Source of the DNA: Paenibacillus polymyxa M1
Lineage (GTDB): Bacteria; Bacillota; Bacilli; Paenibacillales; Paenibacillaceae
DNA: 64,000 bases
Reading direction: 5' to 3'
NCBI RefSeq assembly: GCF_000237325.1
Contig: NC_017542.1
Span: 2,700,501 to 2,764,500, forward strand
This document shows, one piece after another, positions 1-64,000 of the stretch. A program made the position numbers and the translations under genes. The stretch's first letter is position 1. Each line of letters begins with the position of its first letter. The notes below the pieces were generated by a model. The model did no database searches. It was not told where the DNA came from and saw only the letters and a program-made list of their open reading frames with translations.

Positions 1-1
1 A

Positions 2-196
<195 letters not shown>

Positions 197-213
197 TTGA
201 ATTTAAAAATGTT

Positions 214-349
214 TTCTAGGGTTCCGCGATGTCATATCGGCTGGTCCGAGAGAAAACTCACAGTCGTTGTACTGTGTCACGGAGGGATAAAAGCCTGGGA
301 GAAAAACTGCTGTATGCAGTATGATCTCAGGCTTTTTTTAATTGCTGCT
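214..349 (+). promoter_or_regulatory. Guanidine-I (ykkC) riboswitch with intrinsic terminator
   Basis: The stretch shows the conserved ykkC/guanidine-I blocks in order: CTAGGGTTCCG (216-226), GGTCCGAGAGAAAACTCAC (243-261) and CACGGAGGGATAAAAGCC (278-295). A terminator follows at once: AAGCCTGGGA (291-300) pairs with TCTCAGGCTT (335-344) and runs into seven T. The last aptamer block overlaps the left arm of the terminator, so ligand binding and termination would be mutually exclusive. This is the known ON-switch design, in which guanidinium permits read-through. The next gene is a small multidrug resistance (SMR) gene, the classical target, but it is broken. Confidence 0.9.
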
Positions 350-397
350 TTGATCCATATTACATTTGCAGCGTTATCAAAAAGGAGGAAGTACAAA

Positions 398-538
398 ATG
401 AACAAGACATGGTTATCTGTTGTAATTGCGGCATTATTTGAAGTTGCATGGGTTATCGGGCTGAAACATGCCAGTGGATGGTTATAGTGGGGAGGGACTT
501 TGGTTGCTATTTTTGTAAGTTTCATACTCATGATTTAG
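398..538 (+). pseudogene. SMR-family guanidinium/drug exporter remnant (YkkC/Gdx-like)
   Basis: ATG 398 has a strong Shine-Dalgarno (AAGGAGG 382-388). The frame encodes the first SMR transmembrane helix, with the conserved membrane Glu (AALFEVAWVIGLKHASG), then stops at TAG 485-487. The same frame continues recognisably (WGGTLVAIFVSFILMI) to a second TAG at 536-538 and then loses similarity. Intact SMR subunits are about 105 residues with four helices, so two are missing. The upstream guanidine-I riboswitch indicates that the ancestral protein exported guanidinium. With two stops and a lost C-terminal half, the gene is very probably dead. Confidence 0.8.
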
Positions 539-579
539 ACTAAAGCTTGTAGGCTGAACAATGATGGGATTTGAAGACA

Positions 580-615
580 AACTCCCTATACTGGGAAAGC
601 AGCTAGGGAGTTTGC
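580..615. terminator. Convergent inverted repeat between SMR remnant and amidase gene
   Basis: AAACTCCCTA and TAGGGAGTTT form a perfect 10-bp inverted repeat around a 15-nt loop, between the end of the broken SMR gene and the 3' end of the amidase gene on the other strand. The T-tract is weak on both sides, so it is a possible bidirectional terminator rather than a clear one. Confidence 0.5.
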
Positions 616-641
616 TAATTTATGTTCTATGATGTCCTTCG

Positions 642-2810
642 TCATTGGGGTAATGTGACAGATTTGATTTGAGCAGAGGTATTTCCGTAAATATCCTTCG
701 CCAGCAAAAGAATATGCAGTGTATCGGCTTGGGAGGCACCACTCTGTTTGTATATAGCAGTTGGAAGTGTTGCTGACCAATTAGCTTTATCTTCTGTAAT
801 AGCGACACGCATGCCATTGACATAAACTTTGAGCTGAGCGATTTCACTTTGATCTGTGACTGAACCTTTCAAAGCGAGAATATCGCCCTTGAGCGAAGCA
901 TTCAACTTAAGTGCTGGAGCTTCTGTTTCCTTGCGTTTAGAGGGTGGGAGAGCAGTTTGTGGGTTATAGGAAAAGGTTTCATCCTCAAGCGCTGGCGTGC
1001 GTGTTGCAATAGGACGGTTTTTGGTTGCTTGCTCATAGGAATAAGCGTATCGAAGCAGGTCGTTATCGCTATATGCGGCACCTGCCATCGTCAGGTTGAC
1101 GGGCATACCGGTATCTTTCATAGCACCCATACTCACAGACACACTCGGGATTCCGTACTCGCGTAGAAGGAAATTCGTATTGGAGAAATAGTTGCCATTC
1201 TCCCAAGCCTCCTCATAGGATGTTTCATTTACATCGGAGTCCGCTTTGCCGATATTCGAATTGGCCGGGAAAACTATAAAATCAAGGTTATTTTGCTTCA
1301 TCCAATTTTCAAAATCAATTTTTCGTACATTTTCAAGCCCCCGCAGCCCTTCTTGAAACTGAGGAATTTGTTCGTAAGGGGTGACGCCTTTCTTTATGGT
1401 GTCAATGAATACGTCATAGTGACCAAGGTCTCTGCCACGTTTGGCATCAACTGAACCGGGCGGATTTGGAAAGACGGTTGCAGGGTCGATATTAGCCCAT
1501 GACGGGAAATTCGGATCGCCCACACTTTTAAGGAATTCCTCGGCTACATAAGGATTAAGCAGTCCGAATTCCTTTTCAGCCCACTTTGCCGGCATCAAAC
1601 CGCGTTCTTCAGGTGTTTTCGCTGTTGGTCGGTCCTTCTCGCTGTTCACTTGCAAGGGGAAGTCAACTTCCACAACTTCAGCTCCAAGAGCAGTTAAATC
1701 CTTTACAGCTTTTTCCCATAATGCCTGTATTGAAGGTCTGAATTTAATCGGAGTTGTGGTTTCAGAGTCCTTACCGATATAGATTTTCGGAACACCGATG
1801 CGTTTGCCTTTCAAAGCCTGCGTATCTCGCAACTCCAGATAGGAATTGGGACGGACACTGTTGACAGAAGGGAGCCGAACGGCTTTCTGTTCTCGCCAAA
1901 AATCGCCCTTGGTGATTTTGTCCTCTACAACGATCACGTCAAGCAAGCGGAGCATGTCCTCGACAGTCCTCGTATGTGGGACGACGACATCCCGTATAGG
2001 GAAGAGCGGCCAATTCCCCCGAATGGAGATTAGGCCCCGCGATGGGGTGTAGGCAATTAAACCATTGTTCGATGCTGGTGATCTTCCAGAGGATACCGTT
2101 TCTTCCCCCATACCGAAGGCAGCGAGGTTGGCGGCTGTTGACACGCCAGATCCGTTAGAGGAGCCAGAGTACCAGGCTGCAGCCAAATAATCTGGATTGT
2201 ACGGACTTTCGGCACGACCATAAACGCCTCTTTGCATTCCACCAGCTGCCATTGGCGGCATATTGGTTTTGCCAATGAGCACCCCACCGGATTTGCGTAT
2301 CTTCTCTACTGTAAAGGCATCATCTTTTGCCATCAGGTTTTTGAAAGCCGGAGATCCAGAAGCAACAGTGAGTCCCTTAACCTTGTAACTGTCTTTAACC
2401 GTGTAGGGGATGCCTTGCAGAGGCCCGGTATTAATCCCCTGAGCCCTTTGCTGATCAGCCTGAGCGGCTTCTTTTAGTACGTCAGGATTCAGAACAGGGA
2501 TGGAATTCAGCCGAATGCCACTAGAATCATAGGCATATACCCGGTTAAGGTACATGGCTGTGAGCTCGACACTCGATAGTGCTCCTGACTTCATCGCGTC
2601 CTGCATCTGAGCAATCGTAGCCTCTTGCAACTGAAATGTAACCAGGGAGGAGGTAGGTTCACTAGTTTTACTTGAGGATGAGAGTGAGGGTGAAGGAGCG
2701 GCGGATGCAAGCGAGCATCCCGTGAGAGTTACAATCATACCAGCTGCGATCCATTTGTAATAGCTACCGATTACATTCCTTGTACTCGCTTTTAACGTTC
2801 GTGCGCGCAT
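642..2810 (-). CDS. Secreted amidase-signature lipoprotein with C-terminal Ig-like domain
   Basis: 722 residues, ATG start at 2810 after an AAGGAG site. The N-terminus has basic residues, a hydrophobic stretch and a lipobox (LTGC), so the protein should be a membrane-anchored lipoprotein. A Ser/Thr-rich linker follows, then the amidase-signature fold: the catalytic Lys in PYTVKDSYKVKG (about residue 140), the cis-Ser in SGSSNGSG, and the Ser nucleophile region GEETVSSGRSPAS in place of the common GTDTGGSIR. About 90 C-terminal residues (KLNASLKGDILALKGSVTD onward) look like a bacterial Ig/Big-type domain. Amidase-signature enzymes hydrolyse amides by a Ser-Ser-Lys triad; the substrate here is unknown. 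Homologous gene products are often annotated as glutamyl-tRNA amidotransferase A, but export argues against that role. Confidence 0.85.
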   Translation of the reverse strand: MRARTLKASTRNVIGSYYKWIAAGMIVTLTGCSLASAAPSPSLSSSSKTSEPTSSLVTFQLQEATIAQMQDAMKSGALSSVELTAMYLNRVYAYDSSGIRLNSIPVLNPDVLKEAAQADQQRAQGINTGPLQGIPYTVKDSYKVKGLTVASGSPAFKNLMAKDDAFTVEKIRKSGGVLIGKTNMPPMAAGGMQRGVYGRAESPYNPDYLAAAWYSGSSNGSGVSTAANLAAFGMGEETVSSGRSPASNNGLIAYTPSRGLISIRGNWPLFPIRDVVVPHTRTVEDMLRLLDVIVVEDKITKGDFWREQKAVRLPSVNSVRPNSYLELRDTQALKGKRIGVPKIYIGKDSETTTPIKFRPSIQALWEKAVKDLTALGAEVVEVDFPLQVNSEKDRPTAKTPEERGLMPAKWAEKEFGLLNPYVAEEFLKSVGDPNFPSWANIDPATVFPNPPGSVDAKRGRDLGHYDVFIDTIKKGVTPYEQIPQFQEGLRGLENVRKIDFENWMKQNNLDFIVFPANSNIGKADSDVNETSYEEAWENGNYFSNTNFLLREYGIPSVSVSMGAMKDTGMPVNLTMAGAAYSDNDLLRYAYSYEQATKNRPIATRTPALEDETFSYNPQTALPPSKRKETEAPALKLNASLKGDILALKGSVTDQSEIAQLKVYVNGMRVAITEDKANWSATLPTAIYKQSGASQADTLHILLLAKDIYGNTSAQIKSVTLPQ

Positions 2811-3024
2811 AGCATTTTCACTCCTTAAAATAAGATAGGTAGGATCAAGAATTTGAATAGAGGGGAATGAGGAAAGGACTTTTTTTTGTATAAATCTTTC
2901 TATTTATACTACTTATTTTCATTAGAAATGTCAATTTTTGTAATGTTGAAAGCAAGAAAGTAAGTTTTGGAACTAGAAGCCTCCGGCTGCGTTTAGGGGC
3001 ATAGTTTGTTGTTTAAACCTTTTT

Positions 3025-3300
3025 TTATGAAGAGGACTGTTTATTCGCTTGTTTTCTTTTTTTGATAACTATAACCACAAATAGCAACAAAGGGAGGAAA
3101 ATTTGAAAAATAGGAAACCAAGTATTAAGTACAATTTTCCGACCGATTACGATGTGATGAGTATAGTTAGGCGACAAAAAAGAAAGCCCATAAATAAGTG
3201 CTGCAAGGGGAAAAATCCATTTTTTAAATACGACTCCAGTTATTTTTTCAAGTCCTATCACGGCGCCATAAAAAAGAAGACATTTTGATGATCGAGCCAA
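3025..3300 (-). pseudogene. Spore germination permease (GerAB-like) C-terminal remnant
   Basis: The open frame of about 91 codons carries GAVIGLEKITGV, PLAALIYGLSFLSPNYTHH and FPIFQIFLPLLLFVVIV. These resemble the last transmembrane helices and the SPNYTHH-type loop of GerAB-family nutrient-receptor permeases, which normally have about 360 residues and ten helices. Only the C-terminal quarter is present, with no convincing start codon or ribosome site. The flanking 3301-3390 on the same strand still reads as hydrophobic protein-like sequence in another frame. I infer a truncated gene. GerA and GerC partners are absent from the window. Confidence 0.55.
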
Positions 3301-3548
3301 GAAAAAGAGACCAGTCCAGCTTGCACCGCCGCCTGTCCGATAACCAGAGCTAATACACCTTGAGAATATTTTTTTGCAAACAGGGAAAAATGACTTTATT
3401 TTCGAAAAAAGCTGAAAATTATCTGAAATTTATACTTAACCAGCCAGAGAATGATTTTTATATTATTTTATGCGGTTATCCTTTCCACTAAGAAAGCTGA
3501 AACATAACTTAGAGTTTGAGGTTTTTTGAGTGTTATTACATAAGATCG

Positions 3549-3616
3549 AATCTTAATGCAATCTTAATGCTGTAGGCAAATTCATAATACGGTACTGATT
3601 TTGCTCATGATATACT
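3549..3616 (+). promoter_or_regulatory. Tandem 11-bp direct repeat and promoter before kdpDE
   Basis: AATCTTAATGC occurs twice in perfect tandem (3549-3559 and 3560-3570), an 11-bp period typical of OmpR/PhoB-family response regulator sites. A TATACT -10 hexamer lies at 3611-3616 without a good -35 match, consistent with activator dependence. KdpE itself is the obvious candidate binder, which would make the operon autoregulated; this is inference. Confidence 0.55.
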
Positions 3617-3654
3617 AAGGATTGAGAGAGAATTTAATAGAGGGTGGGCACAGG

Positions 3655-6351
3655 ATGGCAGCAAAACAGAACGATGCCGGGTCCATACTTAATCGAATTA
3701 CCGACATGTCGGTAAGGAAAAGAAGAGGAAGGCTAAAAATTTTTATTGGATATGCACCAGGTGTTGGGAAGACCTGTGCGATGCTTAACGCCGCCTACGA
3801 AGAGCAAAAAGAGGGTATGGATATCGTAGTTGGGTGTGTTGAACATGATGCCCGGCCGTACACTGCGGCGCTGTTGGAAGGACTTGAACTACTTCCTTAC
3901 ATCAAAATTTCAAGTGAAGAATCCTCTACTAAGGAATTTGATGTTGACCAAGCACTCCAGAGAAGTCCTGAACTTATTTTATTGGACGATTTAGCCCACG
4001 CCAACGCGGCAGGATGCCGCCATAGAAAAAGATATCAGGATGTAGAAGAGCTTCTTCGTGCAGGAATTCATGTATATACGACGATGGATATCCAGCAGAT
4101 CGAAAGCCTAACAGATATTGTTTACTCCATTACTGGCATTTCCGTTGAAGAACGCATACCGGACAGTGTATTTAACCGTGCTGATCAGGTGGAATTAGTC
4201 GATATTGAACCGGATGATTTAATAGAACGTTTCTATAGGGGAAAGATTTATCGTGAGAATGAGAATATACAAGCTCATTTATTTACCAAGGAGAAGCTGA
4301 CGGCTCTACGTGAAATTGCTTTGCGTAATACAGCAAGTCAGTTAAACCGAATCGCGTTGCAAATCAGTGATCAGACGAAAACAAATGAATGTAATACAAA
4401 AGAACATATTCTGGTTTGTTTGTCTTCGGCAGATTCCAATAAGAAAGTAATTCGAACAGCAGCGAGAATGGCGGCAGCTTTTCATGGTCATTTCACAGCG
4501 CTGTTTGTGGAAACACAGGAAGCGAGAGAATTGACAACAAAAAATAAATCGGAGTTAAGGGAAAACCTTAGACTGGCTGAGCAAATGGGTGCACAAATCG
4601 CAACGATGTATGGAGACGATATTCCAGGGCAGATTGCCGAATATGTAAAAACAAGCCATGTATCTAAAATTGTCCTAGGACGCTCCCCTTATAAGAAGAG
4701 AGGGCTTGCAAAATCCAATGTCATGGACAAATTAACGACCTTGCTTCCTAACATTGAGATTTATATTATTCCTTCTACTGTTCCTTCCTTTTATAAAAAA
4801 ATGAATTATTACGCAAAATACCCGAACCTGTCGTTAGCTGACACTATCAAGACTATTGCTATCTTGGCTGTGTGCACAGTCATTGGCTTGTGGTTCAAAT
4901 ATTTAGAATTCCGAGAAGCCAACATTATTACCGTGTACATACTAGGGGTTCTGTTAAATGCAATTGTGACCAAGGGCAGAATGTATAGCGCCATTTCTTC
5001 GATTATGAGTGTGCTTGTGTTCAATTATTTCTTTACCGAACCTTATTATTCTCTACAGGCTTATGATTCTGGTTATCCGGTCACCTTTCTGGTCATGCTG
5101 GCTGCTTCTTTCATGACGAGTACAATGACCATGCGGATAAGAGAGCAAGCACGGCAATCCGCACATAAAGCCTATCGTACCGAAGTGCTTCTTGAAACAA
5201 GCCGGAAATTGCAACAGGCCAAAGATTCTCCGGGAATTATCAATGAAATGGCGTATCAACTGGTAAAGTTATTGGATAGAACGGTCATTTTTTATTCTGT
5301 TCACCAAGGGGCACTGTTGGCGCCGCAGGTTTTTTCAAAGAAAGAATCTGCATGTGATCCAGGGGTCTACACAGGAGGCAACGAACGTGCGGTTGCAGAG
5401 TGGGTGTATAAAAACAACAAGCGTGCAGGAGCTACGACGGATACTTTTTTTGGCGCTAAGTGCCTATATCATGCGGTGCGTGGAGGAGATCAGGTTCTTG
5501 CAGTGGCAGCTATCGTAATGGACCAGGAAGAACCATTAGAAGTTTTTGATAATAGCCTAATGCTTGCTATGCTGGGAGAATGCGCGCTGGCGCTGGAAAA
5601 AGAAAAATTGAACGAAAAACAACAAGAAATCTCCATGCAAATCCAGCAGGAACAACTCCGTGCCAGTCTGCTTCGGTCCATTTCTCATGATTTGCGCACT
5701 CCTCTTACCAGCATTTCAGGCAACGCGGGGATTCTTCTTGGGAATTCTGAGGTACTAAACGATGAACAGAAAAAGGGTCTATATACGGATATATACGATG
5801 ATTCCATGTGGCTAATCAATTTGGTAGAAAATTTACTTTCCATTAGTCGAATCGAAAATGGTACTCTGAATCTGAATTTTCAGGCAGAATTAATGGAGGA
5901 AGTCATTTCGGAGGCTCTACTTCATGTGAATCGCAATAGTGTGAAGCATGTCATTCAAACGGAATTGGATGATGAATTGATGATGGCTCGAATGGACTCC
6001 CGGCTCATTGTGCAGGTTTTGATCAATATGATTGATAACGCAATCAAGTATACCCAAGATGGCTCCCATATCACGATTTCTGCAAGACGCGAGCGACATA
6101 GGGTCGTAGTAGAAATTTCAGATGATGGCCCTGGCATTTCTTCAGAAGAAGTCAAGGACAGACTGTTTGATATGTTTTATACGGCGGATAATATTCATGG
6201 GGACGGACGTCGTGGGTTAGGCTTGGGACTTTCTCTGTGCAAATCGATTGTGAATGCCCATGGCGGGAACATTGGTGTTAAGAACGATGTCCCCAAAGGG
6301 GCGGTTTTTTATTTTACCCTGCAAGCTGAGGAGGTGAATGTTCATGAATAA
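3655..6351 (+). CDS. kdpD: Sensor histidine kinase KdpD
   Basis: 898 residues from ATG 3655, preferred over the TTG at 3622 because GAGGGTGG (3640-3647) is well placed for it. Domain order is complete: N-terminal KdpD domain with Walker A (GYAPGVGKT) and Walker-B-like LILLDDLAHAN; a universal-stress-protein domain (about residues 245-370) that in Firmicutes KdpD binds cyclic di-AMP; four transmembrane helices (DUF4118); a GAF-like region; HisKA with the phospho-accepting His (SISHDLRTPLTS); and HATPase with N, G1 and G2 boxes (NMIDNAIKYT, DDGPGIS, GLGLGLSL). It senses potassium limitation or salt at the membrane and phosphorylates KdpE. The stop overlaps the KdpE start, so the two are co-translated. 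No kdpFABC transporter genes follow in the window. Confidence 0.93.
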   Translation: MAAKQNDAGSILNRITDMSVRKRRGRLKIFIGYAPGVGKTCAMLNAAYEEQKEGMDIVVGCVEHDARPYTAALLEGLELLPYIKISSEESSTKEFDVDQALQRSPELILLDDLAHANAAGCRHRKRYQDVEELLRAGIHVYTTMDIQQIESLTDIVYSITGISVEERIPDSVFNRADQVELVDIEPDDLIERFYRGKIYRENENIQAHLFTKEKLTALREIALRNTASQLNRIALQISDQTKTNECNTKEHILVCLSSADSNKKVIRTAARMAAAFHGHFTALFVETQEARELTTKNKSELRENLRLAEQMGAQIATMYGDDIPGQIAEYVKTSHVSKIVLGRSPYKKRGLAKSNVMDKLTTLLPNIEIYIIPSTVPSFYKKMNYYAKYPNLSLADTIKTIAILAVCTVIGLWFKYLEFREANIITVYILGVLLNAIVTKGRMYSAISSIMSVLVFNYFFTEPYYSLQAYDSGYPVTFLVMLAASFMTSTMTMRIREQARQSAHKAYRTEVLLETSRKLQQAKDSPGIINEMAYQLVKLLDRTVIFYSVHQGALLAPQVFSKKESACDPGVYTGGNERAVAEWVYKNNKRAGATTDTFFGAKCLYHAVRGGDQVLAVAAIVMDQEEPLEVFDNSLMLAMLGECALALEKEKLNEKQQEISMQIQQEQLRASLLRSISHDLRTPLTSISGNAGILLGNSEVLNDEQKKGLYTDIYDDSMWLINLVENLLSISRIENGTLNLNFQAELMEEVISEALLHVNRNSVKHVIQTELDDELMMARMDSRLIVQVLINMIDNAIKYTQDGSHITISARRERHRVVVEISDDGPGISSEEVKDRLFDMFYTADNIHGDGRRGLGLGLSLCKSIVNAHGGNIGVKNDVPKGAVFYFTLQAEEVNVHE

Positions 6352-7051
6352 ACCTTTTATTCTTGTTGTGGAGGATGATAAGCCCATCCGCAAGCTGATT
6401 ACGACAACGCTGGAGACACAGGGCTATAAATACCATACGGCTGAAACAGGCGAAGCATCAATTTTGGAAGCAGTATCCCGGCAGCCGGATCTAATGATTC
6501 TGGATTTGGGGTTGCCGGATATGGATGGTGTAGATATCATAAAAAAGCTTCGTGAATGGTCGAATATGCCTATTATCGTGGTCAGCGCACGCAGCGAAGA
6601 TCGGGATAAAATAGATGCGCTGGACGCCGGAGCGGACGATTATCTAACAAAGCCCTTCAGTGTAGAAGAACTTCTGGCCAGACTTCGAGTCAGTTTACGA
6701 AGAATTCGAGTTAACGGTGATAAGATCCTGAAGGATGCTTCCAGTTTTATCAATGGAAATTTGAAAATTGATTATGCAGCAGGATGCGTATGGATCGGTG
6801 AAAAAGAAATTCACCTGACCCCAAGCGAATATAAACTGCTTTGCCTGCTTGCCAAGCATGTAGGCAAAGTATTGACTCATAATTTTATCCTGCATGAAAT
6901 CTGGGGTAGTCATAGCTATGATATTCCTGCCCTGCGTGTGTTTATGGCAACGCTAAGAAAAAAAATAGAAAAAACATCATCACAGCCAAAGTTTATTCAA
7001 ACGCATATCGGAGTTGGTTACCGCATGCTTCAGGTTGGAGATGATGCTTAG
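6344..7051 (+). CDS. kdpE: Response regulator KdpE, OmpR/PhoB family
   Basis: 235 residues from ATG 6344, chosen over ATG 6338 because AGGAGGTG (6329-6336) is one base from the earlier codon but seven from this one. It overlaps the last 8 nt of kdpD. The receiver domain has the acidic pair (VVEDDKP), the phospho-accepting Asp (LMILDLGLPD), the conserved Ser (VVSARSE) and Lys (LTKPFS). The C-terminal winged helix contains LTPSEYKLLCLLAKH and the end motif IGVGYRM. The expected role is transcriptional activation of potassium-uptake genes after phosphorylation by KdpD. The target operon is not in the window; the tandem repeats upstream of kdpD and at 7123-7144 are candidate sites. Confidence 0.93.
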   Translation: MNKPFILVVEDDKPIRKLITTTLETQGYKYHTAETGEASILEAVSRQPDLMILDLGLPDMDGVDIIKKLREWSNMPIIVVSARSEDRDKIDALDAGADDYLTKPFSVEELLARLRVSLRRIRVNGDKILKDASSFINGNLKIDYAAGCVWIGEKEIHLTPSEYKLLCLLAKHVGKVLTHNFILHEIWGSHSYDIPALRVFMATLRKKIEKTSSQPKFIQTHIGVGYRMLQVGDDA

Positions 7052-7073
7052 GAAACATTATCCAAATGTAATT

Positions 7074-7108
7074 AGAGATCATGCTCTTTTGAGCGTGGTC
7101 TCTTTTTT
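7074..7108 (+). terminator. Intrinsic terminator after kdpE
   Basis: AGAGATCATGCTC pairs with GAGCGTGGTCTCT (one G-T pair) across a TTTT loop and is followed by a T run. It closes the kdpDE operon. Confidence 0.85.
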
Positions 7109-7122
7109 ATCTGCCATCTAAA

Positions 7123-7144
7123 ATCTTAAGGTGATCTTTATACC
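7123..7144 (+). promoter_or_regulatory. Second, weaker 11-bp-period repeat resembling the kdpD upstream site
   Basis: ATCTTAAGGTG followed directly by ATCTTTATACC repeats the ATCTTA core of the kdpD upstream element at the same 11-bp spacing. It lies before the small-protein genes at 7224 and 7304 and may put them under the same response regulator. This is inference from motif likeness. Confidence 0.4.
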
Positions 7145-7223
7145 TGTATGAAAACCCTAATCCTAAACTAATGGTGAAAATGTTACGCTTAACCCGGAAG
7201 TAGAGAGGATAAGGAGGTTTGGC

Positions 7224-7307
7224 ATGAGAGATGGGCATTGCTTTGTTCGTCTATTTCATCGGCTAAACTGTCAACTGAGTGATAGGGAAAGAGGTATGAC
7301 GGGATGA
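7224..7307 (+). CDS. 27-residue upstream ORF translationally coupled to the next gene
   Basis: ATG 7224 follows a near-perfect Shine-Dalgarno (AAGGAGG 7211-7217). The frame of 27 codons (MRDGHCFVRLFHRLNCQ...) ends at TGA 7305-7307, which overlaps the ATG of the next gene as ATGA. The peptide is basic, has two Cys and is not hydrophobic, so it is not KdpF. The overlap and strong ribosome site suggest translational coupling or a leader peptide. I do not recognise a family. Confidence 0.45.
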   Translation: MRDGHCFVRLFHRLNCQLSDRERGMTG

Positions 7308-7636
7308 ATGAAATTTTAACAATTGCGGGTCTGATCTTACTTGTGCTGGCGGTGTTGTTTTCTGTTAAAAAAATATATGATTTTATTGATATGCAGAAGG
7401 TGATACAGAGGGATACCTATGAGAACTATGATATCTATAGAGCAGCTCAGAAGTTTGCTTTCGGTACACCCGTCGATGAGATCAGAGAAATCTTGACAAA
7501 CAGCTATGAGTTAGACGATAAGCAGATTGAAGAGACCATGCTTCTGGCTCTTCCTCATCGGACCGATACCGATGGTGGTTATCTTGCCTTTATCAAGGCT
7601 GTAAATCGGGTGCTGGGACAAGATATTTACAGCTAA
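7304..7636 (+). CDS. Small single-pass membrane protein of unknown function
   Basis: 110 residues. One N-terminal transmembrane helix (residues about 4-23, ILTIAGLILLVLAVLFSV) precedes a soluble, acidic domain of about 85 residues (VIQRDTYENYDIYRAAQKF... and VDEIREILTNSY) that looks helical. No family is recognised. It overlaps the preceding 27-codon ORF by 4 nt (ATGA) and lies downstream of kdpDE beyond a terminator, with a KdpE-like repeat upstream. A link to potassium or salt response is therefore possible but only positional. Confidence 0.65.
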   Translation: MNEILTIAGLILLVLAVLFSVKKIYDFIDMQKVIQRDTYENYDIYRAAQKFAFGTPVDEIREILTNSYELDDKQIEETMLLALPHRTDTDGGYLAFIKAVNRVLGQDIYS

Positions 7637-7932
7637 ATCTCAGACTTTGCTGAATCTCGCGTGATGGCTGTTCCAGCACTGAGTATCCTAGCCATGAGCC
7701 GGCCGGGAGCGTTGCCTTGTACATCTCTGAGGAATACTCCTGCCAGCTGCACTCGTTATCCGTTTCGAAGGACGGGTATTCGCAGGATGAACTCCCGAAG
7801 AAGAAATTAAGGAATTTGGAGCCGTACGGCTGTTTTGGATCGTGTGCGTCTGTCGGCTCCTGCGGGATGCTGCTTATGAATGACTATGAAGAATAAAAGT
7901 GAAAAAATGGTGATCAAATTACAAAGCCTCAC
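7637..7932 (+). other. Region without a confident gene; open frame of unknown origin
   Basis: About 300 bases without a recognisable gene. One frame is open from about 7663 to TAA 7895-7897 (for example EYPSHEPAGSVALYISEEYS) but has no start codon with a ribosome site and no family resemblance I can name. It may be a gene fragment. Confidence 0.3.
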
Positions 7933-7962
7933 TTGACATTTGTTTTAACCTGTAACTATAAT
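7933..7962 (+). promoter_or_regulatory. Sigma-A-type promoter for the azoreductase gene
   Basis: TTGACA (7933-7938) and TATAAT (7957-7962) are perfect consensus hexamers with 18-bp spacing. The next start codon is 8215, so the transcript would have a leader of about 240 nt containing the palindrome at 8079-8103. Confidence 0.75.
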
Positions 7963-8078
7963 TGTTTCAACGAATGGCAGTCATTAATGAAAAAAAATGG
8001 CATCTATTCAATGGAGGTCACATTGTTTCCTTGCTAGCTACCCGCAAGCGGAAGAGGCAAGATCGTTCTTTTTGAAGT

Positions 8079-8103
8079 CGTTGTAAATGATATCATTACA
8101 ACG
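8079..8103. promoter_or_regulatory. Palindrome in azoreductase leader (candidate operator)
   Basis: CGTTGTAAATGAT and ATCATTACAACG form a near-perfect dyad with one unpaired A. It lies in the leader between the promoter and the azoreductase start. Azoreductase genes of Firmicutes are often controlled by MarR/DUF24-type thiol sensors that bind such dyads. No regulator gene is adjacent, so the binder is unknown. Confidence 0.5.
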
Positions 8104-8214
8104 ATAAACCTTGGAATTTGTGCGAGGACGTGGGGCTGTTGCGTGCTGGCTTGCAGGCGACATTCCGGCATTAAATATTGAAATATTTCGACTATAACAA
8201 GGAGTGAATTTATC

Positions 8215-8865
8215 ATGGCAACTGTATTATACATAACCGCTCATCCTTTCAAAGACGGTACTTACAGCTTATCGGTCGGTAAACAGTTTATCGAAGCCTA
8301 CCAGGAGGCTAACCCAGGCGATGAAGTTATTCATTTAGACCTGTACCGCATGGATCTTCCGCAAATCGACGCTGATCTTCTAAGACGTTGGGGGCAACCC
8401 CTAAGTGGTCCTTCCTTCGATGAATTGAGCGAGGAGTCTAGGATCAAAGCGGAACGGATGTGCGAGATAGTCGATCAATTCATGGTGGCGGATAAAATCG
8501 TCATAGTCAATCCGGTATGGAACTTATCTTTTCCGTCGGTTCTGAAAACGTACATTGACGCAGTTACGGTTACAGGAAAAACCATTAAGCGATCCGAAAA
8601 TGGGCTACGTGGTTTGTCTGGTTTGACGGGGACTCAGCAAGGCAAAAAAGTAATGCACATTCAGGCTTCCGGTACGGTTCTCTCCCACGGGAAGTTTAAA
8701 GATGTCGAGTACTGCCACAGTTATATAAAAGCTATCATGAATTTGCTGGGTATTGATGATGTGCAGGCTATTTTTGTTGAAGGTATCAGTGAACAGCCAG
8801 ACCAAGCACAGAGCATAAAGGAGCAAGCAATCCGCCAAGCCATATTGGCAGCACAAGAATTTTAA
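8215..8865 (+). CDS. azoR: FMN-dependent NADH-azoreductase
   Basis: 216 residues, ATG 8215 with upstream AAGGAG. It is a flavodoxin-like fold of the AzoR/AcpD family: N-terminal VLYITAHP phosphate-binding region, the family hallmark NPVWNLSFPSVLKTYIDAVT with TGKT (residues about 100-125) and the C-terminal helical part. These homodimeric cytosolic enzymes reduce quinones and azo compounds with NADH in two-electron steps, protecting against electrophiles. The gene stands alone behind a consensus promoter and a leader palindrome, suggesting induction by quinone-like stress. Length is normal for the family. Confidence 0.9.
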   Translation: MATVLYITAHPFKDGTYSLSVGKQFIEAYQEANPGDEVIHLDLYRMDLPQIDADLLRRWGQPLSGPSFDELSEESRIKAERMCEIVDQFMVADKIVIVNPVWNLSFPSVLKTYIDAVTVTGKTIKRSENGLRGLSGLTGTQQGKKVMHIQASGTVLSHGKFKDVEYCHSYIKAIMNLLGIDDVQAIFVEGISEQPDQAQSIKEQAIRQAILAAQEF

Positions 8866-8881
8866 CGTAACAGCCTAATGA

Positions 8882-9100
8882 TCTCGGCACAATATCTTGC
8901 TACAACCCGATGGGTCCCTTCACTTATAAAGGTCATTTCCTAAAAAATCCGTATACATTCTTTGGCGTTGGCGGCACTTATGCAGGCAAGATCAGTGCAC
9001 CGTTTGACGGGGTCGCTTTGTATGCCAATGCTGAGTATGCATCATATTCACAGTATTTTGCCAACTCTATGCATAATATCTCAGTGCGGGGGGCTTCAAT
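8882..9100 (+). pseudogene. GH43 arabinoxylan hydrolase/CBM remnant with internal deletion (XynD-like)
   Basis: The frame reads YNPMGPFTYKGHFLKNP then FFGVGG, wording typical of GH43 arabinoxylan arabinofuranohydrolases. It passes without a break into TYAGKISAPFDGVALYANAE and [17 protein letters not shown], typical of the C-terminal CBM6-like module of XynD. The junction after FFGVGG removes the rest of the catalytic domain and the linker. The 5' part with signal peptide and catalytic Asp is also missing. At about 9100 it joins the GH16 fragment. The remnant cannot be functional. In P. polymyxa, xynD and gluB are adjacent genes, which supports a nested deletion. Confidence 0.65.
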
Positions 9101-9415
9101 CTAGGAAAGGACACGAGAAAAGTACAGTTTAACTATTATACCAATGGAGTCGGTGGGCACGAGAAGATTATCAATCTTGGCTTTGATGCTTCAACGAGCT
9201 TCCATACCTATGCTTTCGATTGGCAGCCAGGATATATTAAATGGTACGTTGACGGGGTTCTGAAACATACAGCAACCACGAATATTCCGAGTACGCCAGG
9301 CAAAATTATGATGAATTTATGGAATGGTACCGGAGTAGATAGCTGGTTAGGGTCATATAATGGAGCAAATCCGGTGTACGCCGAATATGACTGGGTAAAA
9401 TATACGAGCAATTAG
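9101..9415 (+). pseudogene. GH16 lichenase (beta-1,3-1,4-glucanase) C-terminal remnant, GluB-like
   Basis: From [16 protein letters not shown] through [31 protein letters not shown] and [11 protein letters not shown] to TAG 9413-9415, this is the C-terminal 104 residues of a Bacillus-type lichenase, nearly canonical. The catalytic EIDIEF motif should stand immediately before LGKD and is gone, replaced by the CBM-like remnant. The enzyme would have hydrolysed mixed-linkage beta-glucan outside the cell; this fragment cannot. The breakpoint is within a few bases of the catalytic site, at about 9100. Confidence 0.85.
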
Positions 9416-9492
9416 TATGTAATTTGTAATAAAAAAATGGTTGGTATTCTCTCGTATGGAGAATCCTAATTGTTTGCCGTATATCGTTCAAG

Positions 9493-9517
9493 AAGTCGCC
9501 TAATTGGCGGCTTTTTT
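9493..9517 (+). terminator. Intrinsic terminator after glucanase remnant
   Basis: AAGTCGCC-TAATT-GGCGGCTTTTTT is a short GC-rich hairpin with a T run, about 80 nt after the GH16 stop. A second dyad (GGATTCTC-like, about 9443-9466) lies just upstream. The rest of 9416-9735 shows no gene. Confidence 0.8.
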
Positions 9518-9735
9518 GTGTTAACAACCTTTTGTCTTTCAAATTCTTCAGCTAACAGTTCAAAAGAACTATTTTTTAAGATATTACTATTATCAAACAT
9601 CGAAGTACCGATAAACATAATAGCGCAGAAAAAACAGGTATATATACCAACTCAAAGGAGAATTACATAAAGGAGGGATCGAGGATAAAATAGCGGAGGG
9701 TTTATTTTAAACACACTAATATAAGGGGAATATAA

Positions 9736-11111
9736 ATGTTGAAAAGAATACTATTAGTATCCATTGTTTTTTGCCTAGTAATAAGTACGTTTGGATTCAC
9801 TGAGAAAACATTGCCTAAAGCTGCAGCATCCACTGGATTTGCTCATCCTGGCCTATTAATGCTGATCGCTACTTAGCGGCGGGAATTTATGGATATGAGT
9901 TGGCTAATGCAGCAGAACTTATGAGAGATTATCCGGGGTTTAATGTGGAACAAATGCAGGACATGCTTCTTACCGTATTTTACAAACCATTGAACGAGAG
10001 ATTCCTTATTGGCAATGAATATGGCAATAGTCATAATGATTCATATATACAGAATTACTGGGCGAACTGGGATCTAAGCAATATGGCTGCCACCATTGCA
10101 ATCGGAATATTCTGTGACCGCCAGGATATTTATGATATCGGTGTTGAATATTTTAAAAATGGTGCAGGAAATGGGTCCATTTATAATGCGATTCCATTCC
10201 TTCATCCTGATGGTCTTGCCCAATGGCAAGAGTCCGGAAGGGACCAAGCGCATACTCAATTAGGTGTTGGTTTAATGGCAACAATTGCTGAAATGGCATG
10301 GAATCAGGGAGATGACCTTTATGGATGGGCGGACAATCGTTTCCTGCGTGCTGCTGAATATGTTGCCAAGTACAACAATGGCGAGGCTGTGCCATTTACA
10401 ACTTATGAATGGGGATCAGGTAGAAACGGCGCGATAAATAGTCAATCCGGAATATCGCCTGCCAGTCGTAATGAAATGCGGCCCATCTGGGCAATGATTT
10501 ATAACCACTATGTCAATCGAAAAGGTCTGTCTGCACCCAATATTGCTGCCCGAATGGCTCTGGAAGGTACCGAAGGTGGTCCGAATTTAAAATATCCATC
10601 AACGTTTGACCAACTTGGTTTCGGAACTCTTCTCTACACCCGGCCTGCTGGCAGCGGAGATAAAGCAAGCATTCCTGATGGAAATGTTTCTAATGGTATT
10701 TATCGTTTCAACGTGCGTTTGGACGGCAAGGTCATGGAAGCCGATAATACGATAGAAGGTGCAAATGTAATTAAATCAACCTATGCAGGTAAAGAAAATC
10801 AGCAATGGAGTGTTACGCATCTAGGTGGCGGTCAATACAGTATCAAGAATGTGCAGAGTGGACGTTCACTCGAGGTAACAAATGGCTCTCTGGATCATGG
10901 CGCTAAATTCCAACTGGCTGCTAGTACTGACCAAGATCAACAAAAATTTGCTTTTATCTCTACAGGAGATGGTTACTATCGCATCACTCCTGTAATTTCC
11001 AATAAGCCAGCTGATGTCACAGGCCTATCAACTGCAGAGGGAGTTCCTATCCAGCAATGGCGGTATACATCCAATTATAATCAACAATGGAAGCTTGAAT
11101 CTATTGAATAG
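9736..11111 (+). pseudogene. Alginate-lyase-like secreted enzyme with ricin-type CBM, frameshifted
   Basis: ATG 9736 opens a signal peptide (KRILLVSIVFCLVIS, then Ala-rich cleavage region) that continues to FAHPGLL and then stops early. Removing the shift near 9857-9859 (one base missing, TTAATGC where TTAAATGC would read through) joins it to LNADRYLAAGIYGYELANAAEL and a long intact frame to TAG at 11111. The body contains NEYGNSHNDSYIQNYWANWDL and SGRDQAHTQLGVGL, typical of PF05426-type alginate/polysaccharide lyases. The last 130 residues are a beta-trefoil ricin-like module with QxW repeats (NQQWSV, NQQWKL). The total would be about 458 residues, secreted. Only one indel separates it from a working gene, so a sequencing error is the alternative to decay. 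Confidence 0.75.
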
Positions 11112-11223
11112 CACTGATCAGTAATTTGCCTAAAAGCATCAATCTAACATCGTTTATTCAATCGGTTGAATCTCATTCAGCATTTCCTTAGTCAAGCCAC
11201 TATATTGGGAAAAGCTGTGCGGC

Positions 11224-11265
11224 AAAAACTGGTGTCGATATTCCGTCGGCGCCAGTTTTTTATTT
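11224..11265 (+). terminator. Intrinsic terminator
   Basis: AAAAACTGG..TCG and CGG..CCAGTTTTTTATTTT form a stem with a T-rich tail about 110 nt after the lyase stop. The remaining sequence up to 11530 (about 265 bases) is AT-rich with no gene seen. Confidence 0.75.
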
Positions 11266-11547
11266 TGGTACTTGAAAGATATATTACTCCAAGACAATAG
11301 TCCGTCTGGTCATAAGCGCCTCCTCTTTAACCAACCTCTTTATTGTAAACAACATAAGTTGTATAGTTGATTTTGAATGAAACTCGAGTATTATTTAATC
11401 GGCAATAGTGCTTCATTTTTGCCTAGACAACATGTATAAAAAATTGTTGAAAATAAGGAGAGCAGCCTATCGCGTCTTCTTGCCACTTTGTTGCTTGTTG
11501 AACTACCAATAGATATTCAAATTTTTAACTAAAAGGAGGATTTAAAA

Positions 11548-12612
11548 GTGTTTGAGACTGAATTGACGCGTACTCTAAAAATTCGATACCCGATTTTTCA
11601 AGCGCCGATGGCAGGTGGCGTTTCGACGTCTGAATTAGTAGCGGCTGTTTCAAACGCTGGTGGGCTAGGCAACCTAGGAGGCGGATACTTAACGCCGGAA
11701 CAACTCCGCAGCGAGATCCAAAAAATCAAGCAACAAACGGATCACCCATTCGGAGTAAACTTGTTTGTGCCTGAGCAATTTGAAGAGTCGGAAGAAGCTA
11801 TCTACCGGATGACAGATTATCTCAATAAATATCGTATCGAACTTGGCACTGCTCAAAATCCATTGATTTTGAAGTCTGCAGAATCATTTGAGGAACAGGT
11901 ACAGGTATTATTGGAGGAACGTGTGCCCATATTTAGTTTCACGTTTGGCATACCATCTCCAAACGTGATTCAAACCATGAAACAGCATGGAATATTCGTC
12001 ATTGGAACTGCAACAACCGTTGATGAAGCCAAGCAATTGGAAGCAGGGGGTGTAGATGCTATTGTGGCTCAGGGGAGCGAAGCAGGCGGGCATAGAGGGA
12101 CCTTTCTGAAAGACGCCTCCCATGATGCTTTGATAGGCACCATGGCTATTGTTCCGCAGGTCGTTGACCATGTGTCGATCCCGGTCATCGCAGCGGGGGG
12201 AATCATGGATGGGCGGGGACTTGCAGCAAGCCTTTTATTAGGAGCTTCTGCAGTACAGATGGGCACTGCGTTTTTAGCCTGTCCTGAGAGCGGTGCCCAC
12301 GAAAAGTACAAGCAGAAAATCCTCTCGACAAATGAAGACTCCACTCAAATTACACGTGCTTACTCCGGCAAAGCTGCAAGAGGCATTCAAACAAAATTTA
12401 TGATTGACATGCATCAGTACTCCGGTACAATCCCTGCTTACCCTATTCAAAACGCGATGACCCGGGACATTCGTCAGGCGGCTGCAAAAGCAAACAACCC
12501 CGAGTATATGTCACTTTGGGCTGGCCAGGGGCTTCGGTTAGCCAACGACCAACCTGCTGCTTCAATTGTAAAACAAACCATTGATGAAGCCAGTATTCTT
12601 GTCCAAAGTTAA
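11548..12612 (+). CDS. Nitronate monooxygenase (2-nitropropane dioxygenase family)
   Basis: 354 residues from GTG 11548 with AAAGGAGGA seven bases upstream. It is a TIM barrel with FMN: YPIFQAPMAGGVST at the N-terminus, HPFGVNLFVP, and AQGSEAGGHRG around residue 172, whose His is the catalytic base of class I nitronate monooxygenases; then IAAGGIMDGRGLAASLLLGA for phosphate binding. These enzymes oxidise toxic alkyl nitronates such as propionate-3-nitronate. FabK enoyl-ACP reductases share the fold, but the length and the GVNLFVP motif favour nitronate oxidation. It stands alone, with no clear operon partner. Confidence 0.85.
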   Translation: MFETELTRTLKIRYPIFQAPMAGGVSTSELVAAVSNAGGLGNLGGGYLTPEQLRSEIQKIKQQTDHPFGVNLFVPEQFEESEEAIYRMTDYLNKYRIELGTAQNPLILKSAESFEEQVQVLLEERVPIFSFTFGIPSPNVIQTMKQHGIFVIGTATTVDEAKQLEAGGVDAIVAQGSEAGGHRGTFLKDASHDALIGTMAIVPQVVDHVSIPVIAAGGIMDGRGLAASLLLGASAVQMGTAFLACPESGAHEKYKQKILSTNEDSTQITRAYSGKAARGIQTKFMIDMHQYSGTIPAYPIQNAMTRDIRQAAAKANNPEYMSLWAGQGLRLANDQPAASIVKQTIDEASILVQS

Positions 12613-12944
12613 AAGGCCATTATTCCGTTTTGATCTTATTTGAAGGGCGATTTCCCTGAGGTTTGGTGTCGAGATAATTTTAGATACCAGCATACTTGAG
12701 AAAATAAATGCGTGAAGACAAAGTCTATGGACTTCTGGAGAGAGAAGCAGTGGTCTTCTCTGGAGATGTACATCACACTTATAATTTACTCTCCCATGAG
12801 TACGAAATAGATGGTACCTAGTCACTTGGCTGGTTTTTTTTTTATTGAATAATAGAAAAAACATTCTAGATAATGAAAGGATAAACATGCCAGCAAACTA
12901 TTTGAGCTGTTTGGTGGAAATCATAACCTGATTTTGATACACTT
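12613..12944. other. Intergenic region without a gene
   Basis: It holds small inverted repeats (AAGTC-TATG-GACTT near 12720 and AGAGAAG-CAGTGGT-CTTCTCT near 12741-12761) and a run of T at about 12832-12843 that could end the upstream transcript. No open frame with a ribosome site is visible. Confidence 0.4.
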
Positions 12945-12945
12945 C

Positions 12946-12967
12946 TAATCGTAAATATTACTATTTA
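12946..12967. promoter_or_regulatory. Zur box upstream of AAA+ ATPase gene
   Basis: TAATCGTAAATATTACTATTT matches the Bacillus Zur consensus (AAATCGTAATNATTACGATTT) at nearly all positions and lies about 20 bp before the GTG start. Zur with zinc would repress; zinc limitation would induce. Confidence 0.8.
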
Positions 12968-12985
12968 AAGAGGCAGGTAAAGACC

Positions 12986-13789
12986 GTGAACAATAAAAGC
13001 AAAAGCAATGCTGCTGTGCGGCTCCCGCGTGCCAAAGGCATTGATATGGCGACCGTATATACACCAAAGGAGTGCGCCCGCAAGGTCAAACGAATCGTAC
13101 TAGCCGAGAAAAACCAGACAATTGTGGATGAGTTTATTACGATTTTGGGAATGAAAGAAAAGTTTGAGGAGCAGGATGTGCCCATGCCTAACAAGATCGT
13201 AATGTTTGGTCCACCAGGAACTGGAAAAACACTAACGGCTTTTTATTTGGCGCAGCGCTTGGATCTGCCGCTTATATTAGTGAGGCTTGACGCGATTATC
13301 CATAGTCATTTGGGGGAAACAGCGAGCAATGTGCGCAAGATCTTTGACTATGCAAATGGGACGCCTTGTGTTCTGTTTCTTGATGAATTTGATGCTCTGG
13401 GGCGTATGAGGGATTCAAATGATGAGGTGAAAGAGATGGCACGAGTGGTGAACACGCTGCTACAATGTCTAGACGAGTTCGGCGGAGAGAGTGTTTTTGT
13501 CGCAGCCACCAACCTTGAGGAAGAACTGGATACAGCGATATGGCGCCGTTTTGACACGAAAATGACGTATACATTGCCAACGCATGCGGATCGGATTCAA
13601 TACATTGAACTGCTGATCGGGGAGAGCCTTGCTGGACAGGCTGCAGATTTGCTTGCCGGATGCAGCTTTGCTGATATTGAGCAGATTATGTTAAAAGCAA
13701 AACGAAAAGCGATTATAGAGAACCGAGCACTTAATTTTGAAAACATAGAAAATGCACTGTCGGAGTATAATCCTCGTATGAAGGTATAG
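12986..13789 (+). CDS. Zur-controlled single-domain AAA+ ATPase
   Basis: 267 residues from GTG 12986. After a basic N-terminus and a helical segment (residues about 25-65) comes a classical AAA+ core: Walker A GPPGTGKT, Walker B VLFLDEFDAL, sensor 1 in VFVAATNL and an arginine finger in AIWRRFD, then a small C-terminal lid with FADIEQIMLKAKRKA. It resembles FtsH/SpoVK-type ATPase modules but has no protease or transmembrane part. Alone it is likely a remodelling factor acting on protein partners. The strong Zur box in front means it should be made under zinc starvation, beside genes that replace or deliver zinc proteins. The substrate is unknown; handling of zinc-dependent proteins is a hypothesis. 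Confidence 0.85.
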   Translation: MNNKSKSNAAVRLPRAKGIDMATVYTPKECARKVKRIVLAEKNQTIVDEFITILGMKEKFEEQDVPMPNKIVMFGPPGTGKTLTAFYLAQRLDLPLILVRLDAIIHSHLGETASNVRKIFDYANGTPCVLFLDEFDALGRMRDSNDEVKEMARVVNTLLQCLDEFGGESVFVAATNLEEELDTAIWRRFDTKMTYTLPTHADRIQYIELLIGESLAGQAADLLAGCSFADIEQIMLKAKRKAIIENRALNFENIENALSEYNPRMKV

Positions 13790-13806
13790 AAAGAGAAAAA
13801 TTCAAA

Positions 13807-13851
13807 AATACCCAGACGCCTATTAGCTGATTTGGGTACTCACTGGGTATT
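13807..13851. terminator. Inverted repeat after AAA+ gene
   Basis: AATACCCAG and CTGGGTATT form a perfect 9-bp stem around a 27-nt loop, shortly after the ATPase stop. There is only a weak T-tract, so terminator function is likely but not certain. Confidence 0.5.
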
Positions 13852-13948
13852 GTCATATGGCGCCAATTTTTGATTGGGTCTCATATGTATTTATGTATAT
13901 GCTATGTGAAACAAATGTGGGAAGTAGATTTATAAACGACATGTTGTA

Positions 13949-14004
13949 TTGACATGTGGACAAAACAGGATTATAGTTTTTGTTAATCGTAATTATTACT
14001 ATTA
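13949..14004 (+). promoter_or_regulatory. Promoter overlapped downstream by a second Zur box
   Basis: TTGACA (13949-13954) and TATAGT (13972-13977) are spaced 17 bp. The dyad TAATCGTAATTATTACTATTA (13984-14004) begins 6 bp after the -10, covering the start point, and matches the Zur consensus very well. It should repress the operon that includes rpsN, the COG0523 GTPase and folE2. Confidence 0.85.
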
Positions 14005-14117
14005 AAATAATTCATCCTACAATCATGCAGGGTGAATACAATGATGTAAAAAAGGTTCATGAGAAACGACACCCCATATCTTGATCTGTGAAACTTATTC
14101 TAGAAGGAGTGCATGAA

Positions 14118-14372
14118 GTGATTTTATCTGACCGCACGCTGCGAACGCTGATCAGGCAAAAAAGGATGACCGTATCTCCGCTGACAGAGGAACAGATTCA
14201 GCCTGCTTCCATTGATAGTGAAGAGACCTTGATTCCACCGTTATCCTTTATGCTCGCAACCACGATTGAAACAATTCGGCTGCCGGGTTATATTACGGCT
14301 TTTGTCGAAGGGCGGATTTCAATTGGACGTATGAGCTTATTTATGAAGCGTTCCGATCCGACATGCATTTAA
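14118..14372 (+). pseudogene. dCTP deaminase (Dcd-like) remnant, first position of Zur operon
   Basis: GTG 14118 follows AAGGAG by eight bases. The first 32 residues (ILSDRTLRTLIRQ, EEQIQPASID) are a standard Dcd N-terminus. The frame then jumps to PPLSFMLATTIETIRLP and ITAFVEGRISIGRM, so about 45 residues are missing, and it ends about 90 residues early, without the catalytic Glu region. Intact Dcd has about 180-190 residues. dCTP deaminase makes dUTP for thymidylate synthesis without a zinc ion, unlike zinc-dependent dCMP deaminase. Its place in a Zur operon would fit a zinc-sparing bypass. The present copy cannot be active. Confidence 0.75.
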
Positions 14373-14402
14373 TCTAATCACTAAAAGGAGCTAGAAAAAT
14401 CA

Positions 14403-14672
14403 ATGGCTAAAAAATCAAAAGTAGTACGTGAGAAGAAACGTCAGGAGACCGTAGCCAAATATGCAGAGCTGCGCCGTCAGCTGAAAGAAAGAGGGGACTA
14501 TGAAGCATTGCAGAAGTTACCACGTAATGCATCCCCTACTAGACTGAAAAACCGTTGTGAACTGACGGGGCGCTCGAGAGGATATTTGCGTAAGTTTAAA
14601 GTATCACGGATTGTTTTCCGTGAACTGGCTCATAAAGGACAAATTCCTGGTGTTACCAAGTCGAGTTGGTGA
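14403..14672 (+). CDS. rpsN: Zinc-independent 30S ribosomal protein S14
   Basis: 89 residues, complete S14: basic N-terminus [24 protein letters not shown] and KSSW at the end. It lacks the paired CxxC motifs of the zinc-ribbon S14 (only one Cys), so it is the C-minus form. In Bacillus, Zur-repressed C-minus S14 replaces the zinc form during starvation so that ribosomes can be built without zinc. The upstream Zur box and following zinc GTPase support that role. The stop codon overlaps the next ORF. Confidence 0.93.
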
Positions 14673-14854
14673 ACAGAACAGAAGTCCAAGATGAAGCAAT
14701 TGCTATTTTGACCGCATGTCTTGTTGCATTACCTACCGTGCATAAGGAAATGGGGAACATTCGCCGCACAGCTCACGAGCAGACAACTGCTAACCTCTGT
14801 GGGGGGATTTCTCATGGCCTGCTTCATAGAAGATGTATAAAAAATCTACATTGA
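14669..14854 (+). CDS. Possible small ORF overlapping rpsN end, unknown
   Basis: GTG 14669 overlaps the rpsN stop as GTGA, allowing translational coupling, and runs 61 codons ([20 protein letters not shown]...). The start region is helical; the second half (Cys- and His-containing, ending HRRCIKNLH) resembles nothing I know. It may be a real small Zur-operon gene or a remnant of a longer one. The interval 14855-14949 before the GTPase is non-coding. Confidence 0.35.
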
Positions 14855-14949
14855 AGGGGTTTGAGCATGGAATAAACATGTGAAAAGTCTGATTGGGAGT
14901 TTGCAAGGAATGTACAGTTTAGAATTAGGACCTTAAGGGGGGGACTTAC

Positions 14950-15960
14950 ATGGAAACGGAACAAGATCCACGCATTCCGGTAACGATAATTACGGGATTT
15001 TTAGGAGCTGGTAAAACGACGCTGCTTAATCATATATTGAAGGCAGATCATGGTTATAAAATCGCTGTTATTGTGAATGAATTTGGAGAAGTGGGCATCG
15101 ATAATGAACTAATTGTGGAATCTGGCGAAGAAATTATTGAAATGAACAATGGCTGCATCTGCTGCACAGTACGAAGTGATCTGGTGGATATCATGAAAAG
15201 TTTGTTGCATCGCAAATTTGCAGAGACTCTTACACCTGTCGAATATGATCGGATTGTTGTTGAAACTACGGGTTTGGCTGATCCGGGACCGGTCATTCAG
15301 ACTTTTCTTGCGGAGCCACTGATTTCAAACTTTTTCAAAATTGATGCTGTTATAACCGTAGTAGACGCTAAACATGCTGAACATCATCTTGATAACGGAC
15401 ATGAGGCAAAGGAACAAGTCGCTTTTGCCGATTTCATATTATTAAACAAAATAGATCTTGTCGAAAAGGAAGATATTGCTCGTTTGGAATCCCGGTTGAA
15501 AAAGATGAACTCACATGCCCGATTGACGCATACACATCAATCCTTAATTGATTTGGATCAGATTTTTGGAGTTAATACATTTGATCTTGATCACAAACTC
15601 GAAGTCGATCCACATCTTCTGGAAGAACATCATCACCATCATCATGATGACGATATTTTCTCCATTATTCTCACTGAAACGAGACCTTTGGATCTAGATA
15701 AAGTGAATAAGTTTATAAACGATTGGTTGGTGGAGCATTCAGCTGATACGTATCGATACAAAGGAATTCTTAATGTACAGAAAACAAATAAAAGGGTCGT
15801 ATTTCAGGGAGTTCACATGATATTTGGGGTGGATACTGACAGGGAATGGAATGTGGATGAAGACAGAACAAGCCGCATCGTTGTAATTGGAAAAGATTTG
15901 GATGAGGACTGGTTCAGAGCACGATTTAGCGAATGTGCGGTTGCCGACGGAGGCGTCTGA
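14950..15960 (+). CDS. COG0523 (CobW/ZagA-like) zinc-responsive GTPase
   Basis: 336 residues, ATG 14950 after a G-rich ribosome site. The N-terminal G domain has Walker [11 protein letters not shown], the family metal motif GCICCTVR (CxCC, about residue 66), the [10 protein letters not shown] region and the guanine motif NKIDL. A His-rich tract ([11 protein letters not shown], about residue 230) precedes the CobW C-terminal domain (residues about 235-330). COG0523 proteins of the YciC/ZagA type deliver zinc to client enzymes under zinc limitation, using GTP. The ancestral client nearby may be folate synthesis: in B. subtilis ZagA supports FolE, and here folE2 follows after 16 bases. Zur control is supported by the operon promoter. 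Confidence 0.92.
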
Positions 15961-15976
15961 CAAGGAGCAGGATAAC

Positions 15977-16781
15977 GTGAGTAAGAGTGTGACACATTCA
16001 TTTGTACTGCCTGACAAGGCTGAAAGGCTTCGGCTATTCGGTTCAGTTGATCCAATTCAGGGAGACAAACCTGTTCTCAAAGAAGAGATGCAAGATTTGC
16101 AAAATAGCAAAAATGATTTTCTGTTTGAGTTACAGCAAGTAGGCATCGAAAATTTGAAGTATCCTATCGATGTTATTTCGGTAAAAAGTCCTGTAAAGGT
16201 GTCCAGCATTGGCAATTTTCGACTGACTACCTCACTGGAGCGGGAATTTAAAGGCATTAATATGAGCAGATTGGCAGAACAGCTTCAGTATAGTCGCAAT
16301 GAGGGACTGAGTGACCAAATTACAGATTTACTTAGACTGACGCAGCGAATTGCCGAACAGATGAATCAACAGAAATCACAACGTTATGTCCTTGTTCTAA
16401 AGAAATAAGTGAATATAGTGCACACAATCAGCGTGGTATGCTGCGAATTCAGGTACAGGGCAACCCTGGAGAATTATTGCCAAGTGATTGGAAGGAAAAT
16501 CTGTTGGATGCCGCTGAATCCAATGCAAGCAGTTGCCTTCATCCCGTATTAAAAGGCCTGACGAGAAACAGGTTACAGAACGTGCGTACGAGAATCCTCG
16601 ATTTGTTGAAGACGTAGTGCGGTTGGTGGCTGCTGATTTGTATGAAAAGCATTGGGTAAGTAAATTCAAGGTGGACTGCAATAATGAAGAGTCCATTCAT
16701 CAGCATGATGCGATTGCACGCATTGTGTATGATAAGTCCAGAGGGCATGAATGTGCTGATGATTACTTTACTTTAATCTAG
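15977..16781 (+). pseudogene. folE2: GTP cyclohydrolase IB (FolE2) with internal deletion and frameshift
   Basis: GTG 15977 with AAGGAG upstream begins a FolE2 frame: DLQNSKNDF, VGIENLKYPIDV and SLEREFKGINMSRLAEQL. After residue about 135 the sequence jumps, losing roughly 60 residues. The CPCSKEISEYSAHNQRG active-site region appears in another frame (16389 onward) and a further one-base loss at about 16549 shifts the end ([33 protein letters not shown]). FolE2 makes dihydroneopterin triphosphate for folate without needing zinc and is a standard Zur-regulated replacement for FolE. Here it is clearly inactive, so this strain must use another cyclohydrolase. Confidence 0.85.
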
Positions 16782-16809
16782 ATCATCAGAACATGATAAA
16801 CATCAGAGT

Positions 16810-16862
16810 GAACTGCACCCCAATTTTTAGACGCGATCTAACTTTGGAGGTGCAGTTTTTTG
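16810..16862 (+). terminator. Intrinsic terminator of the Zur operon
   Basis: AACTGCACC and GGTGCAGTT with a TTTTTT tail form a strong stem with a long loop, following the folE2 remnant. Confidence 0.8.
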
Positions 16863-16944
16863 TGTCAAGTTGCAATGAAGTATTCCTCTTCGCATTCAGG
16901 TCGTGAGTGGTCATGAAACTTCAACCATTACATATTTTCCCGAA

Positions 16945-16989
16945 TTGACTTTATGTCCGGATATCATTATTATCTTACAGTATAAGATA
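16945..16989 (+). promoter_or_regulatory. marR promoter with overlapping MarR-type operator
   Basis: TTGACT (16945-16950) and TATTAT (16968-16973) are spaced 17 bp. The perfect dyad TATCTTA-CAGTA-TAAGATA (16971-16989) overlaps the -10 and start point, the usual site of autorepression by MarR proteins. It precedes the marR gene by about 20 bp. Confidence 0.75.
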
Positions 16990-17011
16990 AATGCAGAAGG
17001 TGGTACTGCCA

Positions 17012-17419
17012 ATGGACTATAAAGCGTCAGCAACAGAACTATTCGAGTGTATCGTCAAATCGCGCAAACCGGTGTTAGAGGAACGAGCGCATTTCTCTCG
17101 TGGTGAAATGGGGATTCTCATCGCTTTGAGTCATCAGGATGGGGTTACTTCGGGCCATTTGAGCGAATACTTGTCCGTCAGTACGGGACGGATCGCAACG
17201 GCACTGAAAAGTTTGGAGAAGAAAGGGTTGGTTGTACGACGTACGGATGCTAATGACAAACGTAAGGTGATTGTATTCATTACGGATTCAGGCAAGCAAT
17301 TTATGATGGACAGGTATAACGAAGGAGTCGCATGGAGCGAGAAAATTCTTCGAAAGCTGGACGAACAGGATGCCAAAGAGTTTATCCGACTCATCAAGCT
17401 TATTGTCTCTAAAAGCTGA
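17012..17419 (+). CDS. MarR-family transcriptional regulator
   Basis: 135 residues from ATG 17012, chosen over in-frame ATG 16991 because AGAAGGTGG (16995-17003) precedes it by eight bases. The winged helix is clear: GHLSEYLSVSTGRIATALKSLEKKGL and the wing with RRTDANDKRK, then helices for dimerisation. No Cys sensor is seen. It lies 80 bp upstream of two ABC exporter genes in the same direction and has an operator over its promoter, so it probably represses itself and the exporter and is released by an exported drug or an electrophile. The ligand is unknown. Confidence 0.88.
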   Translation: MDYKASATELFECIVKSRKPVLEERAHFSRGEMGILIALSHQDGVTSGHLSEYLSVSTGRIATALKSLEKKGLVVRRTDANDKRKVIVFITDSGKQFMMDRYNEGVAWSEKILRKLDEQDAKEFIRLIKLIVSKS

Positions 17420-17498
17420 ATTCCTATGTAGAGGACGTATGCAGGATACGTTAATTGTACCAAACACCTAAGATTTTCAGATAAAGGAGAAGAACAGA

Positions 17499-19268
17499 AT
17501 GCTGAAGATATTCAAATATCTCAAGAAAAATGAATGGATGTTCGTGCTTTGCAGCTTGGCCTTCATCGTTGTGCAGGTGTGGCTGGATTTGAAGCTGCCT
17601 GATTATATGGCCGAAATTACAACCAAGCTGCAAACCGCAGGAACGCCGATGTCGGAACTGTTAATTCCCGGTATTTATATGCTGTTATGTGCTGTCGGCA
17701 GTATGATTGCATCTATTATTGTCGGCTATTTTGCGGCAAAGGTCGCGGCAGGGCTGGCCATGCGTCTGCGTGCGATGGTCTTTGACAAGGCCTTATCTTT
17801 TTCCATGGAAGAGATGAACAGCTTTTCAACAGCCAGCCTTATCACCCGCTCCACGAACGATGTTACCCAAATTCAAACGGTGGTTGCGCTGGGGCTGCAG
17901 GTGATCATCAAGGCGCCGATTCTGGCCGTGTGGGCCATTGCAAAGATTGCGGATAAAAACTGGCAGTGGACCGCCTCTACAGGAGTGGCTGTGGCTGTCC
18001 TGATCCTGATGCTGAGTGTCATTGTTATTTTCGCTCTTCCGAGTTTCCAAAAAATCCAACGTCTCACCGATAATCTGAACAGGGTAACACGTGAGCATCT
18101 GACCGGGCTTCGGGTGGTGCGCGCTTATAATGCAGATCAGTATCAGGAGGAGAAGTTCGGACAGGCCAATGCAGAATTGACAAATACAAACCTGTTTGCG
18201 AACCGGTTAATGGCAATGGTTGGTCCGGGGATGACCTTTATTATGTCGGGTCTGAGTGTCTCGATCTATTGGATTGGCACATACCTGATTAACGGAGCGG
18301 CCGTGCCGGACCGCGTTACGCTATTCTCTAATATGGTCGTATTCTCCTCATATGCGGTGCAGGTGGTCATGGCCTTTATGATGGTAAGTATGATATTCTT
18401 CCTGATGCCTCGAGCTTCGATTTCTGCCAAACGGATTATGGAGGTATTGAATACCGAATCTCGCATCATCGACGGACATGAGACAGCTGGAGAAGAGGGC
18501 GTTATGGGTCAGGTGGAATTTCGTAATGTCAGCTTCAAATATCCGGATGCCGAGGAGCCTGTGCTTCGCAACATTAGCTTTACGGCAAAACAGGGCGAGA
18601 CGGTTGCCTTTATTGGTGCAACAGGCAGCGGCAAAACCAGTGTGATCAATCTGATTTCCCGTTTCTACGATGTGACTGAGGGTGAGGTACTTGTGGATGG
18701 CGTGAATGTCAGAAACTATAAGCAGCAGACACTCCATAACAAAATCGGGTATGTCCCACAGAGAGCCGTACTTTTCAGCGGTACAGTGGCTTCCAACGTT
18801 TCGTATGGCGATAACGGAAGAGCAGAAGTTTCGGAGAAACTCGTCAAAGCCGCTGTGGAGATTGCCCAGGGTACGGAGTTTGTCGAAAAAATGGACGGTC
18901 AATATCAAGGACGGATTTCACAAGGTGGAGCGAACGTGTCAGGTGGTCAAAAGCAGCGTCTGTCCATTGCGCGTGCCATCTACCGTCAGCCAGAGATTTA
19001 CATCTTCGATGATTCCTTCTCGGCACTCGACTACAGAACAGACCGGGTCCTGCGCTCTGCGCTTAAACAAGAAACCGGCCATGCTACGACACTCATTGTG
19101 GCTCAGCGCATAGGCACCATTAAGGACACTGACCGGATTATTGTTCTCGACCAGGGCGAGATTGTAGGAAACGGCACACATGAAGAGCTGATGGCGAATT
19201 GCAGCACCTATCAAGAAATCGCTTATTCGCAGCTTTCGAAGGAGGAACTCGTACATGGACAAGAATGA
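17499..19268 (+). CDS. ABC exporter half-transporter with degenerate catalytic site
   Basis: 589 residues: six transmembrane helices (residues about 15-310) then an ATPase domain with Walker A GATGSGKTS, Q-loop VPQRAVLF, signature VSGGQKQR and Walker B IYIFDDSFSALD. The residue after Walker B is Asp instead of the catalytic Glu. This marks the degenerate half of heterodimeric exporters such as TM287/288, BmrCD or LmrCD. Its stop overlaps the start of the partner gene by 14 nt. Together they should form a multidrug-type exporter at the membrane, controlled by the MarR protein encoded just upstream. Confidence 0.9.
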   Translation: MLKIFKYLKKNEWMFVLCSLAFIVVQVWLDLKLPDYMAEITTKLQTAGTPMSELLIPGIYMLLCAVGSMIASIIVGYFAAKVAAGLAMRLRAMVFDKALSFSMEEMNSFSTASLITRSTNDVTQIQTVVALGLQVIIKAPILAVWAIAKIADKNWQWTASTGVAVAVLILMLSVIVIFALPSFQKIQRLTDNLNRVTREHLTGLRVVRAYNADQYQEEKFGQANAELTNTNLFANRLMAMVGPGMTFIMSGLSVSIYWIGTYLINGAAVPDRVTLFSNMVVFSSYAVQVVMAFMMVSMIFFLMPRASISAKRIMEVLNTESRIIDGHETAGEEGVMGQVEFRNVSFKYPDAEEPVLRNISFTAKQGETVAFIGATGSGKTSVINLISRFYDVTEGEVLVDGVNVRNYKQQTLHNKIGYVPQRAVLFSGTVASNVSYGDNGRAEVSEKLVKAAVEIAQGTEFVEKMDGQYQGRISQGGANVSGGQKQRLSIARAIYRQPEIYIFDDSFSALDYRTDRVLRSALKQETGHATTLIVAQRIGTIKDTDRIIVLDQGEIVGNGTHEELMANCSTYQEIAYSQLSKEELVHGQE

Positions 19269-21105
19269 ACACACCGTCGGCAGTAAGCATATCAAAATGA
19301 AACAGCAAGGTCCCATGGGTAGAGGTCCTACGGAGGGGATGGGGACTGGTAAAAAAGCGAATGATTTTAGAAAAAACTTACGCCAGCTCTTATCCTACAT
19401 CAAGACCTATGCGCCTATGATTATCCTCTCTATGGTGCTGGCACTGGCCGGTTCCGTCTTCAATGTGATTGGTCCGGATAAGCTCAGCGATATTGCCAAC
19501 CTGATCCAGGAAGGAATTGTAACAGGGATTGATATAAATGCTATTCAGAAGATTGTTCTTGTACTGGTAGTTTTGTATGGTCTCGGCCTTATCTTTAATT
19601 ATTTCCAAGGATTCATTACGGTAACCGTGTCACAGCGCCTTACAAAGAAGATGCGGACAGAACTGTCCCGAAAAATTAATCATATGCCTTTGAAGTATTT
19701 TGATGCTACGAGCTATGGTAATGTGCTAAGCCGTGTAACCAACGATGTCGATACCATTGGACAAACATTAAACAACAGTCTCGGCACACTTGTCAGCGCC
19801 TTGGCAACCTTTGTGGGTGCATTGATTATGATGCTGTATACGAACTGGATCATGACCATTACCGGGATTGTAGCTACGCTGATTGGTTTTTCACTGATGA
19901 CCGTAATTATGAAGCATTCACAAAAATATTTTGTAGCACAGCAAGCGGAGCTTGGCCAGATCAACGGTCATATTGAAGAAACCTATGCTGGTCATAACGT
20001 AGTCAAGGTATATAACGGAGAAAAAGCAGCCAAGGAAGTGTTCCATGGCATTAATGGCCGCTTGTATACAAATGCATGGAAATCCCAGTTCATGTCTGGC
20101 CTGATGATGCCGGTTATGATGTTCATCGGGAATTTCGGTTATGTAGCGGTCTGTATCGTAGGCGCTTTGCTGGTGAACCAACATGTTATAACGATCGGAA
20201 CTATTGTGGCCTTTATGGTGTATATTCGTCTATTTACACAGCCCTTGTCACAGTTGGCGCAGGCTGCAACCAATTTGCAATCGGCGGCTGCTGCCAGTGA
20301 ACGTGTATTCGAATTTCTGGATGAAGAAGAATTGAAAGATGAAAGTGACAAGACCATGAAGCTAGATAACGCCAAAGGGGATGTTGAATTCAAACATGTT
20401 CGTTTCGGTTATAACGAAGACCATATGATTATCAAAGACTTCTCTATGAAAGCTGAAGCTGGTCAGAAAGTCGCCATTGTTGGCCCGACAGGTGCTGGTA
20501 AGACGACGCTCGTGAATTTGCTCATGCGGTTCTATGAGCTGAACGGAGGGGAAATTTATATTGATGGAACTCCGATCAGCCAATTAACACGTGAGAATGT
20601 TCATAAATTATTCTGTATGGTACTGCAGGATACATGGCTGTTTGAAGGAACGATTCGTGAGAATATCGTCTTTTCCCAAGACCATGTTACCGATGAACAG
20701 GTAGAAGCCGCATGTAGAGCAGTGGGTCTGCACAGCTTCCTTAAAACTCTGCCGCAGGGCTATGATACAGTACTAGACGACAAAGCCAATCTCTCTGCTG
20801 GCCAAAAGCAATTGATTACCATTGCAAGAGCCATGATTGAAGATGCGCCTATGCTCATATTGGACGAGGCCACAAGTTCGGTCGATACGCGTACGGAGTT
20901 GCTGATTCAACAAGCGATGGACCGACTTACTGTAGGGAAAACCTCTTTTGTGATTGCCCACCGTCTCTCAACGATTAAGAACGCCGATCTGATTCTGGTC
21001 ATGAAGGACGGTAACATTATCGAAACGGGTAATCATGAGGAATTGCTGGGTAAAGGCGGATTCTATGCCGATTTATATAACAGCCAGTTTGAACATGCAT
21101 CCTGA
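19255..21105 (+). CDS. ABC exporter half-transporter with canonical catalytic site
   Basis: 616 residues from ATG 19255, overlapping the previous gene by 14 nt. A Gly-rich N-terminal extension (MGRGPTEGMGTG) precedes six transmembrane helices and an ATPase domain with Walker A GPTGAGKTT, signature LSAGQKQL, Walker B MLILDEATSSVD with the catalytic Glu, and switch His (FVIAHRLSTI). It supplies the active ATPase site contributed by this half, while the partner supplies the degenerate one. The longer N-terminal tail is usual for the YheH/BmrD-type subunit. The transported compound is unknown. Confidence 0.92.
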   Translation: MDKNEHTVGSKHIKMKQQGPMGRGPTEGMGTGKKANDFRKNLRQLLSYIKTYAPMIILSMVLALAGSVFNVIGPDKLSDIANLIQEGIVTGIDINAIQKIVLVLVVLYGLGLIFNYFQGFITVTVSQRLTKKMRTELSRKINHMPLKYFDATSYGNVLSRVTNDVDTIGQTLNNSLGTLVSALATFVGALIMMLYTNWIMTITGIVATLIGFSLMTVIMKHSQKYFVAQQAELGQINGHIEETYAGHNVVKVYNGEKAAKEVFHGINGRLYTNAWKSQFMSGLMMPVMMFIGNFGYVAVCIVGALLVNQHVITIGTIVAFMVYIRLFTQPLSQLAQAATNLQSAAAASERVFEFLDEEELKDESDKTMKLDNAKGDVEFKHVRFGYNEDHMIIKDFSMKAEAGQKVAIVGPTGAGKTTLVNLLMRFYELNGGEIYIDGTPISQLTRENVHKLFCMVLQDTWLFEGTIRENIVFSQDHVTDEQVEAACRAVGLHSFLKTLPQGYDTVLDDKANLSAGQKQLITIARAMIEDAPMLILDEATSSVDTRTELLIQQAMDRLTVGKTSFVIAHRLSTIKNADLILVMKDGNIIETGNHEELLGKGGFYADLYNSQFEHAS

Positions 21106-21180
21106 AAAATACAATTTTAGGGGAAAAACGATAGGAACACATGAAACTGGACAAATGTCTAGGGACAAGAACGTTGAAGC

Positions 21181-21210
21181 AAAAAAAGTCGCTACATAGC
21201 GGCTTTTTTT
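21181..21210 (+). terminator. Intrinsic terminator after ABC exporter operon
   Basis: AGTCGCT-ACAT-AGCGGCTTTTTTT hairpin with A run before and T run after. A second perfect 14-bp inverted repeat, GAACAAGCTTTTGT..ACAAAAGCTTGTTC (about 21219-21258), follows directly and may back it up. Beyond it, 21260-21790 has no convincing gene: the short frames there lack ribosome sites and family motifs. Confidence 0.8.
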
Positions 21211-21793
21211 GTTTTATTGAACAAGCTTTTGTGTCGTGTCAAGGACAAAAGCTTGTTCCAATTATGAAGTTCATAAACATCTATGCAGATGAGGCGACTA
21301 TTGATAATCTATAACGAAAATTCTCTTAATCGAGACCTTGTAGACTTCTTTCCATACCGAAGCAAAGCCAGTAACAAAAAAAAACATGGCGCTTATGCTG
21401 AAAACTTATTTGCCTCAACTCAAAAGGGACGTTTTAGCAGGGGTAAAAAAATTTTTTCAGAAGATCATACGGATTCCCATCATTACGAAGTTCCTACACA
21501 ACTTCAATGATTTTAAATTAGAAGAAGACGACCCAAAACTACATCTGAGCCTAAAAGGGATTATTTATTACATGGAAACCTGGCGATGATGCTCATGAGT
21601 AACCAAACTGATGAATATAAGATACTTCAAAAGTCGGTGAGGCATATATAAAAAATTGATTGGCATCAAAAGAACAATGTTCTTGTCCTGTACAGTTGAA
21701 AGCACTTAAATAAGATTTACTAGTATCCCGGTAGAGAAAGAAATCAATTAGGCAGCCTATCGGTAAACAATGTAACGGTAATGTTTCCTGGTG

Positions 21794-21828
21794 TTTTATT
21801 ATTCAATTTTTTAATTGAATAATAAAAC
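21794..21828. promoter_or_regulatory. Perfect AT-rich palindrome before the alcohol dehydrogenase gene
   Basis: TTTTATTATTCAATT-TTTT-AATTGAATAATAAAA is a perfect dyad with about 15-bp arms, some 65 bp before the start codon. The ATTCAATT core recurs at the thioredoxin (22961 onward) and 27675 onward promoters, suggesting one regulator for all three. Confidence 0.6.
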
Positions 21829-21890
21829 GTACTTGTTTATACTAAAATAAGCTCGAAAACTGAATCTCAGGGGATAAAGAGGTGAAATAT

Positions 21891-22889
21891 ATGAAAGCAA
21901 TTCAAGTTCCTGCTAAAGGTGAACCGATGAAATTAGTTGAAATCCCTATACCTGTTCCAGCCCAAGGGCAAGTACTTCTTCGGATTGAAGCATGAGGGGT
22001 GTGTAGTGGGGACGCAAGCACGATTAGTGGAGCTGCCCCAGAGTATCCAAGAATACCCGGTCATGAAGTAATTGGAATAGTTGAACAACTAGGAGATGAA
22101 TTCACAAAATGGGAGATCGGGCAACGTGTAGGAACGGGGTATCATAGTGGAGACGATCATGTAACGGGCTTGACTATGGATGGTGGTTACGCGGAGTATA
22201 TGGTCGCTTTTGAAGAAGCCCTGATTCTTATTCCCGATGAAGTTTCTTCTGAAGAAGCAGCACCTTTAATGTGTGCTGGTGAAACAACATTTAGTGCGCT
22301 GCGAAACAGCTCTGCACGTCCAGGCGACTTGGTTGCCATTTCCGGCATTGGTGGATTGGGCCATCTTGCTGTGCAATACGCCAAGAAAGCTGGATATCAG
22401 ACAGTTGCTATATCCCGAGGAGTGCAGAAAGAAAATCTAGCAAAAGAACTCGGGGCACATTTTTACATCGATTCCGAAAAGGAGGATCCTGCTAAAGCTT
22501 TGAAAGCGTTAGGTGGAGCTAAAGTCATTCTTGCCACAGCGCCAAACGCCGAAGTGATATCTTCTTTGGTTAATGGACTAGCGACAGAAGGTGAGCTTAT
22601 TATCGTAGCTGGATCCAGAGAACGTTTAGAATTGTCAGCTATGGATTTCTTGAAAGGTCCCCATACAGTGAAGGGATCATTTACTGGGAAAGCCAAAGAA
22701 ATTGAAGCTGCGGTCCGGTTTAGCGTCTTGACTGATGTCCGACCTATAATTGAAGTTTTTCCTTTAGAACGGGCAAGCGAAGCGTATGAAAAAATGATGG
22801 CAGCAAAAACACGGTTTCGGGCAGTTTTAAGTATGTCTGCTGAAAACAAAGCCAATAAAAGCTCGCCAAGGAAAAATGAACATAGATAA
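21891..22889 (+). pseudogene. Zinc-dependent alcohol dehydrogenase with in-frame TGA at a conserved Cys
   Basis: ATG 21891 with GAGGTG upstream begins MKAIQVPAKGEPMKLVEIP. At codon 35 the frame reads EA-TGA-GVCSGD where family members have EACGVCHSD or similar. After the TGA (21993-21995) the frame is intact to the end: GHEVIGIVEQLG, the GGYAEYM region, the nucleotide fold ISGIGGLGHLAVQYAKKAG and a C-terminal tail. Total length would be 332 codons. The zinc ligand Cys (GVC) and GHE are kept; the HSD His is Ser. The family oxidises alcohols or reduces aldehydes with NAD(P). A single nonsense change is the simplest reading; translation could only restart internally. Confidence 0.8.
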
Positions 22890-22934
22890 AGCGAGGACAA
22901 CCTATACATTAGAAAAATGAACTTGAATCTTTAC

Positions 22935-22981
22935 TTGACAGTAATTATTGCTCAATTTATAATTCAATTATTCAATTGAAC
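22935..22981 (+). promoter_or_regulatory. Thioredoxin promoter with overlapping ATTCAATT dyad
   Basis: TTGACA (22935-22940) and TATAAT (22958-22963) with 17-bp spacing. TTCAATTATTCAATTGAA directly overlaps and follows the -10, an operator position for a repressor. Confidence 0.65.
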
Positions 22982-23019
22982 AATTTATTGGTTGGAATAT
23001 ATATTGGAGGGAATCCTTA

Positions 23020-23336
23020 TGAGTGCAACTGCATTAACTAATCAGACTTTCAACAACCAAATTCAGTCTGGAATAACCCTGGTTGATTTTTGGGCACCTT
23101 GGTGTGGTCCTTGTCAAATTCAACTTCCTATCATTCATCAATTGGCCGATGATCTGAAGGAAAAAGCGACTATTGCTACTATTAATGTGGATGAACAGAC
23201 GGAGTTAGCCACGCGTTTTGGAATTAGAAGCATTCCGGCGTTGCTTTTGTTCCAAGATGGTAAACTGATGGATACAATGATTGGGATTAACCAAAGAGAT
23301 GTTCTCGAGGCAAAAATCCTTAAACTTATGAATTAA
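23020..23336 (+). CDS. Thioredoxin
   Basis: 105 residues from ATG 23020, with GGAGGG eight bases upstream; the longer in-frame start at 22992 has no ribosome site. Complete thioredoxin fold with active site FWAPWCGPC, cis-Pro in IRSIPALLLF and GINQRDVL near the end. It is a cytosolic disulfide reductase that would need thioredoxin reductase from elsewhere. It differs from housekeeping TrxA in being single-copy under a dyad-bearing promoter within a redox-stress cluster, suggesting an inducible paralogue. Confidence 0.93.
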
Positions 23337-23346
23337 CGAATCAGAT

Positions 23347-23384
23347 AATCGGTAACAACTCTAAACATGTTGCCGATTATTTTT
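23347..23384 (+). terminator. Intrinsic terminator after thioredoxin gene
   Basis: AATCGGTAACA and TGTTGCCGATT pair around a 10-nt loop and are followed by ATTTTT. Confidence 0.75.
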
Positions 23385-23421
23385 AAACGATGTAGAAAAA
23401 TCAATATTTTTGTCAATTAAC

Positions 23422-23438
23422 TACCAACTAGTAGGTAA
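23422..23438. promoter_or_regulatory. TetR-type quasi-palindrome before SDR gene
   Basis: TACCAACTAGTAGGTA is a TACC/GGTA dyad centred on ACTAGT just before the ribosome site of the SDR gene. Its size suits a TetR protein, and a tetR gene lies 2.6 kb downstream. Confidence 0.45.
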
Positions 23439-23457
23439 AAAATAAGGAGATGTTAAA

Positions 23458-24228
23458 ATGGAATTTGAAAACAAAACAGTGATTGTAACTGGCGGAGGAA
23501 CAGGAATTGGAAAGACTACAGCACAACGTTTTTATGAAGAAGGAGCGAACGTAGTCATAAATGGCCGTCGAGAGGATGTATTAAAGAAGACCGCTTTGGA
23601 AATTGACCCATCCGGTAAAAAAGTGATTGTTGTATCAGGTGATATTAGTTTGCCAGAAACGTCGAAAAAACTGGTCCAAGCTGCTGTAGAAGCGTTTGGT
23701 GGAGTAGATATACTGGTGAATAACACAGGAAAATTCAATCCAACCCCTTTCATGGACCACACTGCGGATGATCTGCAATCATATCTGGATACCATCGTTA
23801 AAGGGACGTTTTATCCTTCGCAAGCTGTGATTCCGGAAATGAAAAAAAGAGGCGGGGGAGCGATTGTGAATACCGGATCAATGTGGGCGATTCAAGCGGT
23901 TGAATCGACGCCATCGTCTGCATATTCAGCAGCCATGGCAGGAAGACACGCACTGACCAGAAATTTAGCTGTGGAATTGGCTGGGGATCACATTCGAGTG
24001 AATGCAGTGGCTCCCGCTGTCGTCGAAACTCCGATTTACAATACATTTATGAGTGAAGAACAAGTGGCAGAAGTACTACCAAGTTTTAATGCCTTTCACC
24101 CCATCGGACGAAATGGCACAACGAAGGATGTCGCAGAAGTGATCTTGTTTTTGGCTAGTGATTCGGCATCTTGGATTACTGGTGTAGTCATGCCTTTGGA
24201 TGGCGGTGTTACTGCACGTCTTCGATAA
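23458..24228 (+). CDS. SDR-family oxidoreductase with catalytic Lys replaced by Met
   Basis: 256 residues, ATG 23458 after AAGGAG. Classical short-chain dehydrogenase: cofactor motif TGGGTGIG, NNTG (NNAG variant), catalytic Ser in NTGSMW and Tyr in SSAYSAAM. The YxxxK motif reads YSAAM (codon ATG at about 23935), so the catalytic lysine is missing. C-terminal VNAVAPAVVETPIYN and VMPLDGGV are normal. SDRs of this kind reduce or oxidise alcohol/ketone pairs with NAD(P). The substitution should cripple hydride transfer unless the protein has another role. A fragment of a second copy lies at 25876-25975. Confidence 0.85.
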   Translation: MEFENKTVIVTGGGTGIGKTTAQRFYEEGANVVINGRREDVLKKTALEIDPSGKKVIVVSGDISLPETSKKLVQAAVEAFGGVDILVNNTGKFNPTPFMDHTADDLQSYLDTIVKGTFYPSQAVIPEMKKRGGGAIVNTGSMWAIQAVESTPSSAYSAAMAGRHALTRNLAVELAGDHIRVNAVAPAVVETPIYNTFMSEEQVAEVLPSFNAFHPIGRNGTTKDVAEVILFLASDSASWITGVVMPLDGGVTARLR

Positions 24229-24327
24229 TTCTTTGGGGCTGGCCTTAATTAGATTAGCCCTTCTCTCATTCACTATTAGAGTTAGACCTTCGAAAGAAGA
24301 ACTTTTATCTATCTAAAGGAGCAAAGT

Positions 24328-25431
24328 ATGGAAACTCAATTGAATAGGGATGCCCCTGTAATAATAGTTGGTGCAGGTTTATGTGGACTTCGTGCAGCTG
24401 CCTTGCTCAATACACATGGAATAAGATACCTCATCTTGGAAGCACGAAATCGTATTGGAGGAAGAGGCTTGAGTGTAGAGGTTGAGGGTAAGCCTGAGCT
24501 TGGAAAATTCGATCTTGGGCCAACGTGGTACTGGCCTCGTTATGAGATAGCAATGAACCAACTAGTCGAGGAACTCAGCTTGCAGACGTTTGAGCAGTAT
24601 AATGAAGGAAGAATGCTAGTAGAACGATCCAGAAACACACCACCGCAACAACATGATTTGTCCGCAGAAGCGATGGAATATTCACTTCGGTTTATAGGCG
24701 GAGTTCAGTCTCTAATTGATGCACTGGCTGCCCAAATACCATCAGAAGCAATCTATCTGAATACCAAAGTAACTTCTATTCATCAGGAGGACGATAGCAG
24801 GGTGAAGATTCAAACTGATGCAGGGAACTTTCATGCAAGTTCGGTTATAGTTGCTCTACCCCCACGGATCGTTGAACGAAATATTACGTTCTTCCCCAAA
24901 CTTTCTGCTGAACTAAAATCGAATTTAATGAATAAGCCAACTTGGATGGCCAGTCAAGCTAAGATTATTGCTGTTTATGACACCCCCTTCTGGCGTGACC
25001 AAGGTCTCTCTGGATTCGTATCGAGTTGGGTTGGCCCTTTGAGGGAAATTCATGATGCCTCGCCTTCTACAGGTTCTGGCGCACTTTTTGGTTTCTTTGG
25101 TCTTCCTGCAAAAGCTCGCTTGAATATGGGGAATGAACAATTACTTGAGCTTGTGTTGGAACAATTGACACGACTTTTCGGTCCAGCAGCAAAACATGTA
25201 AAAGGGACTTTATTTAAAGATTGGTCTTTTGATGAACATACAGCCGTAGAGGAAGATACAGATCCACTTCTTGATTATCCGAGTTACGGACCTATCATCG
25301 ACGGAAAGGGCTCAAGGCAAAATATTTATTTTGCTGGAACTGAAACAGCTTATAGGCAAGGCGGTCATCTTGAAGGTGCCCTTCGATCAGCTGAAAGAGT
25401 TGTCAATGAAGTCATCAAACATTTATCCTAA
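24328..25431 (+). CDS. FAD-dependent amine oxidase (flavin monoamine oxidase family)
   Basis: 367 residues, ATG 24328 with AAAGGAG. The N-terminal Rossmann motif VGAGLCGLRAA (residues 12-22), the EARNRIGGRG segment that follows the FAD ribose-binding Glu, a substrate domain, and the C-terminal FAD motif YFAGTETAYRQGGHLEGA are all present. Family members oxidise primary or polyamines, or act on tryptophan-like substrates, giving aldehyde, ammonia and peroxide. It is shorter than the usual 450 residues but both FAD ends are intact. It lies between an SDR and a thioredoxin-like gene in the same direction. The substrate is unknown. Confidence 0.88.
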   Translation: METQLNRDAPVIIVGAGLCGLRAAALLNTHGIRYLILEARNRIGGRGLSVEVEGKPELGKFDLGPTWYWPRYEIAMNQLVEELSLQTFEQYNEGRMLVERSRNTPPQQHDLSAEAMEYSLRFIGGVQSLIDALAAQIPSEAIYLNTKVTSIHQEDDSRVKIQTDAGNFHASSVIVALPPRIVERNITFFPKLSAELKSNLMNKPTWMASQAKIIAVYDTPFWRDQGLSGFVSSWVGPLREIHDASPSTGSGALFGFFGLPAKARLNMGNEQLLELVLEQLTRLFGPAAKHVKGTLFKDWSFDEHTAVEEDTDPLLDYPSYGPIIDGKGSRQNIYFAGTETAYRQGGHLEGALRSAERVVNEVIKHLS

Positions 25432-25522
25432 GAAAAATATTCGATTGAAAGGGGTTATAAATTGAATTTTATTGAAAAAAGGGTTTGGTATAAAAGAACA
25501 ACCTGAAAGGACAATTTAATAA

Positions 25523-25867
25523 ATGAATAAAGAATTATTATCAATAGAAGAGATAGATGCTTTTATTCAAAACAACCGACTAAGTATGTTGTATTTTTCT
25601 CAGGAGAATTGCAATGTATGTCACTCTGTTTATCCCAAATTAAAAGATTTGCTTACTAAATTTCCTTCTATAAAACTTGCTCATGTTGACACAAGTAATG
25701 TAGAAGAGGTTGTAGGCAAATTTTTGATCTTCTCAGTACCTACAATAATTATGTTCATTGATCAAAGAGAGTCGTTCCGTGAAGGTAGATTTGTTCAGTT
25801 GGGACCTCTTGCAGCTCGTTTACAACAATTAAACGATTTTTGGTTGAAGAGCAACTCGGGGTTGTAA
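25523..25867 (+). CDS. Thioredoxin-family protein with CxxC (CNVC)
   Basis: 114 residues, ATG 25523. Thioredoxin-like fold with SQENCNVCHSVYPKLKDLL (CNVC at about residue 30), HVDTSNVEEVVGKF, and cis-Pro in FSVPTIIMF. The first residue before CxxC is not Trp, so redox behaviour differs from thioredoxin and is closer to YtpP/YbbN-type proteins. It probably acts as a thiol-disulfide helper in the cytosol. It ends just before the SDR fragment. Confidence 0.85.
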   Translation: MNKELLSIEEIDAFIQNNRLSMLYFSQENCNVCHSVYPKLKDLLTKFPSIKLAHVDTSNVEEVVGKFLIFSVPTIIMFIDQRESFREGRFVQLGPLAARLQQLNDFWLKSNSGL

Positions 25868-25875
25868 TAGGGAGA

Positions 25876-25975
25876 GGAACAGGGAGTGGAAAGACTAGCG
25901 CATAACGTTTTTTGAAAAAGGAGCGAACCTAGTCATACATGACCGTCGAGGTGATTCTTTGATAATTCTTAGGTC
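25876..25975 (+). pseudogene. Fragment of a second SDR gene copy
   Basis: GAGGAACAGGGAGTGGAAAG.., GAAAAAGGAGCGAACCTAGT and TGACCGTCGAGG repeat the 5' part of the SDR gene at 23458 (GGAGGAACAGGAATTGGAAAG and on) with several changes. It then skips to a GATTCTTTGATAATTCTT tail like that gene's end. It is a duplicated copy with most of the middle deleted; no function is possible. Confidence 0.75.
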
Positions 25976-26063
25976 CGATCGCGAAAAGTGAGTAGCCTTT
26001 TCTTTTATTGTAAGGGGAGGAGGAAACCTTGACAGTATACTTACTGAATGGTAGATTTCATTT

Positions 26064-26639
26064 ATGAATATCAAGAAAAACACTGTACAAGAAATTATGG
26101 ACATAGGCCTCACCTTGGTTCAAGAGCGAGGATACAATGGCTTTAGCTATGCTGACATTGCTGAAGCGATAGGCATTCGGAAAGCAAGTATACATTACCA
26201 CTTTCCGTCTAAACAGGATCTGGTGCAAGCTGTTCTGAATCGATACCGTCGAGAGTTCATGGACAAGCTTCAACAAATTAACGATCAACCTCTGAGTTGG
26301 CGACAAAAGATACAATCTTTTTTTTTGTTATATCGTGAACCTTTGGAAAACAATACCAAGCTTTGTTTATGTTCAATGATGGCTGCTGAGTTGAACTCTT
26401 TTCCAATTGAAATTCGAGATGAGTTAAACTTATTTTTTGACGCCAACACACTATGGGTTGAGAATGTGCTTGATCAAGGCAAATCGGCTGGCGAATTTAC
26501 ATTTTCTAACGCTGCTTTGGAACAAGCAAAGATCCTAATTGCATTTGTACAAGGTGCCCAGTTGTTATCCAGAACTTCAAGTGAAAAAGGATATTTTGAT
26601 TCGCTTGTCTTAAACTACATGGCGACTTTGACTCAATAA
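26064..26639 (+). CDS. TetR-family transcriptional regulator
   Basis: 191 residues, ATG 26064. N-terminal helix-turn-helix: NTVQEIMDIGLTLVQERGYNGF, YADIAEAIGIRKASIHYHFPSKQDLV. The C-terminal part has a Cys-Leu-Cys-Ser stretch (LCLCSMMAAE) as in the AcrR/YcdC group that responds to electrophiles. Neighbours (SDR, amine oxidase, thioredoxins) suggest it controls this cluster. A TetR-sized quasi-palindrome stands before the SDR gene. Its inducer is unknown. Confidence 0.9.
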   Translation: MNIKKNTVQEIMDIGLTLVQERGYNGFSYADIAEAIGIRKASIHYHFPSKQDLVQAVLNRYRREFMDKLQQINDQPLSWRQKIQSFFLLYREPLENNTKLCLCSMMAAELNSFPIEIRDELNLFFDANTLWVENVLDQGKSAGEFTFSNAALEQAKILIAFVQGAQLLSRTSSEKGYFDSLVLNYMATLTQ

Positions 26640-26667
26640 AAAAGTTTAAGATGTGAATCTACCGTTG

Positions 26668-26709
26668 AAAAACCACTTATTCATTAAAAGATGGATAGGT
26701 GGTTTTTGC
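26668..26709 (+). terminator. Intrinsic terminator after tetR gene
   Basis: AAAAACCAC(TTAT) pairs with (ATA)GGTGGTTTTT with a T run, about 30 nt after the stop. Confidence 0.75.
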
Positions 26710-26770
26710 TATGTTGAATATCTTTATGACAAGGTATTGTATTCAAAACCGTTCCATCTATTTTGCTCAT

Positions 26771-26808
26771 AAAAAAAGATCTCAAGCCAAGTGATGGCTT
26801 GGAGATCT
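26771..26808 (-). terminator. Intrinsic terminator of the ArsR-rhodanese gene
   Basis: AGATCTCAAGCCA-AGTGA-TGGCTTGGAGATCT, with a run of A on the left that becomes T on the minus strand. It is a strong terminator 25 nt after the minus-strand stop. Confidence 0.85.
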
Positions 26809-26832
26809 ATAGTTAAAACATAGGAAGCAGGA

Positions 26833-27501
26833 TTAGTGGGGCAGAAAATGTCCTTGCCATTCATTGATCCCTTCATCCATGCGGTACGCTTTATAACCTT
26901 CTTGTTGCAATTTTTGAACTGCCAGTGCGGAGTATACACAAAGTGGTCCCTGACAGTAAGCGATGACTTCTGCATCTTTGGGGAGTTCTTGCATCAATGT
27001 ATCAAGCTCGGTCATTGGCATTGAAATTGCTCCGGATATATGACCCATTTCAAAGTCTTCTTTAGAACGTAGATCCACCAATAGTATGGAATCGTTATTC
27101 ACTTTCTCCATAACCTCATCCATAGTCAAGGTTTGAATGCCGTCAAGGTTGTTCAGAAAATCCTCTTTCAATTTTGCGATATCAGGAAGTTGTTTTTCGC
27201 TTATGCGCCAAAGGGATGCCATGAAATCAATAATCTCCGGATCTGCTAGTGAGTAAATGGCATAAGTCCCTCTTTTAGCGAATTTAACAAGTTTTGCATC
27301 AAGTAAAATTTGAAGATGACGTGATACATTGGCCATATTCATACCTGTACATGCCGCCAATTTCTCTACAGTTTTTGGACTTTGGGACAATACATTTAAA
27401 ATCTCCAGTCGCTTGTCACTCGACAGACATTTTCCGATTCTTGCAAGTTGTTTATACAGATCTTCTTTTAATACATTTGCTGAACTCAATGGTTCTTTCA
27501 T
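26833..27501 (-). CDS. ArsR-family regulator fused to a rhodanese domain
   Basis: 222 residues from ATG 27501 (the TTG at 27510 is less well placed; GAGG lies nine bases before this ATG). The N-terminal part is a winged helix of ArsR type (SSDKRLEILNVLSQSP, TGMNMANVSRHLQILLDAKLVKFAKRG). The C-terminal part (residues about 115-222) is a rhodanese: LLVDLRSKEDFEMGHISGAI and the catalytic loop YCQGPLCVYS with Cys. Such fusions couple sulfane-sulfur or redox sensing to repression. No CxC metal site of metal-binding ArsR is seen. It is divergent from the 27744 gene and may bind the dyads at the promoters nearby. Confidence 0.9.
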   Translation of the reverse strand: MKEPLSSANVLKEDLYKQLARIGKCLSSDKRLEILNVLSQSPKTVEKLAACTGMNMANVSRHLQILLDAKLVKFAKRGTYAIYSLADPEIIDFMASLWRISEKQLPDIAKLKEDFLNNLDGIQTLTMDEVMEKVNNDSILLVDLRSKEDFEMGHISGAISMPMTELDTLMQELPKDAEVIAYCQGPLCVYSALAVQKLQQEGYKAYRMDEGINEWQGHFLPH

Positions 27502-27647
27502 GATGGTCAACCTCTATTCTGAGCTTTTTTAGCGTTATCATACGACTACAACTATCTTCAATCATTTATTACAAAAATGAATCAATTAAATACTCAAATT
27601 GTATCATGTTCTTAAATGTAATCAAAGTCTAGGTAGGGAATGTTTAC

Positions 27648-27695
27648 TTGACGAAAGAAATAAGCATGACATATAATTCAATTGATCGATTGATT
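27648..27695 (+). promoter_or_regulatory. Promoter with ATTCAATT dyad before the 95-residue gene
   Basis: TTGACG (27648-27653) and TATAAT (27672-27677), 18-bp spacing, with ATTCAATTGATCGATTGAT over and just after the -10. The same ATTCAATT core appears before the alcohol dehydrogenase and thioredoxin genes. Confidence 0.6.
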
Positions 27696-27743
27696 ATTTG
27701 ATTTATTAATAATCGACACATTAATTAATGGAGGTTCGAAATC

Positions 27744-28031
27744 ATGGCAAAGGCATATCTTCAAATCACATTAAAAATTAACGCACCAGAACGCGAGGCG
27801 GCTACAAAGGTTTATACAGCATATAAGGAGCCTTTTCTTTCAGGCATCTCTGGTGCTGTGTCTAAAGAATTGTTAGTGCGTGACGAGGATGTTCAGGTTC
27901 TGCATGGCTTTACTAGCGAGGCAGATGCTAAGGCCTACCTAGAAAGTGATCTTTTCACGAATGACGTTGTTGTTGGACTCAAAGACTTGCTTCAAGCTGA
28001 ACCGGAAATCCGCATTTATAGTACATTCTAG
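27744..28031 (+). CDS. Small ABM-like protein of unknown function
   Basis: 95 residues, ATG 27744 after TGGAGGT. The pattern of a ferredoxin-like dimeric alpha-beta barrel (ABM) is visible: LQITLKINAPERE, a central helix, QVLHGFTSEADAKAYLESDLF and EIRIYSTF. ABM proteins are small monooxygenases or stress-response dimers. It is the first gene after the divergent ArsR-rhodanese gene, with the shared dyad at its promoter, so it is a likely regulon member. Function is not known. Confidence 0.7.
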   Translation: MAKAYLQITLKINAPEREAATKVYTAYKEPFLSGISGAVSKELLVRDEDVQVLHGFTSEADAKAYLESDLFTNDVVVGLKDLLQAEPEIRIYSTF

Positions 28032-28088
28032 AAACCCTGTTGTGCGAACTAACTCTTTTGAAGAAATAAAAGCTAATACTTAAAAATT

Positions 28089-28128
28089 GTAAACCGACAT
28101 TGCAGTCTCGCTATGTCGGTTTATTTTA
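28089..28128 (+). terminator. Intrinsic terminator
   Basis: AAACCGACAT and (T)ATGTCGGTTT with a T-rich tail, some 60 nt after the previous stop. Confidence 0.75.
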
Positions 28129-28217
28129 ATCAATCATCAGATTAAAACTGTTCAGATCAAGTGATCAGTTTACTATGTTGAGGAGTAGTATATATAAACT
28201 TAAAGGAGAACATCAAT

Positions 28218-28664
28218 ATGGCAAATCAAAAACTTAGTTTGAATACAGTTTGGTACGGAAATGCAAAAGGCAATGGCATCATTAAAAGCGAAAACTTCCA
28301 AACTCAAATTGCTATCCCAGTCTCAAAAGGAGGAAGTGGGGAAGGTGTTGAACCTAAAAAGCTTCTTATGTCTTCTGCAGCAGCCTGTTATCTAATGACT
28401 TTGACATATATGTTGGAACAAAATCGTATTCCCGTATTAGGATTATCCATGGATACAGAAGGAAACACTGCTCCAAATGGTCAATTGAGCATTACTCATC
28501 GTCCACATATTGTTTTAAAGAAATCAGAAGCAACCAATCAAGATGTTAGCATGGCAGAAACTCTAATGCGAAACGCCGAAGAAAATTGCCAAATTGGCCA
28601 ACTTCTAGTAAAAGCAGATGTTCAAATAACAATTGAAGGTCATGTTTCCTTCGAAGCTGAATAG
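28218..28664 (+). CDS. OsmC/Ohr-family peroxidase-like protein
   Basis: 148 residues, ATG 28218 after AAAGGAG. OsmC features: GGSGEGVEPKKLLMSSAAACYLMTL with the first reactive Cys (about residue 59) and AEENCQIGQLL with the second (about 120). Proteins of this family reduce organic hydroperoxides through the Cys pair with lipoyl or thiol donors. The setting (thioredoxins, ArsR-rhodanese, dehydrogenases) fits peroxide or sulfur stress. A dyad (AAACTG..CAGTTT, about 28146-28171) lies upstream. Confidence 0.88.
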   Translation: MANQKLSLNTVWYGNAKGNGIIKSENFQTQIAIPVSKGGSGEGVEPKKLLMSSAAACYLMTLTYMLEQNRIPVLGLSMDTEGNTAPNGQLSITHRPHIVLKKSEATNQDVSMAETLMRNAEENCQIGQLLVKADVQITIEGHVSFEAE

Positions 28665-28711
28665 GGTTTCAACTGTATACAAAGTGGCTTTTCGTAATTT
28701 AGGAGAAAATA

Positions 28712-29519
28712 ATGGTAGAAACGATTCCAGAAAACAAGCAAACATCTGTACAAATTCCACCTTCAATTATGGAGTATATGGAATCACCGCTGAAGCACCT
28801 TCAGTTGCATGCCAGAACAATGAAAGTTGTAGTTGCTTCACAAATTTGCGGTGGAGCTGGCCTAGCTGCAGGCATCCCGTAGGTCGTTACTTGCACAAGA
28901 TATGCTAGGGATTGACAGTTTCTCGAGAGTTCCCACAGGCCTTTTTACATTAGGTTCTGCTGGTGCAGCGCTCATGGTAGGATTCAAAAAAAAGGAATTA
29001 TGATCGGTGCCTCAGTTATAGTGCTAACACAAATTGTTATGATTGCGATCATGACAATGGCTCCCGTTCATATGCAACATCATGGTCATGATTTAAGTAA
29101 AATCGGCCTTGTTATTGGAATCCACGTGGCTTCTATGTATTTACCGTCTGTAATCACAGGAGTACTCGTTGATAATTTTGGATACATTTTTTATGGCTTA
29201 TGCTTCTGGCTTTACCTTGATGTTGTCTGGTTTGTTGGCTGCCTTCGTACCTGGTGATTCGATGGGTTTACTTACTCTCGCGCTGGCTCTTCTGGGATTA
29301 GGTTGGAACTTTGGTTTGATTAGTGGGACTGCGGCGGTTGTCGAGGCAACCCCATCCAATGTTCGTGCAAAAACTCAAGGAACAGTGGATGTACTGATTG
29401 CATTATCAAGAGCATCTGGAGGAGCACTATCTGGTATGGTTGTGGCACACTCCAGTTATCATATACTGTCTTTAATTGGATCAGTTTTGTCACTGTTCGT
29501 TATTCCTGTTGTGGTTTGA
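28712..29519 (+). pseudogene. MFS transporter, several frameshifts and deletions
   Basis: ATG 28712 with AGGAGA starts MVETIPENKQTS; hydrophobic blocks then change frame repeatedly: VVVASQICGGAGLAAGI, PTGLFTLGSAGAALMVGF, IGASVIVLTQIVMIAIMTM, HDLSKIGLVIGIHVASMYLPS, MAYASGFTLMLSGLLAA and LSRASGGALSGMVV. They follow the order of a major facilitator with a His-rich loop (MQHHGHD), but at least three frame changes and a shortened middle break it. Its parent would have been about 400 residues with 12 helices and may have exported a toxic compound. Not functional. Confidence 0.85.
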
Positions 29520-29567
29520 TTTCGTAACAAGCAATCTTTCACATAATATTCAGTATACAATCAACAA

Positions 29568-29620
29568 AAACCGTTCTTCTAGTTCATAGTGTGGCTCGCT
29601 ACGAACTAGAAGAACGGTTT
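29568..29620 (+). terminator. Long perfect hairpin after the MFS remnant
   Basis: AAACCGTTCTTCTAGTTC and GAACTAGAAGAACGGTTT are perfect 18-nt arms around a 17-nt loop. Only a short T-tract follows. It probably ends the transporter transcript. Confidence 0.65.
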
Positions 29621-29621
29621 C

Positions 29622-29828
29622 TTTGCACCACGGGACTACGAACGAGCTGGATATTTTATCAAACACGATGATTTGGAAGAGGAAGGATATTGGGCTTTCA
29701 ATTTTGCGTAGATTTGTTGCTGGCATAGCCGATATCATACTTACCTCGCTAATCAAACTACTTGGTTTGCACTGGCGGCTATTCGTTATAGAGAATGCTT
29801 GCATTCTTACTGTGAAATATTTGAATGA
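29622..29828 (+). pseudogene. Possible fragment of an unknown aromatic-rich protein
   Basis: One frame reads YERAGYFIKHDDLEEEGYWA, a TAG, then RYHTYLANQTTWFALAAIRY and YCEIFE before TGA 29826-29828. The composition (many Tyr, Trp and His with charged spacers) is protein-like, unlike random AT-rich DNA, but there is no start codon or ribosome site and I do not recognise a family. The TAG at about 29706 interrupts it. From 29829 to 30260 there is no gene. Confidence 0.35.
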
Positions 29829-30036
29829 AAAAGCGGTAACACAACCCCAACACCATCTTCTTCTACGAAATCACATATGAGATTCATTCCACTACGGTAG
29901 TTTCACATATTAGTCCATATAAAATAAAAAAAATTTCGGGCTATATACACTTAAATAGATACATTTATCCATACTTCTCTAGTTGATAATTCAACCAAGT
30001 ATATTTACAACCTCATACATGCTAGATAACTTCGAG

Positions 30037-30058
30037 TTAGTTATATGAATATAACTAA
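30037..30058. promoter_or_regulatory. Perfect palindrome in gene-free DNA upstream of the sigma factor
   Basis: TTAGTTATAT-GA-ATATAACTAA has 10-bp arms and a 2-bp centre, like a repressor operator. The nearest start codon is 220 bp away (ECF sigma gene), so its target is uncertain. Confidence 0.4.
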
Positions 30059-30280
30059 TTGAAACCCTAATCTCAATGTGAAGGAGTATAGATTAGCGAG
30101 AGTCGGCTTTGTGTAGTGGGAAAGGATAGTGGTATCTACCATATTAAACGGTTTCTATATAGGACCGTATTTTATACATTTTGTTTAAAAGAGAAATTTT
30201 TTTAATTTCTTGTGAACCAAATCAAATCCTTGATGATCTAATTTATAGATAAACTTTAAAAGGAAAGGGGGAACCATTGC

Positions 30281-30808
30281 ATGGATTTAACAGAGAAAGC
30301 AGAGCTTGCAACACAAGGAGACAAGGAAGCTTTTGTGGATGTTATACGAGCTGTCCAACAAAGTCTATATGTAATAGCAAGATCAATCGTTAAAAACGAA
30401 GAAGATTGTGCAGATGCTATACAGGAGACCATTGCCAAAGCTTTTTCAAATGTACATAGACTGAAAGAGCCTGCTTATTTTAAAACATGGATCATTCGGA
30501 TTTTGATCAACGAGTGTAATCGGATTATCAGGAAAAAGAAGAGAGTATCCCCTGTCCCTTATGATATAAGAAAGTCATCATATAAGAGTGATTATGAACA
30601 AATCGAGCTGTTTGAGGTAATTGATGGACTGGATGAACAACTTCAAACTACAGTGACGCTTTTTTATATTGAGGATTTATCGGTCAAAGAGATATCCAAA
30701 GTGCTTAATGTATCCGAAGGGACAGTAAAATCACGCTTATTTAGGGCCAGACAGCAATTATCCGAGTTAGCCCTTGGGGAGGGAGAAGCCAAGTATGAAC
30801 TATCATGA
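30281..30808 (+). CDS. ECF RNA polymerase sigma factor
   Basis: 175 residues, ATG 30281 after GGGGGA. Region 2 (SLYVIARSIVKNEEDCADAI with QETIAKAF) and region 4 (IEDLSVKEISKVLNVSEGTV with KSRLFRARQQL) are clear and separated by a short linker, as in SigV/SigW-type extracytoplasmic-function factors. It directs polymerase to stress promoters when released from its partner. The next gene overlaps it by 14 nt and encodes a membrane protein with a long outside domain, the usual anti-sigma arrangement. Confidence 0.9.
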   Translation: MDLTEKAELATQGDKEAFVDVIRAVQQSLYVIARSIVKNEEDCADAIQETIAKAFSNVHRLKEPAYFKTWIIRILINECNRIIRKKKRVSPVPYDIRKSSYKSDYEQIELFEVIDGLDEQLQTTVTLFYIEDLSVKEISKVLNVSEGTVKSRLFRARQQLSELALGEGEAKYELS

Positions 30809-31970
30809 TCCGGTTGACCCTATTCTTAAACAATTTCTAAAGTCCAGAGCACAAGATCTGGTCATTCCTAATACAGTAGAGAACGCGGTGGGATACGCCC
30901 TTTCATCACTTTCTGATCAGAATATGAAAAAGAGATCCTTCCTTAAAAGATGGAGATGGGCAGCAGCGGCCGTTGCTTTCTTTTTCGTTCTGGGTGCAGT
31001 TTCTATCCTTACCGTTCCTACATTTGCCGAAGTATTCAGGTCTTTATTTGCCAAGGACAACCCGGATATCGGACTTATGCGTGCACAGGAATTGGGATTG
31101 GTGATTCATCCTCATATTAAGGTGAAGGACAAAGGTTACACGCTGGTGATTAATGAAGCTGTTGCTGATCCTACCCGAGTGACAATTGCACTTCAACTTT
31201 TTGATGAAAATGGGAAGCATGATCGCCACAAACTGGCCATTGGCGAAGCGAATAAGATTACGATCAAAGATGATAAAGGAAACGTAGTGGGCAGTATGCA
31301 CGATATGGGGTACACGAGTGATTTTTATTATATGGTTGATTTCTTTAGTGATCCGCTGAAAACAGATAAGATCACGATAGAAGGGAGTATTGGAACGCTT
31401 GGACAAAGGAACGAAACCTTAATAAAAGGAAATTGGAACTTTAGCTTTGATATTGATATGAAAGAGGCAAACAAGCAGAACAATATAGAGGAGTTGGCAG
31501 GTAGTTACACAACGCCGCACGGAATGGCGATTACATTAAAAAGACTAACGAGAATGGTGCAAGGAGTACGTTTCGAACTGGAGAGGGAACTTGATGATGC
31601 GGCAATGACAAGATCCTCCGGTGATTTATGGAAAAAGCAGATGTTGAGCTTTCATTTCGAAACTACGGGTGGGCAAGAGATTCACTCGGTGAATCCAAGA
31701 AAAAAGAATTACAGGGACAGCTTAATGACATCTGATCGTAGAGTTATTGGAAACGGAAAAATGCATTGGAGTTATACCTTCAAGTACCTGCCTGAGGATA
31801 AACCATACCGCTTTGTTCTGGATGCATATTCGGTTGCAGAAATGGACGGAAATAAGATTTCCTTTAGACCATCGGAGCTGACTAAGCCCAAAACTTTTAA
31901 AATAATGAATGATAGACTGGAGTTGGTTAGGGCTTCACTTGAGAAATCGCAAGTCAACAAAGGCGCATAG
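30795..31970 (+). CDS. DUF4179-type membrane protein, putative anti-sigma factor, truncated by TAG
   Basis: 391 residues from ATG 30795 (GGAGGGA upstream; an in-frame TTG at 30774 is less likely). A cytosolic N-terminus of about 55 residues, one transmembrane helix (RWAAAAVAFFFVLGAVSIL) and a long external domain with beta-strand patterns (GYTLVINEAVADPTRVTIAL, DKITIEGSIGTLG) match DUF4179/DUF5643 proteins paired with ECF sigma factors. It overlaps the sigma gene by 14 nt. The frame stops at TAG 31968-31970 although coding likeness continues in the same frame to 32270, so the last about 100 residues are cut off. The part before the stop may still work. Confidence 0.8.
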   Translation: MNYHDPVDPILKQFLKSRAQDLVIPNTVENAVGYALSSLSDQNMKKRSFLKRWRWAAAAVAFFFVLGAVSILTVPTFAEVFRSLFAKDNPDIGLMRAQELGLVIHPHIKVKDKGYTLVINEAVADPTRVTIALQLFDENGKHDRHKLAIGEANKITIKDDKGNVVGSMHDMGYTSDFYYMVDFFSDPLKTDKITIEGSIGTLGQRNETLIKGNWNFSFDIDMKEANKQNNIEELAGSYTTPHGMAITLKRLTRMVQGVRFELERELDDAAMTRSSGDLWKKQMLSFHFETTGGQEIHSVNPRKKNYRDSLMTSDRRVIGNGKMHWSYTFKYLPEDKPYRFVLDAYSVAEMDGNKISFRPSELTKPKTFKIMNDRLELVRASLEKSQVNKGA

Positions 31971-32270
31971 GAAACTGTCATCTCATTCTACGGGAAGATG
32001 GATAATGAAATAATGCATGAGGAGTGGAGAGCATATGATTCAGCAGGTAAGCAGTATGACGTAAGTGCGGTGGGGGGATCATCGTTTGAAAATACGCTGA
32101 CTGATCATTGGAGAGAGGGATATATCAGTATGGGGGATCGTAGGGCAAAGCAGCCTTACGAATTCCGGATTATGAAGCTAGATCCAATTCCAGAGGAGCT
32201 TACCCTGGTAAGGGAAGTAGTGGATAAACGATACAATGACCCTAACTGGTCATTATTGCTAGGAAAATAG
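31971..32270 (+). pseudogene. Detached C-terminal part of the DUF4179 protein
   Basis: The frame of the preceding gene continues after its TAG without a shift: ETVISFYGKMDNEI, EEWRAYDSAGKQYDVSAVGG, DHWREGYISMG and KLDPIPEELTLVREVVDKRY to TAG 32268-32270. An internal ATG at 31998 has no good ribosome site. The sequence looks like the last beta domain of DUF5643-type proteins, so the two parts formed one protein of about 491 residues before a nonsense mutation. Confidence 0.75.
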
Positions 32271-32574
32271 AATAAACGAACTACTTAAATCTTCAATACC
32301 CTATGGATCCAAGTCTTCCATATTCCTCATCATGGGTGTCTCCATTAATTCCTTCCCAGAGAGGGTATATAATTTATTTGCTAATCCTATATAGCGATTG
32401 TTCTGATCAATATAAGGGCTTCGGGGGTTGTGAACAAGACTGCTTTTTAATGAAAATCTGTGCACTTAACTTTAAGAAAAAAAGGACATTTGGATGTAGA
32501 TGTAACTTTCTAAAATTTATCATGCACTAAAATCTTTATCAAAATGTCTTCTTCACCAATATAGTCAATCTTTT

Positions 32575-32615
32575 GGACCACATCCTTATCCATTATGATA
32601 ATGTGGTCTTTTTTT
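32575..32615 (+). terminator. Intrinsic terminator
   Basis: GACCACAT and ATGTGGTCTTTTTTT pair around a 17-nt loop, 300 nt downstream of the DUF4179 locus. Confidence 0.75.
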
Positions 32616-32864
32616 AGTTCGATTTTCCATTATTAATATACTGGGTACAGCTGCCTGTATACATATAGTTGATTTCCACAAAATCACGCGTATGCAGGTT
32701 TTATCCCTTCTGATCACAGCGCAGAAGGTTTACTCGGTCGTGATGCGCTCATCACAAAAACGATTCGATTTGTATAAAGTAATCATCTCAACGACAAATA
32801 TGTTCAGTACTTTTGCTGTGTCAATCTTCACTTCATTATTAAAGGATTAACTCGTCAAAACTTA

Positions 32865-32912
32865 AAAAATAGCAAGTTTCTTGCCACATGGAGACTTGCT
32901 ATTTTATGTTTT
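32865..32912 (+). terminator. Intrinsic terminator without an obvious gene
   Basis: AAATAGCAAGTTTC and GGAGACTTGCTATTT form a stem with a T-rich tail. The preceding 32640-32860 shows no gene, so it may end a small RNA or a lost gene. Confidence 0.65.
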
Positions 32913-34107
32913 TGGGTCAATAAGTTTCACAAAAGAAATGGTCCAAAAGTTATAAATTTTCTGAAAATCTAAACTTTTAATGAAAAATCCAAACGTTTCT
33001 ATTAATAAAAAAATAAAGTTTATAGCTCAAATGAGAGAATATTTAACCTAAATCGAAATTCTGAGAGAAAATTTAAAGAAAATTTTGCTCGGTAATTAGT
33101 TCAAAAGATCTAAAAAAATCACTATCTATTTAAAAAGTGAAGAGTTATTAATTTTGAATTAATTCAGCTTGAGTAAATAAATCCCATAATTTAGGTAGTT
33201 AAAGAATATTGCTGAAAAAGTTGAAATTTGTCGGATGGTGTCAGGATCGGCTTGTTATATTTGTGTTAATGATATGTAACGTAAAATGTGTTTTGGTACA
33301 AGGGTTTTGGACTTCATGCAAGCACACAGCATTTTTATTTTATCGATTATAAAATCAAAAATTTTGTTCTAAATCATATTAACTTGTCGTAGTTAGTATT
33401 CAATTTAATAAAAAAGTGGAATTCTTGCATTTAAAGATATAAAAATAATAGAATAATATGGGCTGTTTATTAATTTTATGAAATCTATCAAATTAGAACT
33501 TATGTCCCATGTTAATCGGTTTTAAAGTTTGTATATTTAAAATAGCTAGAAAGTATTGGGAGAAAAGAAGATATATAAGGATTTATTGTTATATTGTGGA
33601 CGGAAAGAGGATGTGAGAAATTTGTATGGCAACTCGGTCGTCTCTTGTTTGGTTTTTAAAAAATTTCCGGTAAATCCGTCCCACGTCTTCCATATTTCAA
33701 AGACAACTCCAATTTTATTCAGATTAATCTTTCACCAAAGAGCTTCGTTTGATGCAGAGAACACCGGAAGAAGTACTGTAATTCATCCATGTACAAAATC
33801 AGGAAGTCATAAGCGCAGTCGTGAGTATTTTTAGCTCCTTTCAGCCTAGAATTACGCTCCTAATCACGCTGCAGCAGTTCATGCGTCTCGTAGCATCGAT
33901 ACCCTCAAGCCAAGATTCAGACAGCACACATCACGACACACTACGTTGTTAACATTGCGGCAACCATTCTACAACCCACCACCAAGATTGCACTCACAGC
34001 ATAATTCGAAAATGTTCCCATTCCATGCACATATTCATACATCCAGAGTCAGAGTTTTTTCACCATGACCGCCCAACTAAAAAAAGCTTGCACTGCGAAA
34101 GTGTGAG

Positions 34108-34310
34108 CGATGAAAAAGAAGATGTGCTTATTCGATTAAAATCAGCTCTTCGAAGCTCCGGGGGGTTGAAGGAAACCAGCTTTCAGATAGGAGAAGGAGA
34201 AACGGTAACGATTGTCGTCGCGTGCCGTGGCGGCAAAAGCACGATCATCAAACTGCTACAACAAGTATGCGAACTCAGATCTCAATGGTATATCAGGAGT
34301 GGTCGCTTTT
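34108..34310 (+). pseudogene. ABC-transporter ATPase remnant upstream of NRPS
   Basis: The frame reads FQIGEGETVTIVVACRGGKS followed by TIIKLLQQV, close to ISFxIxxGETVAIVGxSGGGKSTIIKLL, the Walker A region of exporter-type ABC ATPases. Damage is visible: the GxxGxGKST loop has lost one Gly position (CRGGKST) and after QQV the likeness shifts to another frame (SDLNGISG). About 65 residues of an original 580 or so remain. Tridecaptin clusters are reported to encode ABC-transporter-like proteins near the synthetases, so it may be a lost export gene of this cluster; that link is inference. Confidence 0.6.
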
Positions 34311-34429
34311 GCCGACTTCCATTGGTAATTCAATGCCGGAAAAAAGGATCGCATGACCGTTTCTTGCCAAGGGCGGTCATTTTAGCAGAGTTACTTTTAC
34401 ACATATCTATTTTGCGAGGAGAGGGACGT

Positions 34430-37400
34430 ATGACTCAGCACGATGTTCAATTGTTTGCATTAAGCCAGCCACAGCAACGTATTTGGTACACGGAGCTTGT
34501 GTATCCCAATCGCAACACGTCTACGATTATTACTACTGTTAAAATCAAGGGAACGGTTCGCATAGATGCATTGCAGCAGGCAATGAACCGGGTTATTGCA
34601 CGAAATGATTCTTTTCGTATCAAAATCACGGTTCGGGACGGCATTCCCTATCAATATGTTGAGCCGTTTGCTACTCAAAGCATAGAAACCCTTCAGGTAA
34701 CCCAGGAGGAAGCTGAGCTATGGGTGAGCCATCATAACGCACAGCCGTTCCCCTTACTGGATTCGCAGCTGTATCGGTTTGTTATTTTGCAGCTGGGGGC
34801 AGAAGATACCTGGTTTAGTTTCAAGATGCATCATATTATTTCTGACGGCGTTACCATGGAGCAGGCCATTAATGAAATTACGGGAAATTATATGAATATT
34901 GTGCATGGTACAGGTTCAGATGCGCCGGTCCCAGCGAACTCATATCTCGATTTTATTCAGACAGAGCAAAGCTATGAGCAATCAGAACGCTATCAAAAGG
35001 ATAAGATGTACTGGACGGAGAAATTTGCCAATTTGCCGGAGGTTACAGGTTTAAAATCGTACAATCCGCTCACAGTAAGCACGGCTGCACGCCGGGAGAC
35101 CTATACACTGGAGCACGAATTATATCGTGGTGTCACGGCTTTTTGCGAGGCGCATAACATCAGTATTTTTACATTTTTTCTGGCTGCTCTGTATATTTAT
35201 TTACATAAAACGACAGGTGAACAAGATTTAACGGTTGGTACATTGTATGCTAACCGTACGTTGAAGAAGGAAAAAAATACAATGGGCATGTTCGTTAGCA
35301 CTGTGGCTACACGTTTGCAAGTTGAGCCGGAATCCGAGCTGCTTACTTTCCTACAGGGTGTTGGCAAGGAGCAGTCGTCCATTTTGCGGCATCAGCGTTA
35401 TCCGTATAACAAAATCATACAGGATTTGCGTGAACAACAAAGCGGCACGGATATTGGCCGCCTGTTTGGCGTTACCATTCAGTACCGTACGCTGAGCTTC
35501 TCTCGTTTTGATGAAGCTGTTCAGCAGGTGCATACCGATTTCTGCGGAGATACGGTGAGTGACTTTGATATTGCCATGATTGACATGCTGGATGACGATA
35601 AACTTGTATTGCAACTGGATTATCGGACCGAGCTGTTCAGCGAGCAGGAAATCGCCCGAATGATTCACCAATTTTTGAGTGTGGTAGAGCATATGGTGAA
35701 AGGGCCACAGCAGCGGATTCAGGAGTTGTCACTGATGAGTGACAAAGAGCGGGCACAAATTATGAATGTATTTAATGCGACCACAGTTCCCTTTCCAGAC
35801 GATGTGGGGATTCATGAGCTATTCGAGAAACAGGCAGAATGTACACCAGATCAGACAGCGGTTATGTTTGGAAGTCAGAGTCTGACTTATCGGGAACTGA
35901 ATGAACGGTCGAATTCATTGGCACGAATGCTTCAAGCACAGGGAGTAGGACCTGACAAGCTGGTCGGCCTGATGATGCAGCGCTCAGTGGAAATGATCGT
36001 AGGCCTGCTGGCTGTTCTAAAAGCAGGCGGTGCTTATGTGCCGATTGATCCCGAATTTCCGTCATCTCGTATTGAATACATGCTGGAAGACAGCAAGGCT
36101 GCAGTGCTTCTGACCAGTCGTGATTTGGCAGAAGAGCACCATTGTCAGGCCAATACCATGTTTCTTGAGGATGCAGAATTGTATCAGGGAGACAGCTGCA
36201 ACCTGGAGGTGATTTCTCACCCAGAGCATTTGGCTTACGTCATCTATACCTCTGGATCGACTGGTAATCCGAAAGGAGTTATGCTCCAGCATCGTTCGGT
36301 ACTCAACTTTATTACCGGGATGCGTGAAATCATTGACTTTGAAGCTGGTAAAACCATTTTGTCACTCACGACCATTTCATTCGATATTTTCGTCTTGGAA
36401 ACTATCTTACCGCTATTGGCTGGAATGACGGTTGTGCTTGGCGATCACCAGCATCAAGTGGATCCTCAGGCGCTTGGTGAGTTGATTACCCATCATTCTA
36501 TTGAGATGTTGCAAATGACACCATCCCGGCTGCAGATGCTGCTGGATCATGAAGCTGGTTCCCGCGCGCTGCGGGGCGTAAAGGAAATCATGGTGGGAGG
36601 TGAAGCCCTTCCTTCCAAGCTGCTCGCAGCACTGCAAGAAATAAATGGCCCCCGTATTTATAACATGTATGGACCTACAGAAACGACGGTTTGGTCGACC
36701 GTACAGGAACTGACTCATGCTCAAGAAATTAATATAGGACGTCCCATCGCGAATACCCAAATATATATCATCAATGCGAGTGGGGAATTGCAGCCAGTCG
36801 GTGTGCCGGGCGAGTTATGTATAGCAGGGGAAGGCTTGGCCCGTGGGTATTGGAATCTGGAAGATCTGACGGCAGAGAAATTTGTAAATAATCCGTTTGC
36901 CGGAGATAAAGCAGGTTATGAACGGATGTACCGTACAGGCGATTTGGCGAGATGGACACTGGACGGCAACATTGAATATTTGGGACGGATGGATCACCAG
37001 GTGAAAATCCGGGGCTACCGGATCGAACTGGGCGAGATCGAATCGCAGCTATTGCAGGTGGAGTCGGTACGAGAAGCGTCCGTCGTGGCTCGTGTGGACG
37101 AAACAACGGGCCAAAAACAAATGGTGGCATACTATGTGGCCAGTCAAGCAATGGAAGCCAGTAAACTGAGAAGTGAGCTGGGGCGGGAGCTACCAAGCTA
37201 TATGGTGCCGTCGTATTTCATTCAGTTGGAGCAGATGCCGTTGACACCGAACGGTAAAATCGACCGCAAGTCCCTGCCAGCACCGGAAGGCAGTCAGCAA
37301 AGCGGAGCGGATTATGAAGCGCCCCATACTGCGCGGGAACAGGCACTCGCAACGATCTGGCAGTCCGTCCTGGGCGTGCCAACCGTCGGTATTTTGGACA

Positions 37401-38970
37401 ATTTCTTTGATCTGGGCGGCGATTCCATCAAGGCGATTCAAATCGTATCCCGTGCGTTCCAGGCAGGCTACAAGCTGGATATGAAGGATCTGCTTCGGTG
37501 TCCAACCATCGCAGCATTGGCACCACTTATGACAAGTCGTATGGCAGATCAGGGAGAAGTGAGCGGGGAAACGGCATTGCTTCCGATCCATCATTGGTTC
37601 TTTGAACAGGAGCAAGTGGACGCGCATCATTTTAATCAGGCGGTTATGCTGCACCGGGAGCAGGGCTTTGACGAAGCTGCTTTGCATCAAGCGTTAATCC
37701 AGTTGACGGAGCACCACGATGCACTGCGGATGGTGTTCAGGAAGACCGAGCAAGGCTACCAAGCGTGGAATCGCGGAATACAGGAAGGCGAGCTGTATCA
37801 TCTGGACGTGCTGGACTTTAGGGATTTGACGGATGAAGTCACCCTGAGCACGAAGATTGAAACGAAAGCAACTGAAATTCAAAACAACATAAACTTGTCT
37901 GAAGGACCGCTGGTAAAGCTCGCTCTGTTCCGTTGTACTGATGGAGACCATTTGTTGGTGACAATCCACCATTTGGTGGTCGACAGCGTATCATGGCGTA
38001 TTTTGCTGGAGGATCTGGCATCCGGCTATGAGCAGGCTTTACGGGGCGAGTCTGTTCGCTTGCCGAATAAGACGGATTCTTTCCGCCTGTGGGCAGATCA
38101 ACTGGCAGCTTATGCGAACAGCACCGCGTTGGAGAAGGAACGTGCGTATTGGGAGCAGGTGGAGGAAGCAGGGAAGAGTCTGGCATCCTTGCCTATGGAT
38201 TACACTCATAAATCTCAGGCCAAGCGACAGCTTCAGGATGATCGAACACTGACCGTAGCGTGGACGGTCGAAGAAACGGAACAATTCTTGAAACAAGCTC
38301 ATCGGGCCTACAATACAGAAGCAAACGACCTGCTGCTGACAGCTTTGGGCATCGCCATTCAGGAGTGGGCAGGCATCCGTCAGGTGCTTGTAAACTTGGA
38401 GGGTCATGGACGGGAAGCCATTTTGCCGGATATGGATATTACGCGCACGGTCGGTTGGTTTACCAGTCAATTCCCAGTTGTACTGGATATGGGCGAGGAC
38501 CGGAATGTGGGACAGCGTGTCAAGAACGTCAAGGAAGGGCTGCGCCGTTTGCCGCATAAAGGGATTGGATACGGGATTTTGAGATATCTTGCTGACGGAG
38601 AAGGGAAAGCAGCTTTTGTTGCCGAGCCGGAAATCAGCTTTAACTATCTTGGACAATTTGATCAGGATTTGAAAAATAATGCTTTCCGCGTGTCACCTTA
38701 TTCCATCGGAGCTTCCATGAGTGACACGTTGACCAAGCGGTATGCGCTGGATATCAACGGTATGATCACGGACGGTGCACTGGAACTGGCGATCACCTAC
38801 AGCAACAAAATGTTCATGAAAAAATCAATCAAAAAGCTGGCTGATCTGCTTCAGGAGAGTTTACGTGAGGTATTGGCTCACTGTGTGGGCAAAGAGCTGC
38901 CGGAGCTGACCCCAAGCGACTTGTCCTTCCGAGGACTGACGGCTGTAGAGCTGGATCATATTGTAGAGCA
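34430..38970 (+). other. NRPS module 1: starter C - A(Gly) - T - E
   Basis: Starter C domain with HHIISDG (34829-34849) for fatty-acyl transfer. A domain about 35800-37260 (TSGSTGNPKG, NGKID); pocket residues read in order D-I-L-Q-M-G-M-V-W, closest to the Gly code DILQLGLIW. T domain LGGDS with the pantetheinyl Ser at 37424-37426. E domain about 37560-38900: its first motif reads PIHHWFF (usual PIQxWFF) and the active-site motif HHLVVDS has Ser (37985-37987) for Gly. An epimerase acting on Gly would have no effect. The A-T region is almost a copy of module 3. Confidence 0.82.
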
Positions 38971-41900
38971 GACGGCTGCTGCGGGAGAACTGGAAAACAT
39001 TTATTCGTTAACACCCATGCAAAAAGGCATCCTGTTCCACGGCTTCATGGAGCCGCAATCCGGGGCATATTTTGAGCAGGCGACATTTGATCTACAAGGC
39101 AGCTTTCAAGTGGAGGCTTTTGCCGAAAGCCTCAATCAACTGGTGGAGCGCCATCAAATATTCAGAACGAATTTTTATAGCGGCTGGAATGAACAGCCTT
39201 TACAGGTAGTGTACCGCCACAAACCTGCCGGGTTCCGTTTTGAAGATATACGCTTGATGGGACAAGAAGAGCAGGACGCATACATTGCTGATTTTGCTGA
39301 GCGCGACAAAGCCGAAGGCTTTCATTTCAGCTCAGGCGAGCTGATGCGGGTGTCTATTTTACGTACAGGCGAGGAGTTGTACCGTTTTGTTTGGAGCTTC
39401 CATCATATTTTGATGGACGGCTGGTGCTTGTTCCTGGTTGTAGGGGAAGCATTTAATACGTACTTTGCCATCCTCGAAGACCGCAAGCCAGAGCTTGCCC
39501 CGGTAACACCATACAGCGAATATATTGAATGGCTGGATCGGCAGGACAAGACGGAGGCTGAACGGTTCTGGCGTGATTATTTTGCGGGCTTTGAGCAGCA
39601 GACGGTATTGCCGCAGGTCAAACAGCTGGACGGTCACGCTAAAGCATATGAAGCGGACAAGCTTTCGTTTACACTGGGCCGTGAAGTGACGGAGCGGATG
39701 AACAAGCTGGTTAAGCAGAAGCAAGTGACGGTCAACACACTTTTGCAAGCAGCGTGGGGCGTTGTGCTGCAGCGGTATAACAACAGCCGGGATGTGGTAT
39801 TTGGCAGTGTCGTATCTGGCAGATCAGCCGATATTCCGGGCATAGACAAAATGATTGGGTTGTTCATTAATACGGTTCCTGTACGGATTCACAGTGAGAA
39901 AGATATGACATTTGCTGGGCTGATGAAGCAGATCCAGGAGCAGGCACTGGCTTCCCGTGCCTATGAAACCTATCCGTTGTATGACATTCAGGCCCTGACC
40001 GAGCAGAAACAGGACTTGGTAAACCATATTATCGTGTTTGAAAACTACCCGGTGGAACAGCGCATGGAGCAGATGGGTAGCCGTGGCGCGAATGGCTTTA
40101 CGATTGCCAATGCTTCCATGTCAGAGCAAACGAACTATGATTTCAACATTACGGTTGTGCCGGGTGATGAAATTCATTTCCATTTGGAGTACAACGCGAA
40201 GGTGTTGGAACGTGCAGCTGTAGAGCAAATCCGTGAGCATTTGCTGCATATGATTGAAGAAGCGATTCACAGACCAGATGCACGGGTAGATGAGCTTCAA
40301 TTGGTGACTGCTGCGGAAAAATCAAAAATCATCGATGGTTTTGGATCAGTAGGCGTAGCTGCGTGGACTGATGAAAAAGAATCTAATTTGTTGTTCCACG
40401 CCTATGTGGAAGAACAGGCACAGCTTGTGCCGGATCACGTGGCCGTTGTATACGAGGAACGGCAGTTTACGTACCGCGAGCTGAACGAGCGTGGAAACCA
40501 GCTTGCTCGCAGATTGCGGAATGAGGGCATTGGACGCGAGTCCATTGTGGGTATTTTGAGCGAACGCTCGGTAGACATGCTGGTCGGTGTATTGGCGGTC
40601 TGGAAAGCAGGAGGCGCATATGTGCCGCTGGATGCGGATTATCCGTCCGAACGGATTCGCTTTATGCTCGAGGACAGTGGTGCGACGGTGCTGCTAACGC
40701 AAACCGGTTTGCAAGAGTGTGCACAGGTTTGGCTGGAGGCAAGTCGGCAGGCCTTGGTCGGAGGGCAGACTGAGGGTGAATTGAAAACAGCGGCTGGCGC
40801 TGAAACGATGGAAAGAGACAGCCTGAGTGAAGGCATAAGCTTGAAATTAGATTCGAAGTCTGACAGCGAAGAAGCATCCAAACCAGCAACAGGGCTGCGT
40901 CTGCATACCGTATTGGCATTGGACGATGAGTCGCTGTACACCGGGGATGCCACGGATGTTGAACCTATCAATGAACCACACGATTTGGCATATGTGATCT
41001 ATACGTCCGGTACAACCGGACGTCCGAAAGGCGTCATGATCGAACATCGCAGCTTGGTGAATACGGCTGCGGCGTATCGCCGGGATTACCGTCTGAACCA
41101 GTTCCCGGTACGACTGTTGCAACTGGCCAGCTTTTCCTTCGACGTGTTCGTCGGCGATATTGCACGGACGCTTTATAACGGCGGCACGATGGTTATCTGT
41201 CCGAAAGATGATCGCATTGATCCAAGCCGTTTGTACGGATGGATTCGTGATTATCAGATTACCGTGTTCGAATCGACTCCGGCCTTGATCGTACCGTTTA
41301 TGCAGCATGTGCATGAACAGGGGCTGGACATGAGCAACATGGAACTGCTGATCACCAGCTCGGATAGCTGCAGCGTGACGGACTACCGGGTGCTGCAAGA
41401 ACGGTTTGGCGCAGATATCCGCATGATCAACAGCTACGGCGTCACGGAAGCGGCGATTGACTCCAGCTTCTATGACGAAGAGCTGTCGAAGTTGCCAAGC
41501 AGTGGCCATGTGCCGATTGGCCAAGCGTGGCTGAACGCACGCTTCTACATCGTGGACAGCCAGCTGAATCCGGTGCCGATCGGTGTACTGGGTGAGCTGT
41601 GCATTGGCGGTGCTGGCGTGGCACGGGGGTACCTGAACCGTGCGGACCTGACCGCCGAGAAATTCGTAGCGAACCCTTACGTACCGGGGGAACGTTTGTA
41701 TCGCACAGGCGATTTGGCGCGGTGGATGCCGGACGGTAATGTGGACTTTATCGGCCGGATGGACTACCAGGTCAAAATCCGGGGATACCGGATTGAGCTG
41801 GGCGAGATTGAAACGGCGATCCAGCGAGTGCCAGGTGTGCGTCAAGCCGTAGTCATCGACCGGACGGACGAGCGTGGAAACAAATATTTGTGCGGATACA

Positions 41901-44900
41901 TCACGGGAGAAGCCGAGCTGCGGATGGAGGAAGTACAGACCGAGCTGGAAGCCGGACTGCCAGCACACATGGTGCCTACACGTCTGATGCGACTGGAGAC
42001 CATCCCGCTGACCAGCAACGGCAAAATCGACCGCAAGGCCTTGCCGGAGCCGGAAGGCAGCATCTATACGGGAGCAGGCTATGTAGCCCCGCGTACCCAG
42101 GTGGAGCAAGTACTGGCTGCGGTATGGGCTGGAGTACTGGGCGTGGAAGCCGTAGGCACGCAGGATAACTTCTTTGAGCTGGGTGGCGATTCGATCAAAG
42201 CACTGCAAGTCTCGTCTCGCTTGCTGCAAGCAGGCTATCGATTGAACATGAAAGACCTCTTTAGTAATCCGACAGTAGCAGCACTCAGTCCTTTGCTTCG
42301 TACAGATGTCAAGATGGCCAGTCAGGAAGAGGCAGTAGGCCCGGTGGAACTGACACCTATTCAGCGATGGTTCTTCGAGCAGCAGCCGGCCGACCTGCAC
42401 CACAGCAACCAGGCGATGATGCTGTATCGAGCTGGGCGCTTTGACGTCGACGCGTTGCGCCGTACGATGGACCGTATGGTCCAGCATCATGACGCATTGC
42501 GCACGGTATTCCGTGAGACGGAGCAGGGCTATGTCGCTTGGAACCGCAGTGTAGCGGAAGGCGAGCTATACACGCTGGACATTGTAGATTTCAGCGCAGT
42601 GGAAGACGAATCCACCGCTGTTGAAGCCAAGGCGAGTGAAATTCAAGAGAGCATTCATTTGAGTGAGGGTCCACTTGTGAAGCTTGGTCTGTTTCACTGC
42701 GCTGAGGGCGACCATTTGCTAATCGTCATTCATCATTTGGTTGTGGACGGTGTATCGTGGCGTATTTTACTGGAAGATTTGGCATCCGGTTATGAGCAGG
42801 CTGTTGCAGGTCAAACCGGCACAGCGATCCGACTGCCGCATAAAACAGATTCATTCCAGGTATGGGCCAAACAGCTGTCAGCCTATGCCAGCAGTGCGAC
42901 GATGGAGCGGGAGCTTGCTTACTGGCAGCATATCGAACAAGCAGAAGCTAGCCTTGTGAAGCCTTTGCCGAAGGATTTTGCAAATGACAATGCACGGCTT
43001 GGAGACAGTGAGGTTGTGACGGTCCGCTGGACGAAGCAGGAAACCGAGCAGCTGCTCAAACAAGCTCATCGCGCGTACAACACGGAAATGAATGACCTGT
43101 TGCTGGCTGCGCTCGGAAAAGCAGTCTATGACTGGTCTGGTTCCGAACGGGTGCTGGTCAATCTGGAGGGCCATGGACGGGAAGCCATTGTACCGGATGT
43201 GGATATTACGCGCACGGTCGGCTGGTTTACGAGCCAGTTCCCGGTTGTACTGGATGGAAGTTTGGGACAAGGGGGACATACCGCTCGTCTGATCAAAAGG
43301 ATCAAGGAAGGGCTGCGTCATATTCCGCAAAAAGGCATCGGCTACGGTATTTTACGATACCTGTCGGATATGAATATGCTGGAGAAAGCAGGCGTGCGGT
43401 TACAGGCTCAGCCTGAGATCAGTTTTAACTACTTGGGCCAATTCGATCAGGATTATAAAGGCAATGATCTACAGCCTTCCGCCTATTCTATCGGTGTGCC
43501 TGTCAGCACGAACGCGACTATGGATTTTGCGCTGGATATCAATGGAGTAATCGAAGATGGCGAGTTGATGTTCACGATTCGCTACGGCACAACGCAGTTC
43601 CGTCATGAAACGATTGAACGGCTTGGAGAGCTGCTGGCATCCAGCTTGCGTGAGGTGATTCATCACTGTGTTGCCCAAGAAAGAACGATGCTAACCCCAA
43701 GTGATGTCCTGTTAAACCATGTAACGCTGGATGAGCTGGAGCAATTGGTGGAAGATACGCGAGATCTGGGCGAGCTGGAAAATGTGTATGCCTTAACGCC
43801 GATGCAAAAGGGGATGCTCTTCTACAGCCTGATGGATGAGAATTCGGCGGCTTATTTTGAGCAGGCCACCTTTGAGTTGAACGGACGCTTCGATGTGGTT
43901 ACTTTCGGTAAAAGTTTTGATTTGCTCGTGCAGCGTCATGAGGCATTGCGGACGAACTTTATCAACTCCTGGAAGGATGAGCCTGTACAGGTCGTTTTCC
44001 GCAATCGTAGCGGACAATTATACTATGAAGACCTGCGCGGACTGGAAAAAGAGGAACGAAAAGCTCAAGTTGAAGCTTTTACCCTTGCCGATAAAGCGAA
44101 AGGATTCAATCTCGCAGAGGGCGCACTCATTCGTATCTCCATCCTGCAAACCGGGGATGAAACGTATCACTTTATCTGGAGCTTCCATCACATTTTGATG
44201 GATGGCTGGTGCTTGTCCTTTATGACACAGGAGGTATTCGGTAGCTATCTGGCACTGCGTGCGGGAGGGGAGCCAGTACTGGAGCCAGTCACGCCGTTCA
44301 GTCGATTTATTGAATGGCTGGAACGTCAGGACCGTGAGGCAGCCTTGCAATACTGGAGTGGGTATTTGGCGGACTATGAGCAGCAAATTACGCTTCCTCA
44401 GCAAAAAACACAGCCTAAATCGATGCACGTCGGGGAATATATCGCTGAAGATCTGGATTGCGAATTCCAGCCAGAGCTGGTTGCCCAGATTGAACGGGTG
44501 GCGAAGCAAAATCAGGTCACGATCAACACACTGATTCAGACGGTATGGGGCGTCTTGTTGCAAAAATATAACAATAGTTCGGATGTCGTGTTCGGCAGCG
44601 TTGTGTCTGGTCGCCCAGGGGATATTCCAGGTGTAGAGCACATGATCGGGCTATTTATTAATACCATTCCAGTGCGTGTGCAGTCTGAACAAGGCGAAAC
44701 CTTTGTCGAGCTGATGAAACGAACCCAGCAGCAGGCGCTGGCTTCCAATGCCTACGATGCGTTCCCGCTGTATGAAATTCAGGCGCTGGCCGAGCAGAAA
44801 CAGGATTTAATCAATCATATTATGATATTTGAAAATTATCCGGTGGAGCAACAGGTAGAGCAGTTGGGCAGTGAAGGACAGGAGCCCTTCACAATTTCGA

Positions 44901-47900
44901 ATGTGGTGTCTACAGAGGAAACCAACTACGATCTGAACGTCGTCGTTATGCCGGGAGAAGGCATTAAAATTCGTTTTATGTATAACGCGCTCAGCTTTGA
45001 TCAAGCAGGTATTGAGCGTCTATATGGGCATTTTGCACGTCTGCTGGAGCAAATTTCGCTCAACCCGCATATTCGGGTTGAAGAGCTGGAACTACTCACA
45101 GCAGCGGAAAAACAACAGATTACAGCGGCATTTAATGACACCGCTTGTGCATTCCCATGCAAACAGACGATCCATCAGCTGTTCGAGGAGCAGGTAGAAT
45201 ATACGCCAGACCAGGTGGCATTGGTGTTTGGACATCAGAGTCTGACTTATCGGGAACTGAATGAACGGGCCAACTCATTGGCACGCATACTTCAAGCACA
45301 GGGAGTAGAACCTGACAAACTGGTCGGCCTGATGGTGCATCGCTCAGTGGAAATGATCGTAGGTCTGCTGGCCGTTCTAAAAGCAGGTGGTGCTTATGTG
45401 CCAATTGATCCCGAATTTCCGTCCTCTCGTATTGCATACATGCTGGAAGATAGCGAGGCCACAGTGCTTCTGACCAGTCGTGATCTGTTGGAAGAGCATC
45501 ATTGCCACGCCAATGCAATATTTCTTGAAGATAAAGAATTGTATCAGGGAGAGAACGGCAACCTGGAGACAGTTGCTCAGCCAGAGCATTTGGCATACGT
45601 CATCTATACGTCTGGTTCGACTGGAAATCCGAAAGGAGTTATGCTCCAGCACCGCTCGGTCCTCAATTTTATTACAGGGATGCGCGAAGTCATTGACTTT
45701 GAAGCCAGCCAAACCATTTTGTCACTGACGACCATTTCATTCGATATTTTTGTCTTGGAAACCATCTTGCCTCTGCTGGGTGGAATGACGGTCGTGCTTG
45801 GCGACAGCCAGCATCAGGTGAATCCTCAGGCACTAGGTGATTTGATTGCTCATCATCATATTGAGATGTTGCAAATGACACCATCCCGGGTGCAAATGCT
45901 GCTGGGTCATGAAGCAGGCTCCCGCGCGCTGCAAGGCGTGAAGGCAATTATGGTCGGGGGCGAAGCTCTTCCGTCCAAGCTGCTCGCAGCACTGCAAGAA
46001 ATAAACGGTCCCCGTATTTACAATATGTACGGACCTACAGAAACGACAGTTTGGTCGACTGTGCAGGAACTGACCCATGCTCAACAAATCAACATTGGAC
46101 GCCCTATCGCGAATACCCAAATATTTATCATGAATGCGAATGGGGAGTTGCAGCCAGTCGGTGTGCCGGGTGAGTTATGTATTGCCGGGGAAGGATTGGC
46201 CCGTGGGTATTGGAAACGTGAAGAACTGACGGCCGAGAAATTTGTAAATAATCCGTTTGCTGGTGACAAGGCAGACCATGAGCGGATGTATCGTACAGGC
46301 GATTTGGCAAGATGGATGCCGGATGGCAACATTGAATATTTGGGTCGGATGGACCATCAAGTGAAAATCAGAGGCTACCGGATCGAACTGGGCGAGATCG
46401 AATCGCAGCTGCTGCAGATGGAGTCCGTACAAGAAGCGGTCATCATGGCCCGCACGGACGAAACGGGTCAAACCCAGCTAGTGGCGTACTACGTGGCGAG
46501 TCAAGAGCTTGGAGCTAATGAGCTGAGGCAGGAGCTGGGACAAGAGCTGCCAAGCTATATGGTGCCGTCGTATTTCATCTGGTTGGAGCAGATGCCGCTG
46601 ACACCGAACGGTAAAATCGACCGCAAGGCACTGCCTGCACCGGAAGGCAGTCTGCACAGCGGTGCGGATTATGCAGTGCCACGCACTGTAACGGAACGAG
46701 CACTCGTAGCGATCTGGCAGTCCGTCCTGGGCGTGCCAACTGTAGGTACTTTGGACAATTTCTTTGACCTGGGCGGCGATTCCATCAAGGCGATTCAAAT
46801 CGTGTCGCGTGCGTTCCAGGTAGGCTACAAGCTGGACATGAAAGATTTGTTCCGCTATCCAACCGTTGCAACACTGGCACCGCATATGCATGAGACAAGT
46901 CGTATGATAGATCAGGGAGAAGTAACTGGAGAAACGACTTTGCTTCCGATCCAGCACGGGTTCTTTGCACAGGAGCAAGTAGACGTGCATCACTTTAATC
47001 AGGCGGTTATGCTGCACCGGGAGCAGGGTTTTGATGAGTCTGCTCTGCGTCAGGCACTTGGCAAACTAGCAGCGCACCATGATGCACTGCGGATGGTGTT
47101 CAGCAAGACCGAGCAAGGCTACCAAGCATGGAACCGCGGAATACAGGAGGGCGAGCTGTACCACCTGGATGTGCTGGACTTTAGCAATTTGACGGATGAA
47201 GTCATGCTCAGCACGGCAATTGAGACGAAAGCCAGTGAAATTCAAAGCAGTATTCAACTGCAAGAAGGGCCGCTGTTAAAGGCTGGCTTGTTCCACTGTG
47301 CAGACGGGGATCATCTCCTGATGGCAATTCACCATTTGGTCGTGGACGGGGTATCATGGCGTATTTTGTTCGAGGATTTGGCTGTAGCTTATGAACAGGC
47401 CATCCGTGAAGAGGCGCTCCAGTTACCAGACAAAACGGAATCATTCCGTTCCTGGTCACAAAAACTTTCCACCTATGCGAATAGCGCAGCCATGGAAAGT
47501 GAACACGCCTACTGGGAAGAATGGAATGCAGCCGCTTTGTTAGACCAAGTACGTTTGCCTGAGGATCAAGGGCAGGCTGAACCGTTTACCCTAGCTGACA
47601 CGGATACAGTGGTCTTCCAGCTTACGGAGGAAGAGACAGAAAAACTATTGAAGCAAGCACACCGCGCATATAACACGGAAGTGAACGATCTGCTGCTGAC
47701 CGCATTGGGCATGACGCTGTACACGTGGACGGGTCATGAACGCAGTCTGATTCATTTAGAGGGACACGGACGTGAGAACATTTTGCCGGATACGGACCTT
47801 TCTCGTACAGTAGGCTGGTTTACGAGTCAATATCCGGTATGGCTTGACATCGGCCGTGATCACGCTTTGTCGGAATGCATCAAACAGGTCAAAGAGAGTC

Positions 47901-50900
47901 TGCGTCATATTCCTAATAAAGGAATTGGCTATGGAATTTGGAGATATTTGAATGAATCTGGTCAAGCCGTTGGTCAACATCAAGCTTTTGCCGAGCCACA
48001 AGTAAGCTTTAACTATCTCGGACAGTTTGATCAGGACTTGCAAAACAGCGATATCCGTATGTCTCCTTACTCGATGGGATCGGTCATTAGTGACCGTACG
48101 AAGATGAAATATGCGCTCGAAGTGAGCGGAATCGTAACGAACGGCATCCTGGAACTGGAGATTCGGTATAACGGAAAAGCCTTCCGTAAGGACACCGTGC
48201 AGATGCTGGCTGATCTGTTGAAATCCAATCTGCTTGAAATGATCGAGCATTGTGTCACACGGGAGCGGACCGAATTGACTCCAAGTGATGTACTGTTTAA
48301 AGGTCTGACCCTGGAGCAATTAGATACGATTAAGGAGCAGACAAAGACGCTTGGGGAATTGGAAAATGTGTACCCGCTAACGCCAATGCAAAAGGGTATG
48401 CTGTTCCACAGTTTGATGAATGCAGAAACAGGCGTGTATTTTGAGCAGGCGACCTTTGATCTTGAGGGCTACTTTACACCGTCTATATTCGAGGAAAGCT
48501 TGAAGCTGCTGGTTAGTCGACATGCTATATTACGGACGAATTTCTATAGTGGCTGGCATGGTCAACCGTTGCAGATTGTCTATCGTCATAAAAATCCGAG
48601 CTTCTTTTATGAGGATGTCAGAGGGTGTGAACAGGCTGTAGCTGAATTTGTGGCCCAGGACAAAGCTCGAGGCTTTGATTTAAGCAAGGATGCGCTCATG
48701 CGCGTAGCTGTCTTCCGCACGGGTGATCGCTCATACCGTTTTGTATGGAGCTTCCATCATATTGTGATGGACGGCTGGTGCCTGTCCCTGATGACGGACG
48801 AAGTGTTTGGTGCATATGTTGCCTTGCTGGAGAATAAGCAGCCAGAGCTCGCACCTGTCAAGCCGTATAGTGACTATATCGAATGGTTGGAACATCAAGA
48901 TGCACGGGAAGCGACCCGTTATTGGAGTAACTATTTGGCAGGTTTTGAGCAGCAAACATTGTTGCCTAGTGAGAACGTGCAAGCTTCTGTAGTAGAACGC
49001 GATGAAGATACAGACAGAAGCGGTGGAAGTTCAAATTCCGGTTATGTTTCGGAAAAGCTGCCATTTATGTTGGGTAAAGAACGGAGTGCCACATTAAACC
49101 GAATTGCCAAGCAACAACATGTAACGATTAACACATTGCTGCAGAGCGTTTGGGGCGTTATTTTACAGAAATACAATAATAATCAGGATGTTGTGTTTGG
49201 TAGTGTTGTATCCGGTCGTCCGGCAGAAATTGCAGGCGTAGAGAACATGATCGGTTTGTTTATCAACACGATTCCGGTACGGATATGCAGTGCACCGGAT
49301 GCTACATTTGCTGAAGTATTGCAGCGTACACAGGAACAGGCTTTGGCCTCCAGTGTCTATGATACGTTCCCGCTGTACGACATTCAGGCACTGACTGAAC
49401 AAAAACAAGACCTAATTCATCACATCATGGTCTTTGAAAACTACCCAATCGGGCAGCAGATGAAGCAGATGGGCGGTTCCGGCGAGACAAAGGCACAAAC
49501 AGGCTTCTCTATTGCCAATGTGGCACTTGCAGAGCAAACCAACTACGATTTTAATCTGATTGTCGTACCTGATGAGGATATCTCTATCCTGTTTGAATAC
49601 AATGCGCTGGTGTATAACCGGTCTGCAGTGGAGCGTATCTATGGTCATATCAACCACGTCATCGGACAAATCGTGGACAATCCGCATATCCATGTGAATG
49701 AGCTGGAATTGGTGACACCGGAAGAGCAGACACAGATCGTTCAGGTGTGGGGAGATACGGCGGCAGCCTATCCGCAGGATCAAACGCTAAGCGCATTATT
49801 CGAGCAGCAGGCAGCGAACACGCCGGAGCAAGTGGCGGTGTTGTGCGGAGCGGAATCGTTGACCTACGCAGAGCTGAATGAGCGAGCCAACCGTCTCGCA
49901 CGCACCTTGCGTGCCGAAGGGGTTGAACCGGATCAGCCGGTAGGCATTCTGGTCCACCGTTCACTGGACATGATCGTAGGCATCTATGCGATCCTGAAGG
50001 CAGGCGGAGCCTATGTGCCGATTGATCCGGAATATCCGGCCGACCGCATCCGCTTTATGCTGGAGGACTCAGGCGCGAAGCTGGTGCTGACGCAATCGCA
50101 TCTGGCGGAGCAAGCATCGCTGAGTTTCGACGGCCAGGTGCTGATACTGGATCACGAGGACATCTATCACGAAGATGGCTCGAATCTGGAGCCACTGGCT
50201 GGATCGCACCATGTCGCCTATGTCATTTATACCTCTGGCTCCACGGGAAAACCGAAGGGCGTGATGGTGGAACACTATTCCGTGCTGAACCGGATTTTGT
50301 GGATGCATGATCGGTACGGCTTGAGTGCGGAAGATACGATCCTGCAAAAGACCGCCTTCACCTTCGACGTGTCGGTGTGGGAGCTGTTCTGGTGGTCGAT
50401 GGTCGGCTCGAAGGTAAGCCTGCTGTCCGTGGGCGGGGAAAAGAACCCGGAAGATATCGTCGACACGATTGCCCGCGATGGCGTGAGCACGATGCACTTT
50501 GTTCCAGCCATGCTGCATGCGTTCCTGGAGTACGTTGAGCAGCAGCCACGGGAAGTGATGCAAGCGAAGCTGGGCACACTGCGCCATGTCTTTGCCAGTG
50601 GTGAAGCGTTGCCGCCACAACATGTGGCCCGGTTCCAGCGGCTCGTATCGAGCCTGACCGGAGCGAAGCTGATCAACCTGTACGGCCCAACCGAAGCGAC
50701 GGTGGACGTATCGTACTTTGATTGCGATCCGGATGAGGAATATACAGTTATCCCGATCGGGAAACCGATTCAAAATATCCGTCTGTATATCGTGAAGGAA
50801 GGCACGGAGCAATTGCAGCCGATTGGTGTGGCAGGGGAACTGTGCATCGGCGGTGTCGGCGTAGCCAGAGGTTACCTGAACCGTCCGGAGCTGACGGCCG

Positions 50901-53900
50901 AGAAATTTGTAGAGAACCCGTTTGCCGGAGGCAAAGCAGGCTATGAACGGATGTACCGCACCGGCGATTTGGCGAGATGGATGCCGGACGGCAACATTGA
51001 ATATCTGGGCCGGATCGATCATCAGGTGAAAATCAGGGGTTATCGGATTGAGCTGGGCGAGGTCGAATCGCAGCTGCTCCAGGTGGAATCGGTACGAGAA
51101 GCCGTGGTCGTGGCCCGTACGGACGAAAAGGGCCAAAACCACATGGTGGCCTACTATGTCGCGGGACAAGTAGTCGAGGCCAGCGAGCTAAGAAGTGAGC
51201 TGGGACGGGAGCTGCCAGGCTACATGGTGCCATCCTACTTTGTACAACTGGAACAGCTGCCACAGACACCGAATGGCAAAATCGACCGCAAGGCCTTGCC
51301 GGCACCGGAAGGCAGCCTGCAAACTGGAGTCGATTATGCCGAGCCGCGTACGGCGCAAGAACGCGCTTTGGTAGCGGTCTGGCAGTCGGTACTGGGACTA
51401 CAGACGGTTGGTATTTTGGACAATTTCTTTGATCTGGGCGGTGATTCGATCAAGGCGATCCAAATCGCCTCCCGTGCGTTCCAGGCTGGCTATAAGCTGG
51501 ACATGAAGGATTTGTTCCAGTATCCAACCGTTGAAGCCCTGGCACCGCATATGCATGAGGTCCGTCGTATGGCAGATCAGGAAGAAGTCAGCGGGGAAAC
51601 GGCGCTACTTCCGATCCAGCATTGGTTCTTTGCGCAGGAGCGCGAGCGTCCACAGCACTTTAATCAGGCGGTTATGCTCTATCGCGCCGAGGGTTTTGAT
51701 GAGACAGCGGTTCGCCAAGCCATGGATCACCTCGTGAAGCATCATGATGCGCTGCGTACGGTATTCCATCAGACTTCCGCTGGTTATACAGCTTGGACTC
51801 GCCATGTAGAGGAAGGCACGTTATATACACTGGAAACTTTGGATTACCGTGAACGGGCCGCTTATGCGGAAGCGCTGGAAGCGAAGGCAACGGAAATCCA
51901 AAGCAGCATGGACCTGTCCGCAGGACCTTTGGTGAAACTCGGATGGTTCCGCACAGCGGAGGGCGACCATCTGCTGATCGCCATTCACCATTTGGTGGTG
52001 GACGGAGTGTCGTGGCGGATTCTGTTTGAAGATTTCTCGACAGGCTACGAGCAGGCGATCCAGGGAGAGTCCGTACGATTGCCATATAAAACAGATTCCT
52101 TCCAAACTTGGGCACGGGAGTTATCCTCTTATGCTAACCGTCCTGAGGCTGCATCGGATGAAGTCTATTGGAAGCAGCTGGAACAGGTCAAAGCTGAAGC
52201 TGCACCACTGCCTAAGGATTTTGCCTACGAGGGCTCCGTGAATGCAGACAGCGAAGTGCTAACGGTGGAGTGGACTGAAGCTGAAACCCAGCAACTGCTG
52301 AAGCATGCACATCGCGCCTATAACACCGAGGTCAATGATTTGCTGCTGACCGCGCTGGGACTCGCGGTGCACAACTGGACAGGCGCAGGACATGTACTGG
52401 TGAACCTGGAGGGCCATGGCCGGGAAGCGATCCTGCCAGAGGTGGATATTACGCGTACGATCGGCTGGTTTACGAGCTTGTATCCGGTGCTGCTGGATAC
52501 AGGTGCAAACCTGACGCTGGCTCAGCGGATTAAAGAAACGAAGGAAGGATTGCGCCGGATTCCGCATAAAGGCCTGACCTATGGCACTTGGCGTTACCTG
52601 TCCTCTGCGTTGCCTGCAGATGAAGTGGGCACGATCGCAGCCGAACCGGAAATCAGCTTTAACTATTTGGGGCAGGTCGATCAGGATCTGCAAAACAGTG
52701 GAATTACGTTGTCCTCCTACCGTGCAGGGGAGACAGAGGATGCCCATTCACCGTTACTGTACACGCTGGATTTGAACGCAATGATCTCGGAAGGCACGCT
52801 GCGTTTGACGATCGCTTACAGCCGTAAGCAGTATCGTAAAGAAACGCTGGAACGAGTGGCGGGGCTAATGAAATCCGCTTTGCAGGAGGTCATTACGCAT
52901 TGCGTCGCTCAGGAGCGGCCAGAGCTTACCCCAAGTGATGTATCCTTCAAAGGTCTGACGACTGGTGAGCTGGAACAGATTGCGGAACAGGCGGCACGTA
53001 TCGGTGAGCTGGAAAATGTATACGCACTGACGCCGATGCAGAAGGGCATGCTCTTTTACAATCTGATGGATTCGCAATCGGGAGCTTATTTTGAACAGGC
53101 CTCCTTTGATCTGCGAGGACATTTTAATATCGCTGCCTTTGCAGCCAGTTTGGATGTCTTGGTGCAGCGGCATACGGTACTGCGCACGAACTTCTACAGC
53201 GGCTGGAAGGATGAACCGCTTCAGGTCGTGTACCGGAATAAGCGCAGCGAACTGTATGTTGAAGATTTAAGGGACATGGAGGACGAGCAGCAAAACGAAT
53301 ACATGCTCGAATTTACGCGTAAAGACAAGCAAAGAGGCTTTGACCTGGCACAAGACGCCTTGATGCGTGTCGCTGTGTTGCGCACAGGTGAGGAGACGTA
53401 TCGTTTTGTATGGAGCTTCCACCATATTGTGATGGACGGCTGGTGCTTGTCGCTGGTGACCAACGAAGTGTTTGCAAGTTATTTTGCGATACTGGCTCAT
53501 AAACAACCGGAACTGGCCCCTGTAACCCCGTACAGTCAATATATCGAATGGCTAGAGCAGCAGGATCGTCAGGCTGCATCGAGCTACTGGAGCAAGGTTT
53601 TGGAAGGGTATGAGGAGCAGTCCCGCTTGCCACAGGCAAAAATTCAGGGTAAGACGGGGTATCAGTCGGAGCGTTTGGATTTTGATCTGGGCGCAGATCT
53701 CACAGCTGGTATTCAGCGCATAGCCAAGCGTTATCAGGTCACCATCAATACGTTGATGCAAACCGTATGGGGCCTTTTACTGCAAAAATATAATGGCACC
53801 GATGATGTCGTGTTTGGCAGTGTAGTATCTGGACGTCCGGCAGACATTCCGAATGTGGAGCATATCATTGGTCTGTTTATCAATACGATTCCGGTGCGTA

Positions 53901-56900
53901 TCCGCAGTCAGGTGGACAGCGTATTCTCCGACGTGATGAAGCAAACCCAGGAGCAATCGATTGCTTCCCATGTGTATGATACGTATCCGTTGTATGAAAT
54001 TCAGGGGTTGTCGGAGCTTAAGCAGGATTTGATCAATCATATTCTTATTTTTGAAAATTATCCGGTAGAGGAACAAATAGAGCAATTAGGTAGTAGTGAG
54101 GCGTCCAGCTTCACGATCACAGGAGCCGAGTCTGTCGAGCAGACCAACTATGACTTTAACGTGGTAGTGCTGCCGGGGAACACCATTCACATGAGCTTTG
54201 GCTATAATGCCCTGGCCTTTGAACGGGAAAGTGTCGAGCAAATTCGAGGTCATCTGGTGCAGTTGCTGGAACAGGTGATAGCCAATCCGAACATTCGCGT
54301 ACATGAACTGGACATGGTTACGATGCAGGAGCGTAAGCAGATCGTTGAGGTATGGGGAAACACAGCGGTAGCCTATCCAAGTAAACAAACGATTCACGGC
54401 TTGTTCGAAGTGCAAACTGCACAGACACCGGAGCAGACAGCCTTGTTCTTTGAAGGAGAGCAGCTGACTTATCGCGAGCTGAATGAACGCGCCAATCGAT
54501 TGGCTCATACCTTGCGCAGTCAAGGCGTGACGAAGGATCGGCTGGTGGGTCTGATGACCGAGCGTTCGGTGGATATGATCGTGGGCATCTTCGGGATTTT
54601 GAAAGCTGGAGGCGCATATGTCCCTATTGATCCAACCTATCCGGAGGAACGTATCCGCTATATGCTGGACGACTCGGGTGCGAAGCTGCTGTTAACACAA
54701 AGTCATCTGATGGACAAAGCAGTTATCGATGGTCAAGTACTGGTATTGGATGGAGCGCAGGAGGTGTACCACGAGGATGGTTCCAACCTGGAGCCGCTGT
54801 CTGGTCCGAACGATTTGGCGTATGTGATTTATACGTCGGGTACAACCGGACAGCCGAAGGGCGTTATGCTGGAGCATCACGGGCTGTGCAATCTGAAAAC
54901 GTATTTTGATCGGACGCTCAAGATTCGTGCGTCGGATCATGCGCTGCTATTTGCCAGCTATTCGTTTGATGCGGCTTGCTGGGAAATCTTCCAGGCGCTG
55001 TTCTGCGGGGCTACGTTATATGTGCCAACAACAGAGACGATTTTGAACTACGAACGGTTTGAGCAATATATGGCGGATCACCACATTACGGTGGCTGCTT
55101 TGCCGCCAACTTATGCAGTGTATTTGGAGCCGGGGCGGATGCCGCACCTGCGTATTCTGTTCACTGCGGGTTCAGCCTCATCCACCGAACTGGTATACAA
55201 GTGGAAGGATCAGGTGGCGTACTACAATGGCTATGGTCCAACCGAAAACTCGGTGGCAACATCCATCTGGCCGGTATCCGAGGATGAAAGGGCAGGACAA
55301 CTCATTTCCATCGGACGTCCTGTGCCGAATCACCGGGTATACATGGTGGATGTGCATGGACATTTGGCGCCGGTCGGCGTAGCAGGTGAACTGTACGTGT
55401 CCGGTCCGGGTCTGGCGCGTGGTTATCTGGATCGACCAGAGCTGACGGCAGAGAAATTTGTAGCGAACCCGTTTGCGGCGGGTGAAGCCGGCTATGAACG
55501 AATGTACCGTACAGGGGACTTGGCGAGATGGATGCCAGACGGCAACATTGAATATTTAGGCCGGATCGACCATCAGGTGAAAATCCGGGGCTACCGGATC
55601 GAACTGGGTGAAGTCGAGGCACAAATCTTGAAAGTGGAAGACGTGCAAGAGGTCATCGTACTGGCCCAAGCGGACGAGCAGGGGCAAAACCAACTGGTGG
55701 CGTACTATGTCGCTGAAAGAGACGTAAGCGCTGGGGAGCTGCGCAGCTTCCTGGGTGAGGAGCTGCCAAACTACATGGTACCTTCGTATTTCATTCAGTT
55801 GGAGCAGATGCCGCTGACACCCAACGGTAAAATCGACCGTAAGGCCCTGCCGGCACCGGAAGGCAGTCTGCAAAGCGGAGCGGATTATGTAGAGCCGCGC
55901 ACAGCGCTGGAGCAGACGCTGGCTTCGATTTGGCAGGGGGTACTAGGAACGAAGAGCGTCGGGATTCTGGATAATTTCTTTGATCTGGGCGGCGATTCAA
56001 TCAAGGCGATCCAGGTATCGTCCCGCTTGCTGCAAGCAGGCTACAAGCTGGACATGAAGGATTTGTTCCAATATCCGTCCATTTCGCTACTGAGCAGTCA
56101 TGTACAAAAAGTGAATCGTACGGCCGATCAGGGCGAGGTATCAGGCAGCGTCAAGCTGACGCCGATTCAGCAATGGTTCTTTGGATTATCATCAGCAGAG
56201 CCACATTATTTCAACCAATCGGTGATGCTGCATCAAGCAGAAGGTTTCAATCTAGACGCATTGCGTCAAACGATGACCAAGGTGACGGAGCATCATGATG
56301 CCTTGCGTATGATCTTCCGTCAGACCGAACAGGGCTATGAAGCGTGGAATCGCGGTGTGAATGAAGGCGAGCTGTACAGTCTGGATATTGTGGATTTGAC
56401 AGATATGCCAACCCTTGCAGAGGTGGCAGCAACCATTGAAACGAAGGCGAGTGCCATTCAAAGCTCGATTCGTCTGGATGAAGGACCGCTGGTGAAGCTG
56501 GGAATTTTCCGCTGCACAGATGGAGATCACTTATTGATTGCGATTCACCATCTGGTCGTAGACGGGATCTCATGGCGGATTGTGTTTGAAGATTTTGCGA
56601 CTGGCTATGAGCAGGCCGTTCGGGGAGAAGCGATTCGCTTGCCTTATAAAACGGATTCGTTCTCCACTTGGGCAGAACGGTTGTCTCAATATGCGAACAG
56701 TCCGGCCATTGACAACGAACGCGAATACTGGCAGCGTCTTGCCCACATGGAAGTTGCATCGCTACCTAAGGATCAAGACAAAGCAGCAGGACAGCCTTTT
56801 TGGGTCAGAGATAGTGAGACGGTGACCGTAGCTTGGAGCGAACAGGAAACCCGGTTGCTGCTTCAGGAATCACATCGTGCGTACAACACGGAGGTCAATG

Positions 56901-59900
56901 ATCTGCTGTTAACCGCACTCGGCAGCGCATTGTACAACTGGAGCGGGCAGAAGCGTGTGCTGGTCAATCTGGAGGGACATGGCCGGGAGGCTATTGTTCC
57001 AGATGTGGATATCACACGTACCGTGGGCTGGTTTACGAGTCAGTATCCAGTATTGCTGGATGTCGATGGAAAGGCGGAAGTAGGGCAGCGCATCAAGCGG
57101 GTCAAAGAGGACCTGCGTCATGTGCCGCATAAGGGCATTGGCTACGGTATTCTGAAATATCTGTCTCAGGATAACGCTAATCTTTCCTGGAGCCTGCAGC
57201 CTGAGATCAGCTTTAACTATTTGGGACAATTTGATCAGGATTTGGAACAGAGTGACATCGTGCTGTCTTCGCATACGGACGGAGAACCGATGAGTGGTTA
57301 TACCGTGCTGGAGCAGCCGCTGAATGTGAACGGCATGATTACAGCAGGCGTGCTGACCTTGGAAATTCGCTATGACAGCCAAGTATATCATCAGCAAAAT
57401 GTAGAGAAGTTTGCCCGGCTGCTACGGGAAAGCTTGCAGGAAGTAATCAAGCATTGTGCCTCCCAAGAGCGGAGCGAACTAACGCCAAGCGATGTCTTGT
57501 TCAAAGGCTTGTCGTTGGAACAACTGGAGCAATTAACGGAGCAAACGGCTTCTGTGGGTGAACTGGAAAATGTGTATGCTCTTTCTCCCATGCAGAAAGG
57601 GATGCTGTTCCATAGCTTGATGGAACCCGACTCAGGTGCATACTTCCAGCAAGCCTCGTTTGATCAAAAAGGCAGCTTCGATGTTGCTGTTTTCCGCAAG
57701 AGCCTAGATCTGCTGACACAGCGTCATGAAGCGCTGCGGACGAATTTCCATCGGTTTGAGACCGGACACGGTCAGGAGCCATTGCAACTGGTGTTCCGTC
57801 ACAAAGATAGCGATCTGTCCTTCAAGGATGTACGCGGAATGCCGAAAGCAGAACAACAGGCGTATATCCAGGCGTTGAAGCAGGAGGATCAGGCTCGGGG
57901 CTTTGATCTCGGTACGGATGCACTCATGCGCGTACAGGTATGGCAGACCGATGAAGAAACGTATCACTGGGTTTGGAGCTTCCATCACATTATCATGGAC
58001 GGCTGGTGCTTATCGCTCGTTACGGGTGAGGTGTTTGGTACGTACTTTGCGCTGCTGGAGCAGAAACAGCCGGAGCTGGCTCCGATCACACCGTATGGCC
58101 AATATATCGAGTGGCTAGAGCGTCAGGATGAACGTGCGGCAAAAGAGTATTGGAGCAACTATTTGGCGGGCTTTGAACAGCAGACGTTGCTGCCTGGATC
58201 GGATACTGCATCGAAAGACCACGTGACGGACAGCAGGGAACATGCGGTATCCTCGACAGCAAGCGAAGCCAGCGAATATGTTTCTGAAAAAGTAACGGTA
58301 GATCTGGATCCAACGTGGAGCGAAGCCATGTACCGGATTGCAAAGCAGCAGCAGGTCACGATCAATACGCTGATGCAGAGCGTGTGGGGCGTTATTTTGC
58401 AGCAATATAATAACAATGAAGATGTTGTATTCGGCAGTGTCGTATCTGGACGTCCGACGGATATTGCGGGCGTAGAAAATATGATCGGTCTGTTCATTAA
58501 TACGATTCCGGTTCGGATTCAAAGTGAACGAAATGCCACGTTTGTCGAAATCATGCGGAACACGCAGGAGCAAGCGCTGGCTTCGGGGGTATATGACAGC
58601 TTCCCGCTGTATGAAATTCAGGCGCTGACCGAGCAGAAGCAGCATCTGATTAATCACATTATGGTATTTGAAAACTATCCGGTAGAGGAGCAAGTCGAGC
58701 AGTTGGGTGAAGTTCGTCCGTCTGCATTTGACATTACGAATGTAGAGGTTGTTGAGCAGACGAACTATGATCTGGATTTGATTGTGATGCCGGATGAAAC
58801 CTTCCGCATCATGTTCAGATACAACGCGAATGTGTACGACCGGTCTACGATCGAGCGGATGCAGGGACATGTACTGCATGTCATCGAGCAAATCGTGAAC
58901 AATCCGCATATCCGTGTGAATGAGCTGGAATTGGTGACACCGGAAGAACAGGCACAGATCGTTCAGGTATGGGGAGATACAGCGGCAGCCTATCCGCAGG
59001 ATCAGACACTAAGCAGTCTGTTTGAGCAGCAGGTCGCGAACATGCCGGAGCAAGTCGCGGTACTGTGCGGTGAAGAGTCGCTGACCTACCGTGAGCTAAA
59101 CGAGCGAGCCAACCGTTTGGCCCGGACGCTGCGTGCGGAAGGGGTGGAACCGGATCAGCCGGTGGGCATTCTGCTTCACCGTTCGCTGGACATGATCGTA
59201 GGTATCTACGCGATCCTCAAGGCAGGCGGAGCTTATGTACCGATCGATCCGGAATATCCGGCTGACCGCATCCGCTTTATGCTGGAGGACTCGGGCGCGA
59301 AGCTGGTGCTGACGCAATCGCATCTGGCGGAGCAAGCATCGCTGAGTTTCGACGGTCAGGTGCTGGTGCTGGATCGTCAGGAGCAGGCTGGCAAGAATAT
59401 TTACCACGAAGATGGTTCAAATCTGGAGCCCCTGGCTGGGCCGCACCATGTCGCCTATGTCATCTACACCTCCGGTTCCACCGGAAAACCGAAGGGTGTA
59501 ATGGTGGAGCACCATTCCGTGTTAAACCGGATTTTGTGGATGCATGATCGGTACGCCCTGAGCGCAGAAGATACGATCCTGCAAAAGACCGCCTTTACCT
59601 TCGACGTGTCGGTGTGGGAGCTGTTCTGGTGGTCGATGGTCGGCTCAAAGGTAAGCCTGCTGTCGGTCGGCGGGGAAAAGAACCCGGAAGACATCGTCGA
59701 AACGATTGCCCGCGATGGCGTGAGCACGATGCACTTTGTACCAGCCATGCTGCATGCGTTCCTGGAGTATGTGGAACAGCAGCCACGAGAAGTGATGCAA
59801 GCGAAGCTGGGCACACTGCGCCATGTCTTTGCCAGTGGTGAAGCCTTGCCGCCACAGCATGTGGCCCGGTTCCAGCGGCTCGTGTCGAGCCTGGCCGGAG

Positions 59901-62900
59901 CGAAGCTGGTCAACCTGTATGGCCCAACCGAAGCGACGGTGGACGTATCGTACTTCGATTGCGAGCCGTCAGAGGAATATGCGGTTATTCCGATCGGGAA
60001 ACCGATTCAAAACATTCGTCTGTACATCGTCAAGGAAGGCACGGAGCAATTGCAGCCAATTGGCGTGGCAGGTGAACTGTGCATCGGCGGTGTCGGCGTA
60101 GCACGAGGATATCTGAACCGTCCGGAGCTGACGGCTGAGAAATTTGTGAAAGATCCGTTTGCTGGCGGGGAAGCAGGGTATGAGCGAATGTACCGTACCG
60201 GCGATTTGGCGAGATGGATGCCGGACGGGAACATTGAATATCTGGGCCGGATCGACCATCAGGTGAAAATCCGGGGGTACCGGATTGAGCTGGGCGAGGT
60301 CGAAACGCAGTTGCTCCAAGTGGAATCGGTACGAGAAGCGATTGTCATGGCTCGTGCAGATGAAACGGGACAAAAACACATGGTCGCCTACTATGTCGCG
60401 GGGCAAGAAATCAGTGCCAGCGAGCTGAGAAGTGAGCTGGGGCAGGAACTACCAAGCTACATGGTACCGTCCTACTTTGTACAGCTGGAGCAGATGCCAC
60501 TGAGTCCCAATGGCAAAATCGACCGCAAGGCACTGCCAGCACCGGAAGGTAGCCTGCAAAGCGGGGCCGAGTATGTTGCACCGCGGACGTGGGTGGAAGT
60601 GAAGCTGGCGCAAATTTGGCAGGATGTGCTGGGCCTGGCGCAAGTTGGCGTGAAGGAAAACTTCTTCGAGATTGGCGGACATTCGCTGCGGGCGACGACA
60701 CTAACCTCGAAGATTCATAAGGAGCTGAACAAGCAGCTTCCTCTGCGCAGTATTTTTGAAGCACCAACGATTGAACAACTGGCAGCCGTGCTGGAAGGTC
60801 TGGATCAGGTGGCGTATGCGTCCATTCCGGTAACGGAAGAGCGTAGCTTCTATCCACTATCCTCGGCGCAAAAACGACTGTATGTGCTGCATCAGTTCGA
60901 TTCGCTGGATGTGAACTACAACATGCCGTCGGTGCTGCAAGTGAGCGGTCCGCTGGACGTGAAACGAGTGGAACATATATTCCGTCAACTGATCGCCCGC
61001 CATGCGACCTTGCGTACTCGCTTTGAGCTGATCGACAGTGAGCCAATGCAATGGATCGAGGACACCGTACCGTTCGAGGTGGAATATACGAAGGTACAGG
61101 CAGAGGGTGCGACTGCGGATACAAATCAGGACACAACTACAGATAGGTACACCAGGGTCAACATAGAGGCGCAACAGCTGGTGCGGCGCTTTGTCCGTCC
61201 GTTTGATCTCAAAGCTGCGCCGCTGCTACGAGTAGGCTTGGTGGATCTGGGCATTCAAGGAGTAGAACAGGAATCCCAACATTTGCTTATGCTCGATATG
61301 CACCATATCGTCTCAGATGGGGTGTCCCTGGAGGTCCTGACTGATGAGTTTGTCCGTTTGTATGGCGGTGAAGAGCTGGCGCCATTGCGGATACAGTACA
61401 AAGATTATGCCGTATGGCAGCAAAGCGAAGCCCATCAGGAATGGATGCAGCGTCAGGAAGCGTACTGGCTCGATACCTTCCGAGGGGAACTGCCTGTACT
61501 GGATCTCTCTACGGACTTTGCCCGCCCAGCGGTACAGAGTACGGCAGGAAATATGATCGAATTTGTACTGGAGCGTGAGGTTAGTGAACGCCTGAAAGAA
61601 CTGGCTGCCCAGACCGGCTCTACCCTGTATATGGTGATGCTAGCGGCGTACACCACACTCTTGCATAAATACACAGGCCAAGAGGACATTGTAGTCGGTA
61701 CGCCGATTGCAGGACGACCGCATGCGGAGCTCAGTAATCTAGTCGGTGTCTTCATTAACACGCTGGCGATTCGTAATTATCCATCCAGCGACAAATCGTT
61801 CCTTGAGTATCTGCAAGAGGTCAAGGAACATGCGCTCAGTGCGTATGAGCATCAGGATTATCCTTTTGAAGAATTGGTTGAAAAATTGAATGTAGCGCGG
61901 GATACGAGCCGGAATGCGCTGTTCGACACGATGTTTGAATTGAAAACGTTGGAGCAGCGGGAGTTCGAGCTGGAAGGGCTGACCTTGAGCTCCTATCCAC
62001 TGGATAATCAAACGGCAAAATTCGATCTGAGCTTGGAGGCGATAGAGCAGCCGGAAGGCATTCTGTGCAGTCTGGAATACAGCACAGTGCTGTACAAGCG
62101 GGAGACCATCACGCGATTGGCACAGCATTTTGCGGAAATCGTTCGAGCGATTGCCTATCATCCACAGCAGCCACTGGCAGTTTTGAATATGGTAACCGAT
62201 GAGGAACAAGAGCAACTCATCTACGGTTTTGGAGAAGTGGGCGTAACGGATGTTGCTGTTGAAGCAGGAGCCCTGTTCCATACCTATGTGGAAAAACAGG
62301 CACAGCTTATACCAGATCAAGTGGCGGTGGTATACGAGGAGCAACAGCTTACGTACCGGAAACTGAACGAGCGTGCGAACCAATTGGCGCGTAGATTGCG
62401 AAATGAAGGTATCGGACGCGAATCGATTGTCGGCATTCTGAGTGAGCGCTCGGTAGACATGCTGGTCGGCGTACTGGCAGTATGGAAGGCTGGTGGCGCA
62501 TATGTACCGCTGGATGCGGATTATCCGTCCGAACGCATTCGTTTCATGCTGGAGGACAGTGGTGCGACGGTGTTGCTGACCCAGACGGGATTGCAGGAGC
62601 GCGCACAAGCATGGCTGAATGAAAGCCAATGGACTTTGGGCGATGAAAAAGCTAAGGGTGAGCTGGAGACGGCGGTTAGCGTTGAAACGATGGAAAGAGA
62701 CAACCTGAATGAAGGTTTGAGCTTGAAATCAGATTCGAAGTCTGACAGCGAAGCAGCATCTGAATCGGCAACAAAGCTGCGTCTGCAAATCATGCTGGCA
62801 TTGGACGATGAGTCACTATACACCGGAGATACGACAGACGTTGATCACATCAACGAACCGCAGGATCTGGCGTATGTGATCTACACCTCCGGAACAACCG

Positions 62901-64000
62901 GACGTCCGAAGGGTGTTATGATCGAGCATCGCAGTTTGGTGAATACGGCTGCGGCGTATCGCCGGGAGTACCGTTTGAACCAGTTCCCAGTACGACTGCT
63001 GCAACTGGCCAGCTTCTCCTTCGACGTGTTCGTCGGGGATATGGCGCGGACGCTCTATAACGGCGGCACGATGGTCATCTGTCCGAAAGACGACCGACTT
63101 GATTTTAGCCGTCTGCACGGATGGATTCGCGATTATCAGATTACCGTGTTCGAATCGACTCCGGCCCTGATCGTACCGTTTATGCAGCATGTGCATGAAC
63201 AGGGGCTGGACATGAGCAGCATGGAACTGCTGATCACTAGCTCGGATAGCTGCAGCGTGACGGATTACCGGGTGCTGCAAGAACGGTTTGGCGCAGATAT
63301 CCGCATCATGAACAGCTATGGCGTCACGGAAGCGGCGATTGACTCCAGCTTCTACGACGAAGAACTGTCGAAGCTGCCAAGCAGCGGTCATGTACCGATT
63401 GGTCAGGCATGGCTGAACGCCCGCTTCTACATCGTGGACAGCCAGCTGAATCCGGTGCCGATTGGTGTACTGGGCGAACTGTGCATCGGCGGAGCCGGGG
63501 TCGCACGGGGCTACCTGAACCGTGCGGACCTGACGGCGGAAAAATTCGTAGCGAACCCGTACGTACCGGGTGAACGACTGTACCGCACCGGCGATTTGGC
63601 GCGGTGGATGCCGGACGGCAATGTAGACTTTATCGGCCGAATGGATGATCAGGTCAAAATCCGGGGCTTCCGGATTGAACTGGGCGAGGTGGAAGCGCAG
63701 CTGCTGACTGTGGATGGCATTGAGAAAGCCATCGTCACCGCCTGGGAAAACGAAAACGGAGACAAAGATCTGTGCGCGTATGTCGTCGCCTCGGAGGCGC
63801 TGAATTTGCCGGAGCTGCGCAGCACACTCCAGCCCAAACTGCCGAGCTATATGATCCCGACGTATGTCGTACCACTGGATCAATTCCCGCTGACACCAAA
63901 CGGGAAAATTGACCGCAAAGCGTTGCCAGCACCGGAAGCGCGCCTCGAAGGAGGCACGGAGTACGTAGCGCCGCGCACACCGCTGGAAGAACAATTGGTA
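34430..64000 (+). CDS. triD: Giant non-ribosomal peptide synthetase, tridecaptin-type (TriD-like), runs off window
   Basis: One reading frame of at least 9857 codons from ATG 34430 (GAGGAGAGG 6 bases before) to the right edge, with no stop. Six complete modules and most of a seventh are present: Cs-A-T-E, four C-A-T-E, C-A-T, C-A-(T). The first C domain (HHIISDG) sits at the N-terminus without a loading module, as in lipopeptide synthetases that accept an acyl-CoA. Binding-pocket residues predict Gly, Dab, Gly, Ser, Trp-like, Ser, Dab; epimerases follow modules 1-5. That is the order of the first seven residues of tridecaptins (position 1 is D-Val in tridecaptin A). The protein assembles the peptide in the cytosol on phosphopantetheine arms. 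The remaining modules and thioesterase should lie beyond 64000. Neither polymyxin nor fusaricidin fits. Confidence 0.88.
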   Translation, partial: MTQHDVQLFALSQPQQRIWYTELVYPNRNTSTIITTVKIKGTVRIDALQQAMNRVIARNDSFRIKITVRDGIPYQYVEPFATQSIETLQVTQEEAELWVSHHNAQPFPLLDSQLYRFVILQLGAEDTWFSFKMHHIISDGVTMEQAINEITGNYMNIVHGTGSDAPVPANSYLDFIQTEQSYEQSERYQKDKMYWTEKFANLPEVTGLKSYNPLTVSTAARRETYTLEHELYRGVTAFCEAHNISIFTFFLAALYIYLHKTTGEQDLTVGTLYANRTLKKEKNTMGMFVSTVATRLQVEPESELLTFLQGVGKEQSSILRHQRYPYNKIIQDLREQQSGTDIGRLFGVTIQYRTLSFSRFDEAVQQVHTDFCGDTVSDFDIAMIDMLDDDKLVLQLDYRTELFSEQEIARMIHQFLSVVEHMVKGPQQRIQELSLMSDKERAQIMNVFNATTVPFPDDVGIHELFEKQAECTPDQTAVMFGSQSLTYRELNERSNSLARMLQAQGVGPDKLVGLMMQRSVEMIVGLLAVLKAGGAYVPIDPEFPSSRIEYMLEDSKAAVLLTSRDLAEEHHCQANTMFLEDAELYQGDSCNLEVISHPEHLAYVIYTSGSTGNPKGVMLQHRSVLNFITGMREIIDFEAGKTILSLTTISFDIFVLETILPLLAGMTVVLGDHQHQVDPQALGELITHHSIEMLQMTPSRLQMLLDHEAGSRALRGVKEIMVGGEALPSKLLAALQEINGPRIYNMYGPTETTVWSTVQELTHAQEINIGRPIANTQIYIINASGELQPVGVPGELCIAGEGLARGYWNLEDLTAEKFVNNPFAGDKAGYERMYRTGDLARWTLDGNIEYLGRMDHQVKIRGYRIELGEIESQLLQVESVREASVVARVDETTGQKQMVAYYVASQAMEASKLRSELGRELPSYMVPSYFIQLEQMPLTPNGKIDRKSLPAPEGSQQSGADYEAPHTAREQALATIWQSVLGVPTVGILDNFFDLGGDSIKAIQIVSRAFQAGYKLDMKDLLRCPTIAALAPLMTSRMADQGEVSGETALLPIHHWFFEQEQVDAHHFNQAVMLHREQGFDEAALHQALIQLTEHHDALRMVFRKTEQGYQAWNRGIQEGELYHLDVLDFRDLTDEVTLSTKIETKATEIQNNINLSEGPLVKLALFRCTDGDHLLVTIHHLVVDSVSWRILLEDLASGYEQALRGESVRLPNKTDSFRLWADQLAAYANSTALEKERAYWEQVEEAGKSLASLPMDYTHKSQAKRQLQDDRTLTVAWTVEETEQFLKQAHRAYNTEANDLLLTALGIAIQEWAGIRQVLVNLEGHGREAILPDMDITRTVGWFTSQFPVVLDMGEDRNVGQRVKNVKEGLRRLPHKGIGYGILRYLADGEGKAAFVAEPEISFNYLGQFDQDLKNNAFRVSPYSIGASMSDTLTKRYALDINGMITDGALELAITYSNKMFMKKSIKKLADLLQESLREVLAHCVGKELPELTPSDLSFRGLTAVELDHIVEQTAAAGELENIYSLTPMQKGILFHGFMEPQSGAYFEQATFDLQGSFQVEAFAESLNQLVERHQIFRTNFYSGWNEQPLQVVYRHKPAGFRFEDIRLMGQEEQDAYIADFAERDKAEGFHFSSGELMRVSILRTGEELYRFVWSFHHILMDGWCLFLVVGEAFNTYFAILEDRKPELAPVTPYSEYIEWLDRQDKTEAERFWRDYFAGFEQQTVLPQVKQLDGHAKAYEADKLSFTLGREVTERMNKLVKQKQVTVNTLLQAAWGVVLQRYNNSRDVVFGSVVSGRSADIPGIDKMIGLFINTVPVRIHSEKDMTFAGLMKQIQEQALASRAYETYPLYDIQALTEQKQDLVNHIIVFENYPVEQRMEQMGSRGANGFTIANASMSEQTNYDFNITVVPGDEIHFHLEYNAKVLERAAVEQIREHLLHMIEEAIHRPDARVDELQLVTAAEKSKIIDGFGSVGVAAWTDEKESNLLFHAYVEEQAQLVPDHVAVVYEERQFTYRELNERGNQLARRLRNEGIGRESIVGILSERSVDMLVGVLAVWKAGGAYVPLDADYPSERIRFMLEDSGATVLLTQTGLQECAQVWLEASRQALVGGQTEGELKTAAGAETMERDSLSEGISLKLDSKSDSEEASKPATGLRLHTVLALDDESLYTGDATDVEPINEPHDLAYVIYTSGTTGRPKGVMIEHRSLVNTAAAYRRDYRLNQFPVRLLQLASFSFDVFVGDIARTLYNGGTMVICPKDDRIDPSRLYGWIRDYQITVFESTPALIVPFMQHVHEQGLDMSNMELLITSSDSCSVTDYRVLQERFGADIRMINSYGVTEAAIDSSFYDEELSKLPSSGHVPIGQAWLNARFYIVDSQLNPVPIGVLGELCIGGAGVARGYLNRADLTAEKFVANPYVPGERLYRTGDLARWMPDGNVDFIGRMDYQVKIRGYRIELGEIETAIQRVPGVRQAVVIDRTDERGNKYLCGYITGEAELRMEEVQTELEAGLPAHMVPTRLMRLETIPLTSNGKIDRKALPEPEGSIYTGAGYVAPRTQVEQVLAAVWAGVLGVEAVGTQDNFFELGGDSIKALQVSSRLLQAGYRLNMKDLFSNPTVAALSPLLRTDVKMASQEEAVGPVELTPIQRWFFEQQPADLHHSNQAMMLYRAGRFDVDALRRTMDRMVQHHDALRTVFRETEQGYVAWNRSVAEGELYTLDIVDFSAVEDESTAVEAKASEIQESIHLSEGPLVKLGLFHCAEGDHLLIVIHHLVVDGVSWRILLEDLASGYEQAVAGQTGTAIRLPHKTDSFQVWAKQLSAYASSATMERELAYWQHIEQAEASLVKPLPKDFANDNARLGDSEVVTVRWTKQETEQLLKQAHRAYNTEMNDLLLAALGKAVYDWSGSERVLVNLEGHGREAIVPDVDITRTVGWFTSQFPVVLDGSLGQGGHTARLIKRIKEGLRHIPQKGIGYGILRYLSDMNMLEKAGVRLQAQPEISFNYLGQFDQDYKGNDLQPSAYSIGVPVSTNATMDFALDINGVIEDGELMFTIRYGTTQFRHETIERLGELLASSLREVIHHCVAQERTMLTPSDVLLNHVTLDELEQLVEDTRDLGELENVYALTPMQKGMLFYSLMDENSAAYFEQATFELNGRFDVVTFGKSFDLLVQRHEALRTNFINSWKDEPVQVVFRNRSGQLYYEDLRGLEKEERKAQVEAFTLADKAKGFNLAEGALIRISILQTGDETYHFIWSFHHILMDGWCLSFMTQEVFGSYLALRAGGEPVLEPVTPFSRFIEWLERQDREAALQYWSGYLADYEQQITLPQQKTQPKSMHVGEYIAEDLDCEFQPELVAQIERVAKQNQVTINTLIQTVWGVLLQKYNNSSDVVFGSVVSGRPGDIPGVEHMIGLFINTIPVRVQSEQGETFVELMKRTQQQALASNAYDAFPLYEIQALAEQKQDLINHIMIFENYPVEQQVEQLGSEGQEPFTISNVVSTEETNYDLNVVVMPGEGIKIRFMYNALSFDQAGIERLYGHFARLLEQISLNPHIRVEELELLTAAEKQQITAAFNDTACAFPCKQTIHQLFEEQVEYTPDQVALVFGHQSLTYRELNERANSLARILQAQGVEPDKLVGLMVHRSVEMIVGLLAVLKAGGAYVPIDPEFPSSRIAYMLEDSEATVLLTSRDLLEEHHCHANAIFLEDKELYQGENGNLETVAQPEHLAYVIYTSGSTGNPKGVMLQHRSVLNFITGMREVIDFEASQTILSLTTISFDIFVLETILPLLGGMTVVLGDSQHQVNPQALGDLIAHHHIEMLQMTPSRVQMLLGHEAGSRALQGVKAIMVGGEALPSKLLAALQEINGPRIYNMYGPTETTVWSTVQELTHAQQINIGRPIANTQIFIMNANGELQPVGVPGELCIAGEGLARGYWKREELTAEKFVNNPFAGDKADHERMYRTGDLARWMPDGNIEYLGRMDHQVKIRGYRIELGEIESQLLQMESVQEAVIMARTDETGQTQLVAYYVASQELGANELRQELGQELPSYMVPSYFIWLEQMPLTPNGKIDRKALPAPEGSLHSGADYAVPRTVTERALVAIWQSVLGVPTVGTLDNFFDLGGDSIKAIQIVSRAFQVGYKLDMKDLFRYPTVATLAPHMHETSRMIDQGEVTGETTLLPIQHGFFAQEQVDVHHFNQAVMLHREQGFDESALRQALGKLAAHHDALRMVFSKTEQGYQAWNRGIQEGELYHLDVLDFSNLTDEVMLSTAIETKASEIQSSIQLQEGPLLKAGLFHCADGDHLLMAIHHLVVDGVSWRILFEDLAVAYEQAIREEALQLPDKTESFRSWSQKLSTYANSAAMESEHAYWEEWNAAALLDQVRLPEDQGQAEPFTLADTDTVVFQLTEEETEKLLKQAHRAYNTEVNDLLLTALGMTLYTWTGHERSLIHLEGHGRENILPDTDLSRTVGWFTSQYPVWLDIGRDHALSECIKQVKESLRHIPNKGIGYGIWRYLNESGQAVGQHQAFAEPQVSFNYLGQFDQDLQNSDIRMSPYSMGSVISDRTKMKYALEVSGIVTNGILELEIRYNGKAFRKDTVQMLADLLKSNLLEMIEHCVTRERTELTPSDVLFKGLTLEQLDTIKEQTKTLGELENVYPLTPMQKGMLFHSLMNAETGVYFEQATFDLEGYFTPSIFEESLKLLVSRHAILRTNFYSGWHGQPLQIVYRHKNPSFFYEDVRGCEQAVAEFVAQDKARGFDLSKDALMRVAVFRTGDRSYRFVWSFHHIVMDGWCLSLMTDEVFGAYVALLENKQPELAPVKPYSDYIEWLEHQDAREATRYWSNYLAGFEQQTLLPSENVQASVVERDEDTDRSGGSSNSGYVSEKLPFMLGKERSATLNRIAKQQHVTINTLLQSVWGVILQKYNNNQDVVFGSVVSGRPAEIAGVENMIGLFINTIPVRICSAPDATFAEVLQRTQEQALASSVYDTFPLYDIQALTEQKQDLIHHIMVFENYPIGQQMKQMGGSGETKAQTGFSIANVALAEQTNYDFNLIVVPDEDISILFEYNALVYNRSAVERIYGHINHVIGQIVDNPHIHVNELELVTPEEQTQIVQVWGDTAAAYPQDQTLSALFEQQAANTPEQVAVLCGAESLTYAELNERANRLARTLRAEGVEPDQPVGILVHRSLDMIVGIYAILKAGGAYVPIDPEYPADRIRFMLEDSGAKLVLTQSHLAEQASLSFDGQVLILDHEDIYHEDGSNLEPLAGSHHVAYVIYTSGSTGKPKGVMVEHYSVLNRILWMHDRYGLSAEDTILQKTAFTFDVSVWELFWWSMVGSKVSLLSVGGEKNPEDIVDTIARDGVSTMHFVPAMLHAFLEYVEQQPREVMQAKLGTLRHVFASGEALPPQHVARFQRLVSSLTGAKLINLYGPTEATVDVSYFDCDPDEEYTVIPIGKPIQNIRLYIVKEGTEQLQPIGVAGELCIGGVGVARGYLNRPELTAEKFVENPFAGGKAGYERMYRTGDLARWMPDGNIEYLGRIDHQVKIRGYRIELGEVESQLLQVESVREAVVVARTDEKGQNHMVAYYVAGQVVEASELRSELGRELPGYMVPSYFVQLEQLPQTPNGKIDRKALPAPEGSLQTGVDYAEPRTAQERALVAVWQSVLGLQTVGILDNFFDLGGDSIKAIQIASRAFQAGYKLDMKDLFQYPTVEALAPHMHEVRRMADQEEVSGETALLPIQHWFFAQERERPQHFNQAVMLYRAEGFDETAVRQAMDHLVKHHDALRTVFHQTSAGYTAWTRHVEEGTLYTLETLDYRERAAYAEALEAKATEIQSSMDLSAGPLVKLGWFRTAEGDHLLIAIHHLVVDGVSWRILFEDFSTGYEQAIQGESVRLPYKTDSFQTWARELSSYANRPEAASDEVYWKQLEQVKAEAAPLPKDFAYEGSVNADSEVLTVEWTEAETQQLLKHAHRAYNTEVNDLLLTALGLAVHNWTGAGHVLVNLEGHGREAILPEVDITRTIGWFTSLYPVLLDTGANLTLAQRIKETKEGLRRIPHKGLTYGTWRYLSSALPADEVGTIAAEPEISFNYLGQVDQDLQNSGITLSSYRAGETEDAHSPLLYTLDLNAMISEGTLRLTIAYSRKQYRKETLERVAGLMKSALQEVITHCVAQERPELTPSDVSFKGLTTGELEQIAEQAARIGELENVYALTPMQKGMLFYNLMDSQSGAYFEQASFDLRGHFNIAAFAASLDVLVQRHTVLRTNFYSGWKDEPLQVVYRNKRSELYVEDLRDMEDEQQNEYMLEFTRKDKQRGFDLAQDALMRVAVLRTGEETYRFVWSFHHIVMDGWCLSLVTNEVFASYFAILAHKQPELAPVTPYSQYIEWLEQQDRQAASSYWSKVLEGYEEQSRLPQAKIQGKTGYQSERLDFDLGADLTAGIQRIAKRYQVTINTLMQTVWGLLLQKYNGTDDVVFGSVVSGRPADIPNVEHIIGLFINTIPVRIRSQVDSVFSDVMKQTQEQSIASHVYDTYPLYEIQGLSELKQDLINHILIFENYPVEEQIEQLGSSEASSFTITGAESVEQTNYDFNVVVLPGNTIHMSFGYNALAFERESVEQIRGHLVQLLEQVIANPNIRVHELDMVTMQERKQIVEVWGNTAVAYPSKQTIHGLFEVQTAQTPEQTALFFEGEQLTYRELNERANRLAHTLRSQGVTKDRLVGLMTERSVDMIVGIFGILKAGGAYVPIDPTYPEERIRYMLDDSGAKLLLTQSHLMDKAVIDGQVLVLDGAQEVYHEDGSNLEPLSGPNDLAYVIYTSGTTGQPKGVMLEHHGLCNLKTYFDRTLKIRASDHALLFASYSFDAACWEIFQALFCGATLYVPTTETILNYERFEQYMADHHITVAALPPTYAVYLEPGRMPHLRILFTAGSASSTELVYKWKDQVAYYNGYGPTENSVATSIWPVSEDERAGQLISIGRPVPNHRVYMVDVHGHLAPVGVAGELYVSGPGLARGYLDRPELTAEKFVANPFAAGEAGYERMYRTGDLARWMPDGNIEYLGRIDHQVKIRGYRIELGEVEAQILKVEDVQEVIVLAQADEQGQNQLVAYYVAERDVSAGELRSFLGEELPNYMVPSYFIQLEQMPLTPNGKIDRKALPAPEGSLQSGADYVEPRTALEQTLASIWQGVLGTKSVGILDNFFDLGGDSIKAIQVSSRLLQAGYKLDMKDLFQYPSISLLSSHVQKVNRTADQGEVSGSVKLTPIQQWFFGLSSAEPHYFNQSVMLHQAEGFNLDALRQTMTKVTEHHDALRMIFRQTEQGYEAWNRGVNEGELYSLDIVDLTDMPTLAEVAATIETKASAIQSSIRLDEGPLVKLGIFRCTDGDHLLIAIHHLVVDGISWRIVFEDFATGYEQAVRGEAIRLPYKTDSFSTWAERLSQYANSPAIDNEREYWQRLAHMEVASLPKDQDKAAGQPFWVRDSETVTVAWSEQETRLLLQESHRAYNTEVNDLLLTALGSALYNWSGQKRVLVNLEGHGREAIVPDVDITRTVGWFTSQYPVLLDVDGKAEVGQRIKRVKEDLRHVPHKGIGYGILKYLSQDNANLSWSLQPEISFNYLGQFDQDLEQSDIVLSSHTDGEPMSGYTVLEQPLNVNGMITAGVLTLEIRYDSQVYHQQNVEKFARLLRESLQEVIKHCASQERSELTPSDVLFKGLSLEQLEQLTEQTASVGELENVYALSPMQKGMLFHSLMEPDSGAYFQQASFDQKGSFDVAVFRKSLDLLTQRHEALRTNFHRFETGHGQEPLQLVFRHKDSDLSFKDVRGMPKAEQQAYIQALKQEDQARGFDLGTDALMRVQVWQTDEETYHWVWSFHHIIMDGWCLSLVTGEVFGTYFALLEQKQPELAPITPYGQYIEWLERQDERAAKEYWSNYLAGFEQQTLLPGSDTASKDHVTDSREHAVSSTASEASEYVSEKVTVDLDPTWSEAMYRIAKQQQVTINTLMQSVWGVILQQYNNNEDVVFGSVVSGRPTDIAGVENMIGLFINTIPVRIQSERNATFVEIMRNTQEQALASGVYDSFPLYEIQALTEQKQHLINHIMVFENYPVEEQVEQLGEVRPSAFDITNVEVVEQTNYDLDLIVMPDETFRIMFRYNANVYDRSTIERMQGHVLHVIEQIVNNPHIRVNELELVTPEEQAQIVQVWGDTAAAYPQDQTLSSLFEQQVANMPEQVAVLCGEESLTYRELNERANRLARTLRAEGVEPDQPVGILLHRSLDMIVGIYAILKAGGAYVPIDPEYPADRIRFMLEDSGAKLVLTQSHLAEQASLSFDGQVLVLDRQEQAGKNIYHEDGSNLEPLAGPHHVAYVIYTSGSTGKPKGVMVEHHSVLNRILWMHDRYALSAEDTILQKTAFTFDVSVWELFWWSMVGSKVSLLSVGGEKNPEDIVETIARDGVSTMHFVPAMLHAFLEYVEQQPREVMQAKLGTLRHVFASGEALPPQHVARFQRLVSSLAGAKLVNLYGPTEATVDVSYFDCEPSEEYAVIPIGKPIQNIRLYIVKEGTEQLQPIGVAGELCIGGVGVARGYLNRPELTAEKFVKDPFAGGEAGYERMYRTGDLARWMPDGNIEYLGRIDHQVKIRGYRIELGEVETQLLQVESVREAIVMARADETGQKHMVAYYVAGQEISASELRSELGQELPSYMVPSYFVQLEQMPLSPNGKIDRKALPAPEGSLQSGAEYVAPRTWVEVKLAQIWQDVLGLAQVGVKENFFEIGGHSLRATTLTSKIHKELNKQLPLRSIFEAPTIEQLAAVLEGLDQVAYASIPVTEERSFYPLSSAQKRLYVLHQFDSLDVNYNMPSVLQVSGPLDVKRVEHIFRQLIARHATLRTRFELIDSEPMQWIEDTVPFEVEYTKVQAEGATADTNQDTTTDRYTRVNIEAQQLVRRFVRPFDLKAAPLLRVGLVDLGIQGVEQESQHLLMLDMHHIVSDGVSLEVLTDEFVRLYGGEELAPLRIQYKDYAVWQQSEAHQEWMQRQEAYWLDTFRGELPVLDLSTDFARPAVQSTAGNMIEFVLEREVSERLKELAAQTGSTLYMVMLAAYTTLLHKYTGQEDIVVGTPIAGRPHAELSNLVGVFINTLAIRNYPSSDKSFLEYLQEVKEHALSAYEHQDYPFEELVEKLNVARDTSRNALFDTMFELKTLEQREFELEGLTLSSYPLDNQTAKFDLSLEAIEQPEGILCSLEYSTVLYKRETITRLAQHFAEIVRAIAYHPQQPLAVLNMVTDEEQEQLIYGFGEVGVTDVAVEAGALFHTYVEKQAQLIPDQVAVVYEEQQLTYRKLNERANQLARRLRNEGIGRESIVGILSERSVDMLVGVLAVWKAGGAYVPLDADYPSERIRFMLEDSGATVLLTQTGLQERAQAWLNESQWTLGDEKAKGELETAVSVETMERDNLNEGLSLKSDSKSDSEAASESATKLRLQIMLALDDESLYTGDTTDVDHINEPQDLAYVIYTSGTTGRPKGVMIEHRSLVNTAAAYRREYRLNQFPVRLLQLASFSFDVFVGDMARTLYNGGTMVICPKDDRLDFSRLHGWIRDYQITVFESTPALIVPFMQHVHEQGLDMSSMELLITSSDSCSVTDYRVLQERFGADIRIMNSYGVTEAAIDSSFYDEELSKLPSSGHVPIGQAWLNARFYIVDSQLNPVPIGVLGELCIGGAGVARGYLNRADLTAEKFVANPYVPGERLYRTGDLARWMPDGNVDFIGRMDDQVKIRGFRIELGEVEAQLLTVDGIEKAIVTAWENENGDKDLCAYVVASEALNLPELRSTLQPKLPSYMIPTYVVPLDQFPLTPNGKIDRKALPAPEARLEGGTEYVAPRTPLEEQLV
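38971..43760 (+). other. NRPS module 2: C - A(Dab) - T - E
   Basis: C domain with HHILMDG. A domain about 40380-42040, pocket D-V-G-E-I-S-S-I-D, the 2,4-diaminobutyrate code of polymyxin-type synthetases (Orn would have G at the sixth place). About 50 extra residues, rich in Ser, Glu and Asp, sit between the LLTQTG and YVIYTSG motifs. T domain Ser at 42191-42193 (GGDS). E domain with PIQRWFF, HHLVVDG and FNYLGQFD intact, so D-Dab is predicted, matching position 2 of tridecaptins. Nearly identical A core occurs in module 7. Confidence 0.85.
43761..48345 (+). other. NRPS module 3: C - A(Gly) - T - E
   Basis: C domain HHILMDG. A domain about 45170-46620 with the same nine pocket residues as module 1 (Gly). 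T domain Ser 46781-46783 (GGDS). E domain about 46930-48290 keeps HHLVVDG, but its first motif reads PIQHGFF with Gly for the usual Trp, HLEGHGRE replaces NLEGHGRE and QVSFNYLG replaces EISFNYLG. The domain may be drifting because its product, Gly, is achiral. Tridecaptin has Gly at position 3. Confidence 0.85.
48346..53000 (+). other. NRPS module 4: C - A(Ser) - T - E
   Basis: C domain HHIVMDG with a short Ser/Asp/Gly-rich linker inside (about 48970-49035). A domain about 49790-51300, pocket D-V-W-H-F-S-L-V-D, a classical Ser code. T domain Ser 51446-51448 (GGDS). E domain intact (PIQHWFF, HHLVVDG, FNYLGQVD), predicting D-Ser, as in tridecaptin position 4. The A region is nearly identical to module 6. 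Confidence 0.88.
53001..57555 (+). other. NRPS module 5: C - A(aromatic, probably Trp) - T - E
   Basis: C domain HHIVMDG. A domain about 54390-55850, pocket D-A-W-A-F-A-G-V-A. It belongs to the aromatic class (compare Phe code DAWTIAAIC) but with smaller side chains at three pocket positions, which would admit indole. Trp is therefore inferred from class and from position 5 of tridecaptin (D-Trp). T domain Ser 55997-55999. E domain intact (PIQQWFF, HHLVVDG, FNYLGQFD). Confidence 0.78.
57556..60840 (+). other. NRPS module 6: C - A(Ser) - T, no epimerase
   Basis: C domain HHIIMDG with a 30-residue Ser/Glu/Thr-rich insert (about 58190-58285). A domain about 59010-60530 with the Ser code D-V-W-H-F-S-L-V-D. 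The T domain reads IGGHS (Ser 60683-60685) rather than GGDS, the form expected when the next domain is a condensation domain and not an epimerase. L-Ser at position 6 is as in tridecaptin A. Confidence 0.85.
60841..64000 (+). other. NRPS module 7: LCL-type C - A(Dab) - T start, cut by window end
   Basis: The C domain differs from the others: FYPLSSAQKRLYVLHQF at the start and HHIVSDG at the active site, the LCL type that accepts an L-residue donor, consistent with no epimerase in module 6. A domain about 62260-63940 with D-V-G-E-I-S-S-I-D (Dab) and the same Ser/Glu-rich insert as module 2; the last part after KIRGFRIELGE differs from module 2. The T domain is beyond the window. Dab is position 7 of tridecaptins. 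Confidence 0.85.

Follow-up and report, generated by a model that had tools for sequence, protein, structure and literature searches.

Probable replacement of a Val-type module 1 block by a module 3-type block in a relocated triD gene of Paenibacillus polymyxa

The window analyzed here, a stretch of 64,000 nucleotides from P. polymyxa M1, contains the first part of a tridecaptin synthetase gene in which modules 1 and 3 share an A-T-E(N-terminal) block. This raises the question of whether the two modules are alike because they load the same substrate or because one was copied over the other. An earlier note had suggested that a copy of module 3 overwrote a Val-specific module 1 and altered residue 1 of the peptide. 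The relevant features are as follows.

33120..34428, + strand: what is left of the upstream flank, colinear but decayed, comprising a frameshifted triA with stop codons, and triB, both preceding TriD-b (blastn and tblastn with the intact G027 cluster as reference)
34430..64000, continuing to 76681 in the extended sequence (G000:C1:2777181), + strand: TriD-type 10-module tridecaptin synthetase, second-locus copy (TriD-b; start codon, domains)
34430..35790, + strand: starter condensation domain (Cs) of module 1, for which b copies form one clade (100/100)
35869..37903, + strand: swapped block of module 1, i.e., A domain with Gly pocket, T, and N-terminal E (identity profile, crossover mapping, tree and AU test)
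37913..38950, + strand: remaining E domain of module 1, of native module 1 origin, with the motif HHLVVDS at 37967-37987 (identity profile, crossovers)
40392..41806, + strand: module 2 Dab A-domain stretch, a same-substrate control against module 7 (62274-63688), 86.7% identity
45235..47256, + strand: matching module 3 block (Gly), of the donor lineage (blastn, tree, crossovers; ends transferred via offsets)
49098..51323, + strand: module 4 Ser stretch, a same-substrate control against module 6 (58332-60560), 84.3% identity

The gene and its two loci

TriD-b encodes 14083 amino acids without an internal stop codon. The start at position 34430 (the Met of MTQHDVQLF) is preceded by the ribosome-binding site GAGGAG, and relatives do not share the start of a longer ORF at 34025. 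The domain content is that of TriD, with 10 modules, a starter C domain, E domains in modules 1-5 and 8, a terminal C domain, and no thioesterase. The E domains of modules 2-5 carry HHxxxDG, and E8 reads HHLVVDT. Amongst Gly1 copies, the E1 motif is HHLVVDS in the window and P0122, HHLVVDD in the second-locus copy of G027, and intact in G026b, P0121, and P0123, as it is in 12 of 12 Val1 copies with a readable E1. Decay of E1 following the change to Gly was considered and dropped, since the HHLVVDT of E8 in the same gene suggests that the last Gly of the motif is not essential and the altered E1 motif is thus no proof of loss.

A distance of 213 kb separates TriD-b from the classic tri locus. 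The genomes G026 and G027 hold both copies (TriD-a and TriD-b) 240-280 kb apart, so that two paralogous synthetases, one with changed specificity, occur together in these two genomes and not in the window genome. The cluster neighbors triA, triB, triC, and triE are represented beside TriD-b by the decayed triA and triB remains only, and the stretches read contain no TriE-like NRPS next to it. In the window genome, the classic locus has suffered one deletion, which begins within triB, reaches almost to the end of triD, and has removed most of triB, triC, and nearly all of triD, leaving triA and triE (3750 aa, with a thioesterase) intact; only the b copy is complete. Since the classic triD is nearly gone and triA and triE are kept, a product would need the TriD of the window together with the distant TriE. 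With triC absent from the classic locus and just ~141 residues of TriB left there, this genome may lack export and self-protection, and its pathway may be in decay.

Quartet-site counts were obtained for the two genomes read in which each copy is complete, G026 and G027. Sites grouping by locus outnumber those grouping by genome in Cs (176 vs. 0), the swapped block (642 vs. 4), and A9 (289 vs. 3), and Cs forms a locus-specific island jointly with the adjoining block. The middle of the gene groups by genome instead (107 locus vs. 1275 genome sites, with 98 for the third split), a pattern that gene conversion would leave. Genome grouping leads less clearly within 43.4-45.4 kb (14 locus vs. 32 genome and 11 vs. 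22) and between A9 and the gene end (54 vs. 78), and the sites beside A9 (72.4-73.4 kb) favor locus (34 vs. 7). Exactly identical 300-bp windows make up 18 of 108 in the middle of the gene in G027 and 0 of 108 in G026. In G026, TriD-a and TriD-b end in the same 60 aa. Module 11, which has like motifs, was considered as the donor of the b-type A9, but the tree did not bear this out; the b module 9 joins module 9 of G060 rather than module 11, although with a support of 0.0.

It is rather unlikely, on this evidence, that TriD-b is a non-functional relic kept alive solely by gene conversion from TriD-a. The decayed triA and triB, the lack of an adjoining TriE-like NRPS in the stretches read, and the 649-aa fragment that is all G025 holds would fit such a relic, but Cs and A9, which lie outside the converted part, have dN/dS values of 0.10-0.11 and 0.05-0.07 between b copies (whole gene, 0.105-0.107), the ORF of approximately 14,070 aa is open in all three complete copies, and the window genome has no full TriD-a as a conversion source. 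The open frame and the purifying selection are both evident from the sequence.

Crossovers, donor, and age of the module 1 block

A blastn search of the window against itself aligned 35809-38019 with 45169-47382 at 85.0% identity (2221 columns, 17 gaps). The description of modules 1 and 3 as near-identical was overstated, as this is an ordinary level for the gene; the Ser4/Ser6 and Dab2/Dab7 pairs, compared in the same way, are at 84-87%. The constant offset of 9360 bp proposed earlier holds from 35.8 to approximately 37.1 kb, beyond which it becomes 9357 bp (to ~37.5 kb) and 9363 bp (to ~38.0 kb). The block extends approximately 50 bp past the suggested end of 37850, to ~37903. The pocket stretches, read by hand as were all A-domain pockets, are equal save for neighboring residues, and the flanking C domains (identity 0.30-0.45) and later E parts (0.49-0.72) diverge, both as the earlier note had seen.

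The sliding-window comparison that the note had called for was run against two classic Val-type synthetases, G027 and G059 (P. terrae NRRL B-30644). The identity of the window module 1 to their module 1 is 0.75-0.93 until ~35.7 kb, drops to 0.37-0.68 inside the block apart from a conserved stretch at ~36.9-37.0 kb (0.72-0.75), and returns to 0.77-0.95 from ~37.95 kb. The profile against module 3 is the inverse, and thus the jumps at both ends are reciprocal. Based on eight Val-type orthologue rows, the left crossover lies at 35863/35875, ahead of motif A1 (12-bp resolution), and the right crossover at 37893/37913, within E (20-bp resolution); a two-breakpoint segmentation leaves 21 of 1206 informative sites discordant. 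Native module 1 sequence resumes on both flanks within 12-20 bp.

The module 1 blocks of the three complete b copies nest within a Gly clade of the module 3 type, forking with module 3 from the same species group (support 96/97), and an AU test argues against the other 13 Gly blocks forming one clade (p = 0.0031). This nesting identifies module 3 as the donor type. The pocket stretches of the swapped A1 match module 3 of P. terrae NRRL B-30644 (L012/L054), and Gly is described as position 3 of tridecaptin A in the sections consulted of PMC11106739. In related genomes, the classic locus still has a Val-type module 1 (11 of 11 copies, one of them partly masked), and the two outgroup copies have it as well; Val1 is therefore the older state. 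Two sharp crossovers with native flanks and a block nested in the diversity of the donor module are the signature expected of intragenic copying, and together with the identity jumps they support the proposed overwriting of a Val-specific module 1. In such data, gene conversion would look the same as a double crossover between copies.

An origin of the Gly block from another NRPS, or from the synthetase of another strain, by horizontal transfer is improbable. The block is roughly as far from module 3 in the window copy as from module 3 in other genomes (dS 0.37-0.52), and the donor therefore need not be the same molecule; however, orthologues aside, the top matches in 75 genomes are TriD Gly-type blocks at 84-87% (best four candidates per genome, so that closer ones could be missed), the next NRPS matches reach 75-78% over most of the A domain in the same search, and in the tree the sister of the block is module 3 from its own species group. 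That module 1 was always Gly, with nothing replaced and the likeness to module 3 due merely to a shared substrate, agrees with the 84-87% identity of other same-substrate pairs and with the known Gly1 tridecaptins B and M, but has next to no probability given the crossover mapping, the Val-type module 1 in all classic-locus and outgroup copies read, and the tree and AU test, by which we take it as refuted for this lineage.

The same swapped block occurs in the second-locus copies of G026 and G027, and the swap is thus old enough to be shared with two other genomes. Module 1 of the window does group with that of other strains, which the earlier note regarded as contrary evidence, but narrowly, with these two copies, which inherited the swap. 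The Cs clade of b copies has five rows, three with the whole block (the full-length b copies, n = 3); the G025 fragment carries only the block start and the G019 copy has an A1 of a different type, and therefore the swap need not be ancestral to all b copies. The Cs trees omit four weaker matches (47-49%) of 22 places, taken as other synthetases, and the 22 places derive from at most the best 20 candidates per genome. Three more proteins with a Gly-type module 1 (P0121-P0123) are known from protein sequence through an N-terminal search; among the 120 matches listed for a whole-length TriD protein search, none exceeds 7939 aa and none is thus a full TriD. Still-ongoing conversion between modules 1 and 3 was rejected, as the module-1b blocks of all three copies cluster together (93/94) and away from module 3. 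The swap may predate the relocation, having arisen at the classic locus.

Predicted product and a two-locus model

With considerable confidence, we interpret TriD-b as a relocated second triD in which a module 3 block replaced the Val-type block of module 1 and which would make the Gly1 decapeptide of tridecaptin B/M. In an ancestor of TriD-b, a 2.03-kb block of module 3 (Gly A domain, carrier domain, and first part of E) would have replaced its counterpart, with the native starter C domain left in place along with the remainder of E. Module 1 would then load Gly, and TriD-b, presumably expressed, would hand the decapeptide from its C-terminal end to the classic-locus TriE approximately 213 kb away. 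The pockets of the window TriD-b, read by hand, combine a Gly-type A1 with an Ile/Val-type A9, as in tridecaptin B/M, and module 13 in the window genome has the DVW..LVD pattern of Ser modules, fitting Ser13. As tridecaptin B is described as Gly1/Ile-Val9/Ser13 in the sections consulted of PMC8127968, this is the predicted product of the strain.

We give an even chance to a broader model, in which some Paenibacillus genomes feed a single TriE from two 42-kb triD genes separated by 240-280 kb and make A-type (Val1/Trp9) and B-type (Gly1/Ile-Val9) tridecaptins together. Gene conversion after the duplication would have kept exchanging sequence between the genes, matching the proteins nearly everywhere save at A1 and A9, where the swapped domains interrupt the homology required for conversion. 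Cs would be shielded too, with decayed DNA on its upstream side and the swapped A1 block on the other, so that lipid tail and residue 1 would stay linked. The window genome would represent the last stage, with the ancestral triD gone and the relocated Gly1 copy working with the old triE. Cs-A1 and A9 are also the positions separating tridecaptins A and B.

The swap illustrates a natural route to a changed residue 1 of a lipopeptide antibiotic, moving an A-T-E(N-terminal) unit from module 3 to module 1. The join points, just ahead of motif A1 and shortly ahead of the HH motif of the E domain, yielded a synthetase that stayed under purifying selection, and both are naturally tested joins of interest for NRPS engineering. 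The two-locus pattern offers a testable natural case of paralogous synthetases homogenized save at the parts that set specificity.

Comparison with known systems

TrbD (P. polymyxa NRRL B-30507) and TrmD (Paenibacillus sp. M-152) resemble the window TriD-b, with a predicted order of Gly1, Dab2, Gly3, Ser4, Trp5, Ser6, Dab7, Dab8, Ile(/Val)9, and Glu10, but according to the published description they sit in clusters with triA-triE counterparts (PMC11007031, in part), whereas the window gene stands alone. The 42.3-kb unrps (“unknown NRPS”) of P. polymyxa DSM 365, M-152, and CJX518, described in 2024, is TriD-like, has the same decapeptide and, like TriD-b, no triE or thioesterase nearby (PMC11007031); it is very likely the same gene. 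Finishing of its product by TriE was already proposed there, and the unrps section of that paper does not cover the origin of Gly1, triA/triB relics, triD conversion, or a strain with only the orphan copy plus triE. Gly1 tridecaptins and the orphan NRPS had already been published, and the origin of the copy and the conversion pattern appear to be new.

The bifurcated wollamide/desotamide assembly line with its genes wolG1/wolG2 likewise involves a duplicated NRPS gene, within-genome recombination altering an A domain (Orn to Gly), and later gene loss, but in the account consulted the donor is another NRPS (rmoG) and the crossovers lie within the A domain (sections of PMC9205934); in TriD-b, the donor type is module 3 of its own assembly line, the exchanged unit is A-T-E(N), and 240-280 kb separate the copies in G026 and G027. 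Studies of NRPS recombination and concerted evolution also describe, in the portions consulted, within-genome A-domain exchange and homogenized domains (PMC8097286; PMC4256081), whereas the homogenization between TriD-a and TriD-b would act on a pair of long paralogs located apart in the genome and leave two islands diverged.

The triD-b gene and the block shared by modules 1 and 3

The finding is confined to a single NRPS gene in the 6.23-Mb genome of Paenibacillus polymyxa M1 (G000), namely the second-locus tridecaptin synthetase triD-b on the forward strand; the window covers G000:C1:2700501-2764500. The mechanical ORF begins at 34025, and the start common to relatives lies at 34430, preceded by a GAGGAG site. 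The synthetase has 14083 aa and runs past the window to 76681 in extended coordinates; it carries a final C domain, ten A domains, and, in modules 1-5 and 8, E domains, and has no thioesterase. Its first 1350 aa are 98% identical to P. polymyxa protein P0122. Read by hand, the A-domain pockets of modules 1-10 presumably stand for Gly, Dab, Gly, Ser, Trp, Ser, Dab, Dab, Val/Ile-type, and Glu. The Gly assignment is supported by module 3 of P. terrae NRRL B-30644, which has the same pocket stretches, and by PMC11106739, which gives Gly at position 3 of tridecaptin A.

Using blastn, the parallel block that the earlier note described in modules 1 and 3 is recovered as 35809-38019 against 45169-47382 with 85.0% identity; the offset, described there as constant for most of the length, is 9360 bp until about 37.1 kb, then 9357 and then 9363. 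The 85.0% level is ordinary, as the same-gene controls reach 84.3% (modules 4/6, Ser) and 86.7% (modules 2/7, Dab), and what is distinctive is the pattern against orthologues. In codon-aligned profiles referenced to the Val-type module 1 of two classic synthetases, module 1 resembles Val-type module 1 on both sides of the block, up to about 35.8 kb and beyond about 37.9 kb, and module 3 in between, so that the identity jumps proposed as a check occur at both block ends. A breakpoint model was fitted to three rows of module 1b (the Gly-type module 1 of the b copies), eight of Val-type module 1, and ten of module 3, with 1206 informative sites. The best two-breakpoint model leaves 21 of these discordant and places the crossovers at 35863/35875 and 37893/37913. 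The first is three to seven residues ahead of LTYREL, which we take to be motif A1, and the second is 54-74 nt ahead of the E-domain motif HHLVVDS; what was exchanged is therefore the A domain, the T domain, and the N-terminal part of E.

Donor and age of the swapped block

A tree was built of 16 Gly-type TriD A domains, with the root placed on the four closest relatives fetched from other synthetases. The three module-1b blocks branch inside its module-3-type group. Their sister is module 3 of G000, G025, G026, and G027 (the latter three from relatives) plus a contig piece of relative G019. Constraining the other 13 Gly domains to form one clade lowers the likelihood by 19.3 log units (AU p = 0.0031). 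Two of these 13 are now located in module 4 of G008 (locus L052) and module 6 of G013 (locus L095), where another type occupies module 3, and their placement indicates that the same Gly-type A domain has been relocated within the assembly line.

The swap is not specific to the window strain because an identical-type block occurs at the same locus in G026 and G027 and in proteins P0121-P0123, and the G025 fragment carries its start. The G019 copy is the first branch in the b clade of the starter condensation domain (Cs), and its module-1 A domain is of the TriE module 13 type (DVF..GTF; locus L042, protein P0133), hence residue 1 was apparently altered by another route in this copy. This argues against the second locus as a whole having one origin, and the swap may be younger than the G019 split or may have been overwritten in G019. 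Synonymous distances are 0.37-0.52 from module 1b to module 3, 0.22-0.32 among module-1b blocks, and 0.66-1.02 between the Cs of b and a. These values place the swap before the three complete b copies diverged, and its age could be similar to or less than that of the a/b split. The proposal that a module 3 copy overwrote a Val-specific module 1, changing residue 1, is right in substance, the replacement being old and inherited.

Between b copies, dN/dS is 0.105-0.107 for the gene, and 0.10-0.11 and 0.05-0.07 for Cs and A9, respectively, two regions apparently untouched by conversion. The swapped block has 0.15-0.18, slightly above the 0.08 of its classic counterpart, which comes from one pair.

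The last residue of the E1 and E8 motifs is altered in G000; the E1 motif is also altered in G027 and is intact in G026. The E1 change was dropped as an argument on function since E8 of the same gene departs at the same place (HHLVVDT at aa 11303, beyond the window, locus L009). As tridecaptin residue 8 is D-Dab despite this motif, synthetases of the tridecaptin family may not require the final Gly of HHxxxDG.

The second locus and probable exchange between triD copies

The genus-wide search covered 75 genomes, scoring at most 20 candidates per genome, and found 22 places in 14 genomes. The 18 places used comprise the classic locus a, whose 11 rows have a Val-type module 1, the second locus b (five rows: G000, G019, G025, G026, and G027), and two outgroup rows. 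The b Cs sequences form one clade (100/100 support). The b gene is complete in G000, G026, and G027, a 649-aa fragment in G025, and interrupted by a contig end in G019. Colinear decayed pieces of triA and triB lie upstream of b, and a remnant of the triD-triE spacer, about 90-115 bp long, lies downstream, so that b probably originated as a tri cluster in which triD is the only surviving gene. No further NRPS adjoins the gene in the sequence read around b in G026 and G027. In G000 the next NRPS lies about 19 kb downstream and is of a different kind; this separate cluster (95950-117977 in extended coordinates; loci L010 and L011) encodes synthetases of 4215 and about 3130 aa, and the swapped block has a 75% match, 1.2 kb long, in one of its A domains. 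The upstream flank contains:

Window 17499-21105, a pair of ABC transporters that also adjoins b in G019, G025, G026, and G027

The pair is also present in five relatives of other clades (G013, G059, G060, G061, and G063), where no other part of the b flanks was found in the up to 20 kb fetched from each. The G026/G027 copy is more diverged (88%) than that of several b-less genomes (90-92%).

The two genomes read with both copies complete, G026 and G027, were used for the a/b comparison. In the middle of the gene, 1275 sites group by genome versus 107 by locus and 98 in the third grouping. The respective counts of genome- versus locus-grouping sites are 0 versus 176 in Cs, 4 versus 642 in the swapped block, 3 versus 289 in A9, 7 versus 34 in a single 1-kb window beside A9, and 78 versus 54 from A9 to the gene end. 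In G027, the two copies match exactly in 18 of 108 middle windows of 300 bp; no such window is identical between the G026 copies or between the two genomes. The middle dS is 0.13-0.18 within a genome versus 0.30-0.44 between genomes, and the Cs dS between a and b is 0.90-1.02. Such groupings and distances are what would be left by conversion between an old gene pair. Foreign A1 and A9 blocks may halt conversion tracts, and Cs, with the A1 block on one side and upstream DNA lacking homology on the other, would be shielded by this position. The two islands that were spared specify residues 1 and 9; according to PMC8127968, the differences between tridecaptins A and B lie at these two positions, at position 13, and in the tail. 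As the same source describes the tridecaptin B tail as lacking the 3-hydroxyl, a link between the b-type Cs and tail type is possible.

Other possible rearrangements are seen in relatives. The aromatic-type A domains of classic-locus module 9 (G013, G025, G026, G027, G059, and G063) group with module 5 of their own species group, which suggests that modules 5 and 9 were repeatedly copied or homogenised; Trp9 of tridecaptin A5 may be a copy of this kind. In G062 (locus L051), a 3887-aa ORF fuses the triD starter end to three TriE-type modules (Val, Ile, and Ala-like patterns), apparently by a large in-frame deletion, in a partly masked stretch.

The classic locus, predicted product, and known systems

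The classic locus of G000 precedes the window gene, with 213 kb between the triE end and the triD-b start:

Contig G000:C1, about 2.508-2.522 Mb (loci L067 and L068), classic tri locus with triA and triE kept

What looks like one deletion event spans from inside triB, of which about 141 residues remain, to the last 0.9 kb of triD, so that triC and nearly all of triD are gone. The product of the remaining triE is 3750 aa long and has a thioesterase and three A domains, and module 13 has a Ser-type pattern. No second close TriD start turned up in G000 when the whole genome was searched with the Cs domain (next best, 47% identical), hence a tridecaptin would need TriD-b together with the distant TriE. 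TriD-a, the classic-locus copy, and TriD-b share the same C-terminal end in G026 and have similar ends elsewhere, and the predicted G000 peptide fits tridecaptin B. The loss of the triB/triC exporter weighs against production; of the TriB-like transporters in G000, the closest, near 5.09 Mb, are 53-55% identical in the ATPase part.

Gly1 tridecaptins are already known (PMC8127968; tridecaptin M, PMC6535564, both in excerpt), and tridecaptin clusters of other strains are described in the parts available of PMC7829367 and PMC13298791. Among the matches listed from the open literature, where the original tridecaptin B1 work is represented by a review, no report was found of a module-3 origin of Gly1 or of conversion between triD copies. 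Concerted evolution (PMC4256081) and A-domain recombination (PMC8097286) are general themes in the sections consulted, and the replacement adds a well-resolved new example to an established class of events, made more interesting by its setting at two loci. The accessible text of PMC11007031 reports an orphan synthetase in P. polymyxa DSM 365, M-152, and CJX518, which is assigned the same decapeptide as that predicted for the window gene and for which finishing by TriE was suggested. A comparable case is that of the wollamides, where duplication and recombination yielded a Gly-specific copy (PMC9205934, in the portion available).
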